DNA of 64,000 nucleotides, taken from assembly GCF_020165495.1 (NCBI RefSeq), contig NZ_JAIUIE010000004.1:186001-250000 (forward strand), in the 5' to 3' direction. The position numbers and the translations under genes are program-made. The notes below the pieces were generated by a model, which saw nothing but the letters and a program-made list of their open reading frames with translations, was not told the DNA's origin and did not search any database. This document shows positions 1 to 64,000 of the stretch, piece by piece (position 1 is the stretch's first letter; each line of letters opens with the position of its first letter). This stretch comes from Mesorhizobium sp. BR1-1-16 (GTDB lineage Bacteria; Pseudomonadota; Alphaproteobacteria; Rhizobiales; Kaistiaceae).

Positions 1-305
1 AGGGGCCGCTTGCACGGCTTGCTCGAAATCAACTCTGTGCAATGCCGCCGTCGGCGAAACGCTCGGTCCCCGCGACGAAACTGGACAGGTCGGAGGCGGG
101 AATACCGCAACGCGGCCGATCTCGTCTGGATCAGCGATGCGGTCCTCGGAGACCAACTACTGACGCATATTGTATCTGTTGGTATTCGCGCAGGCCCAGG
201 CTCCATTTTGTGGAGCAATTGCTACGTTGGACTGGAAGTCAGAACCCCGTTCCCCGGTCGGGACAGCCGGACGGACGTCTCGGCCAGCAGGAGGTCCGGC
301 AAGCC
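1..305. other. Gene-free left edge
   Basis: No coding region I can support. An open frame runs through this stretch into the hydrolase that starts at 306, but its translation is Arg/Pro-rich without any recognisable family pattern, and a Shine-Dalgarno-like AGGAGG lies just before 306. I therefore read it as upstream non-coding or degraded sequence. Confidence 0.5.
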
Positions 306-1079
306 ATGCCCGCAGATGAGAAAAGCCATTCACGCCGTCCGGTTTCCCAGCTTCGGCCGGAAGAAAAGACCTATGTGCTGGTGCATGGCGCGTGGCATGG
401 CGGCTGGTGCTGGCGAGACGTCGCTGCCCTCCTGCGCGCCGGCGGCCACCACGTCACGGCACCCACGCAGACAGGCCTCGGCGAGCGCCGCCATCTGCTG
501 AACGCCGGCATCACCCTCGACACATTCGTGGCTGACATCATCAACCACATCGAGGCGGAGGAACTCGACGACATCATCCTGGTCGGCCACAGCCATGCGG
601 GAGCCGTGATTACCGGCGTCGCCGACCTGATCCCCAAGCGCATTCGCCATCTCGTCTATCTCGACGCGGCGATCATCGAGAGCGGACATACGGCTTTCAG
701 CCTGCTGGCGCCGGATGTCGCGGCGGCTCGGCGCAAGCTGGTCGTCGAACAGGGCAATGGCCTGTTCCTACCCGTACCCGAGCCTTCCGCCTTCGGCATC
801 CCGGAAGGACACCCGAAAACGGACTGGGTGCGCCGGCGGCTCACGCCGCACCCGGTGGGCAGTTATGAGAGCACGCTGAATTTCGCCCATCCCATCGGCA
901 ACGGCCGGCGCCGCACCTACGTCGCGTGCACGGACCCGTTCAATGAATCGACGGAGAGCTCGCGAGCATGGGTGAAGCGGCAGCCGGCGGGCTGGACGTG
1001 GCGTGAGCTGGCGACAGGCCACGATGCCATGATCCTCGCGCCGACGGAACTGGCGGCCGTGCTCGGAGAGATCGACTAG
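306..1079 (+). CDS. Alpha/beta hydrolase
   Basis: A 257-residue cytoplasmic alpha/beta-hydrolase of the EstA/salicylate-esterase-like type; the substrate cannot be told. The start of the fold is clear: a YVLVHGAWHGGWCW strand-loop supplies the HG oxyanion-hole motif near residues 23-36, the nucleophile elbow is GHSHAG (Ser), and a C-terminal GHDAM supplies the catalytic His. The family is usually 235-260 residues, which fits the ATG at 306 preceded by AGGAGG at 11 bases; the longer frame upstream has no family similarity. It lies outside the presumed integrative element that begins at the tRNA fragment at 1374, so it is probably resident chromosome. Confidence 0.8.
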   Translation: MPADEKSHSRRPVSQLRPEEKTYVLVHGAWHGGWCWRDVAALLRAGGHHVTAPTQTGLGERRHLLNAGITLDTFVADIINHIEAEELDDIILVGHSHAGAVITGVADLIPKRIRHLVYLDAAIIESGHTAFSLLAPDVAAARRKLVVEQGNGLFLPVPEPSAFGIPEGHPKTDWVRRRLTPHPVGSYESTLNFAHPIGNGRRRTYVACTDPFNESTESSRAWVKRQPAGWTWRELATGHDAMILAPTELAAVLGEID

Positions 1080-1373
1080 CTGCCGTTGCCAAGAAGGTTG
1101 TTCAGCCCTTGGAATGGTGGGATCCCGTTGCGGGCCGAGTGCGGGCGTCGGGCGTCGGGAGCGGCTCAGGCAACTATGGCAGCGACTATGTCGAGCGAAC
1201 GCTGGCCGACTATGCCGTGGGCCAATATCGGGTCCGAGGTGGTCTACGTGGCTCCGTCGCTGATTCACTCAGCCACGGTGGCGGAGGGGCTTGCGGGCGG
1301 CGACGGCTTCGCGGGCGGCACCGTCGGGACAGTTCACTTCCTTGGCAACAAATCGCAGGCCAAAAAAGGGAAA

Positions 1374-1420
1374 TGGCGCACCCGAAGGGATTCGAACCCC
1401 TGGCCTCTGCCTTCGGAGCA
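1374..1420 (-). other. att-type site: 3' fragment of tRNA-Arg(CCG)
   Basis: Read on the minus strand this is the 3' part of a tRNA-Arg gene. It has an anticodon loop CTCCGAA (anticodon CCG), a 3' anticodon stem, a T arm with TTCGAAT between pairing AGGG/CCCT arms, and an acceptor end finishing in GCGCCA. The 5' half (acceptor, D arm, 5' anticodon stem) is absent, and similarity stops just before the anticodon loop. Such a fragment beside a tyrosine integrase is the classic product of integration into a tRNA 3' end. Given its direction, the element extends to the right and an intact tRNA-Arg should mark its other end. None is visible in the window. The 178 bases to the integrase hold no gene. 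Confidence 0.8.
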
Positions 1421-1598
1421 ATTAGACCTGCCTATCCGAAAAACGCGATAGGGCACGCTATGCTACGCTATCCAACTGAAATCACTAGAAAATCGGAAAT
1501 TCGGTCACCACAATCATATCCGAAACTTCGCCCTGATTTCCGCGCGCCTGCTTACGTGGTGCTTACGCGAGAGACGGGGCTCAAATCGGAGAGGTCCC

Positions 1599-2942
1599 AT
1601 GGCTAAGATCACGAAGAGGCTTGTCGATACCGCTGAAACGCGGGCCAAGGACTACGTTGTTTGGGACGACGATCTCCCCGGCTTCGGCCTGCGCATCTTC
1701 GCGTCAGGTAAACGTAGCTACGTCCTCCAGTATCGATCAGCCGGCCGCTCGCGCCGGTACACCATCGGTCTGCATGGCGTCTGGACCCCGGAGCTCGCCA
1801 GACAAGAGGCGAAAGTCCAGTTGGGCAAGATAGCGCAGGGCGGCGATCCCGCGGAAGAACGTCAGATCGATCACAAGGCCATCACCGTTAAGGAACTGTG
1901 CGACCTCTATTTCAACGATCTGAATGAGGCTCTCATCCTGGGAAAAGGCGGACGGCCCAAGAAGCAGACCACCATTATAAGCGACACCGGACGCATCCAT
2001 CGTCACATCGTGCCGCTGATCGGTACACGCCGTGTAAAGGATCTGAGCAAGGCCGACATCAATAAGGTCTTGAAGGACATCATGGCGGGGAAGACCAGAG
2101 TCAGCGTCAAGACCAGCAAACTGCGCGGCAAGGCGATCGTGCGCGGCGGTGCCGGTACGGCGACACGGACAGTTGGCCTGCTGGGCGGCATCCTCACCTA
2201 TGCTGTTGAGGCGGGCATCATCGAGACCAATCCCGCCCATGGAATTCGGAAGCCGAAGGACAACGTCCGCGATCGCCGCCTGACCGAGGCTGAGTATCGC
2301 ACGCTCGGAGGAATTCTGCGCAGGGCGGCCCGAGAAGAGAAGTACCAACTGACGGTGGACATTATCAGGCAGATCGCTTTCACCGGCTGTCGCCGCATGG
2401 AGATGATCGCGTTGCGATGGATTGAGGCCGATACGGACGCGAGTTGCCTGCGGCTGGTCGACAGCAAAGAAGGTGCCTCTATCCGGCCCATCGGTCTGCC
2501 GGTCCTGGAATATCTGGAAAGCCGCAGGACGGGCGACATCGGCACCTACGTCTTCCCCGGCCAGGGCGCCGACAATGCGTTCGGTAGCTTCCCTAGTTAT
2601 TGGAAGAAGATTTTCAGGGATACGGCACTTTCCGGCATCACTCCGCACGTTCTGCGGCACAGCTTCGCGAGCATCGCAAACGACCTCGGTTTCACCGAGA
2701 TCACGATCGCGGCTTTGGTCGGTCATGCAAAAGGATCGGTCACGAGCAAATACATCCACACCCTCGATACCGCGCTCATCATGGCTGCCGACACGATCTC
2801 CGGTTACATCCAAGGCCTGCTCGATGGCATCGAGTTCAAGCAGACGGCCTATGCCCTTGATCGCGCCTCCCGGCAGGCGGCGCTCGCACGGTTCCTCCTG
2901 CAAGCAAAGCGAGCGGACGCCTATCGGCGGCTTCCAGCCTAA
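1599..2942 (+). CDS. Tyrosine site-specific integrase
   Basis: A 447-residue phage/ICE-type tyrosine recombinase that inserts or excises an element at an att site. The N-terminal 90 residues have the DUF4102-like arm-binding domain (a GFGLR...Y..QYR pattern), followed by a SAM-like core-binding domain (about 95-220) and the catalytic domain. The full catalytic set is visible: Arg265 in TGCRRMEM, Lys290 in DSKEG, His350 and Arg353 in HVLRHSF, His376 in VGHAKGS and nucleophile Tyr385 in TSKYIHT. ATG at 1599 follows GGAGAGGTCCC. It points away from the tRNA-Arg fragment, as expected for the integrase of an element whose left end is that fragment. All active-site residues are present, so it may be functional. 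Confidence 0.93.
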   Translation: MAKITKRLVDTAETRAKDYVVWDDDLPGFGLRIFASGKRSYVLQYRSAGRSRRYTIGLHGVWTPELARQEAKVQLGKIAQGGDPAEERQIDHKAITVKELCDLYFNDLNEALILGKGGRPKKQTTIISDTGRIHRHIVPLIGTRRVKDLSKADINKVLKDIMAGKTRVSVKTSKLRGKAIVRGGAGTATRTVGLLGGILTYAVEAGIIETNPAHGIRKPKDNVRDRRLTEAEYRTLGGILRRAAREEKYQLTVDIIRQIAFTGCRRMEMIALRWIEADTDASCLRLVDSKEGASIRPIGLPVLEYLESRRTGDIGTYVFPGQGADNAFGSFPSYWKKIFRDTALSGITPHVLRHSFASIANDLGFTEITIAALVGHAKGSVTSKYIHTLDTALIMAADTISGYIQGLLDGIEFKQTAYALDRASRQAALARFLLQAKRADAYRRLPA

Positions 2943-3017
2943 GAGGTCCTGGGCCTCGGACCGGAGTGCGAACCAACGGAATGCAGCGCCAGATGACCAA
3001 CACGTTGAACGGAACTT

Positions 3018-3443
3018 GTGGGATATCTTCAAGAACACGCTTCTAACTGCGTGGGAACCGATAACTATATCGAGCAGCATAAGGTACTTCGTTCTGCTGA
3101 TATTATTTCGGCTCCTACTCCAGCTCCTGCCAGCTTCACGGCTGAGGTGCTGATGGCCGCAGCGCTTGATAGTCAAAAAGCAGAACAATTGCGCACCATG
3201 CTCTCTGCAGAGCATGATGAATATATACCGCAGGAAGCGGCTTGCACCAGTTGGTGCCGGATGCCGAGCCATTTGATTGTCGAGCACCTCATAGCCGGCA
3301 ATCTGGTGCAAATCGATCTTGCCGAAGATGCCCGCGACCCGGCAGACGATCTGACGATCTACGCCGCACGCATGGTGAACAATGAACTTGGTCCGGCCGG
3401 CCGGTGGCTCCTAAACGATTTGCAGGTCCGACTGTCGCACTAA
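3018..3443 (+). pseudogene. LysR-type regulator, C-terminal fragment
   Basis: Only the last 70 or so residues are recognisable. From about 3240 the translation gives a WCRMPSHLIVEHLIAGNLV pattern and then an Y..R....LGPAGRWLL ending, which is the end of the LysR substrate-binding domain (a W..MP.HLV...L..G.LV block, then a closing helix). The HTH domain and the first half of the effector domain are missing, and the upstream part of the frame looks unrelated. A full LysR protein is near 300 residues. I read this as a remnant left by rearrangement beside the integrase. It should have no DNA-binding function. Confidence 0.65.
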
Positions 3444-3926
3444 TCCGCTCTGGGAGATCTGAATAAAGCTTGATCGGCTTCGGGCATGAGAGATTGGTTG
3501 GCCGAGAATCTGCAATTCCCGAAGGTAGCGGCTGCTTTCGGGAGTTTCAAATTCTGTAAATGGCCGGAACTGGCGCGTCTAAAGAAGGCAGCCTTCGTCC
3601 GTCGTTTTCCGAAAGCAGACCGTCCGGAGACGCCCCCATACCGATCTTTCACCGTCGCCGCAGCTGACTTCTGCTTCGGGAGCGGAGACGGCGAATTACC
3701 GGGCGAGTCCACCTAGATGTTGTTCGGCTGTTCCGGAATCGTGTGATCGAAATCAGGATGCCGTCCTCGCAGACGCTGTTCACGGCCGCGCCGGACCGCG
3801 CCGACAAGCTGCGTGGCAAGGCAAGTCGGCTGAAGCGCCTTCGCTCGTCGAGGAAGCCCGACCGTCACCCGATCCTTCAGAGATACAGAAGCGGGCGACA
3901 ATCAGCAGTTCGGCGCCGGGAGGGGC
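3444..3926. other. Gene-free stretch with degenerate sequence
   Basis: About 480 bases between two gene remnants. Overlapping open frames exist on both strands, but none has a credible start, family pattern or partner. Several short imperfect repeats around CTTTCGGGA/CTTCGGGAG are visible. I take it as debris at the edge of the inserted element. Confidence 0.4.
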
Positions 3927-4520
3927 TTAGCCGTTTGGACGGATGACGACCTTGATGCATCCGTCCTTCTTGTCCCGGAACGTCTTGTAGGCTTCCGGTC
4001 CCTCTTCGAGGCCAATCCGGTGCGTAATGACGAAGGACGGATCGATCTCACCGGCCTCAATGCGCTTCATCAGCGGTTCGAGATAGCGCTGAACGTGTGT
4101 CTGCCCCGTCCACATGGTGAGCCCCTTGGCGACAAAGGCGCCCATGGGAACAGTCACGGCGTTGATGAACACGCCCGGCAGCGAAACGGTCCCGCCGGGT
4201 CGGCAGGCCAGGATCGCCTGATGCAGCGCATAGGGCCGCTCCATGGCGGTAAAGGTCGATTCGAAATTCTCGATAACGCCGCCCGGGCCGTGGCTCTCGA
4301 GTCCGACCGCCTCGTTGACAGCGTCAGGTCCCTTGCCGCCAGTCATGGCGAGAATCTTCTGCTGCAGGTCCGCGTCCGCATAGTCGAGTGTCTCGGCGCC
4401 CGAGCGCTCGACAAGCGCAAGTCGCTCCGGCACTGTGTCGATCGCAAGCACGCGCGCGGCGCCGAGCAGGAAAGCCGACTTGATCGCGAATTGGCCCACG
4501 GGGCCGCAGCCGCAGGTGAG
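3927..4520 (-). pseudogene. Zinc-dependent alcohol dehydrogenase, 5'-truncated
   Basis: About 195 residues of a medium-chain zinc alcohol dehydrogenase, starting abruptly at the Rossmann-fold glycine motif GCGPVGQ and running to the natural C-terminus (DGCIKVVIRPNG). The whole catalytic GroES-like domain with its zinc ligands is missing, and the sequence before GCGPVG does not resemble the family. It is a paralog, not a recent copy, of the intact enzyme at 52839-54014: the two share the TGGKGP/TGGRGP, GLEEGPE/GLDEGPE and DPSFVITH blocks but differ throughout. Without the catalytic domain it cannot be an active dehydrogenase. The break lies roughly at 4515-4590, next to the isochorismatase-family gene. 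Confidence 0.8.
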
Positions 4521-4590
4521 GCCCGTAGTGCTGCAATGCCGCACCACAGCAAGGCCTATTGGCGGAAAAGTGTGCCTCGGATTCCTGCAC

Positions 4591-5211
4591 TCATCGCGGC
4601 CAGATATCAAGCAGCTGATCGGTCGTGAAGGTCTGGATCTGCTGGTAGAATCGCGTGCGGTAAAGCGTCAGCACGGCATCATGCGAGCGGTCGGTCGAAC
4701 CGCAGATAGCGTCCGTGACCACGAAGACCGGATAGCCGAGATCGACTGCATCGAGGACCGTGGCCAGGACGCAGACATCGGTTTCGGCGCCAGTCACCAC
4801 CAGCCCATCGGCGCCCCTTTCGACCAGAAGCCGCTGCAAGCCCGTACCGACAAAGGCCGAATAAACGGGTTTGTCGAGAACGCGGGCGAAGCGTGCAATC
4901 TCGTCGAGCGGAGATAACAGACCAAGGTGGCGCGGATCGATGTGATCAAGCGTCAGTGCCCGCCACGCCTCATAATAGCGCTGCCAAGTCCCGTGCATCT
5001 CCTCGGGACGGGCCGGCGGGACGAATCGCGTGAAAACCGTGCGCTGCGGCGCGTGTTCTGCAATCCGCGTCACCATGGGCAGGATCCTCTCCAGCCATGG
5101 CGTTGGCCAAAGGCCGTCGCGGGCAAACATGCACTGCATGTCGATCGCCAGATGGACGGTCGCACGGGTCGGGAGCCAGGGAAAATCGTCAGATTTGGGC
5201 TCGAGGAGCAT
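4591..5211 (-). CDS. Isochorismatase-family cysteine hydrolase
   Basis: A 206-residue hydrolase of the isochorismatase/nicotinamidase fold. It shows the early catalytic Asp (HLAIDMQ) and the nucleophile Cys in the signature TGAETDVCVLATVLDAVDLGY, followed by the conserved VVTDAICG strand. This superfamily hydrolyses amides or enol ethers of small metabolites; the substrate cannot be assigned. I start it at ATG 5211 because the open frame further upstream is Arg-rich and overlaps the neighbouring DUF892 gene on the same strand. The DUF892 gene ends 67 bases before this start, so the two are probably co-transcribed. Downstream is the truncated alcohol dehydrogenase. Confidence 0.75.
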   Translation of the reverse strand: MLLEPKSDDFPWLPTRATVHLAIDMQCMFARDGLWPTPWLERILPMVTRIAEHAPQRTVFTRFVPPARPEEMHGTWQRYYEAWRALTLDHIDPRHLGLLSPLDEIARFARVLDKPVYSAFVGTGLQRLLVERGADGLVVTGAETDVCVLATVLDAVDLGYPVFVVTDAICGSTDRSHDAVLTLYRTRFYQQIQTFTTDQLLDIWPR

Positions 5212-5278
5212 TGCGTGAACCCGATCGCCATCAGCGGGGGAGCGTTGTCGCCTCCCCCGCTGATGGCCCCGTTGCAGA

Positions 5279-5776
5279 TCAGGCAGCGGCCTTCTGGTTG
5301 AGCGCGGCCGTGCCCAGCTTCGAAAGCGCCGCATCCGTCGCCTTTTCTTCGCCGAGGGTCGCGTCAAGCAGCGCAACCGCTTCCTTCATACCGAGCTGCT
5401 GTGCCCAGGCGCGCAGCGTGCCGTAGCGGGCCATCTCGTAGTGCTCGACGGCCTGAGCCGCGGCGACGAGGCCGGGATCAAGCGCCGCTGTGCCGGCGAA
5501 ATCTTCCATGATCTCCTTGCCTTCCTCGACGATGCCGAGAATGGCCTCGCAGGTCTTGCCGCGTGCCGGCTTGCCGACCAGTTCGAACACCTGCTCGAGG
5601 CGGTCGACATGCGTCTCAGTCTCGTCGGGATGCTTCTCGAAAGCGGCGGTCAGCTCAGGCGACTGCGCGGCTTTTGCCATTTTCGGCAGAGCACGAAGGA
5701 TCTGCTTCTCGGCGAAGTAGATGTCCTTGAGGGTCTCAAAGAAGAGGTCGTTCAAGTCCTTGGGCTGCTTGGCCAT
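5279..5776 (-). CDS. Ferritin-like DUF892 (YciE/YciF family) stress protein
   Basis: A 165-residue member of the DUF892/YciF family, four-helix ferritin-like proteins that rise in many alphaproteobacteria under osmotic, desiccation or oxidative stress; the biochemical role is unknown. It opens with the typical DLNDLFFETLKDIYFAEKQI block and has E..THV.RLE and VEHYEMARYG helices carrying the Glu/His residues of the presumed di-metal site. ATG at 5776 is preceded by GGAGACGACAC. A GGAAC lies upstream on this strand (5870-5874), but no GTT follows at the right distance, so I do not claim a stress promoter. The isochorismatase-like gene follows. Confidence 0.85.
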   Translation of the reverse strand: MAKQPKDLNDLFFETLKDIYFAEKQILRALPKMAKAAQSPELTAAFEKHPDETETHVDRLEQVFELVGKPARGKTCEAILGIVEEGKEIMEDFAGTAALDPGLVAAAQAVEHYEMARYGTLRAWAQQLGMKEAVALLDATLGEEKATDAALSKLGTAALNQKAAA

Positions 5777-5937
5777 GTGTCGTCTCCATAGATGGGGTGG
5801 CTGCGGCCCGGTCTTCGCCCCCAGCGATAGACGAACCGTCGGGACTACAAGTCGTCGAGGCCGGAAGACGTTCCATTGCATATTATGCACGATGCGCCTG
5901 ACTCATCGGATGGTTCCGCGATCTCCCGGCCGGGACT

Positions 5938-6114
5938 ATGCGGCGCCCTCCCGGGACACCGGAGGGCCAGGTGGCGAGTTTCGGCAAGCAGGTGCCGAGG
6001 CAGCGTATCGCCGATCCGGCGGACATTGCTGCCGCCTATCTGGTGCTGGCTGATCCGCTCTCGATCAATCTGTCCGGTGCCACGATCGCGGTGGTGGGCG
6101 GCGGCCGCATCTAG
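5938..6114 (+). pseudogene. Short-chain dehydrogenase, C-terminal remnant
   Basis: A 58-residue frame whose last 45 residues read as the end of an SDR enzyme of the glucose/ribitol-dehydrogenase type: a RIADPADIAAAYLVLAD block (the usual 'P.D.A.....LASD' helix) followed by LSGATIAVVGG and a stop. The nucleotide-binding domain and the catalytic Ser-Tyr-Lys are absent, and the first 13 residues do not match. It is a remnant, the third truncated oxidoreductase or regulator gene within 3 kb of the integrase. Confidence 0.6.
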
Positions 6115-6128
6115 CGGTCCCGCTGGAA

Positions 6129-6153
6129 GGAACAGCAGCGGCTCGATGACGTT
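6129..6153 (+). promoter_or_regulatory. EcfG-type stress promoter
   Basis: GGAAC (6129-6133), 17 bases, GTT (6151-6153), with C before GTT, which gives the full CGTT. It lies 74 bases before the start of the iron-permease-like gene and points toward it. The form matches the alphaproteobacterial general-stress sigma factor EcfG. Confidence 0.75.
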
Positions 6154-6227
6154 TTGTACGGTGGTCATGCCTTGCGCGCCTGCGCTCCAGTGGCCTGACG
6201 CTTCCGATGATGGGACGAGACGCAGCG

Positions 6228-6641
6228 ATGCCGCTCGACAAGCTGTTCGCACAATTTGCCAACAAAACGGCTCGCGCGACGGGGAGTCCCGTCGCCTTTC
6301 TCCTTTGCGTCGCCGGCGTCGTGCTCTGGGCCGGGTCTGGTCCGATCTTCGGCTTTTCCGAAACTTGGCAGCTCGTCATCAACACGAGCACGACGATCAT
6401 CACCTTTCTGATGGTCTTTCTGATCCAGAATACGCAGAACCGCGACGGCGCTGCCGTGCAGACAAAGCTCGACGAGCTCATCCGCTCGTCCAATGCCGAG
6501 GATGCGTTCATGGGGATCGAGAAGCTGACCGACGAGGAGCTCGAACGCCTGCATATGCGGTGCGAGGACATGGCTCGCCGCGCATCCGATGCAGTCGAAA
6601 AGGCCAGAACGGCCCGGCGCTCCAGGGGGCACGCGGTGTAG
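6228..6641 (+). CDS. Low-affinity iron permease family membrane protein
   Basis: A 137-residue inner-membrane protein of the family named after yeast Fet4. Two hydrophobic segments are clear: one near residues 21-42 (SPVAFLLCVAGVVLWAGSG) and one near 50-68 (INTSTTIITFLMVFLIQ), followed by the family hallmark NTQNRD and a cytosolic helix containing KLDELIRS and EELERLHMRCEDMA. The bacterial members are common in stress regions and iron transport by them is not proven. I start at 6228 (MPLDKLFAQFANK), where family similarity begins, although an in-frame ATG lies at 6207. An EcfG-type promoter sits upstream. Confidence 0.8.
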   Translation: MPLDKLFAQFANKTARATGSPVAFLLCVAGVVLWAGSGPIFGFSETWQLVINTSTTIITFLMVFLIQNTQNRDGAAVQTKLDELIRSSNAEDAFMGIEKLTDEELERLHMRCEDMARRASDAVEKARTARRSRGHAV

Positions 6642-6940
6642 GCGGCCAACAGACGCGGCTGAGGCCAACGCCTCGTCCGTCGCGGCGCGCAAGTCCTCCG
6701 TCGCGCATGGGAGCAGTCGGAGCGTTGCGCCGGAGAGGTGATGGCGAATGCGCCAAACGTGCGCCCGGAGGCCGCCATCATGCAGCCGCGATCAACGAGT
6801 GGCCCCAGGTCGCCGCGCATCATTGTCTTGATCTCACAAGCGAGATCGCTGCACCCGCGACAGAGCGGCGCATAGCCGCCCTATAATGCTAAACTGGTTC
6901 GCAAGCTGCGCATTAACTTTCTAAAGAGGCGCTCCACGAT

Positions 6941-6965
6941 GGAACGTATGTGCTAGCTTACTGTT
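6941..6965 (+). promoter_or_regulatory. EcfG-type stress promoter
   Basis: GGAAC (6941-6945), 17 bases, GTT (6963-6965), 30 bases before the ATG of the receiver protein at 6996 and in the same direction. The 300 bases before it (6642-6940) hold no supported gene. Confidence 0.75.
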
Positions 6966-6995
6966 TGCCAGTGTGGAAGCGCGGAGATCTGCCCA

Positions 6996-7367
6996 ATGTC
7001 GGACTTTGCGCGAGTTGCCGTCATCCTATTAGTCGAAGACGACCCGTTACTGCGGATGGCTACCGCCGACGATCTCATTACTGCGGGCTTCAGAGTGATT
7101 GAGGCGTCGGACGCCGACCAAGCGATTTTAATCCTTGAATCGGGCATCGACATCCAAGCAGTATTCACCGATATCGATATGCCCGGTTCAATGAACGGGT
7201 TGCGTCTTGCAGCCGCCGTGCGGGACCGCTGGCCGCCGGTCAAATTGATCGTGACGTCGGGGCATTGGGAGCCGCGCGAGGATGAACTCCCGGAAGGAGT
7301 TCCGTTCCTGAGAAAGCCCTATGCGGCGTCAGCCCTCGTATCGTCAGTTGAAGGGCTGTTTCGTTAG
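6996..7367 (+). CDS. Single-domain CheY-like response regulator
   Basis: A 123-residue stand-alone receiver domain without output domain. The acidic pocket (VEDD near residues 13-16), the phosphoacceptor Asp in VFTDIDMPG, the Thr/Ser switch in IVTSGHW and the Lys in FLRKPYA are all visible. It is a FAT-GUY-like/short receiver of the kind linked to HWE/HisKA_2 kinases in alphaproteobacterial stress signalling, where such proteins act as phosphate sinks or carriers. No kinase gene adjoins it; the nearest visible is at 42179. An EcfG-type promoter 30 bases upstream suggests feedback within the general stress response. Confidence 0.88.
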   Translation: MSDFARVAVILLVEDDPLLRMATADDLITAGFRVIEASDADQAILILESGIDIQAVFTDIDMPGSMNGLRLAAAVRDRWPPVKLIVTSGHWEPREDELPEGVPFLRKPYAASALVSSVEGLFR

Positions 7368-7556
7368 CACTGCTAGGAGAAGTCAGCGCAGCTTGTTCGA
7401 GCGTCTGCCGGACTTCTGAAGGACGAACTCGATGTCGGTAACTTGCAGCGCAGCCGCCTGGGCATCGGAAGGTCAGGCGCTATATGCAGTTGTGAAGATT
7501 GTGCGACGGTACGATCTCAACCAAATTTCTGTTGATCAAGCGAAGCCAAACAAACC

Positions 7557-7799
7557 ATGCCTCGATATTTCTTCCATCAAGTGAGGCGCGGCGGGCTTAT
7601 CGAGGATCTCGAAGGATCGGAGCTTCCCGACATCGATGTCGCGCGAGGCGAGGCGATAGATGGCGCGCGCGAGATGATGATGAGCGATGCTATCCACGCC
7701 GGTATAGATATTTCGAGTCGCCGGTTCGAGATCACCGATGAGCAGGGCGCGGTCGTTCTATCTCTGTCGTTCACTGAGGCAATCGCGCTCGTCGAATGA
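7557..7799 (+). CDS. DUF6894 family small protein
   Basis: An 80-residue protein starting MPRYFFHQVRRGGLIEDLEG, the hallmark opening of DUF6894 proteins, which are abundant in Rhizobiales and usually run 70-90 residues. The rest fits as well: a D..GSELPDIDVARGEAI helix and a closing FEITDEQGAVVLSLSF strand pair. The function is unknown; the family often appears in multiple copies near stress and signalling genes. I see no strong ribosome-binding site before the ATG. The convergent Crp/Fnr-type regulator gene ends 12 bases after its stop. Confidence 0.75.
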   Translation: MPRYFFHQVRRGGLIEDLEGSELPDIDVARGEAIDGAREMMMSDAIHAGIDISSRRFEITDEQGAVVLSLSFTEAIALVE

Positions 7800-7811
7800 G
7801 CATGAGAAACT

Positions 7812-8525
7812 TCAGCCGATGAGCCGCCGATATTCCGCCTCAGGGATGCCGTAAAAGCCTTTCGCGCTCTCTTCCAAACCCTCACGGTCGAGAATGTGAA
7901 TTCGGCTGCGAACAGCCCGGATCAGACCGCGGCCCTCCAGGATCTGCAGCGCGACGGTGACACCGGGGCGGCGCACACCGAGCATAACCGAGATGAACTC
8001 ATGGGTCAGCGGAAGTTCGTCACCCTCAGCTCGGTCCTGCGACATCAGCAGCCAACGGGCGAGCCGGCCTTCGAGCTTCAGACGGGCGTTGGCCAAGGCC
8101 GTCCACGAAACTTGTATTGTGAAGGCGTGCGCGTAAGACAGCATCAAAGTGCGCAGGCTCGGACTTTCTTCCATTGCCGAGGTCAACGTATTCGCAGGCA
8201 ACTCAAAACCTGAACCGGGAAGCTGGATGAATATCTCATGCGGCGAGCGTCGATCACCCAGCACGACCGCCAGCGAGGAAACGCCCTCATATCCGACTAG
8301 GCCGATTTCGATGCGACTGTCATCACCGCCAACTGCGACGACGGATGCAATCGCCGACTCCGGGAAGTAGACGCGTTCGATAACACGACCTGGAAGCTGC
8401 AGGTTCATCCGCATATCAAGGGAAACCCGCTCGAGGCCAGGTTTCAGAACGGCGAGGTCACGCTCGCTCATCGCGCGCAACAGACGATTGCGGGGACGCA
8501 CTCCTTCGGCAATTGCCACTGACAC
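7812..8525 (-). CDS. Crp/Fnr-family transcriptional regulator
   Basis: A 237-residue one-component regulator. Residues about 10-130 form a cyclic-nucleotide-binding-like beta-barrel (YFPESAIASVVAVGGDD, IEIGLVGYEGVSSLAVVLGD). The C-terminal winged helix has LPLTHEFISVMLGVRRPGVT (recognition helix) then ILEGRGLIRAVRSRIHILDREGLE. It lacks an N-terminal Cys cluster, so it is not an Fe-S FNR. It belongs to the DUF-like Crp group common in Rhizobiales, whose ligand is unknown. A second, different member lies at 19600. Two near-identical GTAC dyads (8634-8708) stand in the divergent space before it and may be its or a neighbour's operator. Confidence 0.85.
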   Translation of the reverse strand: MSVAIAEGVRPRNRLLRAMSERDLAVLKPGLERVSLDMRMNLQLPGRVIERVYFPESAIASVVAVGGDDSRIEIGLVGYEGVSSLAVVLGDRRSPHEIFIQLPGSGFELPANTLTSAMEESPSLRTLMLSYAHAFTIQVSWTALANARLKLEGRLARWLLMSQDRAEGDELPLTHEFISVMLGVRRPGVTVALQILEGRGLIRAVRSRIHILDREGLEESAKGFYGIPEAEYRRLIG

Positions 8526-8633
8526 TCCTGACTAGGATGCAGCGGTTTCTGCCGGGGTCATCCTCTTACTTGCAGTGAACCATAGGCTTTTTACGGCGAG
8601 AGCGTCCGGATATTCGGTTACTGCTGCAACTTG

Positions 8634-8708
8634 GTACGAATGCGTACATCAGGGGCCGGAAGCGATGCCAACATTTTTCTGAAAGCGACTTGAGGTACAA
8701 AACCGTAC
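8634..8708. repeat. Pair of GTAC-N6-GTAC dyads (possible operators)
   Basis: GTACGAATGCGTAC at 8634-8647 is a near-perfect palindrome, and GTACAAAACCGTAC at 8695-8708 is the same pattern. Extended to 16 bases (GGTAC..A..CGTACA) the two copies agree at 13 positions and lie in the same orientation, 61 bases apart, close to six helical turns. They occupy the intergenic region between the minus-strand Crp/Fnr gene and the plus-strand gene at 8773. Such paired dyads are typical of a dimeric repressor or activator site. The cognate protein is unknown. Confidence 0.5.
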
Positions 8709-8772
8709 AGAATTAGCTCTTGAAGCGCAGAAGACTAAAGGCAATAGTCCAGGTTGTTGAGGAGGACCTCAG

Positions 8773-8982
8773 ATGACCGCAATGATGAGTGAACTCATTA
8801 TCTCTGAAGTACTGTTTGCCGCCGAAGACAGTTCTGTTCTTGATGTAGACAGGACAGCGGCGCGGCTCAAGTCCACCAGGCCAAGCGAGCCGGTAACGTT
8901 GGAAGAAATCGCGGCGCGCTTAGTGGATGAGGCGACTAAGCGGCGAGTTGCAATCATGCTCGGACATATGCACTCAGCTTGA
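8773..8982 (+). CDS. Hypothetical small protein
   Basis: A 69-residue acidic protein I do not recognise. ATG at 8773 follows GAGGACCTCAG, a reasonable ribosome-binding site. The predicted sequence is helical, with a RPSEPVTLEEIAARLVDEATKRR segment that resembles a short helical adaptor or DNA-mimic helix, but this is only an impression. It is transcribed away from the Crp/Fnr gene, downstream of the paired GTAC dyads, which may control it. Confidence 0.5.
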   Translation: MTAMMSELIISEVLFAAEDSSVLDVDRTAARLKSTRPSEPVTLEEIAARLVDEATKRRVAIMLGHMHSA

Positions 8983-9082
8983 CCGAGAGTCGGTGGAGAG
9001 GGTGGCAAAATAGAAACTCACGCCGCGCTCGGCTAGTGGTGATCGGGCCCATGCGCAACTTTAGTGCTAGAGTTTAATCAAT

Positions 9083-9322
9083 ATGCTCGATCCTGACGCC
9101 CCTGCGGTCGTCCACATCCTGGAAGACAGGCTATATGTCGAAGAGTTCGACACGCTCCAAGACGCAGTGCGCTTCCTCATACGCGAAGTTCCCGCATTCC
9201 GGCGCCGCAAGGCGTGGATAGCCACCACGGCGGGTTCGCAAATCGAGGGCGAAGACATCGTGACGCTGGCCGCGAGCCTCGGCATCCCTTGGGACACCGA
9301 CCTGTCGGCGGGCGATCAATAA
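9083..9322 (+). CDS. Hypothetical small protein
   Basis: A 79-residue acidic protein. The opening (AVVHILEDRLYVEEFDTLQDAVRFL) and the AWIATTAGSQIEGEDI part look like a small alpha/beta fold found in various rhizobial hypothetical proteins, but I cannot name a family. The ribosome-binding site is weak. There is no obvious operon partner: the plus-strand gene before it ends 100 bases upstream, and the next gene runs on the other strand. The 250 bases after it (9323-9572) hold nothing I can support. Confidence 0.45.
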   Translation: MLDPDAPAVVHILEDRLYVEEFDTLQDAVRFLIREVPAFRRRKAWIATTAGSQIEGEDIVTLAASLGIPWDTDLSAGDQ

Positions 9323-9572
9323 TGACAGTCGCGCTACGGTCTCATTTGGCGCCGCAGGGCGGACCCTCATCTGGCTTCATTGTTTCGGACCTAGGGGCTA
9401 AGGGACATCCGCGCGCAACTGTAAGGAATGCCGCTTGCCTAGTGCCATAAGATGGCGCGCGGATGTCGACGCTCGCTCCGGCAAAAACCAGCTCTCGCGC
9501 TGAAGCGGCGTTGACGGACGGTCGCTCACGATCGTAACGGTGGAGCAAAGCAAGACGGATGACGGCCGCCGG

Positions 9573-9752
9573 TTAGTGAACTGTCGTGAGGCGTCCGAGG
9601 GGCACCTCGATTTTGGTTAGGCTTGGCTTCTGAACGGGTGCGCAGCCGACCATGACAGTTCCATTCGGTGTTGTGGCAATGGACACGACGACCATCAGCG
9701 GTCCTCCGGTCACCATGCGGACCAGGTCCCCGACCTTCGGACGGTCTGCCAT
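9573..9752 (-). CDS. YodC-like (DUF2158) small protein
   Basis: A 59-residue protein that reads MADRPKVGDLVRMVTGGP followed by a short beta-rich part with MVVVSIATTPNGTVMVGC. The KVGD.V....GGP.M.V opening is the hallmark of the YodC/DUF2158 family, usually 55-90 residues and of unknown function, often on plasmids and prophages. In typical members a CxWF follows; here the position holds VGCAPV. An AGGAGA lies upstream of the ATG. It is small and was recognised only by its motif; a functional role is unclear. Confidence 0.6.
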   Translation of the reverse strand: MADRPKVGDLVRMVTGGPLMVVVSIATTPNGTVMVGCAPVQKPSLTKIEVPLGRLTTVH

Positions 9753-9819
9753 TTGCCGACATTCTCCTAACGAAAAATCTCAAGCATCTGGTCGGCGATG
9801 GCTCGCAGGGCTTTGCCGT

Positions 9820-10029
9820 CTAGCGCTGCCCGATAGAGGGCAGGTAGTCCGAGGGACCATCGGTGACGCGGCCTCGTTGAGACCTCAGGTCTTCAACCTC
9901 CGTCCGCAACTCCTTGATCGCGCGGGCCGCATCGGCAAACAAAACCGAGATCTCGTCAGGTGTCATCTGCTCTGCGACCAATGCCGCTTCGGTCAATTGT
10001 AGCTCAATGTCTCTGAATGCTGATCCCAT
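9820..10029 (-). CDS. Hypothetical helical small protein
   Basis: A 69-residue protein with a long amphipathic helix and a likely coiled coil (ISVLFADAARAIKELRTEVE, ending near residue 50), preceded by TEAALVAEQMTPDE. The ATG at 10029 has a good ribosome-binding site, GAGGAGCAGCT. I recognise no family. It lies 67 bases upstream of the YodC-like gene on the same strand, so the two could form a small operon. Confidence 0.5.
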   Translation of the reverse strand: MGSAFRDIELQLTEAALVAEQMTPDEISVLFADAARAIKELRTEVEDLRSQRGRVTDGPSDYLPSIGQR

Positions 10030-10525
10030 AGCTGCTCCTCGTCTTCAGGGAGGAGGTACGAGGGCCCTGGCGGGCAGAGGATTGAGTTGGATCGCTCCTC
10101 TCGGTCGCTCTGGGGGAAGCAGGACCGCCTCGCCTCCTCAGGTTGCCATGCACAACTCATATTGCAAAGCACAAACCAAGCGTCCGATTAACAATATGCG
10201 CATTTGCGCTCGACGAGAAGCAGAGGCACAGAAGTTTGATGCATCTGCGCCGGACGGATGAACACGGTCTGGCAATGAATGCTGGTGTTTAGCGGAATTT
10301 GGGCCGCTTGGCTGTTGTCGGTGGGTCCCACCTGTCGGAGTACGCGATCAAGCGTTGAGACGAGAAGCAGCCGTGCCGAATGCCGGTCCATCCCACGCGT
10401 CACTAGGCACGCGACGGCGGGAGACGGCCATAGGCAGGCGGGCGCTTGCCTCGAATCTGACGCGACGACGATGCCGGCGCTCATCCGGATGACCTCAACC
10501 GCTCCGGCGGCACAAAATAGAAGAC
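10030..10525. other. Gene-free stretch
   Basis: About 500 bases with no supported gene on either strand. Open frames are present but have no family pattern, ribosome-binding site or homologous layout. No tRNA, repeat array or EcfG-type promoter was seen here. Confidence 0.4.
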
Positions 10526-10747
10526 CTACATATTGCGGCCGCCGCAGCTCGGACACATCAGCCGGCTCGGCAGCATCTCGAGCGGGAAGTTCGGTCCGCG
10601 CGTCAAAAGCAGTGTTTGCATGTCGAGGTCAGCCCTGAATTCGCATGGGCGTGAGCTCTTCGGCACGTTTTTCCGTTTGCCATTGCAGCGCACGCGGGCA
10701 ACGCAGCCCGCCTGAAAGGCGCCGCCTATCGTCTCGAAGCCCGTCAT
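10526..10747 (-). CDS. Small protein with C-terminal CPSCG zinc motif
   Basis: A 73-residue protein. The C-terminal half follows a layout frequent in rhizobial hypothetical proteins: LDMQTLLLTRGPNFPLEMLP, then RLMCPSCGGRNM. The 'GP.FPL..L..RL.CP.CG.R' pattern matches a small zinc-ribbon-like family in which the first CxxC pair lies earlier. Here the N-terminal half contains two isolated Cys (GCVARVRC) that could complete the site. The ATG at 10747 faces the 42-base dyad and the Gam gene. The function is unknown. Confidence 0.55.
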   Translation of the reverse strand: MTGFETIGGAFQAGCVARVRCNGKRKNVPKSSRPCEFRADLDMQTLLLTRGPNFPLEMLPSRLMCPSCGGRNM

Positions 10748-10760
10748 GGACAGGGCCTCA

Positions 10761-10802
10761 GTGAACGAACCCGGAACTTGATCATGTTCCCTTTTCGTTC
10801 AC
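10761..10802. repeat. 42-base two-tier inverted repeat (possible operator)
   Basis: Outer arms GTGAACGAA (10761-10769) and TTCGTTCAC (10794-10802) pair perfectly, and inside them GGAACTTGATCATGTTCC (10773-10790) is itself a near-perfect palindrome. It lies in the divergent space between the minus-strand zinc-motif gene and the plus-strand Gam gene, 100 bases before Gam. It could be a repressor operator of the prophage-derived genes or a cruciform-forming site. GGAAC occurs inside but with no GTT at the EcfG distance. Confidence 0.5.
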
Positions 10803-10904
10803 GGTCGCGCGGCCGTCAATGATCGCGACCATCGAACCGCCGGTGACGCCAGCCGGCCTTATCGACCGTCCCGCGCCACTGGGCGGCTTTCTCCGGGTGA
10901 TGAC

Positions 10905-11420
10905 ATGAGTGACGAAGTGAAATCGCCGGCCTTGGCCGATGATGAATCCTGTGCGGCCGCAATCGGCCGGATGGGCGAGCTTGATCGCGAGTTGGCGTTG
11001 ATCGCGACCACGAAAGCCGAGGCTGTGGAGAAGGCATCGACCGCGGCGGAGAAGGCGGCCGAGCCGCTGATCACCGAACGGTCGGGCCTGTTCGTTCAGG
11101 TGCAGGCCTATTGTGTCGCGAACCGGCAGCGTCTCACCGATGGTGGGCGAAGCAAGACGGCGACCTTCCCGACTGGTAGTGCCGCGTGGCGACTCGGCCG
11201 GCTACGCGTCCTGGTCGATTCCGTTCTCAAGGACACCATCATCGCGACGCTGAAGAAGCGCGGCCTGACTGACCTCGTCCGCGTCAAGGAGGACCTCGAC
11301 CTCGCGGCCGTTGGCAAGGCGCGCGACAAGGTCAAGCGCATCAAGGGCATCAGCTTCGAGGACCCGATCGAGGATTTCTCGGTGTCGCCCGTCACGGCGG
11401 ACCTCGTCGAGCGGCGCTGA
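10905..11420 (+). CDS. gam: Mu-type host-nuclease inhibitor Gam
   Basis: A 171-residue protein of the phage Mu Gam family, which binds double-stranded DNA ends and shields them from exonucleases such as RecBCD; it is a distant relative of bacterial Ku. Visible family features are a long N-terminal coiled coil (AIGRMGELDRELALIATTKA and onward), a central SKTATFPTGSAAWRL block (the 'G.v.fr....v....' strand region) and an Ile/Lys-rich C-terminal part with RVKEDLDLAAVGKARDKV. The ATG at 10905 lies after the large dyad. A DNA adenine methylase follows on the same strand; together they look like an orphan pair from a Mu-like prophage, since no transposase A/B or structural genes are seen. Confidence 0.8.
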   Translation: MSDEVKSPALADDESCAAAIGRMGELDRELALIATTKAEAVEKASTAAEKAAEPLITERSGLFVQVQAYCVANRQRLTDGGRSKTATFPTGSAAWRLGRLRVLVDSVLKDTIIATLKKRGLTDLVRVKEDLDLAAVGKARDKVKRIKGISFEDPIEDFSVSPVTADLVERR

Positions 11421-11620
11421 CCGTCGAGCCCTGCGGCTGGATTCCAGTTGCAGCGACACAAAATCGGCCGGAGCGACATAAACCGCTCCGGCCCGATCCC
11501 GCGATGGCAGCGGGGGCCGGGCAAGCCCGGCAGGCGGCTTTGTTAGCACGGGACCGCCCCGACGGAATTGGAGATAACGCCGCCCCGCCGAGCCGGAGCG
11601 TGCTCTATCCCGAGTTGAAA

Positions 11621-12433
11621 ATGCGTGAAGATACCCACCGCGCCGTTCCGAAGGCGCGTCCCGTCGCCGGCTATGTCGGCGGCAAGAAGCAGCTCGCTGG
11701 CCGCCTCTCGGCCATGATCGAGGCGACACCGCACGATCTATATGGCGAGGTGTTCGCCGGCATGGCCGGCGTGTTCTTCCGGCGTCAGACGGCACCCAAG
11801 GTCGAGGTGCTGAACGATATCAGCCGCGACGTCATCACCTTCTTCCGCGTCCTGCAGAACCACTACCAGGCGCTACTCGACGTGCTAAAATGGCAGCTCG
11901 CCAGCCGCGCCGAATTCGAGCGCCTGATGGGTCAGGATCCAGAGCGGCTGACCGACCTGCAGCGCGCGGCCCGGTTCCTCTATCTCCAGCGGCTTTCATT
12001 CGGCGGAAAGGTGGCTGGCCGCAGCTTCGGAATCAGTCGGAATGGCGGTTCAAGCTTCAACGCCGTCGCCCTAACCGAGACCCTTGCGGCCGCACATGAG
12101 CGCCTCGCCGGCGTCTGGCTCGAATGCCTGCCATGGGAAGAACTGCTCGACCGCTGGGACCGTCCAGGCGCGCTATTCTATCTGGATCCGCCCTATCGCG
12201 GCACCGAGGGCTACTACGGCAAAGGCCTGTTCGCGCCGGCGGATTTCGATCGCCTGGCCGATCGGCTCGCGCGACTGCAGGGGCGGTTCATCCTCAGCGT
12301 CAACGACCATCCGGACACGCGGGCCGCGTTCGGCCGCTTCATGATCCAGGAAGCCACTGTCACTTATACGGCCGGCGGCTTCGATCAGAAGCCCGGGCAG
12401 GCCGAGCTGATCGTGATCGGCGGGTCCGCATAA
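11621..12433 (+). CDS. D12-class DNA adenine N6-methyltransferase
   Basis: A 270-residue Dam-like enzyme that transfers a methyl group from SAM to adenine N6. Motif I is the GYVGGKKQLAGRL segment near residue 20 (the F.GGK..L form), with EVFAGMAGVFF (SAM pocket) and the catalytic DPPY in LFYLDPPYRGTEGYYG. The layout is alpha-class (motif I before DPPY) with a short target-recognition region between (LSFGGKVAGRSFG). I start at ATG 11621, where similarity begins; the open frame further upstream is low-complexity. It is probably a phage-borne orphan methylase protecting or regulating the element; no restriction endonuclease adjoins. The target sequence cannot be predicted. Confidence 0.85.
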   Translation: MREDTHRAVPKARPVAGYVGGKKQLAGRLSAMIEATPHDLYGEVFAGMAGVFFRRQTAPKVEVLNDISRDVITFFRVLQNHYQALLDVLKWQLASRAEFERLMGQDPERLTDLQRAARFLYLQRLSFGGKVAGRSFGISRNGGSSFNAVALTETLAAAHERLAGVWLECLPWEELLDRWDRPGALFYLDPPYRGTEGYYGKGLFAPADFDRLADRLARLQGRFILSVNDHPDTRAAFGRFMIQEATVTYTAGGFDQKPGQAELIVIGGSA

Positions 12434-12646
12434 CCACCAGAGCGAACGTCTTCTGCTTCCGCCGGCCGAACTTGGGAACAACCGCGGAGCGCATAGCATA
12501 GAGCACTCGATGCAAGCTTAGACGTTGCCTTGAGCTTGAGCTTTGCTCGAAAAAACGTAGATCCCCATCGAACCGATATTGAGGAAAGGCATTGTCTACC
12601 TGCCGACACCGAGTCGGCGGATCATGAAACACAAGGAGAAACGATC

Positions 12647-12967
12647 ATGGCTAACAACCAGGACACGTCGAACCGCGGTTTCGCTTCGATGGACGATGAC
12701 AAGCAGCGCGAAATCGCGAGCAAGGGTGGCCAGAGCGTCCCGGACGAGAAGCGCAGCTTCTCCAAGGACCACCAGATGGCGGCCGAAGCCGGTCGCAAAG
12801 GCGGTGAGGCCTCACAGGGTGGACAGGGCTCGCAGGGTGGCCAGCAACAGGCGTCCCAATCGGGCTCCGGGTCTCAGCAGGGCGGGCCGGAACGCGGCGG
12901 CAGCGGCAATTTTGCCAACGACCGCGAGCGTGCAGCCGAGGCCGGCCGCAAGGGTGGCCAGAGCTGA
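12647..12967 (+). CDS. KGG-repeat general stress protein
   Basis: A 106-residue hydrophilic protein with the KGG motifs of the stress-induced GsiB/YciG family: RGFASMDDDKQREIASKGGQ, AAEAGRKGGEAS and a final AAEAGRKGGQS, separated by a Gly/Gln/Ser-rich linker of about 35 residues. It should be largely disordered and is probably a LEA-like desiccation or osmotic protectant. ATG at 12647 follows AAGGAGAAACGATC. I could not find an exact EcfG-type promoter in the 210 bases upstream; a GGAAC at 12475 has no partner. A strong hairpin terminator follows. Confidence 0.88.
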   Translation: MANNQDTSNRGFASMDDDKQREIASKGGQSVPDEKRSFSKDHQMAAEAGRKGGEASQGGQGSQGGQQQASQSGSGSQQGGPERGGSGNFANDRERAAEAGRKGGQS

Positions 12968-12976
12968 CGATCGGAA

Positions 12977-13004
12977 GGCCCGCCGTTAAGGCGGGCCTCT
13001 CCTT
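12977..13004 (+). terminator. Rho-independent terminator
   Basis: GGCCCGCC (12977-12984), loop GTTAA, GGCGGGCC (12990-12997), then TCTCCTT. A perfect 8-base GC stem with a short pyrimidine tail, 10 bases after the KGG gene. Confidence 0.8.
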
Positions 13005-13055
13005 ATCCAAGCCGCCGGCTTAATCCGGAAATCAAATCCGGGAGGAAGGTCACTG

Positions 13056-13583
13056 ATGTCCTCGATCGTAGCCAGGACGCTGGTAGTCGCATGGATCGCC
13101 ACATTGCCATCGCTTGCCTTCGCCCAGGCGGCGAATGACAGCGGAGGTGCAACCCGGGCCGAAACACCGGCCGGGGCCGAGGCATTCGCGCGAATGGCCG
13201 CGGTCTCCGGCCTTTACGAAGTGCAGGCAAGTCAGCTGGCGCTCGACCGCTCGAAGGATACGGAGGTTCGGGCGTTTGCTGAAATGATGATCACTGACCA
13301 TACCAAGGCCGACCGCGAGCTTCGACAGACCGCGGGCACAATGACACTGCCGACGACGCTAGATCCGCCGCATCAGGCGTTGATCGACGCGCTCGGAGCG
13401 GCTGGGCCGAACTTCGATGCTCTCTATGTCGAGCAGCAGATTGCCGCTCACAAGGACGCGGTGGCGCTGTTCACTCGCTACTCAGAGACCGGCCCGAATG
13501 GCGCGTTGCGCGGGCTGGCGGCCAAGATGCTGCCGACGCTACAGCATCATCAAGAGATGGCCGGCGCGCTCAAGCCGCGTTGA
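13056..13583 (+). CDS. DUF4142 periplasmic stress protein
   Basis: A 175-residue exported protein. An N-terminal signal peptide (TLVVAWIATLPSLAFAQA) is followed by the ferritin-like DUF4142 four-helix domain: a SGLYEVQASQLALDRSKD helix, EVRAFAEMMITDHTKADREL with the conserved H, FDALYVEQQIAAHKDAVALF with the second conserved H, and a closing LPTLQHHQEMA. Members are stress-linked proteins of unknown chemistry, with His/Glu residues suggesting metal binding. ATG at 13056 has GGGAGGAAGG upstream. It is one of three DUF4142 proteins in the window (also 39955 and 47991). Confidence 0.88.
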   Translation: MSSIVARTLVVAWIATLPSLAFAQAANDSGGATRAETPAGAEAFARMAAVSGLYEVQASQLALDRSKDTEVRAFAEMMITDHTKADRELRQTAGTMTLPTTLDPPHQALIDALGAAGPNFDALYVEQQIAAHKDAVALFTRYSETGPNGALRGLAAKMLPTLQHHQEMAGALKPR

Positions 13584-13617
13584 CCCGGGCCACCGTCTTC
13601 ATCTGACCGAATATCAA

Positions 13618-13655
13618 TCGCCCGCCGGCCAGATCGCCTAATGTCCGGCGGGCGA
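13618..13655. terminator. Stem-loop, probable terminator
   Basis: An 11-base perfect stem (TCGCCCGCCGG at 13618-13628 with CCGGCGGGCGA at 13645-13655) and a 16-base loop, 35 bases after the DUF4142 stop. No strong T tract is present on the plus strand. It may end transcription from both sides. Confidence 0.55.
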
Positions 13656-13786
13656 GATTGTCGACCGTCATGCCCGCGCCAGAGGATCGGCGCGTCGCGC
13701 GCGCCGCGAACCCTTTTCATCCATGATAGCTTCCGCCCCGCCGCTAGAGGCACCGACTCCCTCGCCGCGATTGCTTCATCGACCAG

Positions 13787-14191
13787 CGCCGCAGGCGCGC
13801 GGCAGCCGGGATCCCCGGGAGGCGGGCCCATCGGATCATCCGAGCGCCATCGCGCGAACTCCGGCCACGATGTTTGCTCCGGTCCGTAGCGAGCGCGCTG
13901 CCGCGCCCAGACGCCGAGCTTCGTCCGCCATTGTTCATCGGTCGCCGTCCGCCAGTCGATGATCTTGGCTGCGGCCGACGGCGCTTTCGCCCCTTGGGTG
14001 ACCGCGCGACCGCGGTGCCGTGGTTGATCGGCAATTGCCCCCTCGAAATACCGCAGCGACGTCGGCAACTGTCCGTTCTGCCGTGCGAGCACCGCCTCGA
14101 TGGCCGGCTTGACCTCAGCCGCAGCGTCAAATCCCCCGCTGAGCCAACCCTCAACGATACCGAGCTCGTGCCGCCATAGGTATGCCCGCCG
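13787..14191 (-). pseudogene. Truncated phage/plasmid-type hypothetical protein
   Basis: A minus-strand frame of about 135 residues has a consistent pattern, LWRHELGIVEGWLSGGFDAA then IEAVLARQNGQLPTSLRYFEG and WPEFARWRSDDPMGPPPGDP followed by GCRAPAALVDEA. This matches the C-terminal part of the helix-turn-helix/replication-like proteins found in alphaproteobacterial prophages and plasmids (a '...LRYFD..I..' helix, then a 'W....GP.PG.PGC..P..L' tail). The N-terminal part is lost exactly where the IS3 transposase remnant begins. Downstream, the frame degenerates into Arg-rich noise. It is a remnant. Confidence 0.45.
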
Positions 14192-14398
14192 CATTGTCGG
14201 CTGGAGGGTCAGCCGGACCGCACATGCCCGCTTAGTGCTGGATACGCTGGATCCTCTGAGGCCGTCGAGTTCGCCACGCTGACCTGGGTTGACTGGTTCA
14301 ACCAACGCCGGCTGCTGGAGCCTATCGGTAACATCCCGCCGGCCGACGCCAAGGAGCGCTACTACGTCATGCTCGGTGAGCAGCAAATGGCGGCGTGA
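14178..14398 (+). pseudogene. IS3-family transposase (OrfB) remnant
   Basis: Two pieces of an IS3-type DDE integrase are left in different frames. About 14180-14240 reads YARRIVGWRVSRTAHARLVLD, the strand around the second catalytic region of OrfB. From 14261 a second frame reads TLTWVDWFNQRRLLEPIGNI then PPADAKERYYVML and ends at a stop, the family's C-terminus. Roughly 100 residues between them, including the catalytic Glu region, are missing. No complete OrfA or terminal repeats are recognisable. It marks past insertion and rearrangement. The 207 bases after it hold no gene. Confidence 0.75.
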
Positions 14399-14605
14399 CT
14401 AAACCGGACGGCCTCCGATGAAGCCGGGGCGCTTCAGAACGCCTCTTAGCGACTACCGTCACCTGTGCCCTCTCGAGAATTCACTTGCGGCGCCTGCCTG
14501 AACGACGGGTATGTTAGGAAATACCGCTGAACGTCGTTTGAATGTCCCGCTTGCCATCAATGCTCGCGAGCCAACACGCCGCTACAAAAGGGCGCACGCC
14601 GCCGA

Positions 14606-16420
14606 TCAATTCCTGGCGTTGTCAACACCGCTGCGCTTGTAGGTCCCGATCTGCTCGCCTGCCGCCAGCACATGGCCGCGCATCGCTTCGAGGACCTCCT
14701 TCCGTCCAGCCCCGGGCTTGAGGCCCAAGCTTGAGACGTCCAGCGCGAAGATCTGCAGGTGATAGTGGTGCGGCGGATCCCCGACGGGCGGCTTCGGACC
14801 CTGGTATCCACTGGACCCGCCGCTGTTCATCCCTTGCTTCATGCCCTTTGGATCCTGCAGCACAGGCTCAGTCGGGAGCCCCTCGCGCAGTTCCGTGACG
14901 CCGGCCGGAATATCGTACGCGATCCAGTGCGTGAACGGTTTTGGTTCCGCAGCGTCGGGATCGTCGAGGATCACGGCATAGGACTTCGTATCTGGCCGCG
15001 TATCGCGCCAGCCAATCGCTGGCGAGGCATTGTCGCCATCGGCAGCCTGGGCGGTCGCGATCTTGCTGCCGTCCGAGAACGGCGCCTTCACAGCCATTCC
15101 AGACCGATCTTTCGGGAGAAGCAGCTTGATCGCGATCTCCGATGCGGCAGGCGATGTGACGGTATTAGGCGTCTTTGCCGTCGTCGTGGCTGCTGCCGAG
15201 GATGCGCTCCCATAGGCCACCTTGAAGATACGGGCGTTGGAATCGTCGGCGACAAACAACGAACCGTCCTTGCCGACCGCAATGCCTGTCAGGCGGCCGA
15301 GATAGCCGTAGCTGCCGTCCTGCTGTTGAATGAGGAAACCCTCGAGAAAGCGCTCGAAGCGGGTCGGCCTTCCGTTCTCGAACTTGACACGCAACACCTC
15401 GTATCCCGAGGGCGGCCGGCGGTTCCATGAGCCACGCATCGCGACAAAGAGATCGCCGCGATAATCTTCAGGGAAAGCTGTGCCATCATAGAAAGCCATC
15501 TGCATTGGCGCGCTGTGGGCGGTATAGCCAAGCATCGGCGCTTCGGACGCCGCGGCCCACGACGCCAAGGTCATGCCCTCCGGCGGATTGTCCTGCGGAT
15601 TGGCTTGGCCATCGCCATAGATGTACGGCCATCCATACTGGCGCCCCTGCTCGATCCTATTCAGTTCCTCGACCTGCTCCTGATCGCCGAGCCAATCGAT
15701 ACCGTGATCGAAGCCATAGAGCGCGCCCGTTCCGGGCTCCCAATCGAAGCCGATGGTGTTTCGCAGCCCCCGACCGAAGATGGTACGGCTGCTGCCATCC
15801 GGCTTCGCACGGAGGATGGTTGCGTTTTCGGGGTTAGGTTCGGCGCAGGCGTTGCACGTGCTGCCGACTGAAATATACAGCATCCTGTCAGGGCCGATCG
15901 CAAGTGTGCGGTTGGCATGCTGGCCGGCATCGGGCAGGTCATTGATGATCCGATGCAAGGGCCCAAAGCTTCCATCCGTTTCGACCTTCGCCTCATAGAC
16001 ATCGTTCACGGTCGCCAGCAGCACCCTCTCGCCGTCGAAGGCGATGCCGTGCATGCCAGGGCGACTGGCGACGGTGCGAACCGTCTCGGCATGGCCGTCG
16101 CCGTCCTTGTCCTCGATCAACACGACGTCACCGACCGATCGCCGCGTTGCATAGAGGCGGCCCGCATCGGACACGGCGAGCATACGCGGATTGATGAGGT
16201 TGTCGGCAAAGACCGAGACACGGAATCCGTCCGGCACATCGAGCAGCGCAGCCACCTTGTCGGAGGGAACGTCAAGCGAGCGCGGCTCGAGCACTGAGCC
16301 CTCGACGACAACGTCAGAGTATTTGCCGACTTCGCCGCGTGGCTGCGCGAGGACGGGGGCAGCGGTAATCGTGACCGCAGCCATCGACAGGACCGAAAAG
16401 ACGCTGGACCTCACTGGCAT
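14606..16420 (-). CDS. PQQ-type sugar dehydrogenase-YbhB/PEBP fusion
   Basis: A 604-residue exported protein with two domains. After a signal peptide (residues 1-25, ...VLAQ), residues about 55-405 form a six-bladed soluble glucose/sorbosone dehydrogenase-like propeller: GFRVSVFADNLINPRMLAVS, HANRTLAIGPDRMLYISVGS, GRGLRNTIGFDWEP with a FDHGIDWLGDQE loop, and a late GRLTGIAVGKDGSLFVADD. Residues about 430-600 are a YbhB/YbcL phosphatidylethanolamine-binding-like domain: SPAIGWRDTRPDTKSYAVIL, DPDAAEPKPFTHWIAYDIPA and PPHHYHLQIFALD. Both families normally occur as separate proteins. ATG 16420 lies 77 bases after the PoxB-like gene on the same strand, probably one transcript from the palindromic promoter at 18324. 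Confidence 0.85.
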   Translation of the reverse strand: MPVRSSVFSVLSMAAVTITAAPVLAQPRGEVGKYSDVVVEGSVLEPRSLDVPSDKVAALLDVPDGFRVSVFADNLINPRMLAVSDAGRLYATRRSVGDVVLIEDKDGDGHAETVRTVASRPGMHGIAFDGERVLLATVNDVYEAKVETDGSFGPLHRIINDLPDAGQHANRTLAIGPDRMLYISVGSTCNACAEPNPENATILRAKPDGSSRTIFGRGLRNTIGFDWEPGTGALYGFDHGIDWLGDQEQVEELNRIEQGRQYGWPYIYGDGQANPQDNPPEGMTLASWAAASEAPMLGYTAHSAPMQMAFYDGTAFPEDYRGDLFVAMRGSWNRRPPSGYEVLRVKFENGRPTRFERFLEGFLIQQQDGSYGYLGRLTGIAVGKDGSLFVADDSNARIFKVAYGSASSAAATTTAKTPNTVTSPAASEIAIKLLLPKDRSGMAVKAPFSDGSKIATAQAADGDNASPAIGWRDTRPDTKSYAVILDDPDAAEPKPFTHWIAYDIPAGVTELREGLPTEPVLQDPKGMKQGMNSGGSSGYQGPKPPVGDPPHHYHLQIFALDVSSLGLKPGAGRKEVLEAMRGHVLAAGEQIGTYKRSGVDNARN

Positions 16421-16497
16421 ACTGCTTCTCCCGTGGACTGAGCGATCAGCCGAACTTCCAAGCAGGCTGATAGGTCCCTAGCGGCCACGTAAAATGA

Positions 16498-18264
16498 TCA
16501 GGCGCCCGAAGCGCCTTCCATCATGCTTCGCACGGGCTCCTCGGCGATGACTGCCTCGATCTCGTCGTGGCCGGGTGTATGCGGCAGAGCCTTGCGGAAA
16601 TTCTCGGCATAGTCTGGCGGCATCTTCGGCGGCATCATCGGCTCCGCCGCATCGACGACCGCCTCGATGAGCACCGGCCCTTCGGCCGCGAAGGCACGAT
16701 CGAGTACCTCGTCGATCTGCTCCGGACGGGTGATGGAATAGCCGATGCCGCCCATGGCCTCGGCCGCCATGGCGAAATCGATCGGCTGCAACTCGCAGCC
16801 AAACTGAGGATTGCCGAGAAACATCATCTGCTCCCATGCAATCTGGTTGAGCATGTTGTTCTTGATGACCAGCAGCTTCAGCGGAATGCGGTAGCGGACT
16901 GCCGTGGAGAACTCGCCAAGCTGCATTGCGAGCCCGCCGTCTCCCACCACCGCGAGGATGGGGCGACCGGGGAATGCCAGTCCTGCCGCGATCGCGTAAG
17001 GAAGGCCGCACGCCATGGAGGCGAGCGAACCGGACACCCCGAATGCCTGACCGTCACGCATGTCGATATGGCGCGCGGCAAGCTCGGTATTCTGGCCGGA
17101 ATCCGTGACGAGCACGGCGTCATCGGGCAGGCGAAGACCGAAGGCACGCGCAACCCGTTGGGGCTTCATCGGCACCGCATCGTTTGTCTCGGAGGTTTCC
17201 ATCATGGCGCGCCAACGCTGGACGCCTTCCTGTGCCTTCCTCAGGAAGCTGCGATCTGTCTTGCGCTCCAGGCGCTGGTTGAGCAGTTGCAGCGTTTCCG
17301 CGGCATCACCGACCAGGCCGACATCGACCGGGAAGCGGAGACCGACGCGCTGTCCGTCCCGATCGACCTGGACGCCGCGGGCCTGATCGGGCTTTGGGTA
17401 ATACTCGATATAGGGAAAGGTTGATCCCACGATCAGAAGGGCGTCGCACTGCTCCATGGCCTCCTGCGATGGCAGCGTGCCGAGCATGCCGATTCCGCCC
17501 GTCACATGGGGGTGGTCATCGGGAAGGACGGCCTTTCCGAGCAGCGCCTTCGCAATCGGCGCACCGAGAAGATCGGCCGTCTGCTCAAGTTCGGCGCGGG
17601 CGCCGAGAGCGCCTCGCCCGGCAAGGATCGCGACGCGTTCAGCTCCGTTCAGTATTGCCGCGGCCGCATCGAGGTCCTCCTCGGTCGGAAGCCGGCGCCC
17701 TTCGAACCAGCGGTTCGGCGTGTGACCGGGGCGGTTGCGCTTGGACCGCGCTGTCTCCCCGAGGCTCTGCTCCTGGATGTCATTGGCGATCGAAAGATGC
17801 GCGACGCCGCGATGGCTCAGCGCCGAACGGCAGGCGAGGCTGGCAAGGTTCTCCATATGCGCGGCATCGCTCACCTGCGCGTTGAACACCGCCACGTCGT
17901 TGAAAACCCGCGTCAGGTCGACGTCCTGCTGCGTGAAGGTCTCGATGAGGTCGTGAAACTGCATGCCGGTGATGGCCAGGACCGGCGCCTGGTCGAGCTT
18001 GGCATCGTAGAGGCCGGCGAGCAGATGCGCCCCGCCGGGCCCGGAGGTGGCGATGCACACCCCAAGGCCGCCGGTCCATTTGGCGTAGGCCGAGGCCATG
18101 AATGCAGCCGACTCCTCATGACGCACTTGCACGAAGCCGATCCGATCCTGCCGGATCCGAAGCGCTTCCATCACACCGTTGATGCCGTCCCCTGGAAGCC
18201 CGAACACAAGCTTGACGCCCCACTGAATGAGCGTCTCAACAAGAATATCGGCTGAATTCGGCAT
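16498..18264 (-). CDS. PoxB-like thiamine-diphosphate pyruvate dehydrogenase/oxidase
   Basis: A 588-residue ThDP enzyme of the pyruvate dehydrogenase (quinone)/pyruvate oxidase group, which converts pyruvate to acetate and CO2. The N-terminal PYR domain has the catalytic Glu in VRHEESAAFMASAYAKWTG and GPGGAHLLAGLYDAKLD. The central FAD/DHAP-like domain is at about 195-340, and the C-terminal PP domain has the ThDP motif VVGDGGLAMQLGEFSTAVRY through KNNMLNQIAWEQ. The N-terminus and length fit E. coli PoxB (572 residues); the last 20 residues (PVRSMMEGASGA) lack a clear amphipathic membrane helix, so quinone coupling is unsure. The ATG is about 55 bases downstream of an EcfG-type promoter shared with the divergent gene; the quinone-linked enzyme is stationary-phase induced in other bacteria. 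Confidence 0.85.
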   Translation of the reverse strand: MPNSADILVETLIQWGVKLVFGLPGDGINGVMEALRIRQDRIGFVQVRHEESAAFMASAYAKWTGGLGVCIATSGPGGAHLLAGLYDAKLDQAPVLAITGMQFHDLIETFTQQDVDLTRVFNDVAVFNAQVSDAAHMENLASLACRSALSHRGVAHLSIANDIQEQSLGETARSKRNRPGHTPNRWFEGRRLPTEEDLDAAAAILNGAERVAILAGRGALGARAELEQTADLLGAPIAKALLGKAVLPDDHPHVTGGIGMLGTLPSQEAMEQCDALLIVGSTFPYIEYYPKPDQARGVQVDRDGQRVGLRFPVDVGLVGDAAETLQLLNQRLERKTDRSFLRKAQEGVQRWRAMMETSETNDAVPMKPQRVARAFGLRLPDDAVLVTDSGQNTELAARHIDMRDGQAFGVSGSLASMACGLPYAIAAGLAFPGRPILAVVGDGGLAMQLGEFSTAVRYRIPLKLLVIKNNMLNQIAWEQMMFLGNPQFGCELQPIDFAMAAEAMGGIGYSITRPEQIDEVLDRAFAAEGPVLIEAVVDAAEPMMPPKMPPDYAENFRKALPHTPGHDEIEAVIAEEPVRSMMEGASGA

Positions 18265-18323
18265 CGTAGCTCTCCGCAGCTGGGCAATGCCCGCATCTCA
18301 GCGGAGCGGGCCAGTCGCGGCGT

Positions 18324-18350
18324 GGAACAATTGCTCGGACCGATTGTTCC
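18324..18350. promoter_or_regulatory. Palindromic bidirectional EcfG-type promoter
   Basis: GGAAC (18324-18328), 17 bases, GTTCC (18346-18350). The reverse complement has the same form, so both strands carry GGAAC-N17-GTT over the same 27 bases. The plus-strand copy drives the small membrane protein at 18377 and the minus-strand copy drives the PoxB-like gene starting at 18264. The bases next to the ends (AAT/ATT) extend the symmetry. Confidence 0.8.
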
Positions 18351-18376
18351 AGCAGCACGAAACAGGGGAGATGTTC

Positions 18377-18514
18377 ATGAATGCCGGGCGAATGATCTCG
18401 ATCGTGGTGGCTATCGTCGTCGTTGGCGTTGTCGTCTACTGGGCGATTGCACACTCTTCCGATGGAAACCAGTCGGGGAACATGCCGCCCCACGCGATCG
18501 ATCAGTCGCAATAA
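18377..18514 (+). CDS. Single-span small membrane protein
   Basis: A 45-residue protein with one hydrophobic span (ISIVVAIVVVGVVVYWAIA) and a hydrophilic tail of 19 residues (SSDGNQSGNMPPHAIDQSQ), predicted to sit in the inner membrane. The start at 18377 follows GGGGAG at six bases; an in-frame ATG also lies at 18371. It is not a family I know. It is the first gene read from the plus strand of the palindromic stress promoter and stands 56 bases before the MBL-fold gene, so both are likely one transcript. Confidence 0.65.
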   Translation: MNAGRMISIVVAIVVVGVVVYWAIAHSSDGNQSGNMPPHAIDQSQ

Positions 18515-18570
18515 GCCGCGTTCGTCGAAGGCCTGTCTCACTTCTTTGGTGCCGACCACGGAGAGCAATC

Positions 18571-19455
18571 ATGCTCCAACAGCTTGCCGTTCCTCCGCAA
18601 TCGGCGATGGCGCCAGTCGGTGCCGGACATTTGGCCGAGGTCCTGCAGGACATAACTTATCGCAGGGTCCTGATGGTCAATGTCGTGTTCTGCGGTGTCC
18701 CGGGAGCGGGTGATCGTGGCTGGGTTCTCGTGGACACCGGTCTTTCAGGTAGCGCCGGTCCCATCCGCAGGGCTGCGGCAGCGCGGTTCGGCGAAGGGGC
18801 CAGACCCGCGGCGATCATCCTGACGCATGGACATTTCGACCATGTCGGAGCTGTAGAACGATTGGCGGCAGACTGGGATGCGCCTGTTTATGCCCACCCA
18901 CTCGAGCACCCCTATCTCGACGGACGCGCACGCTATCCTTCTGGAGACGGCACTGTGGGCGGCGGCCTGATGGCGGTTCTGGCACCGCTCTACCCACGGG
19001 GGCCGATCAATCTCGGAGACCGGCTTCGATTGCTGCCCGCAGATGGCAGCGTGCCGGGTATGCCGGGTTGGCGCTGGATCCACACCCCTGGCCACAGCGT
19101 GGGCCACATCTCCCTGTGGCGCGAAGCCGATGCGACACTGATCGCCGGGGACGCCGTCATCACAACCGCGCAGGAATCGTTAAGCTCGATCCTCCTCCAA
19201 TATCCTGAACTGCACGGCCCGCCTAAGTACTACACAATCGATTGGCAAGCCGCTGCGTCTTCTACCGCTGCGCTGGCCAGACTTCGACCCCTCACGATGG
19301 TGACAGGGCACGGCCCTTCCCTGAGTGGTGCGCATCTTGCTGATGTGCTCGATCGTCTGGCGCAGGAGTTCGCCGAAATCGCGGTCCCTCGCCGTGGCCG
19401 CTACCGCAGCATGCCTGCGGTCGTCGACGACGGGTCAGCCTATCGTCCGCTCTGA
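18571..19455 (+). CDS. Metallo-beta-lactamase-fold hydrolase
   Basis: A 294-residue MBL-fold enzyme. The first metal motif is THGHFDHVG (H-x-H-x-D-H), then the second-site His in HTPGHSVGHISLW, the metal-bridging Asp in LIAGDAVITT, and a final His in MVTGHGPSLSG. Overall layout (WVLVDTGLSG start, long insertion GGGLMAVLAPLYP) is of the glyoxalase-II-like/UlaG-distant group with unknown substrate. ATG at 18571 follows GGAGAGCAATC. It is downstream of the small membrane protein and probably under the same EcfG-type promoter. No signal peptide, so cytoplasmic. Specific function open. Confidence 0.82.
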   Translation: MLQQLAVPPQSAMAPVGAGHLAEVLQDITYRRVLMVNVVFCGVPGAGDRGWVLVDTGLSGSAGPIRRAAAARFGEGARPAAIILTHGHFDHVGAVERLAADWDAPVYAHPLEHPYLDGRARYPSGDGTVGGGLMAVLAPLYPRGPINLGDRLRLLPADGSVPGMPGWRWIHTPGHSVGHISLWREADATLIAGDAVITTAQESLSSILLQYPELHGPPKYYTIDWQAAASSTAALARLRPLTMVTGHGPSLSGAHLADVLDRLAQEFAEIAVPRRGRYRSMPAVVDDGSAYRPL

Positions 19456-19507
19456 CCCGATCGCTGCAAGAATCCGTCGCCCAATGGAGAGCGTACGATT
19501 GGCTCTC

Positions 19508-19532
19508 GGAACACGCCGATGAATGGCGTGTT
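19508..19532 (+). promoter_or_regulatory. EcfG-type stress promoter
   Basis: GGAAC (19508-19512), 17 bases, GTT (19530-19532), 68 bases before the ATG of the Crp/Fnr gene at 19600 and in the same direction. The stretch between also contains an ACGCC...GGCGT dyad. Confidence 0.75.
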
Positions 19533-19599
19533 CGAAGGCGTGCTGCTTTTCGGCAGGCGGCATTCAAAGCTGCCGTCCTCAAGAACCGAGAGAGCCGCA

Positions 19600-20295
19600 A
19601 TGATTTTCAAGAACAAGCTATTGTCCAAGATTCCGCAACAGGAACTTGAAGCCCTTATTCCAAATTTCGACCGGGTTCAGCTGCCGCTAAAGATGGTCCT
19701 CCACGAACAACTTGAGCCGATCGAGCATGTTTATTTCGTCGAGAGAGGCGTCGTCTCGATGGTCAATGAGCCCGAGGACGGCGATATCGTGGAGTTCGCC
19801 ACCATTGGGCCTGAGGGCATGGCGGGCTTTCCTGTCCTGCTGAATACCCCCTCTGTGCCGAACCGGGCAATGGTTCAGATCCCAGGCGAAGCCCTGAGAA
19901 TGCGCGTTCGCGACTTCCAACGTGCTCTTCCCCACTCCCCGGTGCTGAACAGACTTCTCCTCCGATATCTGATGGCGCTGCTCAATCAGGTTGCTCAAGG
20001 CGCCTCTTGCAACCGTTTGCACGAGGTGTCGGCGCGCTGTGCGAGGTGGCTCCTGCAGACGCATGATCGGGTCGAGGGTGATACATTCCCGCTGACCCAG
20101 GAGTTTCTCGCTCAGATGCTGGGCGTCCACCGGCCCAGCGTCAGCGTGGCGGCAGCGGCATTGCAGACCGGCGGATTGATCCAATATGGCCGTGGCTCCA
20201 TTACGATCACCGATCGCAAGGGGCTCGAGGCAGCATCATGCAACTGCTACGAACTGATCAAGGGTGAATATGACCGCCTTCTGCAAAGCGATTGA
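19600..20295 (+). CDS. Crp/Fnr-family transcriptional regulator
   Basis: A 231-residue Crp-like regulator. The sensor barrel spans about 10-125 (YFVERGVVSMVNEPEDGDIV, EFATIGPEGMAGFPVLLNTP). The winged helix-turn-helix is at about 150-215 with DTFPLTQEFLAQMLGVHRPS and then AALQTGGLIQYGRGSITITD. There is no FNR-type Cys cluster. It shares the group of the regulator at 7812 but is not a recent copy. The EcfG-type promoter upstream makes it a second-tier regulator of the general stress response. The ligand is unknown; related proteins in rhizobia respond to nutrient or oxygen signals. Confidence 0.86.
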   Translation: MIFKNKLLSKIPQQELEALIPNFDRVQLPLKMVLHEQLEPIEHVYFVERGVVSMVNEPEDGDIVEFATIGPEGMAGFPVLLNTPSVPNRAMVQIPGEALRMRVRDFQRALPHSPVLNRLLLRYLMALLNQVAQGASCNRLHEVSARCARWLLQTHDRVEGDTFPLTQEFLAQMLGVHRPSVSVAAAALQTGGLIQYGRGSITITDRKGLEAASCNCYELIKGEYDRLLQSD

Positions 20296-20356
20296 ACTGT
20301 CGATGATGACGGCAATCGATCTGAGCCGACATTTGGCGCGGTTTCTCTCCGTCACC

Positions 20357-20587
20357 TCAGCCGCGATCTGATGTGCTGAATTCCCTGATGACACGCTCGC
20401 TCAGGACCTTTGCATCAATCGGCCCGGCACGGCACAGCGCGATGATGCGTTCCGCAACGATGTCTCGGCCCCGGACATCGCCATCGATCCGCAAGGCCCG
20501 ACATGCCTCTTTGAAGGCTTCGGATAAAACTTCTATTTCGTCAGGATCGAAAGCCGCCCCGGGCGTCAAGTAACCGTGGATGGGCAT
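20357..20587 (-). CDS. Conserved small protein of unknown function
   Basis: A 76-residue protein with the layout 'AFDPDEIEVLSEAFKEACRA', then DVRGRDIVAERIIALCRAGP and a VLSERVIREF tail. The same helical plan (a helix with 'f...a...L', then 'I...II.....G..D...L...A...F') is common in rhizobial hypothetical proteins, many annotated near stress genes. No catalytic motif is seen. It overlaps the next minus-strand frame (20566) by 22 bases. Confidence 0.6.
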   Translation of the reverse strand: MPIHGYLTPGAAFDPDEIEVLSEAFKEACRALRIDGDVRGRDIVAERIIALCRAGPIDAKVLSERVIREFSTSDRG

Positions 20588-20817
20588 GACCGCGCTCCTG
20601 CGAGTGATTTCGCCGCTGTGAAACGAATTTCGCCCGAGTGGCTGCCGGCACCCGCCAGGCCGCGAGGCGAACTCTTATCCCGCAGTTCCAGTTCGATCAG
20701 AAAAGAATAGCTTGCCTGGAGCGTGTTCCATATCGCGCGCAATTCCAACCAGCTTGCCTCGTCGGCCTTTAAGCGGCAGAAGTCGCGTCCTCGCAGATAC
20801 TGTTCGATCTTGCTCAT
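20566..20817 (-). CDS. Hypothetical small protein (uncertain)
   Basis: An 83-residue frame beginning MSKIEQYLRGRDFCRLKADEAS and WLELRAIWNTLQASYSFLIELEL, a plausible pair of helices; the second half is Ser/Gly-rich and less convincing. There is no clear ribosome-binding site and no recognised family. It lies directly upstream of the gene ending at 20357 on the same strand with a 22-base overlap, which is the best argument for it being real. Confidence 0.35.
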   Translation of the reverse strand: MSKIEQYLRGRDFCRLKADEASWLELRAIWNTLQASYSFLIELELRDKSSPRGLAGAGSHSGEIRFTAAKSLAGARSCPSTVT

Positions 20818-21081
20818 GTGCTGAGCATAAATGCTGTGTTTCGAGACTGTCTGTCATCTGGCATACGCTGCCAGTTGGGATAGCGGAAAAAAAGGCCGGG
20901 TGATGGTCCCTCCCTTGGCGGGACGCAAAGCTGGAACGTCGCAGTATTCAGTGCGGCCAGTCGAGGTGATCGCACCTCTGCGGTACAAGCAATAATCCAT
21001 CGGGCGGATCGCGGCACCCTCTTGCCTTCCCCGACGCAGGCTTCCAGGTATAAACTTAGCCAACCAGAAGAAGGGCCTAAC

Positions 21082-21267
21082 GTGCCAATTTCGAACGACG
21101 ACGAGGCTTCTACATCCGAGGGCTCCGAGCCCACCACGCTTGAAGGCCGCCTTGGCTCGCTGCTTGACGCCATCGAGGGCGAACGCGTGCCGGATCGGCT
21201 GTTAAAGCTGGCCCAAGCGCTGCAGGATGAATTGCATCTCCGCCGCCAGCGCCGCTCTCCCAACTGA
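21082..21267 (+). CDS. Small protein with NepR-like helix
   Basis: A 61-residue acidic protein starting at GTG 21082, preceded by AAGAAGG at eight bases. The second half reads TLEGRLGSLLDAIEGERVPD then RLLKLAQALQDEL. This 'LG..L......E.VPDRLL.L...L' pattern is what NepR anti-sigma factors show (helix, 'E.IPD.f..LL..L'). NepR proteins are 50-70 residues, bind EcfG and are released by phosphorylated PhyR. The likeness is a motif-level one, and similar helices occur in unrelated small proteins, so I leave it as a possibility. It is not next to the sigma factor gene at 31532. It is convergent with the Gfo/Idh gene. Confidence 0.5.
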   Translation: MPISNDDEASTSEGSEPTTLEGRLGSLLDAIEGERVPDRLLKLAQALQDELHLRRQRRSPN

Positions 21268-21295
21268 GCTAGAATGTCCGCGGCCGGCTGCGGGC

Positions 21296-22324
21296 TTAAC
21301 GGCCGTAAATGCGGTCAATCACCTCCGCCGCAAGCTGATGACGTACGATCGCACGATCAAACCCCTCGCCCGACGAGAGAGCATCGAGCCAGGCGTTGCC
21401 GGCTCGCCCGCCCCATGAATCTGGCGGACTGGCAATAATCTCGGTCTTGGTGCCTCTGCGAAGCTCGGCGGTGAAATCAAGAAACGAACCGCCGACATTG
21501 GCCAAAGCCAGCGATCCACTCTCGCCGTAGAATGTTGCGCCGATTTCCGCGTCGCGACCCGCGTGGAGGTCCCAAGAGCAGGCGATCCTCGCTGCCGCGC
21601 CATCCGCAAGACCGATCGTGGCGATCGCGAAATCCTCGACCCCGCCCTCCTCGGCACGAAACCTCCTGCCACGAGCAAACAAGTCGGCCCTGACCGCGTC
21701 CACGGGTGGAAACTCGAGCGTCCAGAGCAGCAGATCGATGAGGTGGATACCAAGATCCATGATGCAGCCGCCGCCCGAGAGAGCTGCATCGTAAAACCAA
21801 GGGCGGTCGGGTCCGTAGGCGTTGTGAAAGACCAGGTCGGCGGCATAGACCTTTCCGATCTCGCCCCGGCCGATCCGCTCCTTGATGGTTCGCATCCCCT
21901 CGGTATGGCGATAGGAGAGATCGATGCCGAGCGGGCGGTCCGCCTCAGCGGCCGCCTTCATCACCGCCGCGACCTCCTCGGCCGTGCGCGCTAAAGGCTT
22001 CTGGCAGAACACGGCGATGCCGGCGTCGAGTGCCCGAATGGCCTGCGCGGCATGGAGCGCACTCGGGGTTGCTATGACGATGCCGTCCGGAGCGGCCTCG
22101 ATCAATTCGTCAAGCGAAGCCACGATCGCGGCGTCCGGCGCCAGCGAACGGGCGGCGCTGGCCATTTCCGGCGAGGCGTCACAGACGGCGATGGCAGTCG
22201 CCCTTCCATCCGCGAGCAGAGATCCCATGCGGATGCGGCCGATACGGCCGACGCCAAGAAAACCGAGCTGAACCGGAGCAGCTGATCGGGCAGATTGGAT
22301 CGGCATGAGATCCGTGTCGACCAT
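21296..22324 (-). CDS. Gfo/Idh/MocA-family oxidoreductase
   Basis: A 342-residue NAD(P)-dependent sugar/inositol-type dehydrogenase. The N-terminal Rossmann fold has LGFLGVGRIGRIRMGSLLA (GxGxxG-like), a central VIATPSALHAAQAIRALDAG and CQKPLARTAEEVAA (the EKP-type motif, here QKP), then the catalytic region GGCIMDLGIHLIDLLLWTLE with conserved D and H. The substrate is unknown; the family includes inositol 2-dehydrogenases. Its start overlaps the stop of the MDR dehydrogenase gene (TGATG), so the two are translationally coupled and may catalyse consecutive oxidations. It is the last gene of the operon headed by the EcfG-type promoter at 23675. Confidence 0.87.
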   Translation of the reverse strand: MVDTDLMPIQSARSAAPVQLGFLGVGRIGRIRMGSLLADGRATAIAVCDASPEMASAARSLAPDAAIVASLDELIEAAPDGIVIATPSALHAAQAIRALDAGIAVFCQKPLARTAEEVAAVMKAAAEADRPLGIDLSYRHTEGMRTIKERIGRGEIGKVYAADLVFHNAYGPDRPWFYDAALSGGGCIMDLGIHLIDLLLWTLEFPPVDAVRADLFARGRRFRAEEGGVEDFAIATIGLADGAAARIACSWDLHAGRDAEIGATFYGESGSLALANVGGSFLDFTAELRRGTKTEIIASPPDSWGGRAGNAWLDALSSGEGFDRAIVRHQLAAEVIDRIYGR

Positions 22325-23334
22325 CAGAAGATAACCAGTGCCTTGATGAAGCTGCCCGGATGATCACGCGTCGCTGCCAGCGCCGCATCGAGATCATCGA
22401 GGGGATAGCGGTGCGTATAGAGCGGATCCGGATTCAGCGACCCATCGGCGACCGCTGCAATGGCTTCCTCGACGCCGCGCACATATGCACGGGGATCGCG
22501 CTCGTGAGCGTTGATCACATCGATACCCTTCCAGTTCCACTGCTGCATGCTGACCTGTCGTGGGCCGTCCTGGTGATAGCCCGCGATGATCAGGCGCCCG
22601 CCTTCGGCGACCAGTTCGCCGGCGAGATCAAGGGGCCATTGCTTCCCCACGGCTTCGATGACGCGGTCACAAAACCGGCCGGCGGTGAGCTCCCGCACGC
22701 GCTCGATGATCTCGTTATGATCCTGCATCGCGATCGTTGCAGCAGCACCCATTGCGGCGGCTGTCTCGAGCGATGAAGGACGGCGGGAGATGGCGATCAC
22801 CTCGGCACCCTTGGCAGATGCCAGACGGGTCAGCAGCGCGCCGAGAAAGCCGATCCCGATAATGGCGACCGTCATGCCCGCCCGGATGTCGCTGCGGCGG
22901 AGAATGTTCATTGCGCAGCCAAGCGGCTCGCCCGGGAACGGCCGGCCGTCGAGCGCGGCTGGCAGGCGGAGGGCCGCGGCGGCTGGCCCGACATCGTATT
23001 CGGCATAGCTGTGGCCAAACAAGGTTGCGACGCGGTCACCTTCCGCAAGCGACCTCACCCCCGTACCGACTGCATCGACCACGCCCCATCCTTCATGACC
23101 GAGGCCGCCCGGTTCGGTCGGAAACTGCATCCATTCGGGCCCTTCCCATGGGACTACATTGGAGGCACACACGCCGCAGCCCTCAAGGCGCACACGAACC
23201 TCGCCGGCGCCAGGTTCTCGCAAGGGCAGGCGGCGTACCTCCATGGTTCGCGCCGCTGTGAGCACCGCCGCCTTCATCATCGCCATGCGCGGCTTCCATT
23301 CGGCGGGAGGCTCGGCAAGCATTGTCGACGCCAT
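22324..23334 (-). CDS. Zinc-type MDR alcohol/polyol dehydrogenase
   Basis: A 336-residue medium-chain dehydrogenase/reductase. The GroES-like domain shows GCGVCASNVVPWEGPEW (catalytic Cys in CGVC), GGLGHEGWGVVDAVGTGV (GHE) and VRSLAEGDRVA; the structural zinc loop with four Cys is missing, so it is the short type as in threonine/sorbitol-like or L-gulonate relatives. The Rossmann domain has VAIIGIGFLGALLTRLASA. C-terminal DDLDAALAATRDHPGSFIKA is family-typical. The ATG at 23334 follows AAGGATACATC. It lies between the 87-residue protein (39-base gap) and the Gfo/Idh enzyme (overlap), so it is one stress operon. The substrate is unknown, perhaps a polyol or sugar. Confidence 0.85.
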   Translation of the reverse strand: MASTMLAEPPAEWKPRMAMMKAAVLTAARTMEVRRLPLREPGAGEVRVRLEGCGVCASNVVPWEGPEWMQFPTEPGGLGHEGWGVVDAVGTGVRSLAEGDRVATLFGHSYAEYDVGPAAAALRLPAALDGRPFPGEPLGCAMNILRRSDIRAGMTVAIIGIGFLGALLTRLASAKGAEVIAISRRPSSLETAAAMGAAATIAMQDHNEIIERVRELTAGRFCDRVIEAVGKQWPLDLAGELVAEGGRLIIAGYHQDGPRQVSMQQWNWKGIDVINAHERDPRAYVRGVEEAIAAVADGSLNPDPLYTHRYPLDDLDAALAATRDHPGSFIKALVIF

Positions 23335-23373
23335 GATGTATCCTTCAGATTGCCTGTGCCCGAATGTGGATCG

Positions 23374-23637
23374 TCAGCTGCGCGCGACGAATTTGTTGAA
23401 GCGGCTGGTGCCGCCATCGGCTGTCCGGTCCTGATGCAGGAAATCGAGATCGTTCTCATCGAAGATCTCGAAAAAAGCCTCCCAACTGATCGGCTCGAGT
23501 TCGTCTTCGGGCTCACCGAAATCGATCCTGAGGATACCGCCCTTCCCACGCGTCTTCACCCGCGCCGGCTTGCCGTCACGCTGTTCGGCCCAGCGGCGGA
23601 TCTCGTCATGATCGCGGGTCTTCTTCGCCTCGCTCAT
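23374..23637 (-). CDS. Conserved acidic small protein (stress-associated)
   Basis: An 87-residue protein of a family common in alphaproteobacteria. It begins MSEAKKTRDHDEIRRWAEQR, then GGKPARVKTRGKGG-like, then GILRIDFGEPEDELEPISWE and FFEIFDENDLDFLHQD. Homologs are sometimes labelled '1,4-alpha-glucan branching enzyme', which is not supported by anything in this sequence. The fold and function are unknown. Its ATG is 38 bases downstream of the EcfG-type -10 element; it is the first gene of an operon with the two oxidoreductases. Homologs often accompany ligase-D or stress genes. Confidence 0.8.
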   Translation of the reverse strand: MSEAKKTRDHDEIRRWAEQRDGKPARVKTRGKGGILRIDFGEPEDELEPISWEAFFEIFDENDLDFLHQDRTADGGTSRFNKFVARS

Positions 23638-23674
23638 CGCACGCTCCCGGCTTCTGCTCTCCGTTGTGGCGTCG

Positions 23675-23699
23675 AACCAAGCTGGGGCAGCTTTGTTCC
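23675..23699 (-). promoter_or_regulatory. EcfG-type stress promoter
   Basis: On the minus strand GGAAC (23699-23695), 17 bases, GTT (23677-23675), followed by CG. The spacer starts AAAGCTGCC, the same as in the promoter at 29650-29674. It lies 38 bases before the gene starting at 23637 and immediately after the F420-hydrogenase-beta-like gene ending at 23710. Confidence 0.8.
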
Positions 23700-23709
23700 A
23701 TTGACTCAG

Positions 23710-25098
23710 TCAATGCCGGTTCCGGCGTTCGATGCCATCGAGGAGACGGCCGAGCGGCCCGCGGGAGTAGGCGAGAGCGTGATAGATGGTGGCTGCCATG
23801 CGGCCCCAAGCCAGATAGAGGCCGGGCCACTGGCGCCGATGTGCCAAGACGAACACGCGGTGGCTCCAGAACGAAATCGAGCGGCGCGTGCGATAGATGA
23901 GCCGTCGCCGCCAGGGCAATCCGCGCGAAGTTGGAGCGACCCGTTTCACCGGCCGCAGGCGCGGAGAAAAGCGGGCCAATCGGTAGGCGAGACCTTCCCG
24001 GCGCTGGCGAAAGCCGGCCGCCTGCGTTTCGATCACGAAATCCGCATCGACGGGATCGAGCGCGAGCCGCTTGCCAGTGATCGCTTTGCGGACGATATCG
24101 CCGATTTCCGGGGAGCGGACGACCACGACATTAGTTCCCCGGCCGTCCTGGCTGTGCGGCTCGACCCAGGCATCCCCGAACGAGATGTCGGCTGTCTCGC
24201 CGACGACATCGTCGCAGAAATCACAGGCGGAATTCTGGAAAAACCCAGAGCCCCAGTCACCATCCACGAGATCCCACCAATCCCGCTCCGGTCGGCCGCC
24301 GCCATCGAGCGACAAGGCACTACGATACCAATTTGCCGGATGTTCGGGCCTTTTGACGCGATAATCGATGGCGGTCACAGCTTCCGGCTTGACGCCGATC
24401 TGCCATGCGATGCTGTCGACGAAGCGCGCACTCTTCATGTGACCGCAGAAGAGCCCTAGCGTGTGCGTGATCCGCTGGCGAAGGACATCATCCTTTTCGC
24501 GGAGCAGATTGATCGCCTTGATGAAACAAGGCACGCCGACAACCGCATAGCGACCGGGCCGGGCGAAGATCTCGGCCAATACCGGCGCCAAGTCGACGGG
24601 ATAATAGCGGGACCGTGCACCCTCTGTGATTTCGGCTTCCGAGCGCGAAATACGGTAGCGAAACAAGCCCGTTTCAGACTTGGCCGGGGATGGCACGACA
24701 TGGGCCACGCCATCGACATTCCCGAGGCGGAGAAGCTCGCAGGCGACCCAACTCACCATGCCGCCAGAACTGCCCTCCTGGCGAAACCCGCCTTCGGCCA
24801 CGGAACCGACATAGGTGGCCTCGAAACGGCCAAGCGAGGGGTCGGTGGCCGGAGAGCTTGGCCACAGCCGCTCAGCGAGTTCATCCTCGTTGGCAGAGTG
24901 GGGCGAGAACGGGCACAGCGTGTCGAAGTCCTTCGCGCCATGCCCGGTCCAATCCTGCCGAATGTCGGGGATGCGCTGGCCGAACAGGTCCCATGTCATC
25001 GCCGCGGAACCACCCGCCGCGGCGGCACAACAGCCGCATCCGCTGCAGAGTCCGGCCCCGACCATGGCGCGAGGGTTGAGGTGAGATACCGGCGTCAT
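23710..25098 (-). CDS. Coenzyme F420 hydrogenase/dehydrogenase beta-subunit-like protein
   Basis: A 462-residue flavin/iron-sulfur protein of the FrhB/FdhB family. The N-terminal Cys-rich part (GLCSGCGCCAAAAG) and the CDFCDDVVGETADISFGDAW block (second cluster and family signature) are clear, as are GGMVSWVACELLRLGNVDGV and VVGVPCFIKAINLLREK. In polysaccharide gene clusters members are often next to pyruvyl transferases, as here (4-base overlap with the PssP/CsaB-like gene at 25095). Their reaction there is not known; some are thought to reduce a sugar or lipid intermediate. The C-terminal 80 residues are Arg-rich and mildly hydrophobic. It is the last gene of the operon beginning at the inositol-phosphate synthase. 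Confidence 0.85.
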   Translation of the reverse strand: MTPVSHLNPRAMVGAGLCSGCGCCAAAAGGSAAMTWDLFGQRIPDIRQDWTGHGAKDFDTLCPFSPHSANEDELAERLWPSSPATDPSLGRFEATYVGSVAEGGFRQEGSSGGMVSWVACELLRLGNVDGVAHVVPSPAKSETGLFRYRISRSEAEITEGARSRYYPVDLAPVLAEIFARPGRYAVVGVPCFIKAINLLREKDDVLRQRITHTLGLFCGHMKSARFVDSIAWQIGVKPEAVTAIDYRVKRPEHPANWYRSALSLDGGGRPERDWWDLVDGDWGSGFFQNSACDFCDDVVGETADISFGDAWVEPHSQDGRGTNVVVVRSPEIGDIVRKAITGKRLALDPVDADFVIETQAAGFRQRREGLAYRLARFSPRLRPVKRVAPTSRGLPWRRRLIYRTRRSISFWSHRVFVLAHRRQWPGLYLAWGRMAATIYHALAYSRGPLGRLLDGIERRNRH

Positions 25099-26156
25099 CC
25101 CAGGGCCGATGCGAGATAGCGGCTTGACCGGCCGCGCAGCAGGGAAATTCGATCGTCCAGATTCGGCGGAAGCGGCGTCTCGATCAGATCGCCCAGCAAT
25201 CGCGCCGCGTCCTCGCCGGCCAGAAGTCTTTCTTCCAAGCCGAGCAGCGCCGTGAGGTCGCCAAGTTTGTTGGCCCTGTAGGTAGAGGCAATAGTGGCGA
25301 AGGGTTTGCGATTCACGATAGCGAAAACCGCGCCGTGGAAGAAATTCGTGACGACGGCAGCGGCACCGGCCATCAACGTGGCAAAGCGGTCCGGGCCGGC
25401 TTCGATCTCGTGCTTGTCAGCGAACGCGTTGCGATAGCCGACGCTGACAATGCTAAGGCCTTGCCTCGCCGCAGCCGCGCGCGTCGCCTTACCGAACCAA
25501 TCCGGAAAGCCGTGGCCATAGACGAGGAGATAGTCGGGTACGCGAGATGCAGGAGCAGCATCGTTGATTAGATCGGAAAACTGCAGGCACGGATCGAGGA
25601 CGAGATCGGCGTCGATACCCGCATCGCGGACGAGTTCAAGACTATTGGCATCGCGAACCGACACGCGGTCGAAGCGCCGCAGCCGGTCTGGCCAGGCCGG
25701 GGGAAGGCCGGAGGCAGCATCGTGATTACCAAAGCTGGCGGCGTAGGACACCAGTCGCTTCGCGCGCACGCCCTCGCCCCAGAACAGGCGGCAGCCGCCA
25801 TACCACGGATGTTGCAGGTTCCACACCTCGTCGCTGCCGACAATGACCGTATCGCAGGCGGCCATCTGTTCCGGTCGATCGAGATCGAAGCGCGGCGACA
25901 GAGGCAAGGCGGCAAAGGCCTCGAAGAAACGCCGCGTCTTAGTTGCATAGGCTTCGAGATCGCCCTTGCAATTGGGCTCCGGCAGCCGGGGTTGAAGCGC
26001 ACAGCGCCATTCGGCCCGGTTCACGGCAACGCTATCATGATCCAGCAGAACCGCATCGCGGCCCTGAGCACCAATACCTTCCACGAGGCAGCGCGCCTGC
26101 CAATAGGACCCATAATTGACGCAGCGATGAAAGGTGAGGACCCCGATCCTGGACAT
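25095..26156 (-). CDS. Polysaccharide pyruvyl transferase family protein
   Basis: A 353-residue member of the pyruvyl transferase (CsaB/WcaK) GT-B-like family, which adds a pyruvate ketal from PEP to a sugar residue. Features are the opening RIGVLTFHRCVNYGSYWQAR (NYG..), VIVGSDEVWNLQHPWYGG, the central VSVRDANSLELV (R.S.R..S-type), LDPCLQFSD, and VVTNFFHGAVFAIVNRKPF (F..RFHG-like: 'TNFFHGAVFA'). Start chosen at ATG 26156; the open frame above it overlaps the glycosidase-like gene's end and shows no family pattern. It pairs with the F420-hydrogenase-beta-like protein, a partnership frequent in surface glycan clusters. Acceptor sugar unknown. Confidence 0.85.
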   Translation of the reverse strand: MSRIGVLTFHRCVNYGSYWQARCLVEGIGAQGRDAVLLDHDSVAVNRAEWRCALQPRLPEPNCKGDLEAYATKTRRFFEAFAALPLSPRFDLDRPEQMAACDTVIVGSDEVWNLQHPWYGGCRLFWGEGVRAKRLVSYAASFGNHDAASGLPPAWPDRLRRFDRVSVRDANSLELVRDAGIDADLVLDPCLQFSDLINDAAPASRVPDYLLVYGHGFPDWFGKATRAAAARQGLSIVSVGYRNAFADKHEIEAGPDRFATLMAGAAAVVTNFFHGAVFAIVNRKPFATIASTYRANKLGDLTALLGLEERLLAGEDAARLLGDLIETPLPPNLDDRISLLRGRSSRYLASALG

Positions 26157-26163
26157 GGCGCGA

Positions 26164-27114
26164 TCACATGGACAGGGCCACGCCACCGGCCGCCGCGTTT
26201 TCGCTTCGGACGGGAGACACGGCGGCAGTGGGCGCATAGCGATCGATCATCGTCCGGCAGAATTCCGCGAACTCGTCCGCGACAAGCGGCGCGCTGGTGT
26301 GATGCGGCATCCAGCCGCGATGCGCGGGCGTGAAGCAGAAAGTGACTGTGACGTCAAAATCGGTCAGCGCCTCCATCTGGCGATCGAACCAATCGAGAGC
26401 GTTCGGTCGGAAGCTGTCGGCCCAGGAAAGGCCGGTGCGCAGATAGCGGACGCCGAGGCGCTTCATCCAATCGACCGCCGCATCGAGGCGCGGGTCCTCG
26501 AAATGAAACCACTGCACCAGTCCGACCTGCGGCGTGCAGCTGGCGAAGACTTCCAGCGCCGGCTTCGGCGATCCATCCTCGCGCAGCAGTCCCATATAGA
26601 AATGCCGGTAATAGGAAGAGCCTTCCGCCTCGCGGTGGCGTGTCGTCGCCTGCCAGGATTGGGGCAGATCGTAGAGGCTGTACCAATGGATCCGCGGCGC
26701 ACGGCCAATCAAGAGGTCGGCCGTCCGCTTCATGCCCCAGGCCTGAACCTCCTCGGAGCCGAAGCTCGAAACGCCAACTTCGCTGACCCAGACCGGGAGT
26801 TCCGTCGCTTCGCCGATCTCGACCAGTTTGCGCGGCCATTCGTCGATCTGCCAGAGATTCCAGTCGAGCGGAAAGCCGTGCACCGCGATGGCGTCGAGAT
26901 GATCAAGGACGCCCAGCCCCTTCAAGCGCGCGATGAAGAGCGGATCGATCGGCGAAATGCCGCCGAGGACGCGAGTCACCGCTGGATTGGCCCCAGCAAT
27001 CGCCTCGGCGGCGAGGATCGTCATTTCAGCGAAGCGGCTCCAGTCGAGATCGATTTCCGGATCCCAGTGCGACTTGTTGTTGGGCTCGTTCCAAATCATC
27101 GCTGCTTCGATCAT
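26164..27114 (-). CDS. Clan-A glycosidase-like protein, apparently circularly permuted
   Basis: A 316-residue protein with the residues of a clan-A beta-glycosidase (GH39/GH5-like). The acid/base motif WNEPNNKSHW is at residues 8-17, DAIAVHGFPLDW near 75, and the nucleophile Glu in LPVWVSEVGVSSF near 110. What is normally the start of the barrel comes after these: from residue about 200 the chain reads VDWMKRLGVRYLRTGLSWAD, FDVTVTFCFTPAHRGW and DEFAEFCRTMIDRYA, the beta-1 to beta-3 segment that should precede the NEP motif. The gene overlaps the methyltransferase before it by 4 bases (ATGA) and is 7 bases from the pyruvyl transferase. No signal peptide. It may trim or transfer a sugar on a cytosolic glycan. 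Confidence 0.75.
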   Translation of the reverse strand: MIEAAMIWNEPNNKSHWDPEIDLDWSRFAEMTILAAEAIAGANPAVTRVLGGISPIDPLFIARLKGLGVLDHLDAIAVHGFPLDWNLWQIDEWPRKLVEIGEATELPVWVSEVGVSSFGSEEVQAWGMKRTADLLIGRAPRIHWYSLYDLPQSWQATTRHREAEGSSYYRHFYMGLLREDGSPKPALEVFASCTPQVGLVQWFHFEDPRLDAAVDWMKRLGVRYLRTGLSWADSFRPNALDWFDRQMEALTDFDVTVTFCFTPAHRGWMPHHTSAPLVADEFAEFCRTMIDRYAPTAAVSPVRSENAAAGGVALSM

Positions 27115-27926
27115 GCGGGAACTCCCATCGGCAGGCTGGGTATGGCGACGCCATGGGGTCGCTCTGCAAGGCCGCAGAAATAGACTTCCTCTTCAGGATG
27201 ACCATGAATGGCAAAGCCGGCGCTCCGAAGCATGGCCTCGGCGCAACAGCGATTGGGCAGCCACCAGTTCGTCGGATCGCCCGCATAGCGGTGTTCGACG
27301 AAATGCAGTTTCGGGTAGCGGGGATCTTCGAAGATGTCGGCGCGGCGGAAGTCGTAGTCGCCATCCAGATCGACGAGATCGGGCGAACCGCGCTGCATCG
27401 ACTGGAAGACCAGGAGATCGCCGACGACATGCTCGCGCAGAAGGTCGAGAGCGAGGAGCGGATGTCTTAGATGATAGAGCACGCCCATGAATAGGACGAT
27501 GTCGAACCGTTCGCGAAGCGCCCCGATCTCGTAGACCGACATTTTCCGGAATTCGACCGAGATGCCCGTCGCGTCGGCGGCGAAGCGTGCCTGCGAGAGA
27601 TAGCGATCGTCGAAATCGATGCCGAGCACCCGCGACGCACCGCGCCGCTTCATTTCGATCGAATAGAAACCCGCGTTGCATCCGATATCGAGCACGGTCT
27701 TGCCCGTTAGATCCTCCGGGATCGAGCCCGCGAACTTCCGCCACTTGATAAAGGGATAGTTCCCGAGGAAGTGCTCCGGAGCCGTCCAGACCCCGCCGAT
27801 ATCCATGTTGTGAAACCAGGGGCCAAGTTCGCGAATGCGCGCGCTGATGGCTTCACGGCCATTGCCATCGGCGTTCATTCTCTCGGATCGCCGCGCTGCG
27901 GCATCCCGTTGCGGCCTACCGTCCAT
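27111..27926 (-). CDS. SAM-dependent methyltransferase (TIGR04290/Rta_06860-like)
   Basis: A 271-residue class I methyltransferase. The SAM motif is TVLDIGCNAGFYSIEMKRRG, followed by VLGIDFDDRYLSQARFAAD, FDIVLFMGVLYHLRHPLLAL (post-II 'GvLYHL.hP' form shared with CmoB-type enzymes) and a C-terminal part with WWLPNRCCAEAMLRSAGF. The sequence fits the glycan-linked TIGR04290 group as I remember it. It starts two bases after the stop of the phosphatase gene and overlaps the glycosidase-like gene. The substrate is presumably a sugar or cyclitol of the product made by this operon. An alternative start at 27878 exists. Confidence 0.83.
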   Translation of the reverse strand: MDGRPQRDAAARRSERMNADGNGREAISARIRELGPWFHNMDIGGVWTAPEHFLGNYPFIKWRKFAGSIPEDLTGKTVLDIGCNAGFYSIEMKRRGASRVLGIDFDDRYLSQARFAADATGISVEFRKMSVYEIGALRERFDIVLFMGVLYHLRHPLLALDLLREHVVGDLLVFQSMQRGSPDLVDLDGDYDFRRADIFEDPRYPKLHFVEHRYAGDPTNWWLPNRCCAEAMLRSAGFAIHGHPEEEVYFCGLAERPHGVAIPSLPMGVPA

Positions 27927-27928
27927 GA

Positions 27929-28525
27929 CTACACACCCTCATTCATCCGCAGGAGCTTCGAGCCCCAACTTCCCATTGCGATCGTCGTGATCGACGCCGG
28001 ATCAATCTCGAAGCGAAAAAGGCTATCCGGCTGCAGGCCAAGCACGTCGCAGACCGCACATTTGATTACGTCGGCGTGGCTGACGAGCACGACGCTTTCG
28101 CCCGGGTGACGTTCCGCGGCGACCCGCATGGCGCGGCTCACACGTTTGCGGACATGTTCCATGCTCTCTCCCGTCGGCGTCGTGGCAATGCCGCGCTCTT
28201 CGTTCCACCGACGCCACGCCGGGTCGCCGTTGAGTTCCTCGAACGTCTTGCCCGACCAGTCCCCGAAGTCGACCTCGTCAAGATCGTCATCGATATCGAT
28301 CGGGGCCATGATGGTCGCCGAGGAGATGGCGGCCGCAGTTTGTTGCGTGCGCGTCTGAGGGCTCGACGTGATCGAACCGAAGCGCTCGTTCCTCATCCGT
28401 TCCGCCAAGCGTCCGGCCTGCGCCAATCCATCCGGCCCAAGCACCACGCCCTTGCTGCGGCCCGCCAGATAGCTGCCCAGCGCATCATGCGCCGCGTGGC
28501 GAACGAGATAGACCACGGTCGTCAT
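27929..28525 (-). CDS. Histidine-phosphatase (phosphoglycerate-mutase-like) protein
   Basis: A 198-residue histidine phosphatase superfamily enzyme. The active-site RHA motif is in [20 protein letters not shown] (RHG-like; the catalytic His is residue 10), the second motif R..QTA is [13 protein letters not shown], the acid is in [18 protein letters not shown], and the second His in [20 protein letters not shown]. It most likely removes phosphate from a small metabolite; in this setting inositol-1-phosphate or a sugar phosphate made by the adjacent synthase is an attractive but unproved substrate. Its ATG overlaps the stop of the inositol-phosphate synthase gene by four bases. Confidence 0.85.
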
Positions 28526-29622
28526 TCAGCGGCGTCTCTCAGGCGTTCGTCGCCGGCAATGAAGTCAGCTGTCTGCCGACGTGCCTCGTCATCCGTGAAC
28601 TGGACGGGGGGAGACTTCATGAAATAGGCGGATGGGCCGATAAGGGCGCCAGCGAGGCCACGATCAAGGCCGAGTTTCGCACAACGAATGGCGTCGATGA
28701 CAACGCCGGCCGAGTTCGGCGAATCCCAGACCTCGAGCTTCAGCTCCACATTGAGCGGGACGCCGCCGAAGGTGGTCCCTTCGAGGCGGATATGAGCCCA
28801 TTTGCGGTCGGTGAGCCACGGCACATGATCGCTTGGACCGACATGGACGTTGTCGGCGGCAAGCGGAACGTCAAGCTGGCTGGTGACCGCACGTGTTTTG
28901 GACAATTTCTTCGACTGCAGGCGCTCTCGTTCCAGCATGTTCAGAAAATCGGCATTGCCGCCGAAGTTGAGCTGGTAGGTCCGATCGAGCCGCACGCCTC
29001 GCTCCCGGAAGAGATTGGCAAGCAGCCGGTGGATGATGGTCGCGCCGACCTGGCTCTTGATGTCGTCGCCAATGATCGGCAGGCCGCGCTGCTCGAAACG
29101 ACGCCGCCACTCGGCATCCGAGGCAATGAAGGATGGGATGCAATTGACCATCGCGCAGCCGGCCTGCAGGGCCTCCTCGGCGTAATGCGCCGTCGCCGCA
29201 TCCGAGCCGACGGGCAGGTAGGAGACGAGGATCTCGGCGCCGCTGTCGCGAAGCACCTCCGCCACATCGACCGACGGCTCGCCCGACTCTTCGATCACTT
29301 CCGAGAGATAGCGGCCGAGGCCGTCGAAGGTCGGGCCGCGCCGAACCGTTACTCCTGCCGGCTCGACATCCGAGAAGCGAACTGTGTTGTTTGGCGCCTC
29401 GAACACCGCCTCGGAGAGGTCGCGACCGACCTTGGCGGTCGTCACGTCGAAGGCACAGACGATCTCGATATCTTCGGGCCGATAGCCGCCTAGATCGACA
29501 TGCATCAGCCCCGGAACGGGCTCGTTGCCTTCGATACCCCGATAGAAACTGAGCCCCTGCACCAGGGAAGAGGCACAATTTCCGACACCGACGATGCCGA
29601 CCCTTATCGCTTTGCCTGCCAT
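28522..29622 (-). CDS. ino1: Myo-inositol-1-phosphate synthase
   Basis: A 366-residue NAD-dependent synthase that turns glucose 6-phosphate into 1D-myo-inositol 3-phosphate. The Rossmann start is [17 protein letters not shown]; then [69 protein letters not shown] (the K..GAT active-site motif), [20 protein letters not shown] and [20 protein letters not shown]. It is the bacterial/archaeal short type. The ATG at 29622 follows AGGTGAG and lies 28 bases after the EcfG-type -10 element. It heads a six-gene operon and supplies inositol phosphate for either a compatible solute or a cyclitol-containing glycan or lipid. Confidence 0.9.
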
Positions 29623-29649
29623 CTGCACTCACCTCATGGTCTGCCCCCG

Positions 29650-29674
29650 AACAGGAGGCCGGCAGCTTTGTTCC
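29650..29674 (-). promoter_or_regulatory. EcfG-type stress promoter (possibly bidirectional)
   Basis: On the minus strand GGAAC (29674-29670), 17 bases beginning AAAGCTGCC, GTT (29652-29650), aimed at the inositol-phosphate synthase at 29622. On the plus strand the same bases read CGAAC-N17-GTT, one base off consensus, aimed at the gene at 29765, so weak divergent activity is conceivable. Confidence 0.8.
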
Positions 29675-29764
29675 AAACACCGCACGCTTTCCCACGCCCG
29701 CATGGATCAAAAGATCGGCGCGGCGGTTCGGGACGATCGAGACTGACTGGGAGGAAGGACAGTC

Positions 29765-31504
29765 ATGATTGTGTACGGCGACGCGGAGCGATCCGAATGG
29801 TCCGGCACCGTCCGCGACGACGTGGTCGCCGGACTCTGCAGTCTCGGTGGCGGCGAATTCGGCCGAACAGAGCACGACGCCGTCGTGGAAACGTTCATCC
29901 GCTCCGGAGAACTTCTCCAAGGCCTTGCCGACGCCGAGCTTGCGCAGCGAGGCTTCGACGCGGATTCGCCGCTTCAAGAGCGCGCGGCCAAACTTCTGCT
30001 GCTCCTGGCTCGTCTGGTCGATCAGTCAGCCCGCGGCGCGCCTGATATGACGCAGCTTGCGGCAGCCAAGGCGCTCGCCTCCTCGATACCGCCGGACATC
30101 CTTCTCAAGACCCGGCGCTGCGAAGGGTATGCCCATTACGCGTTGATGCCGGAAGCGTATCTCGCGGCGGCGCGAGCATCCGGGCTGCCGCCGGATACGC
30201 TCGTTATCGGCCTGCGCAGCATCGGCACGAGCCTGGGCGCTCTGGTCGCAGCTGCGCTCGGAGCTGCGCCTGCCATCACGCTTCGTCCGGGTGGAGCGCC
30301 GTTCGAGCGGAGAATTCGGGCCGACCCTGCCCTGCTTGCGGGGGCCGCGGCCACTGGAAGGCCGGTCGCCGTTGTCGACGAAGGCCCCGGTCTTTCAGGC
30401 TCATCGCTCGCAGCGGCGGCTCAGTGGTTGCTGGACAATGGTGTGCGGCGGCAACGGATCATCTTCTTCTGTGGCCATAATGGTGAGCCCGGTTCAGCGG
30501 CATCCGAGAGGACACGTGCACTCTGGGCCGGTATTGTCCGCCACAGCGCGGCTGAACATGATGTCATCAGACATTCCGAGGGCCTGGAGCGCTGGATCCG
30601 CCCGCTCGTCGGGATCCAACTGGGGCCGCCGCTGGCGTTCTACAGCGGGTCCACGCCATCGAGAAAACAGGCCCGGGATATTCGGTTCGAGCGGCTCAAA
30701 TTCATCGTCAAATCAGAGACCGGCACTTACCTCGTCAGATTCGCCGGGCTTGGTGCACTCGGACGGCAAAAACATGCTGATGCGGTCGCGCTTGAAAAGG
30801 CCGGTTTTGGGCCGGAGACGATCGGCCTTTGCAGGGGCTTTCTTGTGCAGCGGTGGGTTACCGGCGAACCTCCTGATCGCATGCAGCCCGATTTCGTCAC
30901 TCAACTCGGCAACTACCTTGCGTTCCGCGCGCGCCACTTTCCGGATCGCCAAATCGGCGCCTCGCCGGATGTGCTCCGCGAGATGTCCATCCACAATGTC
31001 GGTGTCGCCCTGGGCCGCGACGCTGCCTATGCCGTCGCGATGAGGCTACTCGATCTGACGGAGCCAGGCATGGAGCCTCGCCCGGTCCGAGTGGATGGAA
31101 GGCTCCATGCGTGGGAGTGGCTTCGTCATCGCGACAGGATCGTGAAGCTCGACGCGGTCGACCATTGGGCAGGACATGATCTCGTCGGCTGCCAGGACAT
31201 CGCCTGGGATATCGCCGGTGCTTCGGTCGAGCTGGGCCTTGGCCCTGCCGAGCGCGCGCGCATCATGCTGGCGGTCGCCCGAGGCGGCGCGGCACCGCGC
31301 GCAGCCCTCGTCGACAGTCTCCGCATCTGCTACTGCGCCTTTCAGCTCGGTCTCTGGACCACCGCCGTCGCCGTGGACCTGTGGGGACAGACGATAAACC
31401 GACGCCGCGCCGGACTCTATGCCGCGCTGCTCACGGGCTGTTCCTCATCCTCGGTAAGGCGTCCCGGCGGGAAGGAACTTACCTTTCGCCGCCGCATTGA
31501 CTGA
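29765..31504 (+). CDS. Phosphoribosyltransferase-like/kinase-like fusion protein
   Basis: A 579-residue soluble protein I cannot name. Residues about 115-290 resemble a phosphoribosyltransferase fold: TLVIGLRSIGTSLGALVAAA (PPi-loop-like) and VAVVDEGPGLSGSSLAAA at 201-218 (PRPP-loop-like '..VVDE....SG.SL'). Residues about 305-500 resemble a small-molecule kinase of the APH type: RLKFIVKSETGTYLVRFAGL (nucleotide-binding strands with Lys), RVDGRLHAWEWLRHRDRIVK (HxD-like loop, here H-x-W) and LDAVDHWAGHDLVGCQDIAW (metal-binding D and D-I-A). Thus some catalytic residues may be changed. The ATG has GGGAGGAAGGACAGTC before it. It is divergent from ino1 and 27 bases upstream of the EcfG-like sigma factor. 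Confidence 0.6.
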   Translation: MIVYGDAERSEWSGTVRDDVVAGLCSLGGGEFGRTEHDAVVETFIRSGELLQGLADAELAQRGFDADSPLQERAAKLLLLLARLVDQSARGAPDMTQLAAAKALASSIPPDILLKTRRCEGYAHYALMPEAYLAAARASGLPPDTLVIGLRSIGTSLGALVAAALGAAPAITLRPGGAPFERRIRADPALLAGAAATGRPVAVVDEGPGLSGSSLAAAAQWLLDNGVRRQRIIFFCGHNGEPGSAASERTRALWAGIVRHSAAEHDVIRHSEGLERWIRPLVGIQLGPPLAFYSGSTPSRKQARDIRFERLKFIVKSETGTYLVRFAGLGALGRQKHADAVALEKAGFGPETIGLCRGFLVQRWVTGEPPDRMQPDFVTQLGNYLAFRARHFPDRQIGASPDVLREMSIHNVGVALGRDAAYAVAMRLLDLTEPGMEPRPVRVDGRLHAWEWLRHRDRIVKLDAVDHWAGHDLVGCQDIAWDIAGASVELGLGPAERARIMLAVARGGAAPRAALVDSLRICYCAFQLGLWTTAVAVDLWGQTINRRRAGLYAALLTGCSSSSVRRPGGKELTFRRRID

Positions 31505-31531
31505 GTCTTCAATGCGGCCCGGGAGACGGAC

Positions 31532-32107
31532 TTGTCCTTTGGAACCCATCTCAGACAAACCGGTGCGGAGTCTGTGGTCGAGTTGATTCCTGCGTTGCGA
31601 GCGTTCGCGCGATCCTTCTACCGCGATACGAACGATGCGGATGATCTGGTCCAGGAGACCCTGACCAAGGCTATTGCCAATCTGGACAGGTATGAGGAGG
31701 GAACGCGCCTCAAATCGTGGCTTTTCACGATCATGCGCAACACCTTCTATACCAGAATTCGCCTCTCGCGGCGCGAGGCCCCCGGGGCCGCGGACTGCGT
31801 CTCGTCGCAGCCTGTCGTCAAAGCCTCGCAGGAATGGACTTTGCGCGGGCAGGAGGTCCAGGCCGCGATTGACCGCCTTTCTCCCGCGCACCGCGAAGTG
31901 CTTCTGCTGATCGGCATGCAGGGCGTCAGCTACGAGGAAGCGGCCGAAATTTGTGGCTGTGCAATGGGTACCGTGAAGAGCCGCCTCAATCGGGCCCGCG
32001 CCACGTTGCTGGAAATGCTGGGCGAAGATTCCGCCGGGACCCTGGTGGAAACCTCTGAATGGCTCGCCGAGAACGCCACCGGCGCCAGCGCCTCCCACAG
32101 ACGCTGA
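31532..32107 (+). CDS. EcfG-type (ECF15) RNA polymerase sigma factor
   Basis: A 191-residue ECF sigma factor starting at TTG 31532 (GGGAG at eight bases). Region 2 is IPALRAFARSFYRDTNDADD then LVQETLTKAIANLDRYEEGT and LKSWLFTIMRNTFYTRIR, which binds the -10 element; region 4 is IDRLSPAHREVLLLIGMQGV then SYEEAAEICGCAMGTVKSRL, which binds the GGAAC -35. The sequence follows EcfG, the alphaproteobacterial general stress factor, closely, including the AAEICG-GTVKSR helix. It has no adjacent nepR/phyR pair; so it may be one of several EcfG paralogs. An imperfect site GGAAC-N17-ATT lies in the 3' end of the preceding gene (31474-31498). It is the most likely reader of the 15 promoters in the window. 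Confidence 0.85.
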   Translation: MSFGTHLRQTGAESVVELIPALRAFARSFYRDTNDADDLVQETLTKAIANLDRYEEGTRLKSWLFTIMRNTFYTRIRLSRREAPGAADCVSSQPVVKASQEWTLRGQEVQAAIDRLSPAHREVLLLIGMQGVSYEEAAEICGCAMGTVKSRLNRARATLLEMLGEDSAGTLVETSEWLAENATGASASHRR

Positions 32108-32134
32108 CGAAGAGCGCTATGCGCGCCCCGCCCA

Positions 32135-33169
32135 CTACTCCTTCTGAATTCCCATGTAGGCTTCGGCTGGCATCGCATGTGCCGGTTGCTTGGCCTTTGC
32201 CGATCGCGCGACGAACGCTTCGAAGTGACGGATCGTGGCGAGAAGGCCGTCGGGCAGCGCGACGCGTGGCTCCCATCCAAGCAAACGGTTCGCCCGCGCG
32301 ATGTCCGGCCGGCGACGCTTGGGATCGTCTACGGGCAATGCCTTGAAGACAAGCGGCGAGCGCGAATTCGTCATGCGGAGCACGAGGTCGGCGAGTTCCT
32401 GCACGGTGAATTCTGAGGGATTGCCGAGATTGACCGGAGCGCCCGGGCTGTCCGCGACGTTCATGAGCCGCATCAGCCCATCGATCAGATCGGAGACATA
32501 GCAGAAGGAGCGCGTCTGCGATCCGTCGCCATAGATCGTCAGCGGATTTCCCGACAAAGCCTGAACCACCAGATTTGAGACGATGCGACCGTCTTTCGGA
32601 TGCATGCGCGGTCCATAGGTATTGAAGATCCGGGCTACGCGCACATCGGCTCGGCCGGCCCGGAGGAAGTCGAAGCACATGGCCTCGGCCGCCCGCTTGC
32701 CCTCGTCATAGCAGGCGCGCGGTCCGGTGCAGTTGACATGTCCCGTATAGCTCTCGGTCTGAGGATGCATCTCCGGGTCGCCATAGACCTCGCTGGTCGA
32801 TGCCTGGAGAAAGCGCGCGCCATGTCGCTCGGCGAGCTCCAGCAGGTTCAGCGTGCCGACGACGCATGTTCGCATGGTATGGACGGGGTCGTTCTGGTAA
32901 TGCGGCGGGGATGCCGCGCAGGCAAGATTGTAGACGCGGTCGATGGCCTCGCCCGGATCGAAGGGCGCGCAGATGTCGCGCTTGATCATTCGAAAACGTG
33001 GATGGTGTATGAGCGCCGCGATATTGTCCTCGCTGCCGGTAAGGAAATTATCGACGCACAGCACACGATGGCCGGAGGCCAGCAGCGCCTCGCAGAGGTG
33101 CGAGCCTAGGAACCCGGCTCCGCCGGCAACGAGAGCCGTATCCTTCACGGTCTGGCGCGATGACGACAT
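32135..33169 (-). CDS. UDP-glucuronate decarboxylase-like SDR enzyme
   Basis: A 344-residue extended SDR. Nucleotide-binding motif GGAGFLGSHLCEALLASGH; catalytic STSEVYGDPEMHPQTESYTG with Ser/Thr, and YDEGKRAAEAMCFD giving the Y-x-x-x-K pair; RIFNTYGPRMHPKDGRIVSN. The combination 'P..E.Y.G.VN..G.R.CYDEGKR' is specific for UDP-glucuronic acid decarboxylase (UXS), which makes UDP-xylose. It is last in a seven-gene glycan operon, separated by 18 bases from the CgeB-like glycosyltransferase. It presumably provides the xylose (or related pentose) donor for one of the glycosyltransferases. Confidence 0.88.
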   Translation of the reverse strand: MSSSRQTVKDTALVAGGAGFLGSHLCEALLASGHRVLCVDNFLTGSEDNIAALIHHPRFRMIKRDICAPFDPGEAIDRVYNLACAASPPHYQNDPVHTMRTCVVGTLNLLELAERHGARFLQASTSEVYGDPEMHPQTESYTGHVNCTGPRACYDEGKRAAEAMCFDFLRAGRADVRVARIFNTYGPRMHPKDGRIVSNLVVQALSGNPLTIYGDGSQTRSFCYVSDLIDGLMRLMNVADSPGAPVNLGNPSEFTVQELADLVLRMTNSRSPLVFKALPVDDPKRRRPDIARANRLLGWEPRVALPDGLLATIRHFEAFVARSAKAKQPAHAMPAEAYMGIQKE

Positions 33170-33187
33170 ACTTGCTCTCCTGATTTC

Positions 33188-34285
33188 CTAAGCTGCGCGG
33201 CCGCGTCCGACGCGGGGAGACAATGCTTCGATTGTGCGGATGAACTGATGGGCGCGCGCCTCGCCGGTATGGCCGGCGGCAACGATCCGGCTGGCGCAAT
33301 CGGCCATGGTGCGGCGGTCGCCCTCGGGCATGCGATCAATCAGCTCGACCACGGCGTCGGTTCCATCGGCAACCTGGATTGCCTTTCCGATCGGGAAGAA
33401 GTCTCCCAGACCGGGCCAGGCGTCACTGATCACCGGTGTGCCGCAGGCTGCGGCCTCGAAAAGCCGGACGCTGGGTGACCAGCCGGCCGTCGCCATATCG
33501 CGGCGCGTGATATTCAGTGTGAATTTCTGCCGGCTGTAGAACGAGGCGTGATCCGCCGGAGCCAGATGACCGATCCGATCGACATTCGAAGGCCAGTCGA
33601 TTTCGTCAGGATATTGCGGGCCTGCGACGACGAAGCGCCGGTCTGGCAGGCTGCGCGCGACATCGAGGAGCATCGCGTCCAGCGCCGGCTGCCTGTCGGG
33701 GCTATAGGTGCCGAGATAACCGAGATCCCAGTCATAGGCTTCACCGGTCGGCCGATAGCGCTCCGCATCAACAGCGCAATAGAGCGGCAGCGCATGCCAC
33801 GCGCCGAAGTCGCTCTCCAGACGCCTCAGCGTCGGTCCACCGCTGAACGAATAATAGGCGTCAAAAAGCGGAATCTGACAGGGATCGAGATAGTCGCAGC
33901 CTCGCCCCTTCAACGCCACCAGCGTGACGGGCGTATCGATATCGTAGAAACAGAAGACGCCGGAAACCAGCGGCGCGACAGCGTCGATCACCGCAATTCC
34001 CTCCGGGACATAGGACCCGATCATGACCAGGTCGGCGCCGCTCAGCAGAGCTCCGTGCCCTGACGTCAGTTCGGCGACCGTTTCGTAGGTGATCAGCGAA
34101 CAGAAGTCCGGATCGGGGAGATCACGGTTCTCGGCATACCAAGGCACGTCGCGCTCGAGGAACGTGACGCGGTGGCCGAGAGCATGCAGCCCTCTTATCA
34201 ACGCGCGATAGGTGGTCGCATGGCCGTTTCCCCAGGACGAGGAGAGCGAAAGGCCGACGATGACGATGCTGAGCGGCGTAGTCAT
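33188..34285 (-). CDS. CgeB-like glycosyltransferase
   Basis: A 365-residue GT-B-type glycosyltransferase of the CgeB/Glyco_trans_1_2 group. It begins SIVIVGLSLSSSWGNGHATT then YRALIRGLHALGHRVTFLER, has DYLDPCQIPLFDAYYSFSGG in the middle and the typical C-terminal sugar-nucleotide part DLGYLGTYSPDRQPALDAML and SPSVRLFEAAACGTPVISDA (the E..ACG.P nucleotide-binding motif). ATG at 34285 overlaps the stop of the next gene by four bases. The three neighbouring enzymes (33188, 34282, 35373) share the plan and were probably formed by duplication. Donor and acceptor are unknown. Confidence 0.83.
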   Translation of the reverse strand: MTTPLSIVIVGLSLSSSWGNGHATTYRALIRGLHALGHRVTFLERDVPWYAENRDLPDPDFCSLITYETVAELTSGHGALLSGADLVMIGSYVPEGIAVIDAVAPLVSGVFCFYDIDTPVTLVALKGRGCDYLDPCQIPLFDAYYSFSGGPTLRRLESDFGAWHALPLYCAVDAERYRPTGEAYDWDLGYLGTYSPDRQPALDAMLLDVARSLPDRRFVVAGPQYPDEIDWPSNVDRIGHLAPADHASFYSRQKFTLNITRRDMATAGWSPSVRLFEAAACGTPVISDAWPGLGDFFPIGKAIQVADGTDAVVELIDRMPEGDRRTMADCASRIVAAGHTGEARAHQFIRTIEALSPRVGRGRAA

Positions 34286-35376
34286 TCCGCTGCCTCCGCC
34301 GTCCTTTGCCGCGCGTAACGGCGCAGGATCGCGTCTGCCTCGGCCGCGCGATGCGCATAGGTGTGCTCGGCTGTCACCCGGCAAAGTGCCGCCTGGCCGA
34401 GCTCGCGAGCGTCCGGCGGCTGCAACTGCGCGATGACTTCGGCGAGATCGAGCCCATCCCGGACAACCAGGATCTCCTCGCCCGGCATGAGAAATTTGTC
34501 GATGCCAGGCCAGACATCGGTGATGACGCAGGCCCCTGCCCCAGCCGCCTCGAAAATTCGGGTCGGCGGCGAAAAGCCGGTCTCAGCCATGCTTGCCCTG
34601 TTGATGTTGAGGACCGCCATCGGGCTGGCGTTGAACGCGTTGTGGTCGGCCGTCCCGACATGCCCGACCCAGCGCACATTGGAGGGCAAATCTCTGTCGC
34701 CCCACCCGGCCCCGCCGAGGATGAAGCGACGCTCGGGAAGGCGCCGCGCCGCCTCGAAGAAGAAGCTGTCGACGCGGCTTTCCCGATCCGGCAGTCGGTT
34801 GCCGAGAAAGCCGAGATCGGCCCCGAAGCGGGCCTCTGCTGTGACGGGATGATGCGTCAGGGGATCGAGTGCATTGTAGATCGGGAAGCATGCCGCCGCG
34901 CCGAACGCGCGATAGGCTTCGATAACCGCATCGCCTCCGCCATAGGTCAGCACGAGATCGACGCGTTTCAGCAAGCGATGCAGCGGGTGATATGGCTCGG
35001 TACGAAGCTGTGCGAGCGTCGCCGGCGCATCGACATCCCAGAACACGGTCAGCGCGTCGGGGCGGGCATGGCGCAGTACTTCAAGCAGAAGCGCTTCATC
35101 CTCATAGCCGACGCCGCTTGCCTTCACGACAATGTCGGCCTCGACGGCGCGGCGAGCAACATCGAGCAGAGACTGGGGCGTTGCTTCGTAAACCTCGACA
35201 CGGCACCAGTCAGGAGGCTCGAGGTCGCGATGGCGGCTCCGATCGTAGACATCCGGCTCGAAAAACGTGATGTCGTAGCCGAGCGCAGCCAGAGCGCGCA
35301 GGAGACCCCGGTAATAGGTAGCCGCGCCATTCCAGTAGCTTGAGAGCAGGCTGGATCCGTAGAAGGCGATCTTCAT
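34282..35376 (-). CDS. CgeB-like glycosyltransferase
   Basis: A 364-residue protein with the same plan as its neighbours: MKIAFYGSSLLSSYWNGAAT and YYRGLLRALAALGYDITFFE at the N-terminus, VLTYGGGDAVIEAYRAFGAA in the middle, DLGFLGNRLPDRESRVDSFF and TRIFEAAGAGACVITDVWPG at the C-terminal nucleotide-binding site. It overlaps both neighbours by four bases (ATGA at 35373-35376 and at 34282-34285), so translation is coupled. It very probably adds a sugar to the growing glycan made by the operon; sequence alone gives no donor preference. Confidence 0.83.
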   Translation of the reverse strand: MKIAFYGSSLLSSYWNGAATYYRGLLRALAALGYDITFFEPDVYDRSRHRDLEPPDWCRVEVYEATPQSLLDVARRAVEADIVVKASGVGYEDEALLLEVLRHARPDALTVFWDVDAPATLAQLRTEPYHPLHRLLKRVDLVLTYGGGDAVIEAYRAFGAAACFPIYNALDPLTHHPVTAEARFGADLGFLGNRLPDRESRVDSFFFEAARRLPERRFILGGAGWGDRDLPSNVRWVGHVGTADHNAFNASPMAVLNINRASMAETGFSPPTRIFEAAGAGACVITDVWPGIDKFLMPGEEILVVRDGLDLAEVIAQLQPPDARELGQAALCRVTAEHTYAHRAAEADAILRRYARQRTAEAAE

Positions 35377-36488
35377 TGTGCAGCCTCCAATGGCGTTGCT
35401 ACGGGTTCGGAGTGGCCGAGGATCGCGAACAATTGGTCAACGCGATGCGCGCAGGTATGACGTGCCATGATCGTTTCGAGGCCGTTCGTCGCCACTGCTC
35501 GGGCGAGGTCCGGATCGGCCAGCAGGCTGCGCAGATGCTTCGCCATCTCGGCTCCGGTCTGAGCGAACAACAAGTCCGTGTTCGGACGGAACAGACCCTC
35601 GGCATCAGACCAAGGCGCCGATACCAGCGGGATGCCGCAGGCCAGCGCCTCGAAGACACGGATGGTCGGTATGCCTGGCAAGCTCTCGACATAGGGGCGC
35701 CGCGGCACATGGACGGTCACCTTGTGTGCCGCAAAGACCTCGGGCACGCGGGCATTCGCCAGCCAGCCGCGATACGCGATGCCGGCACCGGCAAGGAGCT
35801 GCAGCGCTGCATCAGGATAACGGACGCCATGAACCGTGGCAGAGATGCCCAACTGCCGGACGGGCTCGATGAGGTAGCTCGCCAGCTCGGCGCTGCGCTC
35901 GCCGTCGCCCCAGTTGCCGATCCAGACGAGGTCGCCCTCGATCGGCGTGTCGGGCAGCGGATGAAAGTGCCGCGTGTCAGCAGCCTCGTGCCAGGTGTGT
36001 ACATCCCGGCCCCAGCCGGCGGCGAGGTAGCGCTCGCGCAGCGCCTCACCGAATGCCAGCACGCCGTCATAGTCCTCAAGCGGCATGGCCGCGATCGCAT
36101 CGCGGTCTGAAACAGCCCGGTGATGTGTATCGTGAAACAGCAGCGCGAACCTGCCGCCGGCCCTACGGGCTCGTCCAATCCGAGCAACGAGACCTGGATC
36201 GGTCCATTCATGCACCACGACCACGTCCGCATAGGAGAGCATGGCCTCATGGTCGAAGGTTTCGTCATAAGTAACGGCGTCGAGATCGGGAAAGTCGCTG
36301 CCGAACTTCTGCAGGGCTCCTTCGCCCTGGTCCTTGACCAGATTGGCCTCGCTCCAGCCGCCGGCCGGCTGCAGCGCGACCGCCCTGTGACCGCGAGCGA
36401 TCAATTCCTGCATGATCCCGCGCTGGAAATGCGCATTGCCATGGTTCCAGTCGGATACGAGGGAATGGGTGTAAAAAGCAAAACGCAT
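35373..36488 (-). CDS. CgeB-like glycosyltransferase
   Basis: A 371-residue GT-B-type protein that starts MRFAFYTHSLVSDWNHGNAH and then FQRGIMQELIARGHRAVALQ. VVVVHEWTDPGLVARIGRAR, WIGNWGDGERSAELASYLIE and TIRVFEALACGIPLVSAPWS (nucleotide-sugar site with EALACG) fit the same family as the two downstream genes. I prefer ATG 36488 (TGAGG seven bases before) to 36500, which would overlap the preceding stop. The long N-terminal variant differs by four residues only. Function as a glycosyltransferase is secure; acceptor is unknown. Confidence 0.82.
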   Translation of the reverse strand: MRFAFYTHSLVSDWNHGNAHFQRGIMQELIARGHRAVALQPAGGWSEANLVKDQGEGALQKFGSDFPDLDAVTYDETFDHEAMLSYADVVVVHEWTDPGLVARIGRARRAGGRFALLFHDTHHRAVSDRDAIAAMPLEDYDGVLAFGEALRERYLAAGWGRDVHTWHEAADTRHFHPLPDTPIEGDLVWIGNWGDGERSAELASYLIEPVRQLGISATVHGVRYPDAALQLLAGAGIAYRGWLANARVPEVFAAHKVTVHVPRRPYVESLPGIPTIRVFEALACGIPLVSAPWSDAEGLFRPNTDLLFAQTGAEMAKHLRSLLADPDLARAVATNGLETIMARHTCAHRVDQLFAILGHSEPVATPLEAAQ

Positions 36489-36496
36489 GAATATCC

Positions 36497-37585
36497 TCAT
36501 TCCGCGAAAATGGAGACGGCCTGCTCGTAGACGGCGCGCATCGCCCTGCCCTGTCGACGGAGCGTGAAGCGGCTTGCGCGCTCATGAGCCGCTTCACCGA
36601 GTGCGAGCCGCTCTTCGGTATCGGATGCCAGCCAGTCGATGGTCCGGGCCAGCGCCGTTGCATCGAGCGGCGGAAAGAAGACAGCAGCGCCATCCCAAAG
36701 CTCGCGATAGGTCGGAATATCGGCCAGGACGAGCGGTGCCCCTGTCAGGGCTGCTTCGAGCGCGGCGAGGCCGAACGGCTCATAGATCGACGGCGAGACG
36801 AAGACGCCACACTGAGCCATCAGCCCGCGCAGTTCGTCGCCGGCGACCGTGCCGAGCCCATTAGCGGCGTCGAAATCGATCGATGCGCCGTTTGGCCCCT
36901 CTGTGGCCCCCGCGGCAAAGATCCGCCACTGGCAGCGCTGTGCCGCCGCTTCCAGGACCGCACCGTTCTTGCCTTCGTCCCACCATCGTCCGGCGGCGAG
37001 AGCAAATGGCTGGCGGTGGTCTCCTGCCGGCAACCTGCCTGCCGCGTTGTAAACGACCTCGATTTTTGGAAGCGCGTCGTAACAGGCCACGAGCATCGCA
37101 GCATGGCTTGCACTTGGAGCGACAACGACGTCGGCCCGCGCGAATCCCCGCGCGGCGCGCGTCACCTGCCAGTTCCATCCGCTCGGAACGCTCTCCCCCC
37201 GGACAGTCCGAAACCAGCCCGCCAGGCAGGAATGCGAGACGACCACAACAGGTTTGCGTGTCCTGAGGCCAACGGCCTGTGTCGGCGAGTTGAGGTGGAG
37301 CAAATCAATGTCATGGTCGAGGACGACCCTGTCGAGCGCCACTGCGACCGGCTCAACCTCAGCCTCTTCCGACGCCATCCATTCAAGTGGCGCGCCGAGC
37401 CATACAAGTTCGCCGATCGCCTCTGCCTCGCCCTGCTGCGCGGGGCTCGGCCGCGGCCCGAGGCCCGCGAAGTGAACGCGATCGCCATGGTTCGCGATTT
37501 TACGGCCCAGTCTCATGGCGTATTGCCAGACCCCGCCAACCGCATCGACTGTCAGCAGCATGTGCCGTCGTGCCGATCGGCTCAT
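36497..37585 (-). CDS. Family-4-type glycosyltransferase
   Basis: A 362-residue GT-B glycosyltransferase of the GT4 group, retaining. It has LLTVDAVGGVWQYAMRLGRK (the GG..Q.. opening of GT4), VVVVSHSCLAGWFRTVRGES, VVAPSASHAAMLVACYDALP, and the C-terminal FVSPSIYEPFGLAALEAALT (the E..G.....E motif, here EPFGLAALEA) with GAPLVLADIPTYRELW. It overlaps the epimerase gene by four bases and is eight bases from the next glycosyltransferase. The enzymes resemble trehalose/sucrose-phosphate-type or mannosyl transferases only at the fold level. Confidence 0.86.
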   Translation of the reverse strand: MSRSARRHMLLTVDAVGGVWQYAMRLGRKIANHGDRVHFAGLGPRPSPAQQGEAEAIGELVWLGAPLEWMASEEAEVEPVAVALDRVVLDHDIDLLHLNSPTQAVGLRTRKPVVVVSHSCLAGWFRTVRGESVPSGWNWQVTRAARGFARADVVVAPSASHAAMLVACYDALPKIEVVYNAAGRLPAGDHRQPFALAAGRWWDEGKNGAVLEAAAQRCQWRIFAAGATEGPNGASIDFDAANGLGTVAGDELRGLMAQCGVFVSPSIYEPFGLAALEAALTGAPLVLADIPTYRELWDGAAVFFPPLDATALARTIDWLASDTEERLALGEAAHERASRFTLRRQGRAMRAVYEQAVSIFAE

Positions 37586-38652
37586 GCGCGCAGCCTTTCA
37601 GTTCCGGCCGGCAGAGGCAGCTTCCTGTGGCGGGAGAGCCAGTCCGCGAGATCGCGCGCACCATCTCTCCAGTCGACCTCCGGCGTCCAGCCCACGGCTT
37701 CGTTCAAGCGGCGGCTGTCGGCAACGAAATAGACCTGATCGCCTGCCCGCCGCGGAGCATGGCGGACGGACGGCCGGCTTCCGGTGATCGTTCCAATCAG
37801 TTCGAGAAATTCCATGAGGCTGATGGAATTGGACGGGCCTCCGCCGAGATTGAAGGCGCGGCCAGCGCAGCGATCGATGCCGTCGAACACAGCGAGATAG
37901 GCCGCGACCGCATCCTTGACATGCAGCACGTCGCGAACCTGACAGCCATCGCCGAATATCGTGACCGGCTGGCGATTGATGGCGCGCTTCAGAAGATGCG
38001 CCACCCAGCCCTGGTCCTCGGTGCCAAACTGGCGTGGGCCGTAGATGCAGCTCATGCGGAGCACAGCCGTCCGCATGCCGAATGACGCGCCATAGTCGAG
38101 CACATACTGGTCGGCGGCACCCTTTGAACAGCCATAGGGCGTGCGGAATTCGAGATTGAGGCTCTCGTCCAGGCCGCGTGTGGCGAGCGCTGGATCGCGG
38201 GGCCGATACCGTCCCTCGGACAGCATCATCGGAATGTCGTCAAGCGCCCCATAAACCTTGTTGGTGCTGGCAAAGATCAGGGGAGCCCGCGTCTCCGCGC
38301 GCCGCACGGCTTCGAGCACGTTCAACGTTCCGCGCGCGTTGGCCTCGAAGTCGGAGAGCGGATCGTCGAGACTTGTCGTCACCGCGGTCTGGGCGGCGAA
38401 GTGGAATACCGCTGCGGCGTCCCGGAGCAGGCGCTGCATCGCTCCGCCGTCACGAATGTCGGCGCGAACGAACCGCACCGCACCTCGATGCCGATCGAGC
38501 AGCCAGTCGAGATTGGTCTCGACGCCCGGCCGGCTCAGATTGTCGATCAGGACCACCCGCCTGCCTCTGGCCAGCAGCGCATCGGCCAGGTTGCAGCCAA
38601 TGAAGCCGCAGCCTCCGACTACAGCGATCTCGGCGTCGTCGCTGGGCCTCAT
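37582..38652 (-). CDS. NAD-dependent sugar epimerase, CDP-paratose 2-epimerase-like
   Basis: A 356-residue extended SDR. Motifs are GGCGFIGCNLADALLARGRR (NAD binding), FHFAAQTAVTTSLDDP, FASTNKVYGALDDIPMMLSE and the catalytic TPYGCSKGAADQYVLDYGAS (Y-x-x-x-K), followed by MSCIYGPRQFGTEDQGWVAH. The TNKVYG, YGCSKGAADQY and CIYGPRQFG blocks are those of the CDP-tyvelose/CDP-paratose 2-epimerase (RfbE) subgroup. None of the other CDP-sugar genes (rfbF, G, H) is here, so the true substrate may be another NDP-sugar. ATG at 38652 overlaps the stop of the first gene by four bases. Confidence 0.84.
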   Translation of the reverse strand: MRPSDDAEIAVVGGCGFIGCNLADALLARGRRVVLIDNLSRPGVETNLDWLLDRHRGAVRFVRADIRDGGAMQRLLRDAAAVFHFAAQTAVTTSLDDPLSDFEANARGTLNVLEAVRRAETRAPLIFASTNKVYGALDDIPMMLSEGRYRPRDPALATRGLDESLNLEFRTPYGCSKGAADQYVLDYGASFGMRTAVLRMSCIYGPRQFGTEDQGWVAHLLKRAINRQPVTIFGDGCQVRDVLHVKDAVAAYLAVFDGIDRCAGRAFNLGGGPSNSISLMEFLELIGTITGSRPSVRHAPRRAGDQVYFVADSRRLNEAVGWTPEVDWRDGARDLADWLSRHRKLPLPAGTERLRA

Positions 38653-39758
38653 GACACCAGCCCCATCGCTTCGAGCTGGCTGCGCATCTGCGCGCTGCGA
38701 TCGAGCGCGACCGTGTCGCGGACCCAGTCGGCAATCTCCGCCAGCGAGTCTTCGAGACGATGTGCCGGCTCGAACCCTAGCAGGGCGCGCGCCTTGCTGA
38801 TGTCCGCATAGCAATTGCGGATGTCGCCGGAGCGGGTCTTACCGAGGATATCCGGCTTGAGATCCGGCACGCCCATTGCCTCGGCAAGCATGGTGGCGAC
38901 GTCGCGGATCGCATAGGACCGGCCGCTGCCGATATTCAGCACGACGTCATCAAGTCCCGGCCGCTCAAGCGCCAGGCGGAACGCCGTCGCGACATCGCGG
39001 ACATGGATAAAGTCGCGCCGCTGGGCGCCGTCCTCGAAGACGAGCGGCCGTTCCCGATTGGCAAGGCGAGCAGCGAAATTCGCGAGCACGCCGGTATAGG
39101 GATTAGAGAGCGCCTGACCCGCGCCGAAGACATTGAACAGGCGCAGCGCCACCGTCTCGACGCCATAGGCCCGACCGAAGATGAGCACGGACCGCTCCTG
39201 GACATATTTCGTCAGCGCGTAGATGGATGCGAGATCGACCGGCTTCTCCTCGTCGGTCGCGGCCGGGGACAACTGCCCGCCATTCGCGTCGACGGGGTCC
39301 CAGAGGCCTGCCGCCACGCGCGAGCGGCTGCGCCGTGCATGGTCGAAACGTTCGTCATCTGCGGTCCTGTAAAGGCCCTCGCCATAGACGCTCATCGACG
39401 ATGCCACGACGATCCGCTGCACGGGATGGTTGATCAGCGCCTCAAGCAGAACCGCGGTGCCGAGATCGTTCGCACCGACATATCGCGCGATTTCATACAT
39501 CGATTGGCCGACGCCGACCTCGGCCGCGAGATGGATGACGCAGTCGACACCCTGTAGGGCCCGTGAGACCGCCTCGGGATCGCGGACGTCGCCTTTGACC
39601 AACTCGACATCCTGCGGCAGCTGCGGATGGCCGCTGCCGTGCACCTGATCGATCAGGGCATCGAGCACACGGACCCGCCAACCGCGTTCGAGCAGTTCGT
39701 CGATGATATGTCGGCCGATGAAGCCGCCGCCTCCGGTGATCAGAACCAGATCCGCCAT
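38649..39758 (-). CDS. NAD-dependent nucleotide-sugar epimerase/dehydratase
   Basis: A 369-residue extended SDR, first gene of the glycan operon. LVLITGGGGFIGRHIIDELL binds NAD; VIHLAAEVGVGQSMYEIARY, VVASSMSVYGEGLYRTADDE and SIYALTKYVQERSVLIFGRA (Y-x-x-x-K) are catalytic; then ALRLFNVFGAGQALSNPYTG and RRDFIHVRDVATAFRLALER. The insert DPVDANGGQLSPAATDEEKP between the Ser and Tyr motifs is a family feature of dTDP-L-rhamnose/UDP-glucose-epimerase-like proteins from glycan clusters. The ATG at 39758 is 37 bases from an EcfG-type -10 element. The product sugar is not predictable; it presumably feeds one of the four transferases. Confidence 0.85.
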   Translation of the reverse strand: MADLVLITGGGGFIGRHIIDELLERGWRVRVLDALIDQVHGSGHPQLPQDVELVKGDVRDPEAVSRALQGVDCVIHLAAEVGVGQSMYEIARYVGANDLGTAVLLEALINHPVQRIVVASSMSVYGEGLYRTADDERFDHARRSRSRVAAGLWDPVDANGGQLSPAATDEEKPVDLASIYALTKYVQERSVLIFGRAYGVETVALRLFNVFGAGQALSNPYTGVLANFAARLANRERPLVFEDGAQRRDFIHVRDVATAFRLALERPGLDDVVLNIGSGRSYAIRDVATMLAEAMGVPDLKPDILGKTRSGDIRNCYADISKARALLGFEPAHRLEDSLAEIADWVRDTVALDRSAQMRSQLEAMGLVS

Positions 39759-39795
39759 CGCATTCCTCGATTCACTGGGCTTGCAACGGCCCCCG

Positions 39796-39820
39796 AACCT
39801 CGGAACGCAAGCTTTGTTCC
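39796..39820 (-). promoter_or_regulatory. EcfG-type stress promoter of the glycan operon
   Basis: On the minus strand GGAAC (39820-39816), 17 bases beginning AAAGCTTGC, GTT (39798-39796) followed by CGG, 37 bases before the ATG at 39758. The spacer start is close to those at 23675 and 29650. The reverse strand reads CGAAC-N17-GTT. Confidence 0.8.
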
Positions 39821-39890
39821 TGCTCCCCCTCGATTGCACGGTCGAGGGCTGTTGATGATGCCGCCGCGCGGGCTGCCGCGTCGTCCGCCG

Positions 39891-39915
39891 GGAACATATG
39901 CAGGACGAGCTTGTT
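39891..39915 (+). promoter_or_regulatory. EcfG-type stress promoter
   Basis: GGAAC (39891-39895), 17 bases, GTT (39913-39915), 39 bases before the ATG of the DUF4142 gene at 39955. It is divergent to the glycan-operon promoter 70 bases away. Confidence 0.78.
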
Positions 39916-39954
39916 CTTCGGACTGGCCGATCCAAAAAGACGAGAGACCCCGTC

Positions 39955-40461
39955 ATGCGCCACATTCTATTGGCAGTCGTTGCCTATCTGATGTTCCTGC
40001 CGGCCGGCGTCGCGAGCGCACAGGCTCCAGCACCTGGAGACGCGGAAGCTTTCGTCAATGAAGCCACCCAGGACGGCTTGCTGGAGTTGGCCATTGCGCG
40101 CCTCGCCGTGGCGAAGACGGAGGACAGCGATATCCTCCGATATGGCAATTATGTCGTTCAGGTCTTCAATGACGCCAATCAGGCCATCGCCTCGGCGGCC
40201 GGCGACATTGAGCCGCCTCGGTCACTCGACCAGTCTCGGCAGTCCCTGCACGACATGCTGCAGGGAACGCCTCAGGCGACGTTCAAGGAGACCTATCTCC
40301 GGCTTCAGCGCCAGACGCTCGACACCACGCTGATGACCTATACCGCCTATGCGCAGAACGGCCCGTCGGGCGCCCTGCGCGACGCGGCGCGCTCCTTCGT
40401 TGACGACATCAAGCGACTGAGCGACGCGCTCCAAAAGGTACCGACAGCACAACAGCGTTGA
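39955..40461 (+). CDS. DUF4142-like periplasmic protein
   Basis: A 168-residue exported helical protein. The signal peptide is HILLAVVAYLMFLPAGVASA, cleaved after AQA or so. The rest follows the ferritin-like DUF4142 plan: DGLLELAIARLAVAKTEDSD, a second helix FNDANQAIASAAGDIE in which the usual DHxxA His is replaced, TYLRLQRQTLDTTLMTYTAY and ARSFVDDIKRLSDALQ. So it is a diverged member, with the metal-binding His residues seen in the copies at 13056 and 47991 missing. The stress promoter upstream is exact. The two small membrane-protein genes after it are close enough (32 and 30 bases) to share its transcript. Confidence 0.72.
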   Translation: MRHILLAVVAYLMFLPAGVASAQAPAPGDAEAFVNEATQDGLLELAIARLAVAKTEDSDILRYGNYVVQVFNDANQAIASAAGDIEPPRSLDQSRQSLHDMLQGTPQATFKETYLRLQRQTLDTTLMTYTAYAQNGPSGALRDAARSFVDDIKRLSDALQKVPTAQQR

Positions 40462-40493
40462 GGCGAACTCACGCGCATTTGGAGGAATTCTCC

Positions 40494-40616
40494 ATGACCA
40501 AGACAATGTCCCGCCAAGAAGAGCAGCGCGGCGCGCGGCGGATCATCATGCCCGCCATGATCATCGCGGCGGTGATCTTCGTCGCCGTGATCATCTGGTC
40601 GTTCTTCATGCCCTGA
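40494..40616 (+). CDS. Single-span 40-residue membrane protein
   Basis: A 40-residue protein, MTKTMSRQEEQRGARR and then a hydrophobic span IIMPAMIIAAVIFVAVIIWS, ending FFMP. The ATG at 40494 has a strong GGAGGAATTCTCC before it. The charged N-terminus and short tail fit a small inner-membrane protein of the type induced by envelope stress. I know no family. It is read between the DUF4142-like gene and another small membrane protein, all on one strand. Confidence 0.7.
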   Translation: MTKTMSRQEEQRGARRIIMPAMIIAAVIFVAVIIWSFFMP

Positions 40617-40646
40617 AAAGGCAAAGCGATTGCACGGAGGCCAGTT

Positions 40647-40880
40647 ATGCTCGAACTCGACCATGTCGCCGCGGGACTCTGGTTCCTTGCCGTTGCTGGC
40701 GGACCGGTCGCGCTTGGCGCAGCATTCCTCTATGGAATACTCCGTCGCCGGCGGCTCCGGAGACGACAGGAGTCCAGCCGTGTCAACCCGCCTCAGTCGG
40801 TATCCGACGGTCATCGGGTTCGCATGGATGAAGCGTTGCCGGCTGTTCGGCCCCCAGGCGTGACGGAGGAACAGCGCTGA
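40647..40880 (+). CDS. Small membrane protein
   Basis: A 77-residue protein with an N-terminal hydrophobic span (GLWFLAVAGGPVALGAAFLY) followed by an Arg-rich cytosolic stretch RRRRLRRRQESSR and a Pro-rich tail. ATG at 40647 follows ACGGAGGCCAGTT. It is typical of the one-span 'hypothetical protein' genes in rhizobial stress regions. It lies 30 bases after the 40-residue membrane protein gene and is convergent with the gene at 40896-41129. Confidence 0.65.
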   Translation: MLELDHVAAGLWFLAVAGGPVALGAAFLYGILRRRRLRRRQESSRVNPPQSVSDGHRVRMDEALPAVRPPGVTEEQR

Positions 40881-40895
40881 GCACGAGGGCCCCAA

Positions 40896-41129
40896 TCACT
40901 CGGCGCTGGCGTTGGCCAACTGGCCTTCCAGCGCTGCTTGCTGCCGTTCAAGCTCCTCAAGGGATCCGTCGATGGCTGCGAGCAAGTGGCGCGCGCGATC
41001 GCTGGCATCGTGCTGACCGCTTCGGGCTGTGCTCGCGATGACGTCCATCTGCCGCTTGCGCTCGGCCCTTGCGGCCTCAATGGCGTTTGAGATCGACGTG
41101 TAGCGCTGCTGAACTTCGAATGCGTCCAC
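40896..41129 (-). CDS. Hypothetical coiled-coil protein
   Basis: A 77-residue helical protein from GTG 41129, chosen because GGGGAGGG lies seven bases upstream; ATG 41153 and 41165 in the same frame are alternatives. Content is FEVQQRYTSISNAIEAARAE then RKRQMDVIASTARSG and a second helix RHLLAAIDGSLEELERQQAA, so a pair of long amphipathic helices that may form a coiled coil. No family was recognised. It is convergent with the small membrane protein gene. No exact stress promoter was seen before it. Confidence 0.55.
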   Translation of the reverse strand: MDAFEVQQRYTSISNAIEAARAERKRQMDVIASTARSGQHDASDRARHLLAAIDGSLEELERQQAALEGQLANASAE

Positions 41130-41257
41130 GAGACGGCCCTCCCCTCTGATCATGCTGATCGGCATTGCCACGAACAAGCAACACCCGAGAAGGTTTCATC
41201 ACGAGCCGCAAAAGTCCGCGGTCGCGTCATCCAGTGGCAGACATCGCACGAGGGCCA

Positions 41258-41842
41258 TCACTGCCAGTTCTTATGATCTCGGCGTTTGTGGGTATCTTCG
41301 AGAAGGAATGCGAGCCACCCCTCCAGGCTCGCATAGCCGTCTCGCGCATCGATATCGAGCGAAGCCCGTTCGAGCGTCAACTCCACGAGATGATCCGCGG
41401 CGTCGCTCTCTCCCATCAGCAGGAGCGCGGCCAGCCTGAGTTTCGGCAGCAACGCGACGACGTCGTCGAGGGGCTCGACGGTGTCGGCCTTTCGATGTTG
41501 GTTCTGCAGAGCTTCGAGAACGGCGCGGCTATCGGCCGGTTTTGAAAGGCGGCCCGCATGGCCAAACCGAGGCGGAATGGCAATATCCGAGCGCCCCGTG
41601 AAGAACACGAACGGGACGCCTCGGCGGTCGAGTTCGTCGGCGATCGGAAAGACTTCCTGTCCGTTCAAATCCACGTCGAGCACAGCGGCGTCGGCATATA
41701 CTGTTTGCGAGCGGGCAGCCTCGACATTCGAGACGGGACCGAGCACGACGGCGCCCAAGCTGCTGAAGTACCGATCAAGATCGCTCGCGAGAAGATACTC
41801 ATCTTCGACGATCAACACCCGGCTGCCACGGAGCATCGTCAC
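41258..41842 (-). CDS. Receiver domain fused to a sigma-region-2-like module
   Basis: A 194-residue protein from GTG 41842, coupled to the preceding gene by a four-base overlap. Residues 5-115 are a receiver domain: acidic pocket E13-D14, phosphoacceptor D56 in AVLDVDLNG, switch Thr82 in FFTGRSD, Lys101 in LSKPAD. Residues 127-187 are not a known output domain. They align without gaps to region 2 of the sigma factor encoded at 31532 (LLPKLRLAALLLMGESDAAD against LIPALRAFARSFYRDTNDAD, then LVELTLERA and LEGWLAFLLEDTHKR). No region 4 is present. PhyR has sigma-like parts first and receiver last, so this is the reverse order. Possible role: phosphorylation-controlled mimic that binds a NepR-type anti-sigma factor. 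Confidence 0.78.
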   Translation of the reverse strand: MTMLRGSRVLIVEDEYLLASDLDRYFSSLGAVVLGPVSNVEAARSQTVYADAAVLDVDLNGQEVFPIADELDRRGVPFVFFTGRSDIAIPPRFGHAGRLSKPADSRAVLEALQNQHRKADTVEPLDDVVALLPKLRLAALLLMGESDAADHLVELTLERASLDIDARDGYASLEGWLAFLLEDTHKRRDHKNWQ

Positions 41843-42030
41843 GCTTCAGGTCCCTTCATCAATTTCGGCGCGTCGAGACGCTCCGCGCGTCGTTCGTCAA
41901 GTCGGGCCTGCAGGGATCGTGCAGCACGAAGGATCTGATCGGGAACTGGTTCGATAACCATCCCGAAATGGAAGGCCGGATCGACAAAGCCGAAGGTCGA
42001 GCGTGAATCGACGTCGAAACGCTTTGGCAT
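41839..42030 (-). CDS. Hypothetical small protein, coupled to the receiver gene
   Basis: A 63-residue protein, MPKRFDVDSRSTFGFVDPAF then HFGMVIEPVPDQILRAARSL and an Arg/Glu-rich end. The ATG at 42030 has an excellent GGGAGGAAGCC ribosome-binding site and follows an exact EcfG-type promoter. Its stop overlaps the start of the receiver/sigma-like gene by four bases, so the pair is co-translated. The centre 'EPVPDQILRAARSLQARL' is reminiscent of the NepR 'EPVPD.f..L...L' helix, making it an alternative candidate for a small anti-sigma-type partner. This is an inference from one motif. Confidence 0.65.
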   Translation of the reverse strand: MPKRFDVDSRSTFGFVDPAFHFGMVIEPVPDQILRAARSLQARLDERRAERLDAPKLMKGPEA

Positions 42031-42051
42031 GGCTTCCTCCCTGTGGGGTCC

Positions 42052-42076
42052 AACGTGGCTGCAGACGGAGCGTTCC
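42052..42076 (-). promoter_or_regulatory. EcfG-type stress promoter
   Basis: On the minus strand GGAAC (42076-42072), 17 bases, GTT (42054-42052) preceded by C, giving the full CGTT. It lies 22 bases before the ATG at 42030 and so drives the small protein plus the receiver/sigma-like gene. Confidence 0.8.
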
Positions 42077-42178
42077 GACCGAGCGCAAACCATTGTTGGC
42101 TGCAATGCTAAGACCACCGTATTATTATGGATCATAACCCCGACTGGCGCGTTTCGCTAATAGCGGAGAACTAAAAGC

Positions 42179-45100
42179 TTGACCGATTCAGACAACAGAT
42201 TTCCAGTGGTTGGAATCGGAGCGTCCGCTGGCGGAATCCCGGCGATGGAGGCGTTTTTCAGGGGCTTGCCTGTCAATCCGGGCGCGGCTTTTGTGATCGT
42301 TACCCATCTCAATCCCGAACATCATAGTGTTCTGCATGAGGTCATCGGGCGATACACGGAGCTTCCGGTCGTCGTGGCGGAAGATGCGACCGTCGTCGAG
42401 CTTGATCATGTCTATGTCATGCCGCCCAACGCCATTCTCACGATGGCAGAGGGTATTCTTCAGTTGCGCCGGCCGAACAGTCCCGGTCGCGAGCGCAAGC
42501 CGATCGATATCTTCCTAAGCTCTCTTGCCGCCGATCAAAGCGAATACGCCGTGGCCGTCATCCTGTCGGGAGGCGACGGCGATGGGACGCTTGGTGCCAA
42601 GGCAATCAAGGAGCGCGGTGGCCTTACCCTCGCCCAGGCCAGCGACGCTTCCGGCCCCAGAAACCCCGATATGCCGGAGAGCGCAATTTCGAGCGGCATG
42701 ATCGATCTCGCCGTTCCAGCCGAAGAGATGGGCGAGAAGATCGTAGCGTTTGTCCGCAGCTTCCACGCACTGGCGGTCTTGACCGAGACCAAGAACAAGA
42801 GTGAAGAAGCCGCGCTGCAATCTGCCCGCGGGCAGATATACAGCATCCTGAACAGTCAGACGGGCCACGACTTCTCGGGCTACAAAACGAAGACCTTCAT
42901 GCGGCGGGTCAGGCGGCGGATGCAGGTGCTGCAACTCGGCAGCCTTGAGGACTATGTCGATCTCCTGGGCCAGGATGCGTCTGAAGTTGCCAACCTGTTC
43001 AGGGATCTTCTGATCAACGTCACGAACTTCTTCCGCGATCCCGAAGCATTCGCTCTCCTCGAGAAGGAGGTCGTCCCGAAACTTTTCGAAGGCCGCAGCA
43101 GCAATGACGCGGTGCGCATCTGGGTGCCCGGCTGCGCGACGGGCGAGGAAGTCTACTCGCTCGCCATATTGATGCGTGAGCATCTTGATCGCACCTCCAA
43201 CCCTCCGCGGGTCCAGATCTTCGCGACCGATATCGACGAACACGCACTGGGTATAGCCCGCTCAGGCCGCTACCCGGAACAATTGACGGAAAGCCTTTCG
43301 CCCGAGCGGAGACAGAGGTTCTTCCATCGTGACGGCAGCAGTTTCACGGTTACCAGCGAATTGCGGGAGCTATGCGTCTTTTCTCCGCACAGCGTTATCC
43401 GTGACCCGCCTTTCTCGCGCATGGATATGGTCTCCTGCCGCAACTTGTTGATCTATTTCGGGCCGGACATCCAGAATCGTGTGATGCCGACCTTCCACTA
43501 CGCGCTGAAGCCCGGCGGCTATCTCTTCCTCGGAACCTCGGAGAGCATCGGTCACCACACCGAACTGTTCACAACGATCGAAAAGAAGAACCGGATTTTC
43601 CAGGCGCGAGAGCGGCTTTCAAGTCCGCCGCAGCTGTCGGCCCTCTTGGCAGAGCCACGCCTTGCGGCACATGAGGATGCCTCGGGACTCAAGCGCCGAC
43701 ATAGCGCCTCTCCGCTCCGCCAAGTGGTGGAAATGCAGGTACTGGAGCGGTTTTCCCCCGCTCATGTCGTCGTGAACGGCGAAGGCGAAGTTGTCTATTA
43801 CTCCTCGCGGACAGGACGATTTTTGGAGGCGGCGCAGGGTGCACCCAGCCGTCAGATTCTATCGATGGCCAAGAAAGGCCTTCGACTTGACCTGCGTGCC
43901 GCCTTGCGCCAAGCCGTCGAGACAAAAGCAACAGCGATCCGCAAGAATGTCGTCCTCGATGGGGAGACGGAACAAAGTCAACAAATCGACCTGACCGTCG
44001 AGCCACTGTCGGATCGCAGCATGCAGGAACCGCTGTTTCTCGTGCTGTTCGAGCCGAGCGGCCAGCCGGTAATGCAAGCGGCGTCGGAAGGGCGTGCGGA
44101 GATGCCCGACGGATCAGACGACCTTGAACGAGAGCTTCGGGACACCCGTGAACGGCTGCAGTCGACGATTGAAGAGTATGAAACTGCCCTCGAGGAATTG
44201 AAGTCATCGAACGAGGAACTCGTCTCGGTTAACGAGGAGGCGCAATCCACGAACGAGGAGCTCGAAGCCTCGAAAGAGGAAATGCAGTCCCTCAACGAGG
44301 AGCTGAATACGATCAACACCGAGCTGATCAGCAAGGTCGAGGACCTCGATCGGGCCAACAGCGATCTGAAGAACCTCTTCGAAAGCACCAAGATCGCGAC
44401 GGTCTTTCTCGACCGCAATCTGGTTATCCGTAACTTCACGCCCGCTGCATCGACCTTCTTCCATCTTCGGTCCTCAGACGTCGGAAGACCGCTGACCGAT
44501 CTTTCGAGCAATCTGGACTATCCAGACCTTCGCGATGCCATTGAAACCGTCTTCCGAACTGGCGAGATGCTGGAGCACCAGCTTCCACGCGACAGCAATG
44601 GCAAACATTTCCTGATCCGGCTCATCCCTTATCGCGATGATGTAGGCCGCACCGGGGGCGTCGTCGTGACCCTCGTCGACGTCTCAACCCTGGCCGCGGC
44701 GGAAGAGCATCAGCAGGTGCTGATCTCTGAACTGAATCACCGTGTCAAGAATATGCTGGCGGTCGTGATCAGCATCGCCAATCACACGCTCGAAAGTGCG
44801 CCGTCTCCGGAAGAATTCAGCAATTCGCTGATCGGCCGGCTTCATGCAATGGCGCGCGCATACGGATTGCTGTCGCGCACCAACTGGAAGACCGCATCCG
44901 TGAAGGAGCTCGTCGAACAGGAGGCGGCGGCTTTCGATGCGGCCCGCTTCCAGGCAGTTGGCCCGGATCTCCGTCTGGAGCCGCAGTACGGACTGCCAAT
45001 CGGTATGGTCATCCACGAACTGGCAACCAATGCGGCCAAATACGGCGCGTTGAGCAAGAATGGTGGGACTGTCGATATCCGCTGGGAACTCGACGGCCCG

Positions 45101-45271
45101 CGACTCAAGCTGATCTGGGCGGAAAAAGACGGGCCGCCCGTTGTTGCGCCCGACAGGAATGGTTTTGGCCTGTCGCTGGTCAAAGGCGAGATCGAGTACC
45201 GATTGCGAGGTACTGTCGAAACATTTTTTGATCCCGATGGTTTGAAGGTGCACATGTCCTTCGATATCTAG
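42179..45271 (+). CDS. CheB-CheR-PAS-HWE hybrid histidine kinase
   Basis: A 1030-residue multidomain signalling protein starting at TTG 42179. Residues 8-190: CheB methylesterase (GIGASAGG catalytic Ser, VTHLNPEHHS His, ILSGGDGDGTLG Asp). Residues 210-480: CheR methyltransferase (LINVTNFFRDPEAF, VPGCATGEEVYSLAILM near 317). Residues about 515-640: PAS-like. About 650-735: a long coiled coil rich in SNEEL repeats. About 740-850: PAS. From 854: HWE/HisKA_2 kinase (ELNHRVKNMLAVV phosphoacceptor His, then VIHELATNAAKYGALS ATP-binding box). CheB-CheR kinases of this design occur in rhizobia and are thought to act in stress signalling rather than motility. No chemoreceptor genes adjoin. It pairs with the receiver at 45287. 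Confidence 0.9.
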   Translation: MTDSDNRFPVVGIGASAGGIPAMEAFFRGLPVNPGAAFVIVTHLNPEHHSVLHEVIGRYTELPVVVAEDATVVELDHVYVMPPNAILTMAEGILQLRRPNSPGRERKPIDIFLSSLAADQSEYAVAVILSGGDGDGTLGAKAIKERGGLTLAQASDASGPRNPDMPESAISSGMIDLAVPAEEMGEKIVAFVRSFHALAVLTETKNKSEEAALQSARGQIYSILNSQTGHDFSGYKTKTFMRRVRRRMQVLQLGSLEDYVDLLGQDASEVANLFRDLLINVTNFFRDPEAFALLEKEVVPKLFEGRSSNDAVRIWVPGCATGEEVYSLAILMREHLDRTSNPPRVQIFATDIDEHALGIARSGRYPEQLTESLSPERRQRFFHRDGSSFTVTSELRELCVFSPHSVIRDPPFSRMDMVSCRNLLIYFGPDIQNRVMPTFHYALKPGGYLFLGTSESIGHHTELFTTIEKKNRIFQARERLSSPPQLSALLAEPRLAAHEDASGLKRRHSASPLRQVVEMQVLERFSPAHVVVNGEGEVVYYSSRTGRFLEAAQGAPSRQILSMAKKGLRLDLRAALRQAVETKATAIRKNVVLDGETEQSQQIDLTVEPLSDRSMQEPLFLVLFEPSGQPVMQAASEGRAEMPDGSDDLERELRDTRERLQSTIEEYETALEELKSSNEELVSVNEEAQSTNEELEASKEEMQSLNEELNTINTELISKVEDLDRANSDLKNLFESTKIATVFLDRNLVIRNFTPAASTFFHLRSSDVGRPLTDLSSNLDYPDLRDAIETVFRTGEMLEHQLPRDSNGKHFLIRLIPYRDDVGRTGGVVVTLVDVSTLAAAEEHQQVLISELNHRVKNMLAVVISIANHTLESAPSPEEFSNSLIGRLHAMARAYGLLSRTNWKTASVKELVEQEAAAFDAARFQAVGPDLRLEPQYGLPIGMVIHELATNAAKYGALSKNGGTVDIRWELDGPRLKLIWAEKDGPPVVAPDRNGFGLSLVKGEIEYRLRGTVETFFDPDGLKVHMSFDI

Positions 45272-45286
45272 TGCAGGGAGAGGCCA

Positions 45287-45640
45287 ATGACGGCGAATGT
45301 ACTGATCGTCGAGGACGAATGGTTGATCGCGGAAGATCATGCTGCAGCATTGCGCGGCGCTGATCATCGTGTGGTCGGACCCTGTTCAACCGTACAGGCT
45401 GCCTTGATCGCAATCGATGAAAATCTCGTCGATATGGCACTGCTGGACATCGAGCTTCGCGACGAGAAGAGCTTTGCGGTCGCCGAACGGCTGGAGGAGC
45501 GGAACATACCGTTCGCTTTCCTCAGCGGTCACGGCACTCAGGAGTTGCCGCCAGGCATGCGTGACCGAGACGTGCTGTCGAAGCCGCTCGAGCGAGCGAC
45601 CCTGATCGCGGCTGTCGAGCGGATGTCATCGCGCGGCTGA
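45287..45640 (+). CDS. Single-domain response regulator
   Basis: A 117-residue receiver domain, VLIVEDEWLIAEDHAAALRG start (acidic pocket E-D), phosphoacceptor Asp in MALLDIELRDEKSF, FLSGHG switch and a VLSKPLERA Lys. It lacks an output domain. The start follows CAGGGAGAGGCCA and lies 15 bases after the CheB-CheR-HWE kinase, so it is the obvious cognate receiver. It resembles the receivers that HWE kinases phosphorylate, and in sequence the receiver part of the protein at 41258. Confidence 0.88.
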   Translation: MTANVLIVEDEWLIAEDHAAALRGADHRVVGPCSTVQAALIAIDENLVDMALLDIELRDEKSFAVAERLEERNIPFAFLSGHGTQELPPGMRDRDVLSKPLERATLIAAVERMSSRG

Positions 45641-45753
45641 TGGCTGCAAAGCCAGCGAGAGATCGGATCGCTGTAGGCGGAGGAAGCGGTGGGAGCCGAT
45701 TGCCAGACTGCCGCAGCCCCGAGGTCCGCTCGGAATAAAGCAGGAGCAGAAAT

Positions 45754-46737
45754 TTGGCCAAGCGCGACATCATAGCGATCGGCGGTTCGCTGGGTGCAAT
45801 CGACGCCGCGAAGACACTTCTCGGCGGTCTGCCCGCGGACTTCCCCGCAGCCGTTCTCCTCGTCGTTCACATCGGCTCGCGAGGAGCCAATCGCCTACCT
45901 GAAATCCTCGGAAGCGCATCGCGACTGCCTGTCAGCACTGCGATCGATGGGCAGATCCTGGAGCGTGGGCATGTCTATGTTGCGCCTGCCGGTCATCACT
46001 TGCTTGTCATGGACGACACCATAAGATTCGGCCGCGGCCCCCGTGAAAACCTCGCGCGTCCCGCCGCCGACGCCCTTCTGAGATCGGTTGCGGTTTCGTT
46101 CGGACCGAGGGCCATCGGGGTTATCCTGAGCGGACTGCTGAACGATGGGGCCGCCGGGTTGTCGGCGATCGCACAGTGCGGCGGCGCAACAGCCGTACAG
46201 AACCCCTCCGACTCCCGGGCGTCGGACATGCCGCTGGGTGCCTTGGCCGCCGTCGATGTCGATTACCGCGGAACATCCGCCGAGCTTGCCGAGGTGCTGG
46301 TCGAACTCGCAGGGCAAGACGTCGAACCAGCCTTCGAGGTGCCCCCCGAACTGGAATTGGAAGTCCGCATTGCCCTTGGTCGGCGCTCGGATTCTTCCAC
46401 CACCTCGGAGATCGGCGATGTCGCCCCGATCTCCTGTCCCTCTTGCGGCGGCGTCATGTCTCAGATGCGCACCGGTCCACCTCTCCGCTTCCGCTGCCAG
46501 GTGGGCCATGCGTTCACCGCCGAGGTGCTGGCCGAAGAGCAGGAGGATAGCGTCGACGAGGCCATCCGCGTCGCCATGCGCATCATCGAGGAACGCGTCG
46601 TGCTCCTGGACAAAATGGCAGCCGACGCGTCCCGGGCCGGACGCCGCTTCAGCGCCGAGGATCTCGGCGATCGCACGGACGAGTTGCGGGCCAGAGCGGC
46701 AACCCTGAGGAAAGCGGCGATCAGCATCGCCGATTAA
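45754..46737 (+). CDS. CheB-type methylesterase with C-terminal zinc ribbon
   Basis: A 327-residue protein from TTG 45754 (CAGGAGCAGAAAT upstream). The N-terminal 190 residues are a CheB catalytic domain without receiver: AIGGSLGAIDAAKTLLGGLP (Ser), VVHIGSRGANRLPEIL (His) and GVILSGLLNDGAAGLSAIAQ (Asp). From about 225 there is a zinc-ribbon-like part, ISCPSCGGVMSQMRTGPPLR then FRCQVGHAFTAEVLAEEQED, and a helical tail. CheB proteins with this ribbon are frequent in alphaproteobacteria near CheB-CheR kinases; their substrates are unknown. It is the third signalling gene in a row on this strand. Confidence 0.87.
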   Translation: MAKRDIIAIGGSLGAIDAAKTLLGGLPADFPAAVLLVVHIGSRGANRLPEILGSASRLPVSTAIDGQILERGHVYVAPAGHHLLVMDDTIRFGRGPRENLARPAADALLRSVAVSFGPRAIGVILSGLLNDGAAGLSAIAQCGGATAVQNPSDSRASDMPLGALAAVDVDYRGTSAELAEVLVELAGQDVEPAFEVPPELELEVRIALGRRSDSSTTSEIGDVAPISCPSCGGVMSQMRTGPPLRFRCQVGHAFTAEVLAEEQEDSVDEAIRVAMRIIEERVVLLDKMAADASRAGRRFSAEDLGDRTDELRARAATLRKAAISIAD

Positions 46738-46841
46738 GCGCGCAGCGCGGTCGGAGCTGCTGGGGACGCACCTGAAGCCGCCTTAGCCTTTCGAAACTGA
46801 AGCAGGCTTTGGACGTCTCACCAAAGCAATTGGAAACGGCT

Positions 46842-46866
46842 GGAACAATCATCCAAGACCTCTGTT
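46842..46866 (+). promoter_or_regulatory. EcfG-type stress promoter
   Basis: GGAAC (46842-46846), 17 bases, GTT (46864-46866) followed by TGG. The nearest gene downstream is the manganese catalase at 47036, so the leader would be about 160 bases. No gene lies between. Confidence 0.7.
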
Positions 46867-47035
46867 TGGCGTGTGCATCGTAATCGCTGTGACCCGGTCT
46901 CTAGTGAAACGGCTGGTTCTATTCGTCCGGCTATTCGCTCGAGCGTATTAAAGATACTCATCTCAACGCAGCGGTCTGACCGGCACTGCGGCGATTGTCG
47001 AATGCTTTGCACCTGAAAACGCCACGGAGCATCGC

Positions 47036-47875
47036 ATGTACTATACTGATAAGAAGCTTCAGTTTCCCGTTCGAGTGGAAAAGCCGAACGCGGTCTTTGC
47101 CCGCGCCCTCCAGCAGGCCATCGGCGGCGTCGAGGGAGAAATCCGGGTTGCTCTCCAGTACTTCTTCCAGGCCTGGGGCGCTCGGGGTCCGACCAAATAT
47201 CGCGACATGCTGTTGAGCACGGCGACCGAAGAAATCGGACATATTGAGATGCTCGCCACCGCCGTGGCGCTCAACCTCGAGAATGCACCGCTGTCTGTGC
47301 AGGAGGATGTCGCCCAGGATACCGTCGCCGGATCCGTCCTCAACGGCATGGACTTCCGGCATCTCCTGTCGACGGGTCTGGCCGCCCTTCCGAGCGATGC
47401 CAATGGCGTGCCGTTCGACGCCTCCCATGTCTATGCCAGCGGAAACCTGGCCGCAGACATGATCGCCAATGTCACGGCGGAGGGTAGTGGCCGCGTCCTG
47501 GCGGTTCGGCTCCACAACATGACCGACGACCCTGGTATGAAGGATATGCTCTCGTTCCTCATCGCGCGCGACACGATGCACCAGCAGCAGTGGCTGGCGG
47601 CCATAGAAGACATGGGTGGACTCGCCGCGTCGCTTCCGGTCCCGAACTCGTTTCCGCAGACTGAAGAGCAGGCAGACTTCAGCTACGCGTTCATCAATAC
47701 CTTTGTGGATGGCGTGCCGCCCGCCGAAGGACGCTGGACAACCGGCGAGTCGCTTGATGGGAAGGGCTCCTTCCGCCTGGCCCAGGGTCGCCCGCTCGGC
47801 GATGAGCCTCGCCTTGCCCCGCCCCGCAAGAATAGCGGCGCTCAGAACGAGCAGATCGCCGGCAGCATTCTCTGA
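47036..47875 (+). CDS. Manganese (non-heme) catalase
   Basis: A 279-residue di-manganese catalase that breaks hydrogen peroxide into water and oxygen. It has the ferritin-like fold with the metal residues of helix 1 (GGVEGEIRVALQYFFQAWGA, Glu), helix 2 (STATEEIGHIEMLATAVALN, E-x-x-H), and later helices (AVRLHNMTDDPGMKDMLSF, then LIARDTMHQQQWLAAIEDMG, with E/H). The C-terminal 60 residues include the usual tail with FPQTEEQADFSYAFINTF and RLAQGRPLGDEPRLAP. The ATG at 47036 is after CACGGAGCATCGC. It is under an EcfG-type promoter with a long leader, fitting the role of KatN-type enzymes in stationary-phase and desiccation survival. Confidence 0.92.
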   Translation: MYYTDKKLQFPVRVEKPNAVFARALQQAIGGVEGEIRVALQYFFQAWGARGPTKYRDMLLSTATEEIGHIEMLATAVALNLENAPLSVQEDVAQDTVAGSVLNGMDFRHLLSTGLAALPSDANGVPFDASHVYASGNLAADMIANVTAEGSGRVLAVRLHNMTDDPGMKDMLSFLIARDTMHQQQWLAAIEDMGGLAASLPVPNSFPQTEEQADFSYAFINTFVDGVPPAEGRWTTGESLDGKGSFRLAQGRPLGDEPRLAPPRKNSGAQNEQIAGSIL

Positions 47876-47896
47876 TGGAGCGTCGTTGGCCGGGAC

Positions 47897-47912
47897 CTCT
47901 GGGCGTCCAGAG
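47897..47912. terminator. Hairpin after catalase gene
   Basis: CTCTGG (47897-47902), loop GCGT, CCAGAG (47907-47912), 21 bases after the catalase stop. There is no T tract, so termination is only possible. Confidence 0.4.
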
Positions 47913-47990
47913 CAGCCACCCGGCCGACACAGCTAAGTAATCGGCAACGCTGCCAGCGTCGGCGGTATTTTGAATGATAGGGAGATGGAA

Positions 47991-48494
47991 ATGAACTACA
48001 TGAGATCAGCAATCGCCGCCGCTAGCGTGAGCCTGATGGCATCGCTCGCATGGGCACAATCCGGGACGATGTCAGCCCAGGATTTCGCGACGACCGCCGC
48101 GAGTTCCGACATGCTCGAGATACAGACCAGTAACGTGGCGCTTCAGAAGTCCAGTTCCGCGGCCGTCAAGGAATTCGCGCAGATGATGATCAACGATCAT
48201 ACGAAGGCATCCAGCGAGTTGAAGATGGCCGCCCAGAAAGATGGGGTGACGATCCCTACTGCGATGCTCGAGAAGCATGCAGCGACCGTGGAAAAGCTGA
48301 ACGGCACTGCGGCCGGAGCCTTCGATGCCGCTTATATCGATGCACAGGTGAACGCGCACAAGGAAGCGGTCGCTTTGATGATGTCATACGCGCAGACGGG
48401 TGAGGCTCCCGCCCTCAAGGCGCATGCACAGAAGACGGCACCCATCATCCAGATGCACCTCCAGCATGCTCAACAGTTGATGAAGGCGCAGTGA
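47991..48494 (+). CDS. DUF4142 periplasmic stress protein
   Basis: A 167-residue exported protein. Signal peptide SAIAAASVSLMASLAWAQS, then the DUF4142 four-helix domain: DMLEIQTSNVALQKSSSAAV, KEFAQMMINDHTKASSELKM (conserved DH), FDAAYIDAQVNAHKEAVALM (conserved AHK) and APIIQMHLQHAQQLMKAQ. I start at ATG 47991, six bases after AGGGAG, with earlier in-frame ATGs at 47970 and 47985 as alternatives. All the His/Glu residues of the family are present. It follows the catalase gene by 115 bases on the same strand, with a hairpin between. Confidence 0.87.
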   Translation: MNYMRSAIAAASVSLMASLAWAQSGTMSAQDFATTAASSDMLEIQTSNVALQKSSSAAVKEFAQMMINDHTKASSELKMAAQKDGVTIPTAMLEKHAATVEKLNGTAAGAFDAAYIDAQVNAHKEAVALMMSYAQTGEAPALKAHAQKTAPIIQMHLQHAQQLMKAQ

Positions 48495-48538
48495 GAGTCG
48501 CAATCTGAGCCTGTGCGCGATCGGTCATCGGGAAGTGG

Positions 48539-49033
48539 TCACACGGCCTCACCTGGTGACCGGCGCCTGCCAGAACGGAACAGTAGCCATCCGCTGGCGA
48601 GCATTATGAAATCCCAGATCAGAAATCCGATATCCCAATAGATCCACTGCTCTCGTGGCACCGTTTCATTGACGTGGTGTAGTCCCAGCAACTGATGGTC
48701 TACCAATCCCTCGATGAGATTGAAGATCCCAAATCCCATCAGCATGGTTCCAGCCAGCAGCTTGCCGGACCACCAGAGATGGCGGCGATGGGCGGCGCGC
48801 CACAACACGCTCAGGCCAGCGACCACGAAGACATAGGTCGCCGCATGAAAGAGGCCATCGAGCCGCGTGTTCAGGTTGAGGTTCGCTACCGAGTTGGCAG
48901 GGTAGCCAGCGCTGGTCACCATGTGGTGCCACTGCAATATCTGGTGGAGCACAATCCCATCGAAGAAGCCTCCGAGCCCGAGCCCAAAGAGGATGCCCGC
49001 CTCGGTCGGGAAGCGCCTTTCTTCTTTCATCAT
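48539..49033 (-). CDS. DUF2243 membrane protein
   Basis: A 164-residue inner-membrane protein of the DUF2243 family. It has four or so hydrophobic spans: AGILFGLGLGGFFDGIVLHQ (with the hallmark GFFDGIVLHQILQWHHM), AATYVFVVAGLSVLWRAAHR, LLAGTMLMGFGIFNLIEGLV and IGFLIWDFIMLASGWLLFRS. The conserved His pairs (LHQILQWHH, DHQLLGLHHV) suggest metal or heme binding, but the function is unknown. The ATG at 49033 lies after GGGAAACGGGT. It is third in the operon begun by the EcfG-type promoter at 50312 (aldo/keto reductase, small membrane protein, this gene). Family members are frequent next to cytochrome oxidase genes. Confidence 0.85.
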   Translation of the reverse strand: MMKEERRFPTEAGILFGLGLGGFFDGIVLHQILQWHHMVTSAGYPANSVANLNLNTRLDGLFHAATYVFVVAGLSVLWRAAHRRHLWWSGKLLAGTMLMGFGIFNLIEGLVDHQLLGLHHVNETVPREQWIYWDIGFLIWDFIMLASGWLLFRSGRRRSPGEAV

Positions 49034-49088
49034 ACCCGTTTCCCATACGGATCGACGAGCAGCACGCGCGCCCAGAGCCTTGTGGCTG

Positions 49089-49409
49089 CTAAAGAACGGC
49101 GAATCCCAGACCAGCCGCCAGGAGCACGACGACCAGAGCAATAGCGATCCAGCGCACCTGGTCCTTCGGTTGTTCCGACATTCCGCGTGACCGCTCCTCG
49201 GCGGCGCCAGGAACTGCGCCGGCCGGCCGCGTCAACTCGTGCTGCGCCGCAAGCGCCACCTGCTCAGGGCCAGGCGGTTGGCCCGCAGCCTCGTCGTCCG
49301 TGCCCAATGGCGATGCTGCGGGATCGGGGAACGCAATCTTGTCGGAACCGCTGCCTGAATCGATCTCGTGTCGAAGGCGGTCGGCCGTCCTGACGGGTTG
49401 CTCCGACAT
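49089..49409 (-). CDS. Tail-anchored small membrane protein
   Basis: A 106-residue protein with a hydrophilic, Pro/Gly/Asp-rich first 80 residues and a single C-terminal span (VRWIAIALVVVLLAAGLGFAVL), so probably tail-anchored. MSEQP occurs twice, at the start and again before the span (GMSEQPKDQ), which looks like a duplicated start. No known family. The gene begins 3 bases after the aldo/keto reductase stop and lies 55 bases before DUF2243, so it is part of the same stress operon. Confidence 0.65.
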   Translation of the reverse strand: MSEQPVRTADRLRHEIDSGSGSDKIAFPDPAASPLGTDDEAAGQPPGPEQVALAAQHELTRPAGAVPGAAEERSRGMSEQPKDQVRWIAIALVVVLLAAGLGFAVL

Positions 49410-49412
49410 GGG

Positions 49413-50255
49413 CTAGTCTCGCTGGCCGAATGTAGCTGGGTCCGAACCGGTTCGGCCCTCCTCGCCTTTGTCGAGACTGGCGATGAGAGCCATTTCGTCG
49501 CTGGTAAGCTCGAAATCGAAGATCTCGAAATTGGAACGGATGCGATCGGGAGTCGCCGACTTTGGGATGGCGATGATTCCCTGCTGGATGTGCCAGCGGA
49601 GGATGATCTGAGCTGGCGATTTTTCCAGCCTTTGGGCCAATAATGCGATGTCAGGATTGTCGAGCACGGCTCCACTTCCCAACGGGCTGTAGGCTTCGAT
49701 CTTGATTCCGTGTGTGCGATGGAAATCCCGAACGCGTCGCTGCTGAAATTCAGGGTGAAGTTCGATCTGGTTGACGGAGGGCATGACCCCCGTCTCGTTT
49801 TTCAGCCGCTCAATATGCTCGGGCAGGAAATTGGACACGCCGATCGCCCGAACGCGGCCCTCGTCCCGCAACCGGATGAACGCATTCCAGGTCGCCACAT
49901 AGTTGTCCTGCATCGGCAGCGGCCAGTGGATGAGAAAGAGATCGAGATAGTCGGTTTGTAGCTTGCCAAGGCTTTCGTCGAATGCGCGGAGAGCCTCGTC
50001 GTAACCCTGCCGGGAATTATCGAGCTTCGTGGTCAGAAATATCTCCGCGCGAGGAACGTCCGAGGCCTGAATGGTCCGACCGACGCCCGCTTCATTGCCA
50101 TAGCCCTCGGCGGTATCGATCAGCCTGTATCCAGTAGAGATTGCTGAAAGGACGGGTTCTTCGACCGCATCATCTTTCACTTGCCAGACGCCGAGGCCGA
50201 GTTGCGGCATCAAGACACCTTCAGCAAGTTCCAGGGTGGGAACGGAAGAAGCCAT
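49413..50255 (-). CDS. Aldo/keto reductase
   Basis: A 280-residue NADPH-dependent reductase of the AKR5 (2,5-diketo-gluconate reductase-like) type. It contains the catalytic tetrad residues Asp (YRLIDTAEGYGNEAGVGRTI: D and Y), Lys in FLTTKLDNSRQGYDEAL and His in LDLFLIHWPLPM, plus VRAIGVSNFLPEHIERLK, NQIELHPEFQQRRVRDFHRT and IIAIPKSATPDRIRSNFEIF (coenzyme binding). Such enzymes detoxify aldehydes from lipid peroxidation and methylglyoxal. The ATG at 50255 lies 57 bases from an exact EcfG-type -10, and the gene heads a three-gene operon. Confidence 0.9.
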   Translation of the reverse strand: MASSVPTLELAEGVLMPQLGLGVWQVKDDAVEEPVLSAISTGYRLIDTAEGYGNEAGVGRTIQASDVPRAEIFLTTKLDNSRQGYDEALRAFDESLGKLQTDYLDLFLIHWPLPMQDNYVATWNAFIRLRDEGRVRAIGVSNFLPEHIERLKNETGVMPSVNQIELHPEFQQRRVRDFHRTHGIKIEAYSPLGSGAVLDNPDIALLAQRLEKSPAQIILRWHIQQGIIAIPKSATPDRIRSNFEIFDFELTSDEMALIASLDKGEEGRTGSDPATFGQRD

Positions 50256-50311
50256 GGGGATCCTCTTGCTTTTGCTCGCGTCGATGAGTTCAGCGCCGTT
50301 GAGACTGTCGA

Positions 50312-50336
50312 AACCAGCTCGTTCGGTGAAAGTTCC
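50312..50336 (-). promoter_or_regulatory. EcfG-type stress promoter
   Basis: On the minus strand GGAAC (50336-50332), 17 bases, GTT (50314-50312) followed by TCG, 57 bases before the aldo/keto reductase ATG at 50255. Confidence 0.78.
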
Positions 50337-50431
50337 GTGGTCCTACGACCGACGATCGGTCCTGTGTTTAGGGCACGACCGAGGACGCGTGCGTGCCAAC
50401 GCAATCCTCCCCTTCAATGCAGGCGATGCCC

Positions 50432-50456
50432 GGAACAATGCCCTGTCTGCCGTGTT
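50432..50456 (+). promoter_or_regulatory. EcfG-type stress promoter
   Basis: GGAAC (50432-50436), 17 bases, GTT (50454-50456), 46 bases before the ATG of the DUF2934 gene at 50503. It is divergent from the aldo/keto reductase promoter about 100 bases away. Confidence 0.78.
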
Positions 50457-50502
50457 ACATGCCCCTCAACAGCTGATCAATGTCGGACGCGGAGAGACTG
50501 CA

Positions 50503-50736
50503 ATGACTGAATTCTCGGATAGCGAAATTGCCGCCGAGGCTTATCGCCTGTGGCAGGCCGACGGCTCGCCGGTGTGGGGCCACCCCCAGGACCATTGGTT
50601 CAGGGCGATAGAGAGCCTGCGTGCTCGATCGCCAACGCCCGACCGCGTTGAAGAGGCTGGTCCGGTCGGTGCATTGCCGGCTCGGCCGCCACTGGATGAC
50701 CTTCTGCTGCCGGGGAGCAGCGGCGAGGTCACCTAA
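50503..50736 (+). CDS. DUF2934 small protein
   Basis: A 77-residue protein with the DUF2934 motif at its N-terminus: DSEIAAEAYRLWQADGSPVW then GHPQDHWFRAIESLRARS, i.e. the 'I...AY.lWe..G.P.g....hW..Ae' helix pair. The C-terminal part is Pro-rich and probably disordered. Function unknown; DUF2934 proteins are small, rhizobial and stress-linked. The ATG at 50503 has CGGAGAG seven bases upstream. It lies in the divergent space of the aldo/keto reductase gene under its own stress promoter and faces the second DUF2934 gene, which runs toward it. Confidence 0.8.
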   Translation: MTEFSDSEIAAEAYRLWQADGSPVWGHPQDHWFRAIESLRARSPTPDRVEEAGPVGALPARPPLDDLLLPGSSGEVT

Positions 50737-50766
50737 TGGGGATCATGTGATGAGCCTGTCGCCAAT

Positions 50767-51075
50767 CTAACGCTTGAGATCCGTCGCCAAGGGAATCGGA
50801 GAGGGTCGTTCCAGTGCGTCGCGGCTCGGGCCCGGCGCGCTGTCGCCTTGATCGTCCAATCCGGGCACGTCCGCCTGGTTCTCAAAAGCGAGCGCGGGCT
50901 CGACAGGGATCCTTGCGCTCTCCTCGATAGACATCGTCGGTTCGCCGACATCCTCGACCGCGATAATTTCCTTGGCCTCGTCCCAGTGAAGCTGTGCACG
51001 ACCCTCTGGTCGCCCTTCCGCTTCCCAAAGCTCATATGCCTTGCGACGGATACGATCGGAAAGGTGTTCGTCCAT
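50767..51075 (-). CDS. DUF2934 small protein
   Basis: A 102-residue protein with a DUF2934 motif, DRIRRKAYELWEAEGRPEGR then AQLHWDEAKEIIAVED, and a long acidic, Pro-rich tail. The ATG at 51075 follows GAGGAGGCCCAAG, an excellent ribosome-binding site. It begins 11 bases after the stop of the SDR gene, so both are one transcription unit. It converges on the other DUF2934 gene at 50503, an arrangement that could come from inverted duplication, though only the motif itself is shared. Confidence 0.8.
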   Translation of the reverse strand: MDEHLSDRIRRKAYELWEAEGRPEGRAQLHWDEAKEIIAVEDVGEPTMSIEESARIPVEPALAFENQADVPGLDDQGDSAPGPSRDALERPSPIPLATDLKR

Positions 51076-51086
51076 CTTGGGCCTCC

Positions 51087-51887
51087 TCATTTCGTGTCCG
51101 AATGACGATCGTTTGGCTCAGCCATCTTCCGGTGCTGCTCCGCCAGCAACTCGGAGGGTGTGATATTGGCCAACGTCGTCTGCAGCTTGTTTTTCCAGCC
51201 GCTCACGACATCGGCCTCACCGTTCATCATCGCATCGAATCCAATGCGCGCGACATCGGCAGGATCGTCTTTCTTGTCCTGGCCAACAGGCGTGTCGAGC
51301 ATGTCTGCACGACGGAAGAACTCCGTATCGGTGGGGCCTGGCATCAGGCAGGATACCGTGACGGCGGTGTCCTTCAGTTCGTTTCGAAGGGCGTAGGCGA
51401 AATTGTCGAGAAACGCTTTCGTGGCGTTGTAGACCGCCTGGAAGCTGCCCGGAATGAAGCCTGCGATCGAGCCGGTTATCAGGATCCGACCGGAGTTCCG
51501 AGCGCGCATGTCGCGGCCGATCAGGTGAATGAGATAGACGGTACCGATGATATTGGTGTCGATAACATGGCGAATGCGCTTCCAGTCCTGATCGAGGAAA
51601 GCATCGCCAAGGCCACGGCCGGCATTGGCCATCAATGCATCGACGGGTCTGCCGAGGCGACTGACAGCTGCATAAAGCGCGTCCACTCCGTCCTGGGTGG
51701 CAAGGTCCGCTTGCACCGCAACGACGTCTGCGCCTTCTCGACGAAGCTCCGCAGCCGCCTTCTCGATTGAAGGTTCGTCAGCGGCAATGACCACGTCGTA
51801 TCCGTGCGCCACCGCCAAGCGCGCCAGTTGGTAGCCGATGCCGGTCGAGGCCCCGGTAATCACAGCCAGAGGATTTCGGTTGGACAT
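51087..51887 (-). CDS. Classical short-chain dehydrogenase/reductase
   Basis: A 266-residue SDR with all the signature parts: LAVITGASTGIGYQLARLAV (TGxxxGxG), NAG in DALMANAGRGLGDAF, the catalytic Ser in ILITGSIAGFIPGSFQAVYN and Y-x-x-x-K in VYNATKAFLDNFAYAL. The C-terminal part with VSCLMPGPTDTEFFRRADML is typical. It most resembles general-stress SDRs of rhizobia of unknown substrate. I start at ATG 51887 (AAGGGGATTTGTC upstream). No exact EcfG-type promoter was found in the 250 bases before it, which hold no other gene; a CGAAC-N17-GCT variant was noted and not accepted. Confidence 0.88.
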   Translation of the reverse strand: MSNRNPLAVITGASTGIGYQLARLAVAHGYDVVIAADEPSIEKAAAELRREGADVVAVQADLATQDGVDALYAAVSRLGRPVDALMANAGRGLGDAFLDQDWKRIRHVIDTNIIGTVYLIHLIGRDMRARNSGRILITGSIAGFIPGSFQAVYNATKAFLDNFAYALRNELKDTAVTVSCLMPGPTDTEFFRRADMLDTPVGQDKKDDPADVARIGFDAMMNGEADVVSGWKNKLQTTLANITPSELLAEQHRKMAEPNDRHSDTK

Positions 51888-52133
51888 GACAAATCCCCTT
51901 CGCGTCTGAGCAATATTACGGTTCAAGAGTTCGCCGGACGCATGGTGCCACCCCCTCGGCCTCTCGTTGACCAGTCAGCCGGCTGATGGGAGACCAAGTG
52001 GGAGCTCCGCAGGCGCCATGCCCACCTCTCTTGGGGGCGGCCGGACGCGAAATGCGCGTGCTTCACCCGGGCCATGCGGTTCCTCCAAGATTTGGTATTA
52101 GGCCGACCGGAGCCTGAAGCGAAGAGACAATAG

Positions 52134-52826
52134 TCAGTCGCCGAAGCCGTGCCGCGAGCCCTGCCCCGTGGATCGCGAAGTTGCATCGTCACCCTCGCCA
52201 TCGGAGTCAGCCGCGCCGGGAGCTTCGTCCAGAACGCCCTTGCCGATGGAAGGCTCGGACGATGCCGGCCTCAAGACACTTGGCGCCGATACAGTGCCGG
52301 ACCTGGAGGCATGATCAGCCGTCGGCCCCCGGCCGCCGCCGCGCCACTGCTTTCCGCGCAAACCGCTTCGATCGCCATAGTCGCGGGGATTACCCCGTCG
52401 AGCATGCGTATCGGCGAGCGCCGCGCTGGCGACGATATCGAGCAATGTCACGCCCGCGACGAGGGCGAGGGCCAGTCCGGCATTCTGCCGCTTGGAATTG
52501 TCGGGTCCGAGCGCCGTTGCCAAGGCGACGATGTCGAGTCCGTCACCCAAGACGCGGCTGGCGACGCCCGTTCGCCTCTCCGTCGAGAGGGTCAGCATGC
52601 CCGCCGCGATTTCGCGACAGCCGAAACAGCGAACCAGCCCCTCCATGCCCGGCATGCCGAGCCAGCGCGTCAAGGCTCTGGGCGCCAGCAATTCCGTTAG
52701 GCCGAGCCCGATGCTGAACCAGCCAAGGCCACGCGCGAACTTGTCCGGGCCAGGCAAGCTCGAGGGTCCCGTGGCGATGATCTTGGGGTCTCCGTCGGAA
52801 CGTGTCAGGTTGGCGAGCGAGAACAT
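52134..52826 (-). CDS. Membrane protein related to SRPBCC-linked cyclase/dehydrase partners
   Basis: A 230-residue protein. The first 150 residues contain three or four hydrophobic segments in an order I have seen as the N-terminal membrane part of SRPBCC-family proteins: FARGLGWFSIGLGLTELLAP then TRWLGMPGMEGLVRCFGCRE, GDGLDIVALATALG and AGLALALVAGVTLLDIVASA. Here the SRPBCC domain is absent and the chain ends in a 75-residue Ser/Gly-rich hydrophilic tail. Function unknown. It starts 12 bases after the zinc dehydrogenase stop, so it is second in that stress operon. Confidence 0.7.
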   Translation of the reverse strand: MFSLANLTRSDGDPKIIATGPSSLPGPDKFARGLGWFSIGLGLTELLAPRALTRWLGMPGMEGLVRCFGCREIAAGMLTLSTERRTGVASRVLGDGLDIVALATALGPDNSKRQNAGLALALVAGVTLLDIVASAALADTHARRGNPRDYGDRSGLRGKQWRGGGRGPTADHASRSGTVSAPSVLRPASSEPSIGKGVLDEAPGAADSDGEGDDATSRSTGQGSRHGFGD

Positions 52827-52838
52827 CGGAAAACCTCG

Positions 52839-54014
52839 TTACGGCTTGAGGACGACCTTGATGCAGCTGTCGCGCTTATCGCGGAACAGGTCGTACATCT
52901 CCGGGCCTTCGTCCAGGCCGGCCGTGTGGGTGATGACGAAGGAAGGGTCGATCTCTCCTTCCTCGATGCGGCGGGTCAGATCATCCGTCCAGCGCTTCAC
53001 ATGCGTCTGGCCCATGCGGAAGGTCAGGCCCTTGTTCATTGCGGCGCCCAGCGGGATCTTGTCGACGAGGCCGGTATAGACGCCGGGGACCGAGACGGTT
53101 CCGGCAGGACGGCAGACATAGATGATCTCGCGCAGCACATGGGGCCGGTCATTCTCCATCATCAGCATCTGCATGCCACGGTCGTAGATCGTGTCAGGCA
53201 ACGAAAGCGCGACATGGCTCTCGGTGCCCACAGCGTCGATGCACTTTTCGGGACCCCTGCCGCCCGTCAACTCGTTCAGCCGCTCGATGACGCTCTCCTG
53301 GTCGCGGTCGATCGTGATCGCGCCGGCCGCTTCCGCCATGCTGAGACGCTCGGGCAGGCGATCGATGGCGATCACCTGCTTGGCGCCGAGCAGGATGGCG
53401 CTGCGGATCGCCATCTGGCCCACTGGCCCGCAGCCCCAGACGGCCACGGTGTCGGACGGCTCGATGTCGCACTGGACCGCGGCCTGCCAGCCGGTTGGCA
53501 GGATATCGCTGAGGAACAGCGCCTGTTCGTCCGAGAGGCTGTTGGGCACCTTGATATGCGTCGAATCCGCAAAGGGGACGCGGAGATACTCCGCCTGACC
53601 GCCGGGGTAGCCGCCCGTCAAGTGGGAATAGCCAAAGAGACCGGCAGTTGTGTGTCCGAAAACTTTATCGGCCAGGTCCTTGCGACGATTAGTGCGCTCG
53701 CAGACCGAGAAGTTGCCGCGCCGGCACTGGTCGCATTCCCCACAGGTAATGGTGAAGGGTATGACGATCCGGTCGCCCTTCTTGAGGCTGCCATTGATGC
53801 CGCTGCCGACTTCGACGACCTCGCCCATCGTCTCATGGCCCATGATATCGCCGGGCAGCATGGCCGGAACCAGATTGTGGAAGAGGTGAAGATCGGAGCC
53901 GCAGATGGCGCAGCTCGTGACCTTGATGATCGCGTCACGCGGATCCTGGATTGTCGGATCGGTGACGCTGTCGCAGCGGATATCCTCCTTGCCGTGCCAG
54001 ACGAGCGCTTTCAC
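52839..54014 (-). CDS. Zinc-dependent alcohol dehydrogenase (formaldehyde-dehydrogenase-like)
   Basis: A 391-residue MDR enzyme of the glutathione-independent formaldehyde/alcohol dehydrogenase group. It has the catalytic zinc Cys in [20 protein letters not shown] and [18 protein letters not shown], and a structural zinc loop [20 protein letters not shown] with four Cys. The Rossmann part is [21 protein letters not shown]-terminal [19 protein letters not shown]. All zinc ligands are present, unlike in the truncated paralog at 3927. It is likely to oxidise an alcohol or an aldehyde adduct with NAD. The ATG at 54014 is 76 bases from an exact EcfG-type -10. It heads an operon with the membrane protein gene. 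Confidence 0.9.
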
Positions 54015-54090
54015 AAGAACCTCCGTCCCTTCGCTCCGTTGCCAGAGCGGTTGTCTGAACGCCAGATCGGCGCGCCGTTGACGACCACCA

Positions 54091-54115
54091 AACTCCTACG
54101 TCGCCCCGATGTTCC
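54091..54115 (-). promoter_or_regulatory. EcfG-type stress promoter
   Basis: On the minus strand GGAAC (54115-54111), 17 bases, GTT (54093-54091) followed by TGG, 77 bases before the dehydrogenase ATG at 54014. Confidence 0.76.
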
Positions 54116-54502
54116 CGTTGAACGCACGCTTGAGCCGGACGGGGACCCGCCTTTCTTCGTGATCGAAGCGCGCGAGTGCCTGGCTTGCCTTGTTTGACGA
54201 ACTCGCCGGCTGGCTCCGTTGCGGCCTCCAACAGGAGACTAAGCGTTGCCAACTGAGAGCGATCAAGCACAGGTCGCCGATGAGCGTCTGGGTTGGTGGA
54301 ACTCGTAGGTTGGCTCGGCTCCCTGGTCGATACACCCCGGGGCCGAGCCCGTGCGCGGCGGCCTGCTGAACCCCGCACTGAACCTTCAGCGGCGCCGCGG
54401 GGAAGACATCGGTGCCGAATTCTCAACTAAGCTCGCAGGCCAGATTGGCGCCACTCATTGCCGGCTTCCCGGGATTTACAAGGCGGCACTTCCGACCGCC
54501 CT
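54116..54502. other. Gene-free stretch
   Basis: About 390 bases between a stress promoter and the end of the nine-gene oxidase operon. No coding region is supported on either strand. It contains GC-rich imperfect inverted repeats near 54480-54500 (GGCGG...CCGCC) that may help end the operon transcript. Confidence 0.4.
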
Positions 54503-55048
54503 TCAGTCGGCGAGCGCGTACAGGTAGGCAGCCATGTCCCGAGCCTCCTGGTCAGTCGCCCCGGTATTCGGCATGGCCGTATCCGGCACCATGTCGCGGG
54601 ATCGCCGAACCCACTCTGCAAGGTTGGACGGGTTGTTCACAATCGCTCCGCCGATGAAGGCACGGTCGGCGAGGCCCTGGAGCGGCGGCCCGACCGTACC
54701 CGCGGCTCCGGGCACTCCCGCAATCGAGTGGCAACCGGCACAGCCATAGCGGATCATCACTTCGGGCGCGCGGCGTGCATCGCCCCCGGCCAGTCCGTTC
54801 GCCCAAACGAGCCGAGCATGCTTTTGACTGGCGACATAGAACGTCGCCGCACATGCAAGCGCGATAGCGACGGCCAATGCGGGGGCAACCCACCTATCGC
54901 CGCGGTCGGCGGCCGACGGCATGGAAGTCTCACGGCCGGATTCGACGGATATGACGCGAGCCCAAGAACGGCTCATCAGGCAGCCGACGGCAATCGCCAC
55001 AAACCCGGCGAGCAGGACTGCGTGACGTCTAGCGGGTAGGCAGGGCAT
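54503..55048 (-). CDS. Membrane-anchored cytochrome c
   Basis: A 181-residue monoheme cytochrome c. The heme-binding motif is CAGCH in VMIRYGCAGCHSIAGVPGAA, with the axial Met probably in DTAMPNTGATDQEARDMAAY. Two hydrophobic N-terminal spans (AVLLAGFVAIAVGCLM, ALAVAIALACAATFYVA) anchor it to the membrane with the heme domain outside. The gene is last of the nine-gene operon and its start overlaps the end of the CtaG gene by 20 bases. It probably passes electrons between the dehydrogenase and the oxidase. The start codon is uncertain (ATG 55048 chosen). Confidence 0.82.
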   Translation of the reverse strand: MPCLPARRHAVLLAGFVAIAVGCLMSRSWARVISVESGRETSMPSAADRGDRWVAPALAVAIALACAATFYVASQKHARLVWANGLAGGDARRAPEVMIRYGCAGCHSIAGVPGAAGTVGPPLQGLADRAFIGGAIVNNPSNLAEWVRRSRDMVPDTAMPNTGATDQEARDMAAYLYALAD

Positions 55049-55970
55049 CGGCGTGATACAGAGCACTTTTGCCGCTTTCGACGATCCAAAGCGCCGCGAG
55101 GGCGAGCGCGGCACCCGCATAGATCACGCCCGCAGGCACCCACATGATCAGACCAGCCAGTTGCTGGTCCTCGAGCGCTGTCAGGCCCCAGGAAGCAGCT
55201 TCCCGGGATTGCTCTCCGAACCAAAGCTGCGGCGTCAGAAACAACAGGACGCCGAGGAGGCCGGTATGAAGCGAGGTTGCGAACAGATGAACGATCGATG
55301 ATCCGCTGCGCCGCGAAGCGCGGCCAAGGAGAGCCCACCAGAAGATCAGCCCTGTCGATAGAAAGGTGAAATGCTGCAGCCAGTGCAGCCATTCCGTTAC
55401 GAGGGCGGCGCGAAAAAGGAAAGGCACATGCCAAAGCCAGATCGCGAGCCCATGCAGCAGGGTGGCGGGCAGCGGATCCGTCAAGCCGCTTCGGCCCAGG
55501 CCGCGTCCCATGCCGTGCAGCAAGCCGCCGATCGGCTTGCGGTACGATTTGGGCAAGCCCCACAGGAACAGGGGGAGCGGTCGCGCCAATACCAGTAGCG
55601 GCGCGGCAACGACCATGACGAGTTCATGCTCGATCATATGCGCAGCGAAGATGCCCCGGCTGGCCTCATGGATGGGGGACAGGAGCGCCAGCGCCAGCAC
55701 CAGCCAGCCGGCGATGAAGGCGCACAGTTGCAACCGCATGACAGCGCGGCCGACTCCGGCCCGGCTCCACAGACGGGTGACACCGATCCCGTACAGCACT
55801 GCCGCCCCGGCGAGCGGCAGGGTGATCGTCCAGGCGAGTGTCCACCCGCCCACGGTTCCTCCGCCAAAGCAGCGCGCGCCGAACTGAACCGCGTCCAAGA
55901 GTGCAGCCCGATCAGCCGCCGAAGCCTGCGGCGTAAGCAGACCCAGGTTGTCAAGCGCGCGGCTCGTCAT
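55029..55970 (-). CDS. ctaG: CtaG-type cytochrome c oxidase assembly protein
   Basis: A 313-residue polytopic membrane protein of the caa3_CtaG family, needed for building the CuB centre of caa3-type oxidases. Seven to nine spans can be drawn: from WTLAWTITLPLAGAAVLYGI, AFIAGWLVLALALLSPIHEA, IEHELVMVVAAPLLVLARPL, LLHGLAIWLWHVPFLFRAAL to LAGLIMWVPAGVIYAGAALA. Conserved HMIEHE, WHVP and LHTGLLGVLL His residues probably bind copper. This is not the Cox11 type of CtaG. It overlaps genes on both sides, the four-base ATGA with the small membrane protein upstream. Confidence 0.87.
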   Translation of the reverse strand: MTSRALDNLGLLTPQASAADRAALLDAVQFGARCFGGGTVGGWTLAWTITLPLAGAAVLYGIGVTRLWSRAGVGRAVMRLQLCAFIAGWLVLALALLSPIHEASRGIFAAHMIEHELVMVVAAPLLVLARPLPLFLWGLPKSYRKPIGGLLHGMGRGLGRSGLTDPLPATLLHGLAIWLWHVPFLFRAALVTEWLHWLQHFTFLSTGLIFWWALLGRASRRSGSSIVHLFATSLHTGLLGVLLFLTPQLWFGEQSREAASWGLTALEDQQLAGLIMWVPAGVIYAGAALALAALWIVESGKSALYHADALPTR

Positions 55971-56317
55971 CGCTCACACCCCTCGAACATGAAGCTCGCC
56001 ATGCCCTGCATCGCCAGGACCAGCGCGAAAAGGGCGGCGGTGGCGATGCCGAGCGCCGCCACGAAGGCGCATCGACGCCCGGCCGCCGGCGTATCCCAGC
56101 CGTGGCTGGCCGCGGCCCAGGCGCGATAGGACAGCAGGCAGCCGGCGAGGGCCACGAGAATGCCCAGCGCCGAGAGCCAGGGGACGATCCTGATCATGTT
56201 GGCGCATTGCCAGGGAACGATCACATAGCTGGCCTGAAAGCTGATCGCCCACGCCGACGGACCGGCGATGAGACCGGCCGATGGCAATCCCTTTCGGAGG
56301 CTGATGACCACCGCCAT
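55967..56317 (-). CDS. Three-span membrane protein of the oxidase operon
   Basis: A 116-residue membrane protein with hydrophobic spans near AWAISFQASYVIVPWQCANM, IVPWLSALGILVALAGCLLS and AFVAALGIATAALFALVLAM. It is in the place where many caa3-type operons carry a small subunit IV-like or unknown gene, and I recognise no specific family. It begins 1 base after the subunit III stop (TGA-A-ATG) and overlaps the CtaG start, so it is translated with the oxidase genes. It could be a small structural subunit or an assembly helper. Confidence 0.7.
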   Translation of the reverse strand: MAVVISLRKGLPSAGLIAGPSAWAISFQASYVIVPWQCANMIRIVPWLSALGILVALAGCLLSYRAWAAASHGWDTPAAGRRCAFVAALGIATAALFALVLAMQGMASFMFEGCER

Positions 56318-56318
56318 T

Positions 56319-56918
56319 TCAGATCCTCGGAAACCAATAGATGACCAGATAAAGGACGACCCAGGTCCCGACGACGAAATCCCAGTAGAAGGCATTGTCG
56401 CTGACATCGCTGAAGCGCTTGCCGCTCCGCCCGTGCCGCGTGAACATCAGGGCGGCGAGTACCAGCGTATCGACCAGGTCCGTAAGGAGATGCGTCGTGT
56501 GGAGGCCGAGCAGCAGCCAGACGATCGAGCCGTACGCATTCGTATCCCAGTTGACGTTGAGGGCGCCGAGCTCGAACCAGCGCACGACGAGAGGCAACGC
56601 TCCGAGGATCGACATCAAGAGGAGCCCGAACCGCACCCTTTTCAGATCCTTCGCTTTCGTCCAACGATCAAGCAGATGGTTCGGGAGGACGCTGACAACG
56701 AGCAAAGCGGTCACCAGGCTGCCCGGGATCAGATCGGGCGGCGGCGCCATCGGCCATTCGGGAGCAAGGAAAGCCAGATACAAATAGCTGGCGACACCTA
56801 GCGCGAAACCCATGCCCTCGATTGCCATGAACGCCATGGTTCCCCACCACATCGGGCTCGTGGCGCCGAAGCCGGATGTGGGCAGACCGGACACGTCGGC
56901 GACCGAATGTCGGGTCAT
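56319..56918 (-). CDS. ctaE: Cytochrome c oxidase subunit III
   Basis: A 199-residue membrane protein of the heme-copper oxidase subunit III family (bacterial short type, 180-210). Spans are visible at TMAFMAIEGMGFALGVASYL, LIPGSLVTALLVVSVLPNHL, FGLLLMSILGALPLVVRWFE, SIVWLLLGLHTTHLLTDLVD and FYWDFVVGTWVVLYLVIYWF. The conserved LGLHTTHLLTD helix and AFYWDFVVGTWVVLY end are hallmark parts; E in FMAIEGMGFALG is the conserved lipid-site Glu. Its ATG overlaps the stop of subunit I by four bases. Confidence 0.88.
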   Translation of the reverse strand: MTRHSVADVSGLPTSGFGATSPMWWGTMAFMAIEGMGFALGVASYLYLAFLAPEWPMAPPPDLIPGSLVTALLVVSVLPNHLLDRWTKAKDLKRVRFGLLLMSILGALPLVVRWFELGALNVNWDTNAYGSIVWLLLGLHTTHLLTDLVDTLVLAALMFTRHGRSGKRFSDVSDNAFYWDFVVGTWVVLYLVIYWFPRI

Positions 56919-58834
56919 TCCTCGTCCTCCGGGTTGCCCTTGGGCCAGAACCAGGCGATCAGCGGAATCGCGGCCAGCAGACCGCCCCAGACAACGGCCG
57001 AGGGCGTGAAGATGGAGCCGACGAAGGCGGCGGTGGTGGCGATTGCGGCCAGCAGCGGCCATATCGAATTGTCGACCGAGGACTCGCGGAGTTCCGGTGT
57101 CGCCTCCGCGAGGCTGCCCGAAAGCAATTCGCGCGCATCGACCCGCAAACCCGAGACCACCGGGAGGCTATCGCGATCGTTCCACAGCGGTTCCCTGTGC
57201 GAGGCGTAGGGAATGCGCAGGAAATTATAGGGCGGCGGCGGCGACGGTGCTGCCCATTCGAGCGTGCCAGCGTTCCAAGGGTTGGGGCCAGCGACGATCC
57301 CATGCCTGAGGCTCCGGACGACATTCCAGCCCAGCACCGCGAAACTTGCCGCAAACACAACCGACATCAAGCTGATGAAGAGGTTGACCTCGCCCCACCC
57401 GCTGGCGGCGGGGTAAGTATAGACACGACGTGGCATCCCCTCGAGACCAAGGAGATGCATCGGAAAGAACGCGGCGTTGAAGCCAATGACGGCGAGCCAA
57501 AAGTTCCACCGCCCCAGACGCTCGTCCAACATCCGTCCGCTGATCTTGGGGAACCAGTAATAGATGGCGCTGAGGAGCGGAAAGACGGCCCCGCCGATCA
57601 GCACATAGTGAAAATGGGCGACGACGAAATAGGTGTCGTGCACCTGGAGATCGAGCGGCACCGACGCGACCATGACGCCGGTCAGGCCGCCGATGACGAA
57701 GGTGAAGATAAAGCCAAGCACGAACAGCAGCGGCGTCTTCAGGATCGGCCGCCCAAGCCAGAGCGTCGCGATCCAGCAGAAGATTTGGATGCCGCTGGGG
57801 ATGGCGATCAGCATGCTGGAGGCGGTGAAGAAGCTCTCGCCGAGTTGCGGCAGCCCGGTCGCGAACATGTGGTGAACCCAGAGCCCAAACGACAGGAAGC
57901 CGATTGCGATCAGCGCCAACACCAGCGCTTGATAGCCGAAGATCGGGCGCTGGCAAAAGGTGGGTACGATCGCCGAGACCATCCCTGTCGCCGGAATGAA
58001 GATGATGTAGACCTCCGGGTGGCCGAAGAACCAGAACAGGTGCTGCCACAGGAGGGGGTCTCCGCCCTCGGCCGGATTGAAGAACTGCGTCCCGACCAGC
58101 CGGTCCAGGATCAGCATCGTGCTGGAGATCATCACAGCCGGCATCGCGAACATGATCGCGAAAGAGGTGACCAGCATCGCCCAGACAAAGAGCGGGATCC
58201 GGTCCAGCGACATGCCCGGAGCACGCTGCTTGAAGATGGTGGCGATCAGCGAGACGGCGACGGCGAGGGCCGACACCTCGGTGAACGTGACCATCTGCGC
58301 CCAGAAATCCGACCGCTTGCCGAAGGAAAACTCGGGGCCGGCGAGCGGGACATAGGAGAACCAGCCGTTCTCGGCGCCCGTGTTGAAAGCAAACGCGATC
58401 CAGATCATCGCGCCGCCGAACAGATAGACCCAGTAGCTGAAGGCGTTCAGCCGGGGAAATGCGATGTTGCGGGTCCCGACCATCAACGGCACGAGATAGA
58501 CCGCGACGGCTTCCATCACTGGCACGGCGAAAAGGAACATCATCGTCGTTCCGTGCATGCTGAACAACTGGTTGTAGAGGTCGGGGCCCATCAGGCTGTT
58601 TTCGGGCACCGATAGCTGCAGCCGCATCGCCAGCGCTGCCAGGCCGGCGAGGGCGAGGAACACAAACGCCGTAACGATGTAGCGGCGGCCGACCATCTTG
58701 TGGTCGACGGTGGCGAGCCAGCCATAGAAGCCGCGCGGCGTTTCCCACGTCCTTGCCAGAATGCCATCGAGCGTCGGATCGTCGAGATCGGTGTCGCGGA
58801 GGTCCTTCGTCATGTCGGCAGGATGCGATGTCAT
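56915..58834 (-). CDS. ctaD: Heme-copper oxidase subunit I (caa3-like) with altered proton channels
   Basis: A 639-residue catalytic subunit with 12 or more spans and an extra C-terminal part typical of caa3-type subunit I. Heme/copper ligands are intact: H94 (heme a), H272 with cross-linking Y276 and E274 in GHPEVY, H321-H322 (CuB), H407 and H409. Key proton-channel residues are not: position N123 (GTRNIAFPRLN) is where A-type enzymes have the D-channel Asp (D132 in Rhodobacter), the nearby N121 is V112, and Q350 (PSGIQIF) replaces the K-channel Lys (K362). These assignments come from ungapped motif spacing. The enzyme should still reduce oxygen, but pumping may be changed. It overlaps both neighbours by four bases. 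Confidence 0.92.
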   Translation of the reverse strand: MTSHPADMTKDLRDTDLDDPTLDGILARTWETPRGFYGWLATVDHKMVGRRYIVTAFVFLALAGLAALAMRLQLSVPENSLMGPDLYNQLFSMHGTTMMFLFAVPVMEAVAVYLVPLMVGTRNIAFPRLNAFSYWVYLFGGAMIWIAFAFNTGAENGWFSYVPLAGPEFSFGKRSDFWAQMVTFTEVSALAVAVSLIATIFKQRAPGMSLDRIPLFVWAMLVTSFAIMFAMPAVMISSTMLILDRLVGTQFFNPAEGGDPLLWQHLFWFFGHPEVYIIFIPATGMVSAIVPTFCQRPIFGYQALVLALIAIGFLSFGLWVHHMFATGLPQLGESFFTASSMLIAIPSGIQIFCWIATLWLGRPILKTPLLFVLGFIFTFVIGGLTGVMVASVPLDLQVHDTYFVVAHFHYVLIGGAVFPLLSAIYYWFPKISGRMLDERLGRWNFWLAVIGFNAAFFPMHLLGLEGMPRRVYTYPAASGWGEVNLFISLMSVVFAASFAVLGWNVVRSLRHGIVAGPNPWNAGTLEWAAPSPPPPYNFLRIPYASHREPLWNDRDSLPVVSGLRVDARELLSGSLAEATPELRESSVDNSIWPLLAAIATTAAFVGSIFTPSAVVWGGLLAAIPLIAWFWPKGNPEDEE

Positions 58835-59862
58835 TGCAGCCCCGCCACATAGGCAACGACGGCGTTGAGTTCGTCCGGATCGAGAGCGACGCGCGGCATG
58901 TTGGTGCCCGGCTTGATGGCCTGCGGATCAGCGATCCAGGCGGCGAGGCTTCCACGGCTGAGCGGCAGGGTGCCCGCGGCAACCGTCTTGCGACTGGCGA
59001 CATGCGTCAGGTCCGGACCGACCTTTCCGCCAGCCGGCGTGCCCCGCACCGTGTGGCAGATGGAGCATCCCCGCGAAAGAAAGACGCGCTGTCCCGCTGC
59101 CGCCTCCTCCCCGGTCGGAGACGCCGCGGTCGCGACTTGGCGGCTCCGCCATGCTTCGAAATCCGGGATTTCGTCCGCCACGACGAGAAAGGACATATGC
59201 GCGTGCTGGTAGCCGCAGAACTCGGCGCATTGGCCACGATAGACGCCGGGTCGCTCGGCCTTCAAATAGATCTCGTTCTGGTGACCGGGAATGAGGTCTT
59301 CCTTGCCCGCGAGGCTCGGAACCCAAAAGCTGTGAATCACATCATTGGACTCGAGCTTTACCTTTACCGGCTGCCCGACCGGGATGTGAATTTCATTCGC
59401 CGTGGTGAAGGTCCGATTGGCCTGACTGTCTTCGTAGCGGACCTGCCACCACCACTGGTCGCCCGTCACAAGCAATGTCAGCGTCTCCCGTCCTCGCAGG
59501 CTGGCCAGCGTTCGTCCGGTCATGAAGCTCCAGGTGGTAAGCCCGATCAGGATCGCAGCCGTCAATCCGATCGCCGTCGATACGGCAATGGTCGCGAACG
59601 CCTCGGGTCGGGATCGGCGCTCAAGAGGTGCTGCCAACCGTTCGGCGAGGCTGCGGCGCCGACGCAAGGCGCCGATCATGGCGAAAATGACCAGAAGCCA
59701 GATGCCGGCCGAAAGGGCCGTGAAGCCGTAGAACTGCCGAAGCACAGCCTCCGCACTCTGACCGTGCGCATCCAGAGCGGATTGCCAGACGTTGCAGGCG
59801 GTGAGCCCGAGCGGCGCACTTACCACCAGAACAAAACGGACGTTCCCTGCTCGGCCGCTCAT
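58831..59862 (-). CDS. ctaC: Cytochrome c oxidase subunit II with fused cytochrome c (caa3-type)
   Basis: A 343-residue lipoprotein-type subunit II. An N-terminal lipobox (LTAC near residue 23) is followed by two spans (FYGFTALSAGIWLLVIFAMI and VSTAIGLTAAILIGLTTWSF), the CuA cupredoxin domain (HIPVGQPVKVKLESNDVIHS, then the CuA loop GQCAEFCGYQHAHMSF with Cys-x3-Cys, His and Met), and a C-terminal cytochrome c domain with CSICH (residues about 265-335) and a Met in GTNMPRV. It takes electrons from the cytochromes c of the operon and hands them to subunit I. It overlaps subunit I and the cytochrome c gene by four bases each. Confidence 0.92.
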   Translation of the reverse strand: MSGRAGNVRFVLVVSAPLGLTACNVWQSALDAHGQSAEAVLRQFYGFTALSAGIWLLVIFAMIGALRRRRSLAERLAAPLERRSRPEAFATIAVSTAIGLTAAILIGLTTWSFMTGRTLASLRGRETLTLLVTGDQWWWQVRYEDSQANRTFTTANEIHIPVGQPVKVKLESNDVIHSFWVPSLAGKEDLIPGHQNEIYLKAERPGVYRGQCAEFCGYQHAHMSFLVVADEIPDFEAWRSRQVATAASPTGEEAAAGQRVFLSRGCSICHTVRGTPAGGKVGPDLTHVASRKTVAAGTLPLSRGSLAAWIADPQAIKPGTNMPRVALDPDELNAVVAYVAGLQ

Positions 59863-60428
59863 TGCGTGCCTCTCGATGCCGGCAAGGGCTGGCCTCCCGT
59901 GGTCGGCGGGCTGGGCGGACGCCGGTTTTCAGCAGGGAAAGGGTTCAGGTCATCGTTGCGCTGCGGCGCCACGTTCTTCGACAGGTTTCCGCCCATGGAG
60001 CGGACAAAGGCGGCGATCTCCCAGATCTGGTCGTCCGGGATCTTGCCGCGGAAAGAAGGCATGCCGTTCGGCCTCCCCTCCCTGATGGTCGCGACGATGT
60101 TCTCGATGGTGCCGCCATAGATCCACTTGTCGTCCATCAAGGGAGGACCGGAGTCGCCACCGCCCATGGCGTGACATCCATTGCAGTTGAACCAAGTGAA
60201 CAGTCGCTTGCCCTGAGCGACGTGATACGCATTGCCCTCGAAGGTGGCGGCCCGGCCGGACGTGGCAACCTGAGGCGGTGTGGCCCCGGGGGAAAGGCTC
60301 GACAGGGCAACCTCGTCGCGATCGCCGCTCTCTGCGCGCTCGGATTTGAATTCACGTTTCTCGCGCTCGCATCCGGATGTCAGCAGCAGCGCCGCGAGCA
60401 GGACTGTCGACGCTGCGCTCCTCATCAT
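59859..60428 (-). CDS. Cytochrome c lipoprotein of the dehydrogenase/oxidase operon
   Basis: A 189-residue exported monoheme cytochrome c. LLAALLLTSGCEREK gives a lipobox, so it is probably a membrane-anchored lipoprotein. The heme motif is CNGCH in FTWFNCNGCHAMGGGDSGPP, with a Met in GRPNGMPSFRGKIPD as second axial ligand, then the family helix IWEIAAFVRSMGG. The C-terminal 35 residues are Pro-rich. In PQQ alcohol systems such a cytochrome (XoxG/ExaB-like) accepts electrons from the dehydrogenase. It overlaps both neighbours by four bases. A cytochrome cL-like assignment would need biochemical proof. Confidence 0.85.
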   Translation of the reverse strand: MMRSAASTVLLAALLLTSGCEREKREFKSERAESGDRDEVALSSLSPGATPPQVATSGRAATFEGNAYHVAQGKRLFTWFNCNGCHAMGGGDSGPPLMDDKWIYGGTIENIVATIREGRPNGMPSFRGKIPDDQIWEIAAFVRSMGGNLSKNVAPQRNDDLNPFPAENRRPPSPPTTGGQPLPASRGTQ

Positions 60429-61291
60429 TGTCCAGCCTCGCTGCTAACTGCCCCTCTCGCCGCAAGAGTCGGCGTAGTCCCCGACAGACGCTCGAAGCGC
60501 GGCACGCCGTAGGCGGCGAGCACGGCGTCAATGTCGGAGCGTCGGCGCCGCAAGGCGTCGTCCACCTCGCGCCGCAAGGTCGCATCGTCCTTGCGGACGC
60601 CCATCGAAATGTCGAACACCATCGGCAGCATCGGCCCGTCGATTTCGGGCGCGACCTTGGCGAGAGCGAGAGGCACCGCGCTCGACCGTGCGAAATAGCC
60701 CGCCGTCGGGCCCCAGACGAGGGCGACGTTGACTTCACCGTTCGCGACTGCATCGACGATGCGCCGGCCCGGCTCTGGATCAGCAAAATTCCCGTAGATC
60801 GGATAGCCGCGCAGATTACCGACGATCCCCCGCCTGGCCAGCGCATGGGCAGGCGGCGTATTGGCTCCGTCGTCGCCGACCAGTTGGACGCCCACCTTCA
60901 ACCATCGCAACCGGGGGTCATCAAGCGAGGCGATATCGAGATGATCGGCAGCCCGGGTGACGAAAACATAGCCCGAGCGGTAATAGGGCCGTGTCGTGCG
61001 CAGCATTTCCAGGTTCGAGGCAATGCCCATCACAAGATCGCAGGTGCCGGCATTCAGCGTGTTGCGGAGAAAACCGCGGCGCTGCGCCCACCAGCGATAG
61101 GTGACGCTCGCCTTGAGCTCGTCGGCAACGATCCGGGCGATCCGGTTCTCGAAACCCTGCTGCTTCTCATTCGAGAAAGGCAGGTCGTTCGGATCTCCGC
61201 AGAAGCGCAATTCGCGGCCGTCAGCGGCACCATGGGCACCGGCCATGAAGGCGAGGATGACGGCTATCCTCCTAAGGGAGGCGGAACACAT
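60425..61291 (-). CDS. Quinoprotein-associated periplasmic binding protein (XoxJ/MoxJ-like)
   Basis: A 288-residue periplasmic protein with a signal peptide (RRIAVILAFMAGAHGAA). The mature part has the SBP-3-like fold: LRFCGDPNDLPFSNEKQQGF then ENRIARIVADELKASVTYRW, the hallmark RRGFLRNTLNAGTCDLVMGI and RTTRPYYRSGYVFVTR, VGVQLVGDDGANTPPAHALA. Such XoxJ/MoxJ-type proteins always stand beside PQQ methanol or alcohol dehydrogenases and are thought to help activate them, not to feed an ABC transporter. I use ATG 61291 (GGGAGG at eight bases), which overlaps the end of the dehydrogenase gene by 20 bases. Confidence 0.88.
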   Translation of the reverse strand: MCSASLRRIAVILAFMAGAHGAADGRELRFCGDPNDLPFSNEKQQGFENRIARIVADELKASVTYRWWAQRRGFLRNTLNAGTCDLVMGIASNLEMLRTTRPYYRSGYVFVTRAADHLDIASLDDPRLRWLKVGVQLVGDDGANTPPAHALARRGIVGNLRGYPIYGNFADPEPGRRIVDAVANGEVNVALVWGPTAGYFARSSAVPLALAKVAPEIDGPMLPMVFDISMGVRKDDATLRREVDDALRRRRSDIDAVLAAYGVPRFERLSGTTPTLAARGAVSSEAGQ

Positions 61292-63065
61292 AGAGCGTCC
61301 CTCCCGCGGTCGTATAATCGGGCAGATTGCGGGTCGCGTTGACGAATCCCTTCGCCGCCGTGGCGTCGCGTCGGTCAAGCTGTCCCGATACGATCGCCCC
61401 CGCCCATCCGCCGACGCCCGAGAGGATAGCGACATACTGATGGCCATCGGGACCGCGATAGGTCGTGGGCTGGCCGATGATGCCAGAACCGGTCCTGAAC
61501 TGCCAAAGCAGCCTTCCCGTTCGCGCGTCCAGCGCTTTGAACCAGCCCTCCATCGTGCCGTAGAAGACGACATCGCCTGCGGTCGCGAGCGTGCTGCTCC
61601 AGACCGGAAATGGTTCCTTCAGGGACCATGCCGGCTTCTGCGCGGCGATGTCCCAGGCGGTATATTCGCCCATATTGCCGCCGGGGCCGGCATGCATGGT
61701 GACATTGGCGCCGATATAGGGCGTTCCCGCAATATAGTTCGGCTCGACCCCTTCGTAATCCATGCACAGATTGTTGTGCGGTATGTAGATGTATCCGGTT
61801 CGAACCGAGAAGGCCGACGGATTCCAGTCCTTAGCGCCGGGGGCCGTCGGGCAAATGTCCCGCACGACCTTGTTCATGACGGGCGCCTTGTCCGGATTCT
61901 CGATCAGCCGGCCTGTCTTCATATCGACGCCGCGCGAGGCATTGAGATAGGCGAAGGCTTTGGCGGAGAGCACTTCTCCCGTCGTCCGATCAAGCACGTA
62001 CAGGTAGCCGTTGCGCTCCGGCCGAACGAGCACCTTGCGCGGCTTGCCCTGCCACGGCATGTCGAGGAGGATTTGCTCGTTAATGCCGTCATGATCATAG
62101 AGGTCGTGCGGGCTCCACTGGTAGAACCACCGCGCGGCGCCTGTATCGGGATCGCGCGCGAAGATGCCCGCCGTCCATTTGTTGTCGCCGGGACGCGCGT
62201 CGGGGTTCCAGGGACCGGGATTTCCTGTGCCGTAATAGATCAGGTTGAGATCGGGGTCATAGGAGAGCCACCCCCAGACATTGCCGCCGCCTTGCTGCCA
62301 GGCATCTGGCGGCCAGGTGGTCACGCCGAGGTCCTTCCCCCTGTCCATGTCATAGAAGGGCTTGAAGTCCGGCCCGATCAGGACATCCGCGTCCGGGCCG
62401 GTGCTGAATGCTTTCCAGACGCTCTTCCCCGTTGCCGCATCGAGGGCCACGATCCAGCCGCGCACACCGTATTCGCCACCTGAATTGCCGACAAATACCT
62501 TGCCGCGTGCGAACAGCGGCGCCATCGTCATCGTCTCGCCGATATTGATGTCGCCGAGCTTCACATTCCAGATTTCCCGGCCGGTCGCCGCATCGACCGC
62601 CACCGTGTGGGAATCGAGCGTCGTGTAATAGATCCGGCCATCGCCATAGGTCGGGCCGCGATTGACCACATCGCAACAGGCAACCCCCTGCGCGGCAGCC
62701 TCCGGCTTGGGTTCATATTTCCACTTGAGCGGCGCGCCGGGCCTGGTGAGGTCCAGCGCATACAGAATGAGCGGATAGGGCGCGAGCACATACATCGTGC
62801 TCCCGACAACGATCGGCGCGGATTCGTGACCACGGACGACACCGGTCGAGAATGTGAAATCGACTCGGAGATTGGCAACGTTGGCGGTGTTGATCTCGTC
62901 GAGGCCGCTGTACCGGGTGCTCGCATAGTTCTTCGCCGGCATCACCCACTGGCCGTCCTCCTGTGGGGAAGCCGACGGTGGCGGCACGATCGACTGGCCG
63001 AGGCACAAGCTCGTCATTGCAACAAAAGCGATGGTGCAAAGCCCAACCAGGCTTCGATGCTTCAT
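61272..63065 (-). CDS. PQQ-dependent alcohol dehydrogenase, predicted lanthanide type
   Basis: A 597-residue periplasmic quinoprotein of the methanol/ethanol dehydrogenase family; eight-bladed propeller with tryptophan-docking motifs. The signal peptide is HRSLVGLCTIAFVAMTSLCLGQ. The vicinal CysCys ring-forming pair is at 130-131 (GVACCDVV), the metal-binding Glu198 in GGEYG and Asn282 in GTGNPGPWNPD, and the catalytic Asp324 in LYDHDGIN is followed two residues later by Asp326. That second Asp is the extra metal ligand known from lanthanide-dependent XoxF/ExaF/PedH enzymes; calcium MxaF has Ala there. Substrate alcohol unknown. ATG 63065 follows GGGAG and lies 36 bases after an exact EcfG-type -10, heading the nine-gene operon. 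Confidence 0.92.
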   Translation of the reverse strand: MKHRSLVGLCTIAFVAMTSLCLGQSIVPPPSASPQEDGQWVMPAKNYASTRYSGLDEINTANVANLRVDFTFSTGVVRGHESAPIVVGSTMYVLAPYPLILYALDLTRPGAPLKWKYEPKPEAAAQGVACCDVVNRGPTYGDGRIYYTTLDSHTVAVDAATGREIWNVKLGDINIGETMTMAPLFARGKVFVGNSGGEYGVRGWIVALDAATGKSVWKAFSTGPDADVLIGPDFKPFYDMDRGKDLGVTTWPPDAWQQGGGNVWGWLSYDPDLNLIYYGTGNPGPWNPDARPGDNKWTAGIFARDPDTGAARWFYQWSPHDLYDHDGINEQILLDMPWQGKPRKVLVRPERNGYLYVLDRTTGEVLSAKAFAYLNASRGVDMKTGRLIENPDKAPVMNKVVRDICPTAPGAKDWNPSAFSVRTGYIYIPHNNLCMDYEGVEPNYIAGTPYIGANVTMHAGPGGNMGEYTAWDIAAQKPAWSLKEPFPVWSSTLATAGDVVFYGTMEGWFKALDARTGRLLWQFRTGSGIIGQPTTYRGPDGHQYVAILSGVGGWAGAIVSGQLDRRDATAAKGFVNATRNLPDYTTAGGTLYVFRLP

Positions 63066-63100
63066 CGACGCCAACTCCCGCATGGTACCATCAGACATCG

Positions 63101-63125
63101 AACGCCTCGGCGGGGATTCCGTTCC
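63101..63125 (-). promoter_or_regulatory. EcfG-type stress promoter of the PQQ/oxidase operon
   Basis: On the minus strand GGAAC (63125-63121), 17 bases, GTT (63103-63101), preceded by C and followed by CG. It stands 36 bases before the dehydrogenase ATG at 63065. It also supports that ATG, because the next upstream in-frame ATG (63083) and the frame start at 63098 would be at or before the expected transcription start. Confidence 0.8.
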
Positions 63126-63144
63126 AGATCAGAGACGACCGGAC

Positions 63145-63948
63145 CTAGAAATCGCGTCGCTTCCAGAAACCGCGGCCGGGGTTATAGCCCCAGGTCGCAA
63201 GGCCTTGAAAGACGATCAACGCACCGCTCACAACGGCCAGAGATGGCCAGTTCACTTGGCAATAAAGCGCGAAGCGGATCAGTTCGACGGCATGGCTGAA
63301 CGGGTTGGTGGCAGCGATCCATCCGAGCCAGGCATTGGCGTCGTCGAGCTTCCAGAGCGGATAAAGGGCAGTCGATGCAAAAAAGAGCGGAAAGATCACG
63401 AAGTTCATCACGCCAGCGAAATTCTCGAGCTGGCGGATCAGCGACGAGATCAACAAGCCCAAGGCGCCGAGCATCGTCCCGGCAAGGATGAGGGCCGGCA
63501 GCGCGGCGACATAGCCGAGCGCCGGCGGCCGCACATCCCAGAGGCGCGCGAGGAAGAGGAAGACGTAGACCACCGGCAGAACGACAACGACGCTCGCCAG
63601 GAGCCTTGCCAGAAGAACGAACCAGCGTGGCAATGGACTGGTAAGTAGCAGCCGCATGCTGCCCATCTCGCGGTCGTAGACCATCGACAGCGAACTTTGC
63701 ATGCCGTGAAAGAGGAGCATCATGCCCGCGAGGCCCGGCGCGATATAGGTCTCGTAAAGGATGTAGCTGCGATAGGGCGGCGTCGGCGAGAGACCGAGTA
63801 CTGCACGGAAGCCCGCCGCGAAAATGGCGAGCCAGACCAACGGGCGGATCAACGCCGAGACCAGGCGTCCGCGCTGGCGGAGCATGCGCAGCCCCTCCCG
63901 TCTCAAGATGCCCATGAAGGCGCGCGCACAATGAAACGGCGTCGTCAT
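63145..63948 (-). CDS. ABC-2-type transporter permease (PedC-like)
   Basis: A 267-residue integral membrane permease of the ABC-2 family. Six spans can be drawn: LVSALIRPLVWLAIFAAGFR, IAPGLAGMMLLFHGMQSSLS, LARLLASVVVVLPVVYVFLF, YVAALPALILAGTMLGALGL, FAGVMNFVIFPLFFASTALY and WPSLAVVSGALIVFQGLATW. The pattern fits the PedC permease found with PQQ alcohol dehydrogenase systems. It is separated from the dehydrogenase by 79 bases containing the stress promoter, so the transporter is a different transcription unit. Its start overlaps the end of an upstream frame (ATGA), most likely the ATPase. Confidence 0.83.
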   Translation of the reverse strand: MTTPFHCARAFMGILRREGLRMLRQRGRLVSALIRPLVWLAIFAAGFRAVLGLSPTPPYRSYILYETYIAPGLAGMMLLFHGMQSSLSMVYDREMGSMRLLLTSPLPRWFVLLARLLASVVVVLPVVYVFLFLARLWDVRPPALGYVAALPALILAGTMLGALGLLISSLIRQLENFAGVMNFVIFPLFFASTALYPLWKLDDANAWLGWIAATNPFSHAVELIRFALYCQVNWPSLAVVSGALIVFQGLATWGYNPGRGFWKRRDF

Positions 63949-64000
63949 GGCCCTGCCTCGGCATGGACGGAGCCAATGTCGCCTGTGCGACCATTACGGA
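63945..64000 (-). CDS. Partial gene, probable ABC transporter ATPase C-terminus
   Basis: Only the last 17 codons are in the window (about RNGRTGDIGSVHAEAGP then TGA). They overlap the permease ATG by four bases. The position, overlap and strand suggest the ATP-binding subunit of the same transporter, but the visible residues carry no ABC motif, so this is context only. Confidence 0.4.
   Translation of the reverse strand, partial: RNGRTGDIGSVHAEAGP

Follow-up and report, generated by a model that had tools for sequence, protein, structure and literature searches.

The window, the whole 64,000-nucleotide stretch of DNA analysed here, carries nine genes in a row on the minus strand (63065 to 54503), with all frames intact as read from the sequence. 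The features of the locus, in the direction of the genes and including those continuing beyond the window, are as follows.

C24:249945-255225, beyond the window: pedB, pedA2, pedA1 and an ssuBCA-like transporter (TIGR03864, TIGR03866, TIGR03863 and SsuABC-like matches)
63145..63948, minus strand: pedC, permease of a PedA1A2BC-like ABC transporter (TIGR03861, 385.7 bits)
63101..63125, minus strand: EcfG-type promoter motif GGAAC-N16-CGTT in the pedC-xoxF gap (exact match)
61272..63065, minus strand: xoxF-type lanthanide/PQQ alcohol (methanol) dehydrogenase (TIGR03075, 630.8 bits)
60425..61291, minus strand: xoxJ/moxJ-like periplasmic binding protein (TIGR03871, MoxJ-like, 291.3 bits)
59859..60428, minus strand: c-type cytochrome with a single CNGCH haem site (PF13442/PF00034; CxxCH at residue 82)
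58831..59862, minus strand: oxidase subunit II (cox2, CoxB) with CuA-type motif and fused cytochrome c (TIGR02866, 160 bits; PF00116 and PF00034)
56915..58834, minus strand: oxidase subunit I (cox1, CtaD), 639 aa (TIGR02891, 719 bits)
56319..56918, minus strand: oxidase subunit III (cox3, COX3) (PF00510, 26.5 bits)
55967..56317, minus strand: small membrane protein between cox3 and ctaG (no Pfam match)
55029..55970, minus strand: caa3-type CtaG assembly factor (PF09678, Caa3_CtaG, 175.5 bits)
54503..55045, minus strand: second c-type cytochrome, CAGCH (PF00034; CxxCH; start inferred)
52839..54014, minus strand: zinc alcohol/formaldehyde dehydrogenase-like gene downstream of the operon (TIGR02819, 173.6 bits against a cut-off of 636.95)

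The nine genes are joined by small overlaps or a 1-nt gap, as the original prediction had described. Overlaps of 4 nt each occur at the xoxJ/cytochrome c, cytochrome c/cox2, cox2/cox1, cox1/cox3 and small gene/ctaG junctions, and a single nucleotide separates cox3 from the small gene, the product of which is 116 aa counted from the ATG at 56317 (146 aa for the whole open frame). Taking the ATG at 61291, inferred by domain position and overlap, as the xoxJ start gives a xoxF/xoxJ overlap of 20 nt, and ctaG overlaps the last cytochrome c gene by 17 nt if the latter starts at 55045. Gene families and packing bear out a dedicated alcohol-to-oxygen chain encoded together. The wider claim that every step is present is too strong, because the genes for lanthanide uptake lie further upstream and PQQ synthesis could not be found in this genome. 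The small c-type cytochrome (59859..60428) is the presumed electron acceptor of XoxF; it was rightly named a cytochrome c, but its label as a lipoprotein is unproven, since the strict lipobox pattern is absent from it and occurs in the cox2 product, where the motif scan gave a CSICH haem site and the lipobox LTAC.

The run had been taken to begin at xoxF, which is wrong because seven transporter-type genes on the same strand lead into it, reaching past the window edge. The PedA1A2BC family set (TIGR03863, TIGR03866, TIGR03864 and TIGR03861) is present together ahead of xoxF, three of the families above cut-off and TIGR03864 just under it (300 bits, cut-off 302.25). We infer that TIGR03863, TIGR03866 and TIGR03864 correspond to PedA1, PedA2 and PedB, PedC alone being so named by NCBIfam, and this part of the run is a predicted lanthanide importer. 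In Pseudomonas putida, PedA1A2BC is a lanthanide transporter and, like the version here, a four-part ABC system; there it serves PedH, whereas here it precedes the XoxF-oxidase unit (PMC12997753, which like the other sources marked "in part" is used for part of its content; in part).

On the basis of its residues the dehydrogenase is a XoxF-type lanthanide enzyme. The best solved-structure match was the methanol dehydrogenase 4mae (644 bits), and alignment with it placed the catalytic Asp at 324 and the lanthanide Asp two residues later at 326, a position occupied by Asp in 93/93 related loci. Other XoxF-like proteins in 60 relatives were 41–50% identical. The gene set of XoxF3 (cox/ctaG, XoxG-like cytochrome and XoxJ) lies entirely beside xoxF, and same-operon loci of Acidobacteria and Gemmatimonadetes fall in the same XoxF tree, which holds no labelled XoxF3 reference.

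Comparison of gene order with other genomes revealed that the pairing of a PQQ dehydrogenase with a dedicated oxidase, which the original prediction considered unusual, is widespread: cox2-cox1-cox3 follow xoxF in 62 of the 67 related loci with enough sequence, and 41 of the 67 have the gene order of the window. A standard order in many operons outside stress control, which the original prediction had named as grounds for its own refutation, is therefore what the comparison shows, the motif being absent from the Mesorhizobium (24), Methylobacterium (4) and non-alphaproteobacterial (30) loci tested. The layout is also in print, both for XoxF3 clusters (PMC10875860, in part) and for COX operon type a-II (PMC4013037, in part). 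The XoxF3 systems of soil Acidobacteria, Gemmatimonadetes and Verrucomicrobia, which had not been studied experimentally according to the former source, share XoxF3, XoxJ, a XoxG-like cytochrome, CoxI/II/III, CtaG and CytC with the window, as well as a protein of ~110–130 aa between CoxIII and CtaG. Judged by the part of that source used, the present system differs from them in being alphaproteobacterial, in its EcfG-type motif, and in the PedA1A2BC-like and Ssu-like transporters directly ahead. Type a-II is likewise an alphaproteobacterial oxidase cluster, often with a PQQ dehydrogenase inside; it is defined by a COX1-COX4 fusion, which the length of the window COX1, 639 aa, would fit. The xoxF-oxidase pairing is thus already known, and the added points are the EcfG-type motif ahead of xoxF here and in several relatives and the two usual proton-channel residues missing from the oxidase.

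The oxidase has the caa3 traits of a cytochrome c domain fused to subunit II (PF00034) and a CtaG of the caa3 kind (PF09678). With the residues of A1-type haem-copper oxidases taken as listed in PMC3084760, the position of the K-channel Lys354 is Gln350 in the window subunit I, and that of the D-channel Asp124 is Asn123. Among 69 xoxF-linked subunit I rows, from which three unlinked Cox1 and five own-genome rows were set apart, Lys occurs in none and Asp in two, and the Asn residues aligned with Asn113 and Asn199 are mostly missing. A further change, at the position matching Asn131, was not used as evidence, as Ala also occupies it in mycobacterial oxidases of solved structure. These losses (Lys in 69/69, Asp in 67/69), together with manganese-catalase-like and aldo-keto-reductase-like genes in the neighbourhood, would suit an electron sink, in which the chain would burn off alcohol or oxygen under stress while the oxidase conserved hardly any energy or none. 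We regard this as rather unlikely, since Glu278 and Tyr280 are kept (GHPEVYI in the window; Glu in 70/72 and the active-site Tyr in 72/72 rows, three of which are unlinked oxidases), as are the five haem/CuB histidines tested (72/72), and since other proton routes are possible and energy could be conserved by charge separation alone. An intact-looking haem-copper oxidase family devoid of K-channel Lys and D-channel Asp would bear on how such enzymes take up protons. In total, the genome holds seven COX1 homologues including the linked one, and electrons from XoxF could therefore also go elsewhere; the seventh of these (L125) entered the alignment and gave no row.

Family searches, with genomes that have PqqC as comparison, gave no PqqC in the own genome and no PqqE over the cut-off, the only PqqE match being a weak one of 41 bits. 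Six of seven other xoxF3 genomes tested had both proteins over the cut-off, and one (G231) had neither. On these two family searches, PQQ probably comes from outside the cell, likely from neighbours. Trb conjugation genes, TraG and a relaxase-like gene are located upstream of the cassette, and xoxF was not found at E≤1e-100 in the 13 other same-genus genomes searched; for these two reasons the cassette was probably gained by transfer. The same absences and the nearby conjugation genes would also agree with silent cargo, that is, a dehydrogenase left empty for want of PQQ synthesis in a cassette carried along recently, and without selection, by a conjugative region. Such cargo seems very improbable given the nine intact frames with their conserved residues, the two further PQQ membrane dehydrogenases (TIGR03074) in the genome, and the report that PQQ synthesis is possible in 16 of 38 XoxF genomes and that others may import it (PMC10875860, in part).

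The exact motif GGAAC-N16-CGTT lies on the minus strand at 63125-63101 and ends 35 nt before the ATG at 63065, in agreement with the single exact EcfG promoter originally predicted at about 36 bases. It falls within the form used as criterion for the EcfG regulon, GGAAC-N16/17-NGTT within about 100 nt of the xoxF start, and is of the same type as the GGAAC-N17-20-GTT motif of the Sphingomonas melonis Fr1 EcfG regulon (PMC6599016, in part). The genome encodes NepR (PF18557) with ecfG-like and phyR-like frames beside it, the latter preceded by an exact motif. Genome-wide, the exact motif was not enriched (65 against 57 for a reversed-pattern control); this count was dropped as support, and position-specific and comparative tests were therefore used in its place. 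Within the window, GGAAC-N16-NGTT occurred 15 times, with one near-palindromic place contributing a count for each strand, whereas shuffled sequence gave a mean of 2.25 and a maximum of 6. With the spacing set to any other value between 10 and 25, GGAAC-NGTT was found at most three times. Scans of the operon for sigma-70 promoters and terminators gave results at or below chance, and the single sigma-70 consensus site, with 1.5 expected, was uninformative as to internal promoters.

Upstream of xoxF, GGAAC-N16/17-NGTT was present in 17/62 alphaproteobacterial loci (16/61 distinct ones, L067 and L115 being identical upstream) compared with 0/30 other loci. Membership was assigned by record names for named loci, a Proteobacteria MAG (L062) was put with the others, and L082 and L085, which had no upstream sequence, were left out. 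This loose motif was the best of 90 permuted motifs (permuted mean 0.84 loci, next best 8), with 11 occurrences at N16, six at N17 and at most three at any other spacing from 8 to 29. The exact CGTT form was weaker (7/62, the next of 360 permuted motifs reaching 6); on the antisense strand, the loose form was found in 6/62 and the exact form in 1/62 loci. Against same-locus background, 12/48 alphaproteobacterial loci had the motif, versus a random-window mean of 1.48 and maximum of 7 in 2000 draws; these loci came from the best 80 of 169 relatives, so the counts lean to close relatives. An EcfG-type promoter motif before xoxF more often than by chance is supported at the level of sequence comparison. 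Eleven alphaproteobacterial genera or lineages have the motif correctly spaced and at a fitting distance. On the XoxF tree, which after removal of 22 near-duplicate or short rows holds 72 rows, 16 of them with the motif, its label requires 10 changes, of which starred branches force at least four.

The loose motif is missing in 45/62 alphaproteobacterial loci, including all 24 Mesorhizobium and all four Methylobacterium loci tested. No convincing displaced motif was detected in the 700 nt upstream of four Mesorhizobium loci (L022, L026, L030 and L040), where a single weak GGAA form and another on the opposite strand were seen, and sampling widened to the family of G249 gave no xoxF locus beyond the one already in the set. 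The predicted stress control of the operon is thus favoured by a motif above chance in comparison and local enrichment and by NepR, but the motif is absent from many homologous operons. Those 45 loci, the genome-wide count and the dense packing of the genes along the whole run could also point to an ordinary XoxF3 operon under lanthanide or alcohol control, in which a promoter ahead of the ssuA-like gene would drive all 16 genes as one transcript and the EcfG motif would be there by chance or as a minor extra; read-through of the nine genes from a promoter ahead of the transporters is possible. We hold this unlikely, because the motif is well placed in the eleven genera or lineages and in none of the 30 other loci, because the pedC-xoxF gap, at 79 nt, exceeds every other gap in the run of 16 genes (the second longest is 15 nt), and because Microvirga rosea has the identical 16-gene order with the exact motif in the matching gap.

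The explanation that we find probable is an XoxF3-type cassette gained by transfer, with an internal sigma-EcfG promoter, a private oxidase and PQQ from outside. The nine genes would form the second half of the 16-gene cassette, the first half importing lanthanide (PedA1A2BC-like) and an unknown solute (Ssu-like), and through the internal promoter the general stress response would induce the nine enzyme genes independently of the transporters. XoxF, a periplasmic enzyme carrying lanthanide and PQQ, would oxidise methanol or another alcohol with XoxJ as its maturation partner. Electrons would pass from the alcohol via PQQ/lanthanide to cytochrome c, enter subunit II at its haem c and CuA, and reach oxygen through subunit I, bypassing the quinone and the bc1 complex, in a caa3-like haem-copper oxidase unit comprising subunits II, I and III, CtaG and the second cytochrome c. 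The most likely purpose would be the supply of maintenance electrons from trace alcohols to stressed, non-growing cells, with PQQ probably taken from neighbours. A stress promoter would explain in concrete terms why XoxF3 genes may seem silent during growth experiments, and would suggest stress as the condition in which to seek their expression.

More tentatively, several alphaproteobacterial lineages may have separately put a mobile lanthanide alcohol chain under the stress sigma factor, the oxidase without canonical proton-entry residues possibly being a different energy converter. Such respiration would draw on trace alcohols, rare earths and scavenged PQQ, and would serve cells under stress for maintenance or as a safety valve. 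Microvirga rosea and Azospirillum are examples of named relatives in which these points are testable. In S. melonis Fr1, EcfG-dependent genes include subunits of CO dehydrogenase, another trace-fuel oxidiser, though their motif scores fall short of the threshold set there for direct targets (PMC6599016, in part); its main text makes no mention of PQQ, cytochrome, methanol or oxidase.

Two further sites were observed. In Labrys (L043), an exact site at -337 from the match start is outside the tested stretch and is uncounted in the 17/62. The zinc dehydrogenase-like gene downstream of the operon, rejected as the formaldehyde step with a match far under the FdhA cut-off, has its own motif, GGAAC-N16-AGTT, at 54115-54091.

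Between 63065 and 54503 of the window, the nine minus-strand genes of the xoxF-cox run overlap or abut one another, as read from the junctions in the sequence, and an exact EcfG-type motif precedes the first ATG, which confirms, with corrections, the joined genes and motif of the original prediction.

Promoter motif and genes of the run, in order
63125-63101, minus strand: exact GGAAC-N16-CGTT, 35 nt from motif end to the ATG at 63065
Start 63065, minus strand: xoxF, PQQ dehydrogenase of the methanol/ethanol family (TIGR03075, 630.8 bits)
Second gene, minus strand: MoxJ/XoxJ-like protein (TIGR03871)
Third gene, minus strand: cytochrome c with one haem (family match)
Fourth gene, minus strand: oxidase subunit II with fused cytochrome c (family matches)
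Fifth gene, minus strand: oxidase subunit I (family match)
Sixth gene, minus strand: oxidase subunit III (family match)
Seventh gene, minus strand: small protein with no Pfam match
Eighth gene, minus strand: CtaG, caa3-type (family match)
Ninth gene, minus strand: second one-haem cytochrome c (family match)

The solved proteins nearest to the PQQ dehydrogenase were 4mae (644 bits) and then 6oc5 (571 bits), the latter a named lanthanide-dependent XoxF, and the chains that we take to be of the calcium kind scored below both. Asp326 is present after Asp324, and each of the 93 related loci (93 of 93) has both, along with one Glu and one Asn that are presumably metal ligands. According to the available text of PMC10875860, the extra aspartate (Asp326 here) is a mark of lanthanide enzymes. 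Given the conserved Asp326 and the nearest solved proteins, methanol and other short alcohols are the most likely substrates, and a lanthanide the most likely metal.

Related loci were compared as the best 80 of 169, of which 67 had at least 6.5 kb behind xoxF; cox2-cox1-cox3 followed xoxF in 62 of these 67, and the window's gene order, the small gene not being required, recurred in 41. By titles, the cox-carrying loci represent Alpha-, Beta- and Gammaproteobacteria, Acidobacteria, Gemmatimonadetes, Verrucomicrobia, Planctomycetes and Myxococcota. The view that a dedicated oxidase beside a PQQ dehydrogenase is unusual was therefore wrong, as the layout is also already published for XoxF3 systems (PMC10875860) and in the COX operon type a-II, which often includes PQQ dehydrogenase (PMC4013037, available text). 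The five loci without these genes behind xoxF were L063, L070, L071 (cox genes on the opposite strand), L079 (cox genes in front of xoxF) and L087. Since L087 (Hyphomicrobium facile) has an EcfG-type motif ahead of its xoxF, xoxJ and cytochrome c genes and no cox genes behind them, the putative stress link of xoxF need not come with the oxidase.

Subunit I of the window has PSGIQ and GTRN, versus PTGIK and GAPD in four solved aa3 oxidases. In 69 XoxF-linked subunits including the window's, which are not independent cases because many are near-identical Mesorhizobium proteins, the K-channel position holds Gln in 66, Ala in 2 and Ile in 1, Asp occupies the D-channel position in only 2, and the positions that we aligned with Asn113 and Asn199 are mostly lost too. 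The five tested haem/CuB histidines and the GHPEVY tyrosine were present in 72 of 72 rows, three unlinked oxidases included, and Glu in 70 of 72. Asp and Lys at the two channel positions are both present in each of seven unlinked Cox1 proteins, of which four belong to the own genome. Measured against the A-type residue lists in the available text of PMC3084760, which supplied the channel criteria, the linked oxidase departs from two channel entries and keeps other residues on the lists. Its proton pumping may be weaker, absent or run along a different route. The terms 'proton pump', 'D channel', 'K channel' and 'lysine' are absent from the available text of PMC4013037 on the type a-II operon. 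A further subunit I of the own genome (L122, G000:C24:57659-58996) keeps Asp and has Gln at the K-channel lysine position.

The run of genes is longer than the nine originally described: on the own contig, genes matching TIGR03863, TIGR03866, TIGR03864 and TIGR03861 and an SsuABC-like transporter are packed directly before xoxF on the same strand, the window ending 52 nt past the pedC start. The four TIGR genes are read as PedA1A2BC, which in Pseudomonas putida transports lanthanide into the cell (PMC12997753, available text). In Microvirga rosea (L050) all 16 genes recur in this order and an exact EcfG-type site lies between pedC and xoxF; in a Microvirga MAG (L058) the four Ped-like genes are present and the site ends in AGTT. 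In the own genome the 79 nt between pedC and xoxF, where the motif lies, form the longest gap of the 16-gene run (next 15 nt).

Within 400 nt ahead of xoxF residue 36, GGAAC-N16/17-NGTT was found in 17 of 62 alphaproteobacterial loci versus 0 of 30 others, in the CGTT form in 7 of the 17. It was the best of 90 permuted motifs (17 loci versus a mean of 0.84, next best 8). The spacing was 16 in 11 loci and 17 in 6, and no other spacing from 8 to 29 gave more than 3. Among the alphaproteobacterial loci of the best 80 of 169, 12 of 48 carried it versus a mean of 1.48 and maximum of 7 when windows were drawn at random within these loci (2000 draws). All of the 17 carriers but one (L074) have an in-frame start codon, with a ribosome-binding-like stretch, 19-101 nt past the end of the motif. 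Counting against it, the exact form reached 7 loci and the runner-up among 360 permuted motifs 6, and the loose form occurred in 6 of 62 antisense stretches; the exact motif had no genome-wide enrichment in the own genome. GGAAC-N17-20-GTT, the motif published for Sphingomonas melonis (PMC6599016, available text), is in line with the NGTT form. NepR is encoded in the own genome by family search, the frames beside it are read from their translations as an ecfG-like sigma factor and a PhyR-like regulator, and the exact motif also precedes the PhyR-like frame. The stress control originally claimed for the run is thus supported by comparison of relatives and stands as a predicted promoter. Titles and abstract openings, with subscription journals mostly uncovered, contained no link of the EcfG/PhyR general stress response to xoxF, methanol dehydrogenase, cytochrome c oxidase with PQQ or alcohol dehydrogenase, or lanthanide; the abstract of PMC9600857 (Methylocystis) includes the general stress response.

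Carriers were the own genome, Phyllobacterium (2/2), Microvirga (2/2), Azospirillum (4/4), Hyphomicrobium (1/1), three named MAGs and four further loci, one identical to a MAG. The motif was absent upstream of xoxF in Mesorhizobium (24/24) and Methylobacterium (4/4), in one locus each of Chelativorans, Labrys, Pseudaminobacter, Enterovirga, Nitratireductor, Phenylobacterium, Sphingomonas and Methylocella, and in nine further alphaproteobacterial loci. Mapped on a quick 72-row tree, the motif label takes 10 changes, of which starred branches force at least 4, so the motif appears to have been gained or lost repeatedly.

This xoxF was found in none of 13 other same-genus genomes searched (E≤1e-100), and at E≤1e-200 the order has it in 11 of 397 genomes and the class in 4 of 385, the own genome counting in both. 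About 9-32 kb upstream of xoxF lie TrbI-like, TrbG, TrbF, TrbE, TrbB, TraG and relaxase-like genes, and gain by conjugative transfer is, we infer, the likeliest origin of the cassette. These conjugation genes near the cassette (L103:13549-16564, L132:2080-19168) are of the IncP type, and the relaxase is RlxS-like. PqqC was found in 6 of 10 genomes tested and PqqE above cut-off in the same six, all xoxF3 carriers; the own genome (top PqqE match 41 bits, cut-off 381.35), another xoxF3 carrier (G231) and two congeners had neither. The own genome has two further PQQ membrane dehydrogenases and seven COX1 homologues, the run's own included.

Across the window, GGAAC-N16-NGTT occurs 15 times, one near-palindromic place being counted twice (shuffle mean 2.25; no other spacing from 10 to 25 gives more than 3). 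A listed frame starts within 250 nt downstream of 9 of the 15, and several lie inside frames. From this reading the window looks like a stress island, and some sites between 6129 and 54115 stand ahead of stress-type genes:

6996-7367: response regulator
47036-47875: manganese-catalase-like gene
49413-50255: DkgA-like gene
52839-54014: zinc dehydrogenase

The stretch 42179-46737 holds a 1030-aa frame with parts that resemble CheB, CheR and a histidine kinase, followed by a separate CheB-like frame. The kinase part is closest to kinases of the blue-light and similar kinds, all of these matches falling below cut-off. At 18324-18350, GGAACAATTGCTCGGACCGATTGTT carries an EcfG-type motif readable on both strands with a 2 nt offset, between two divergent genes:

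16498-18264: TPP enzyme
18322-19455: metallo-beta-lactamase-fold protein
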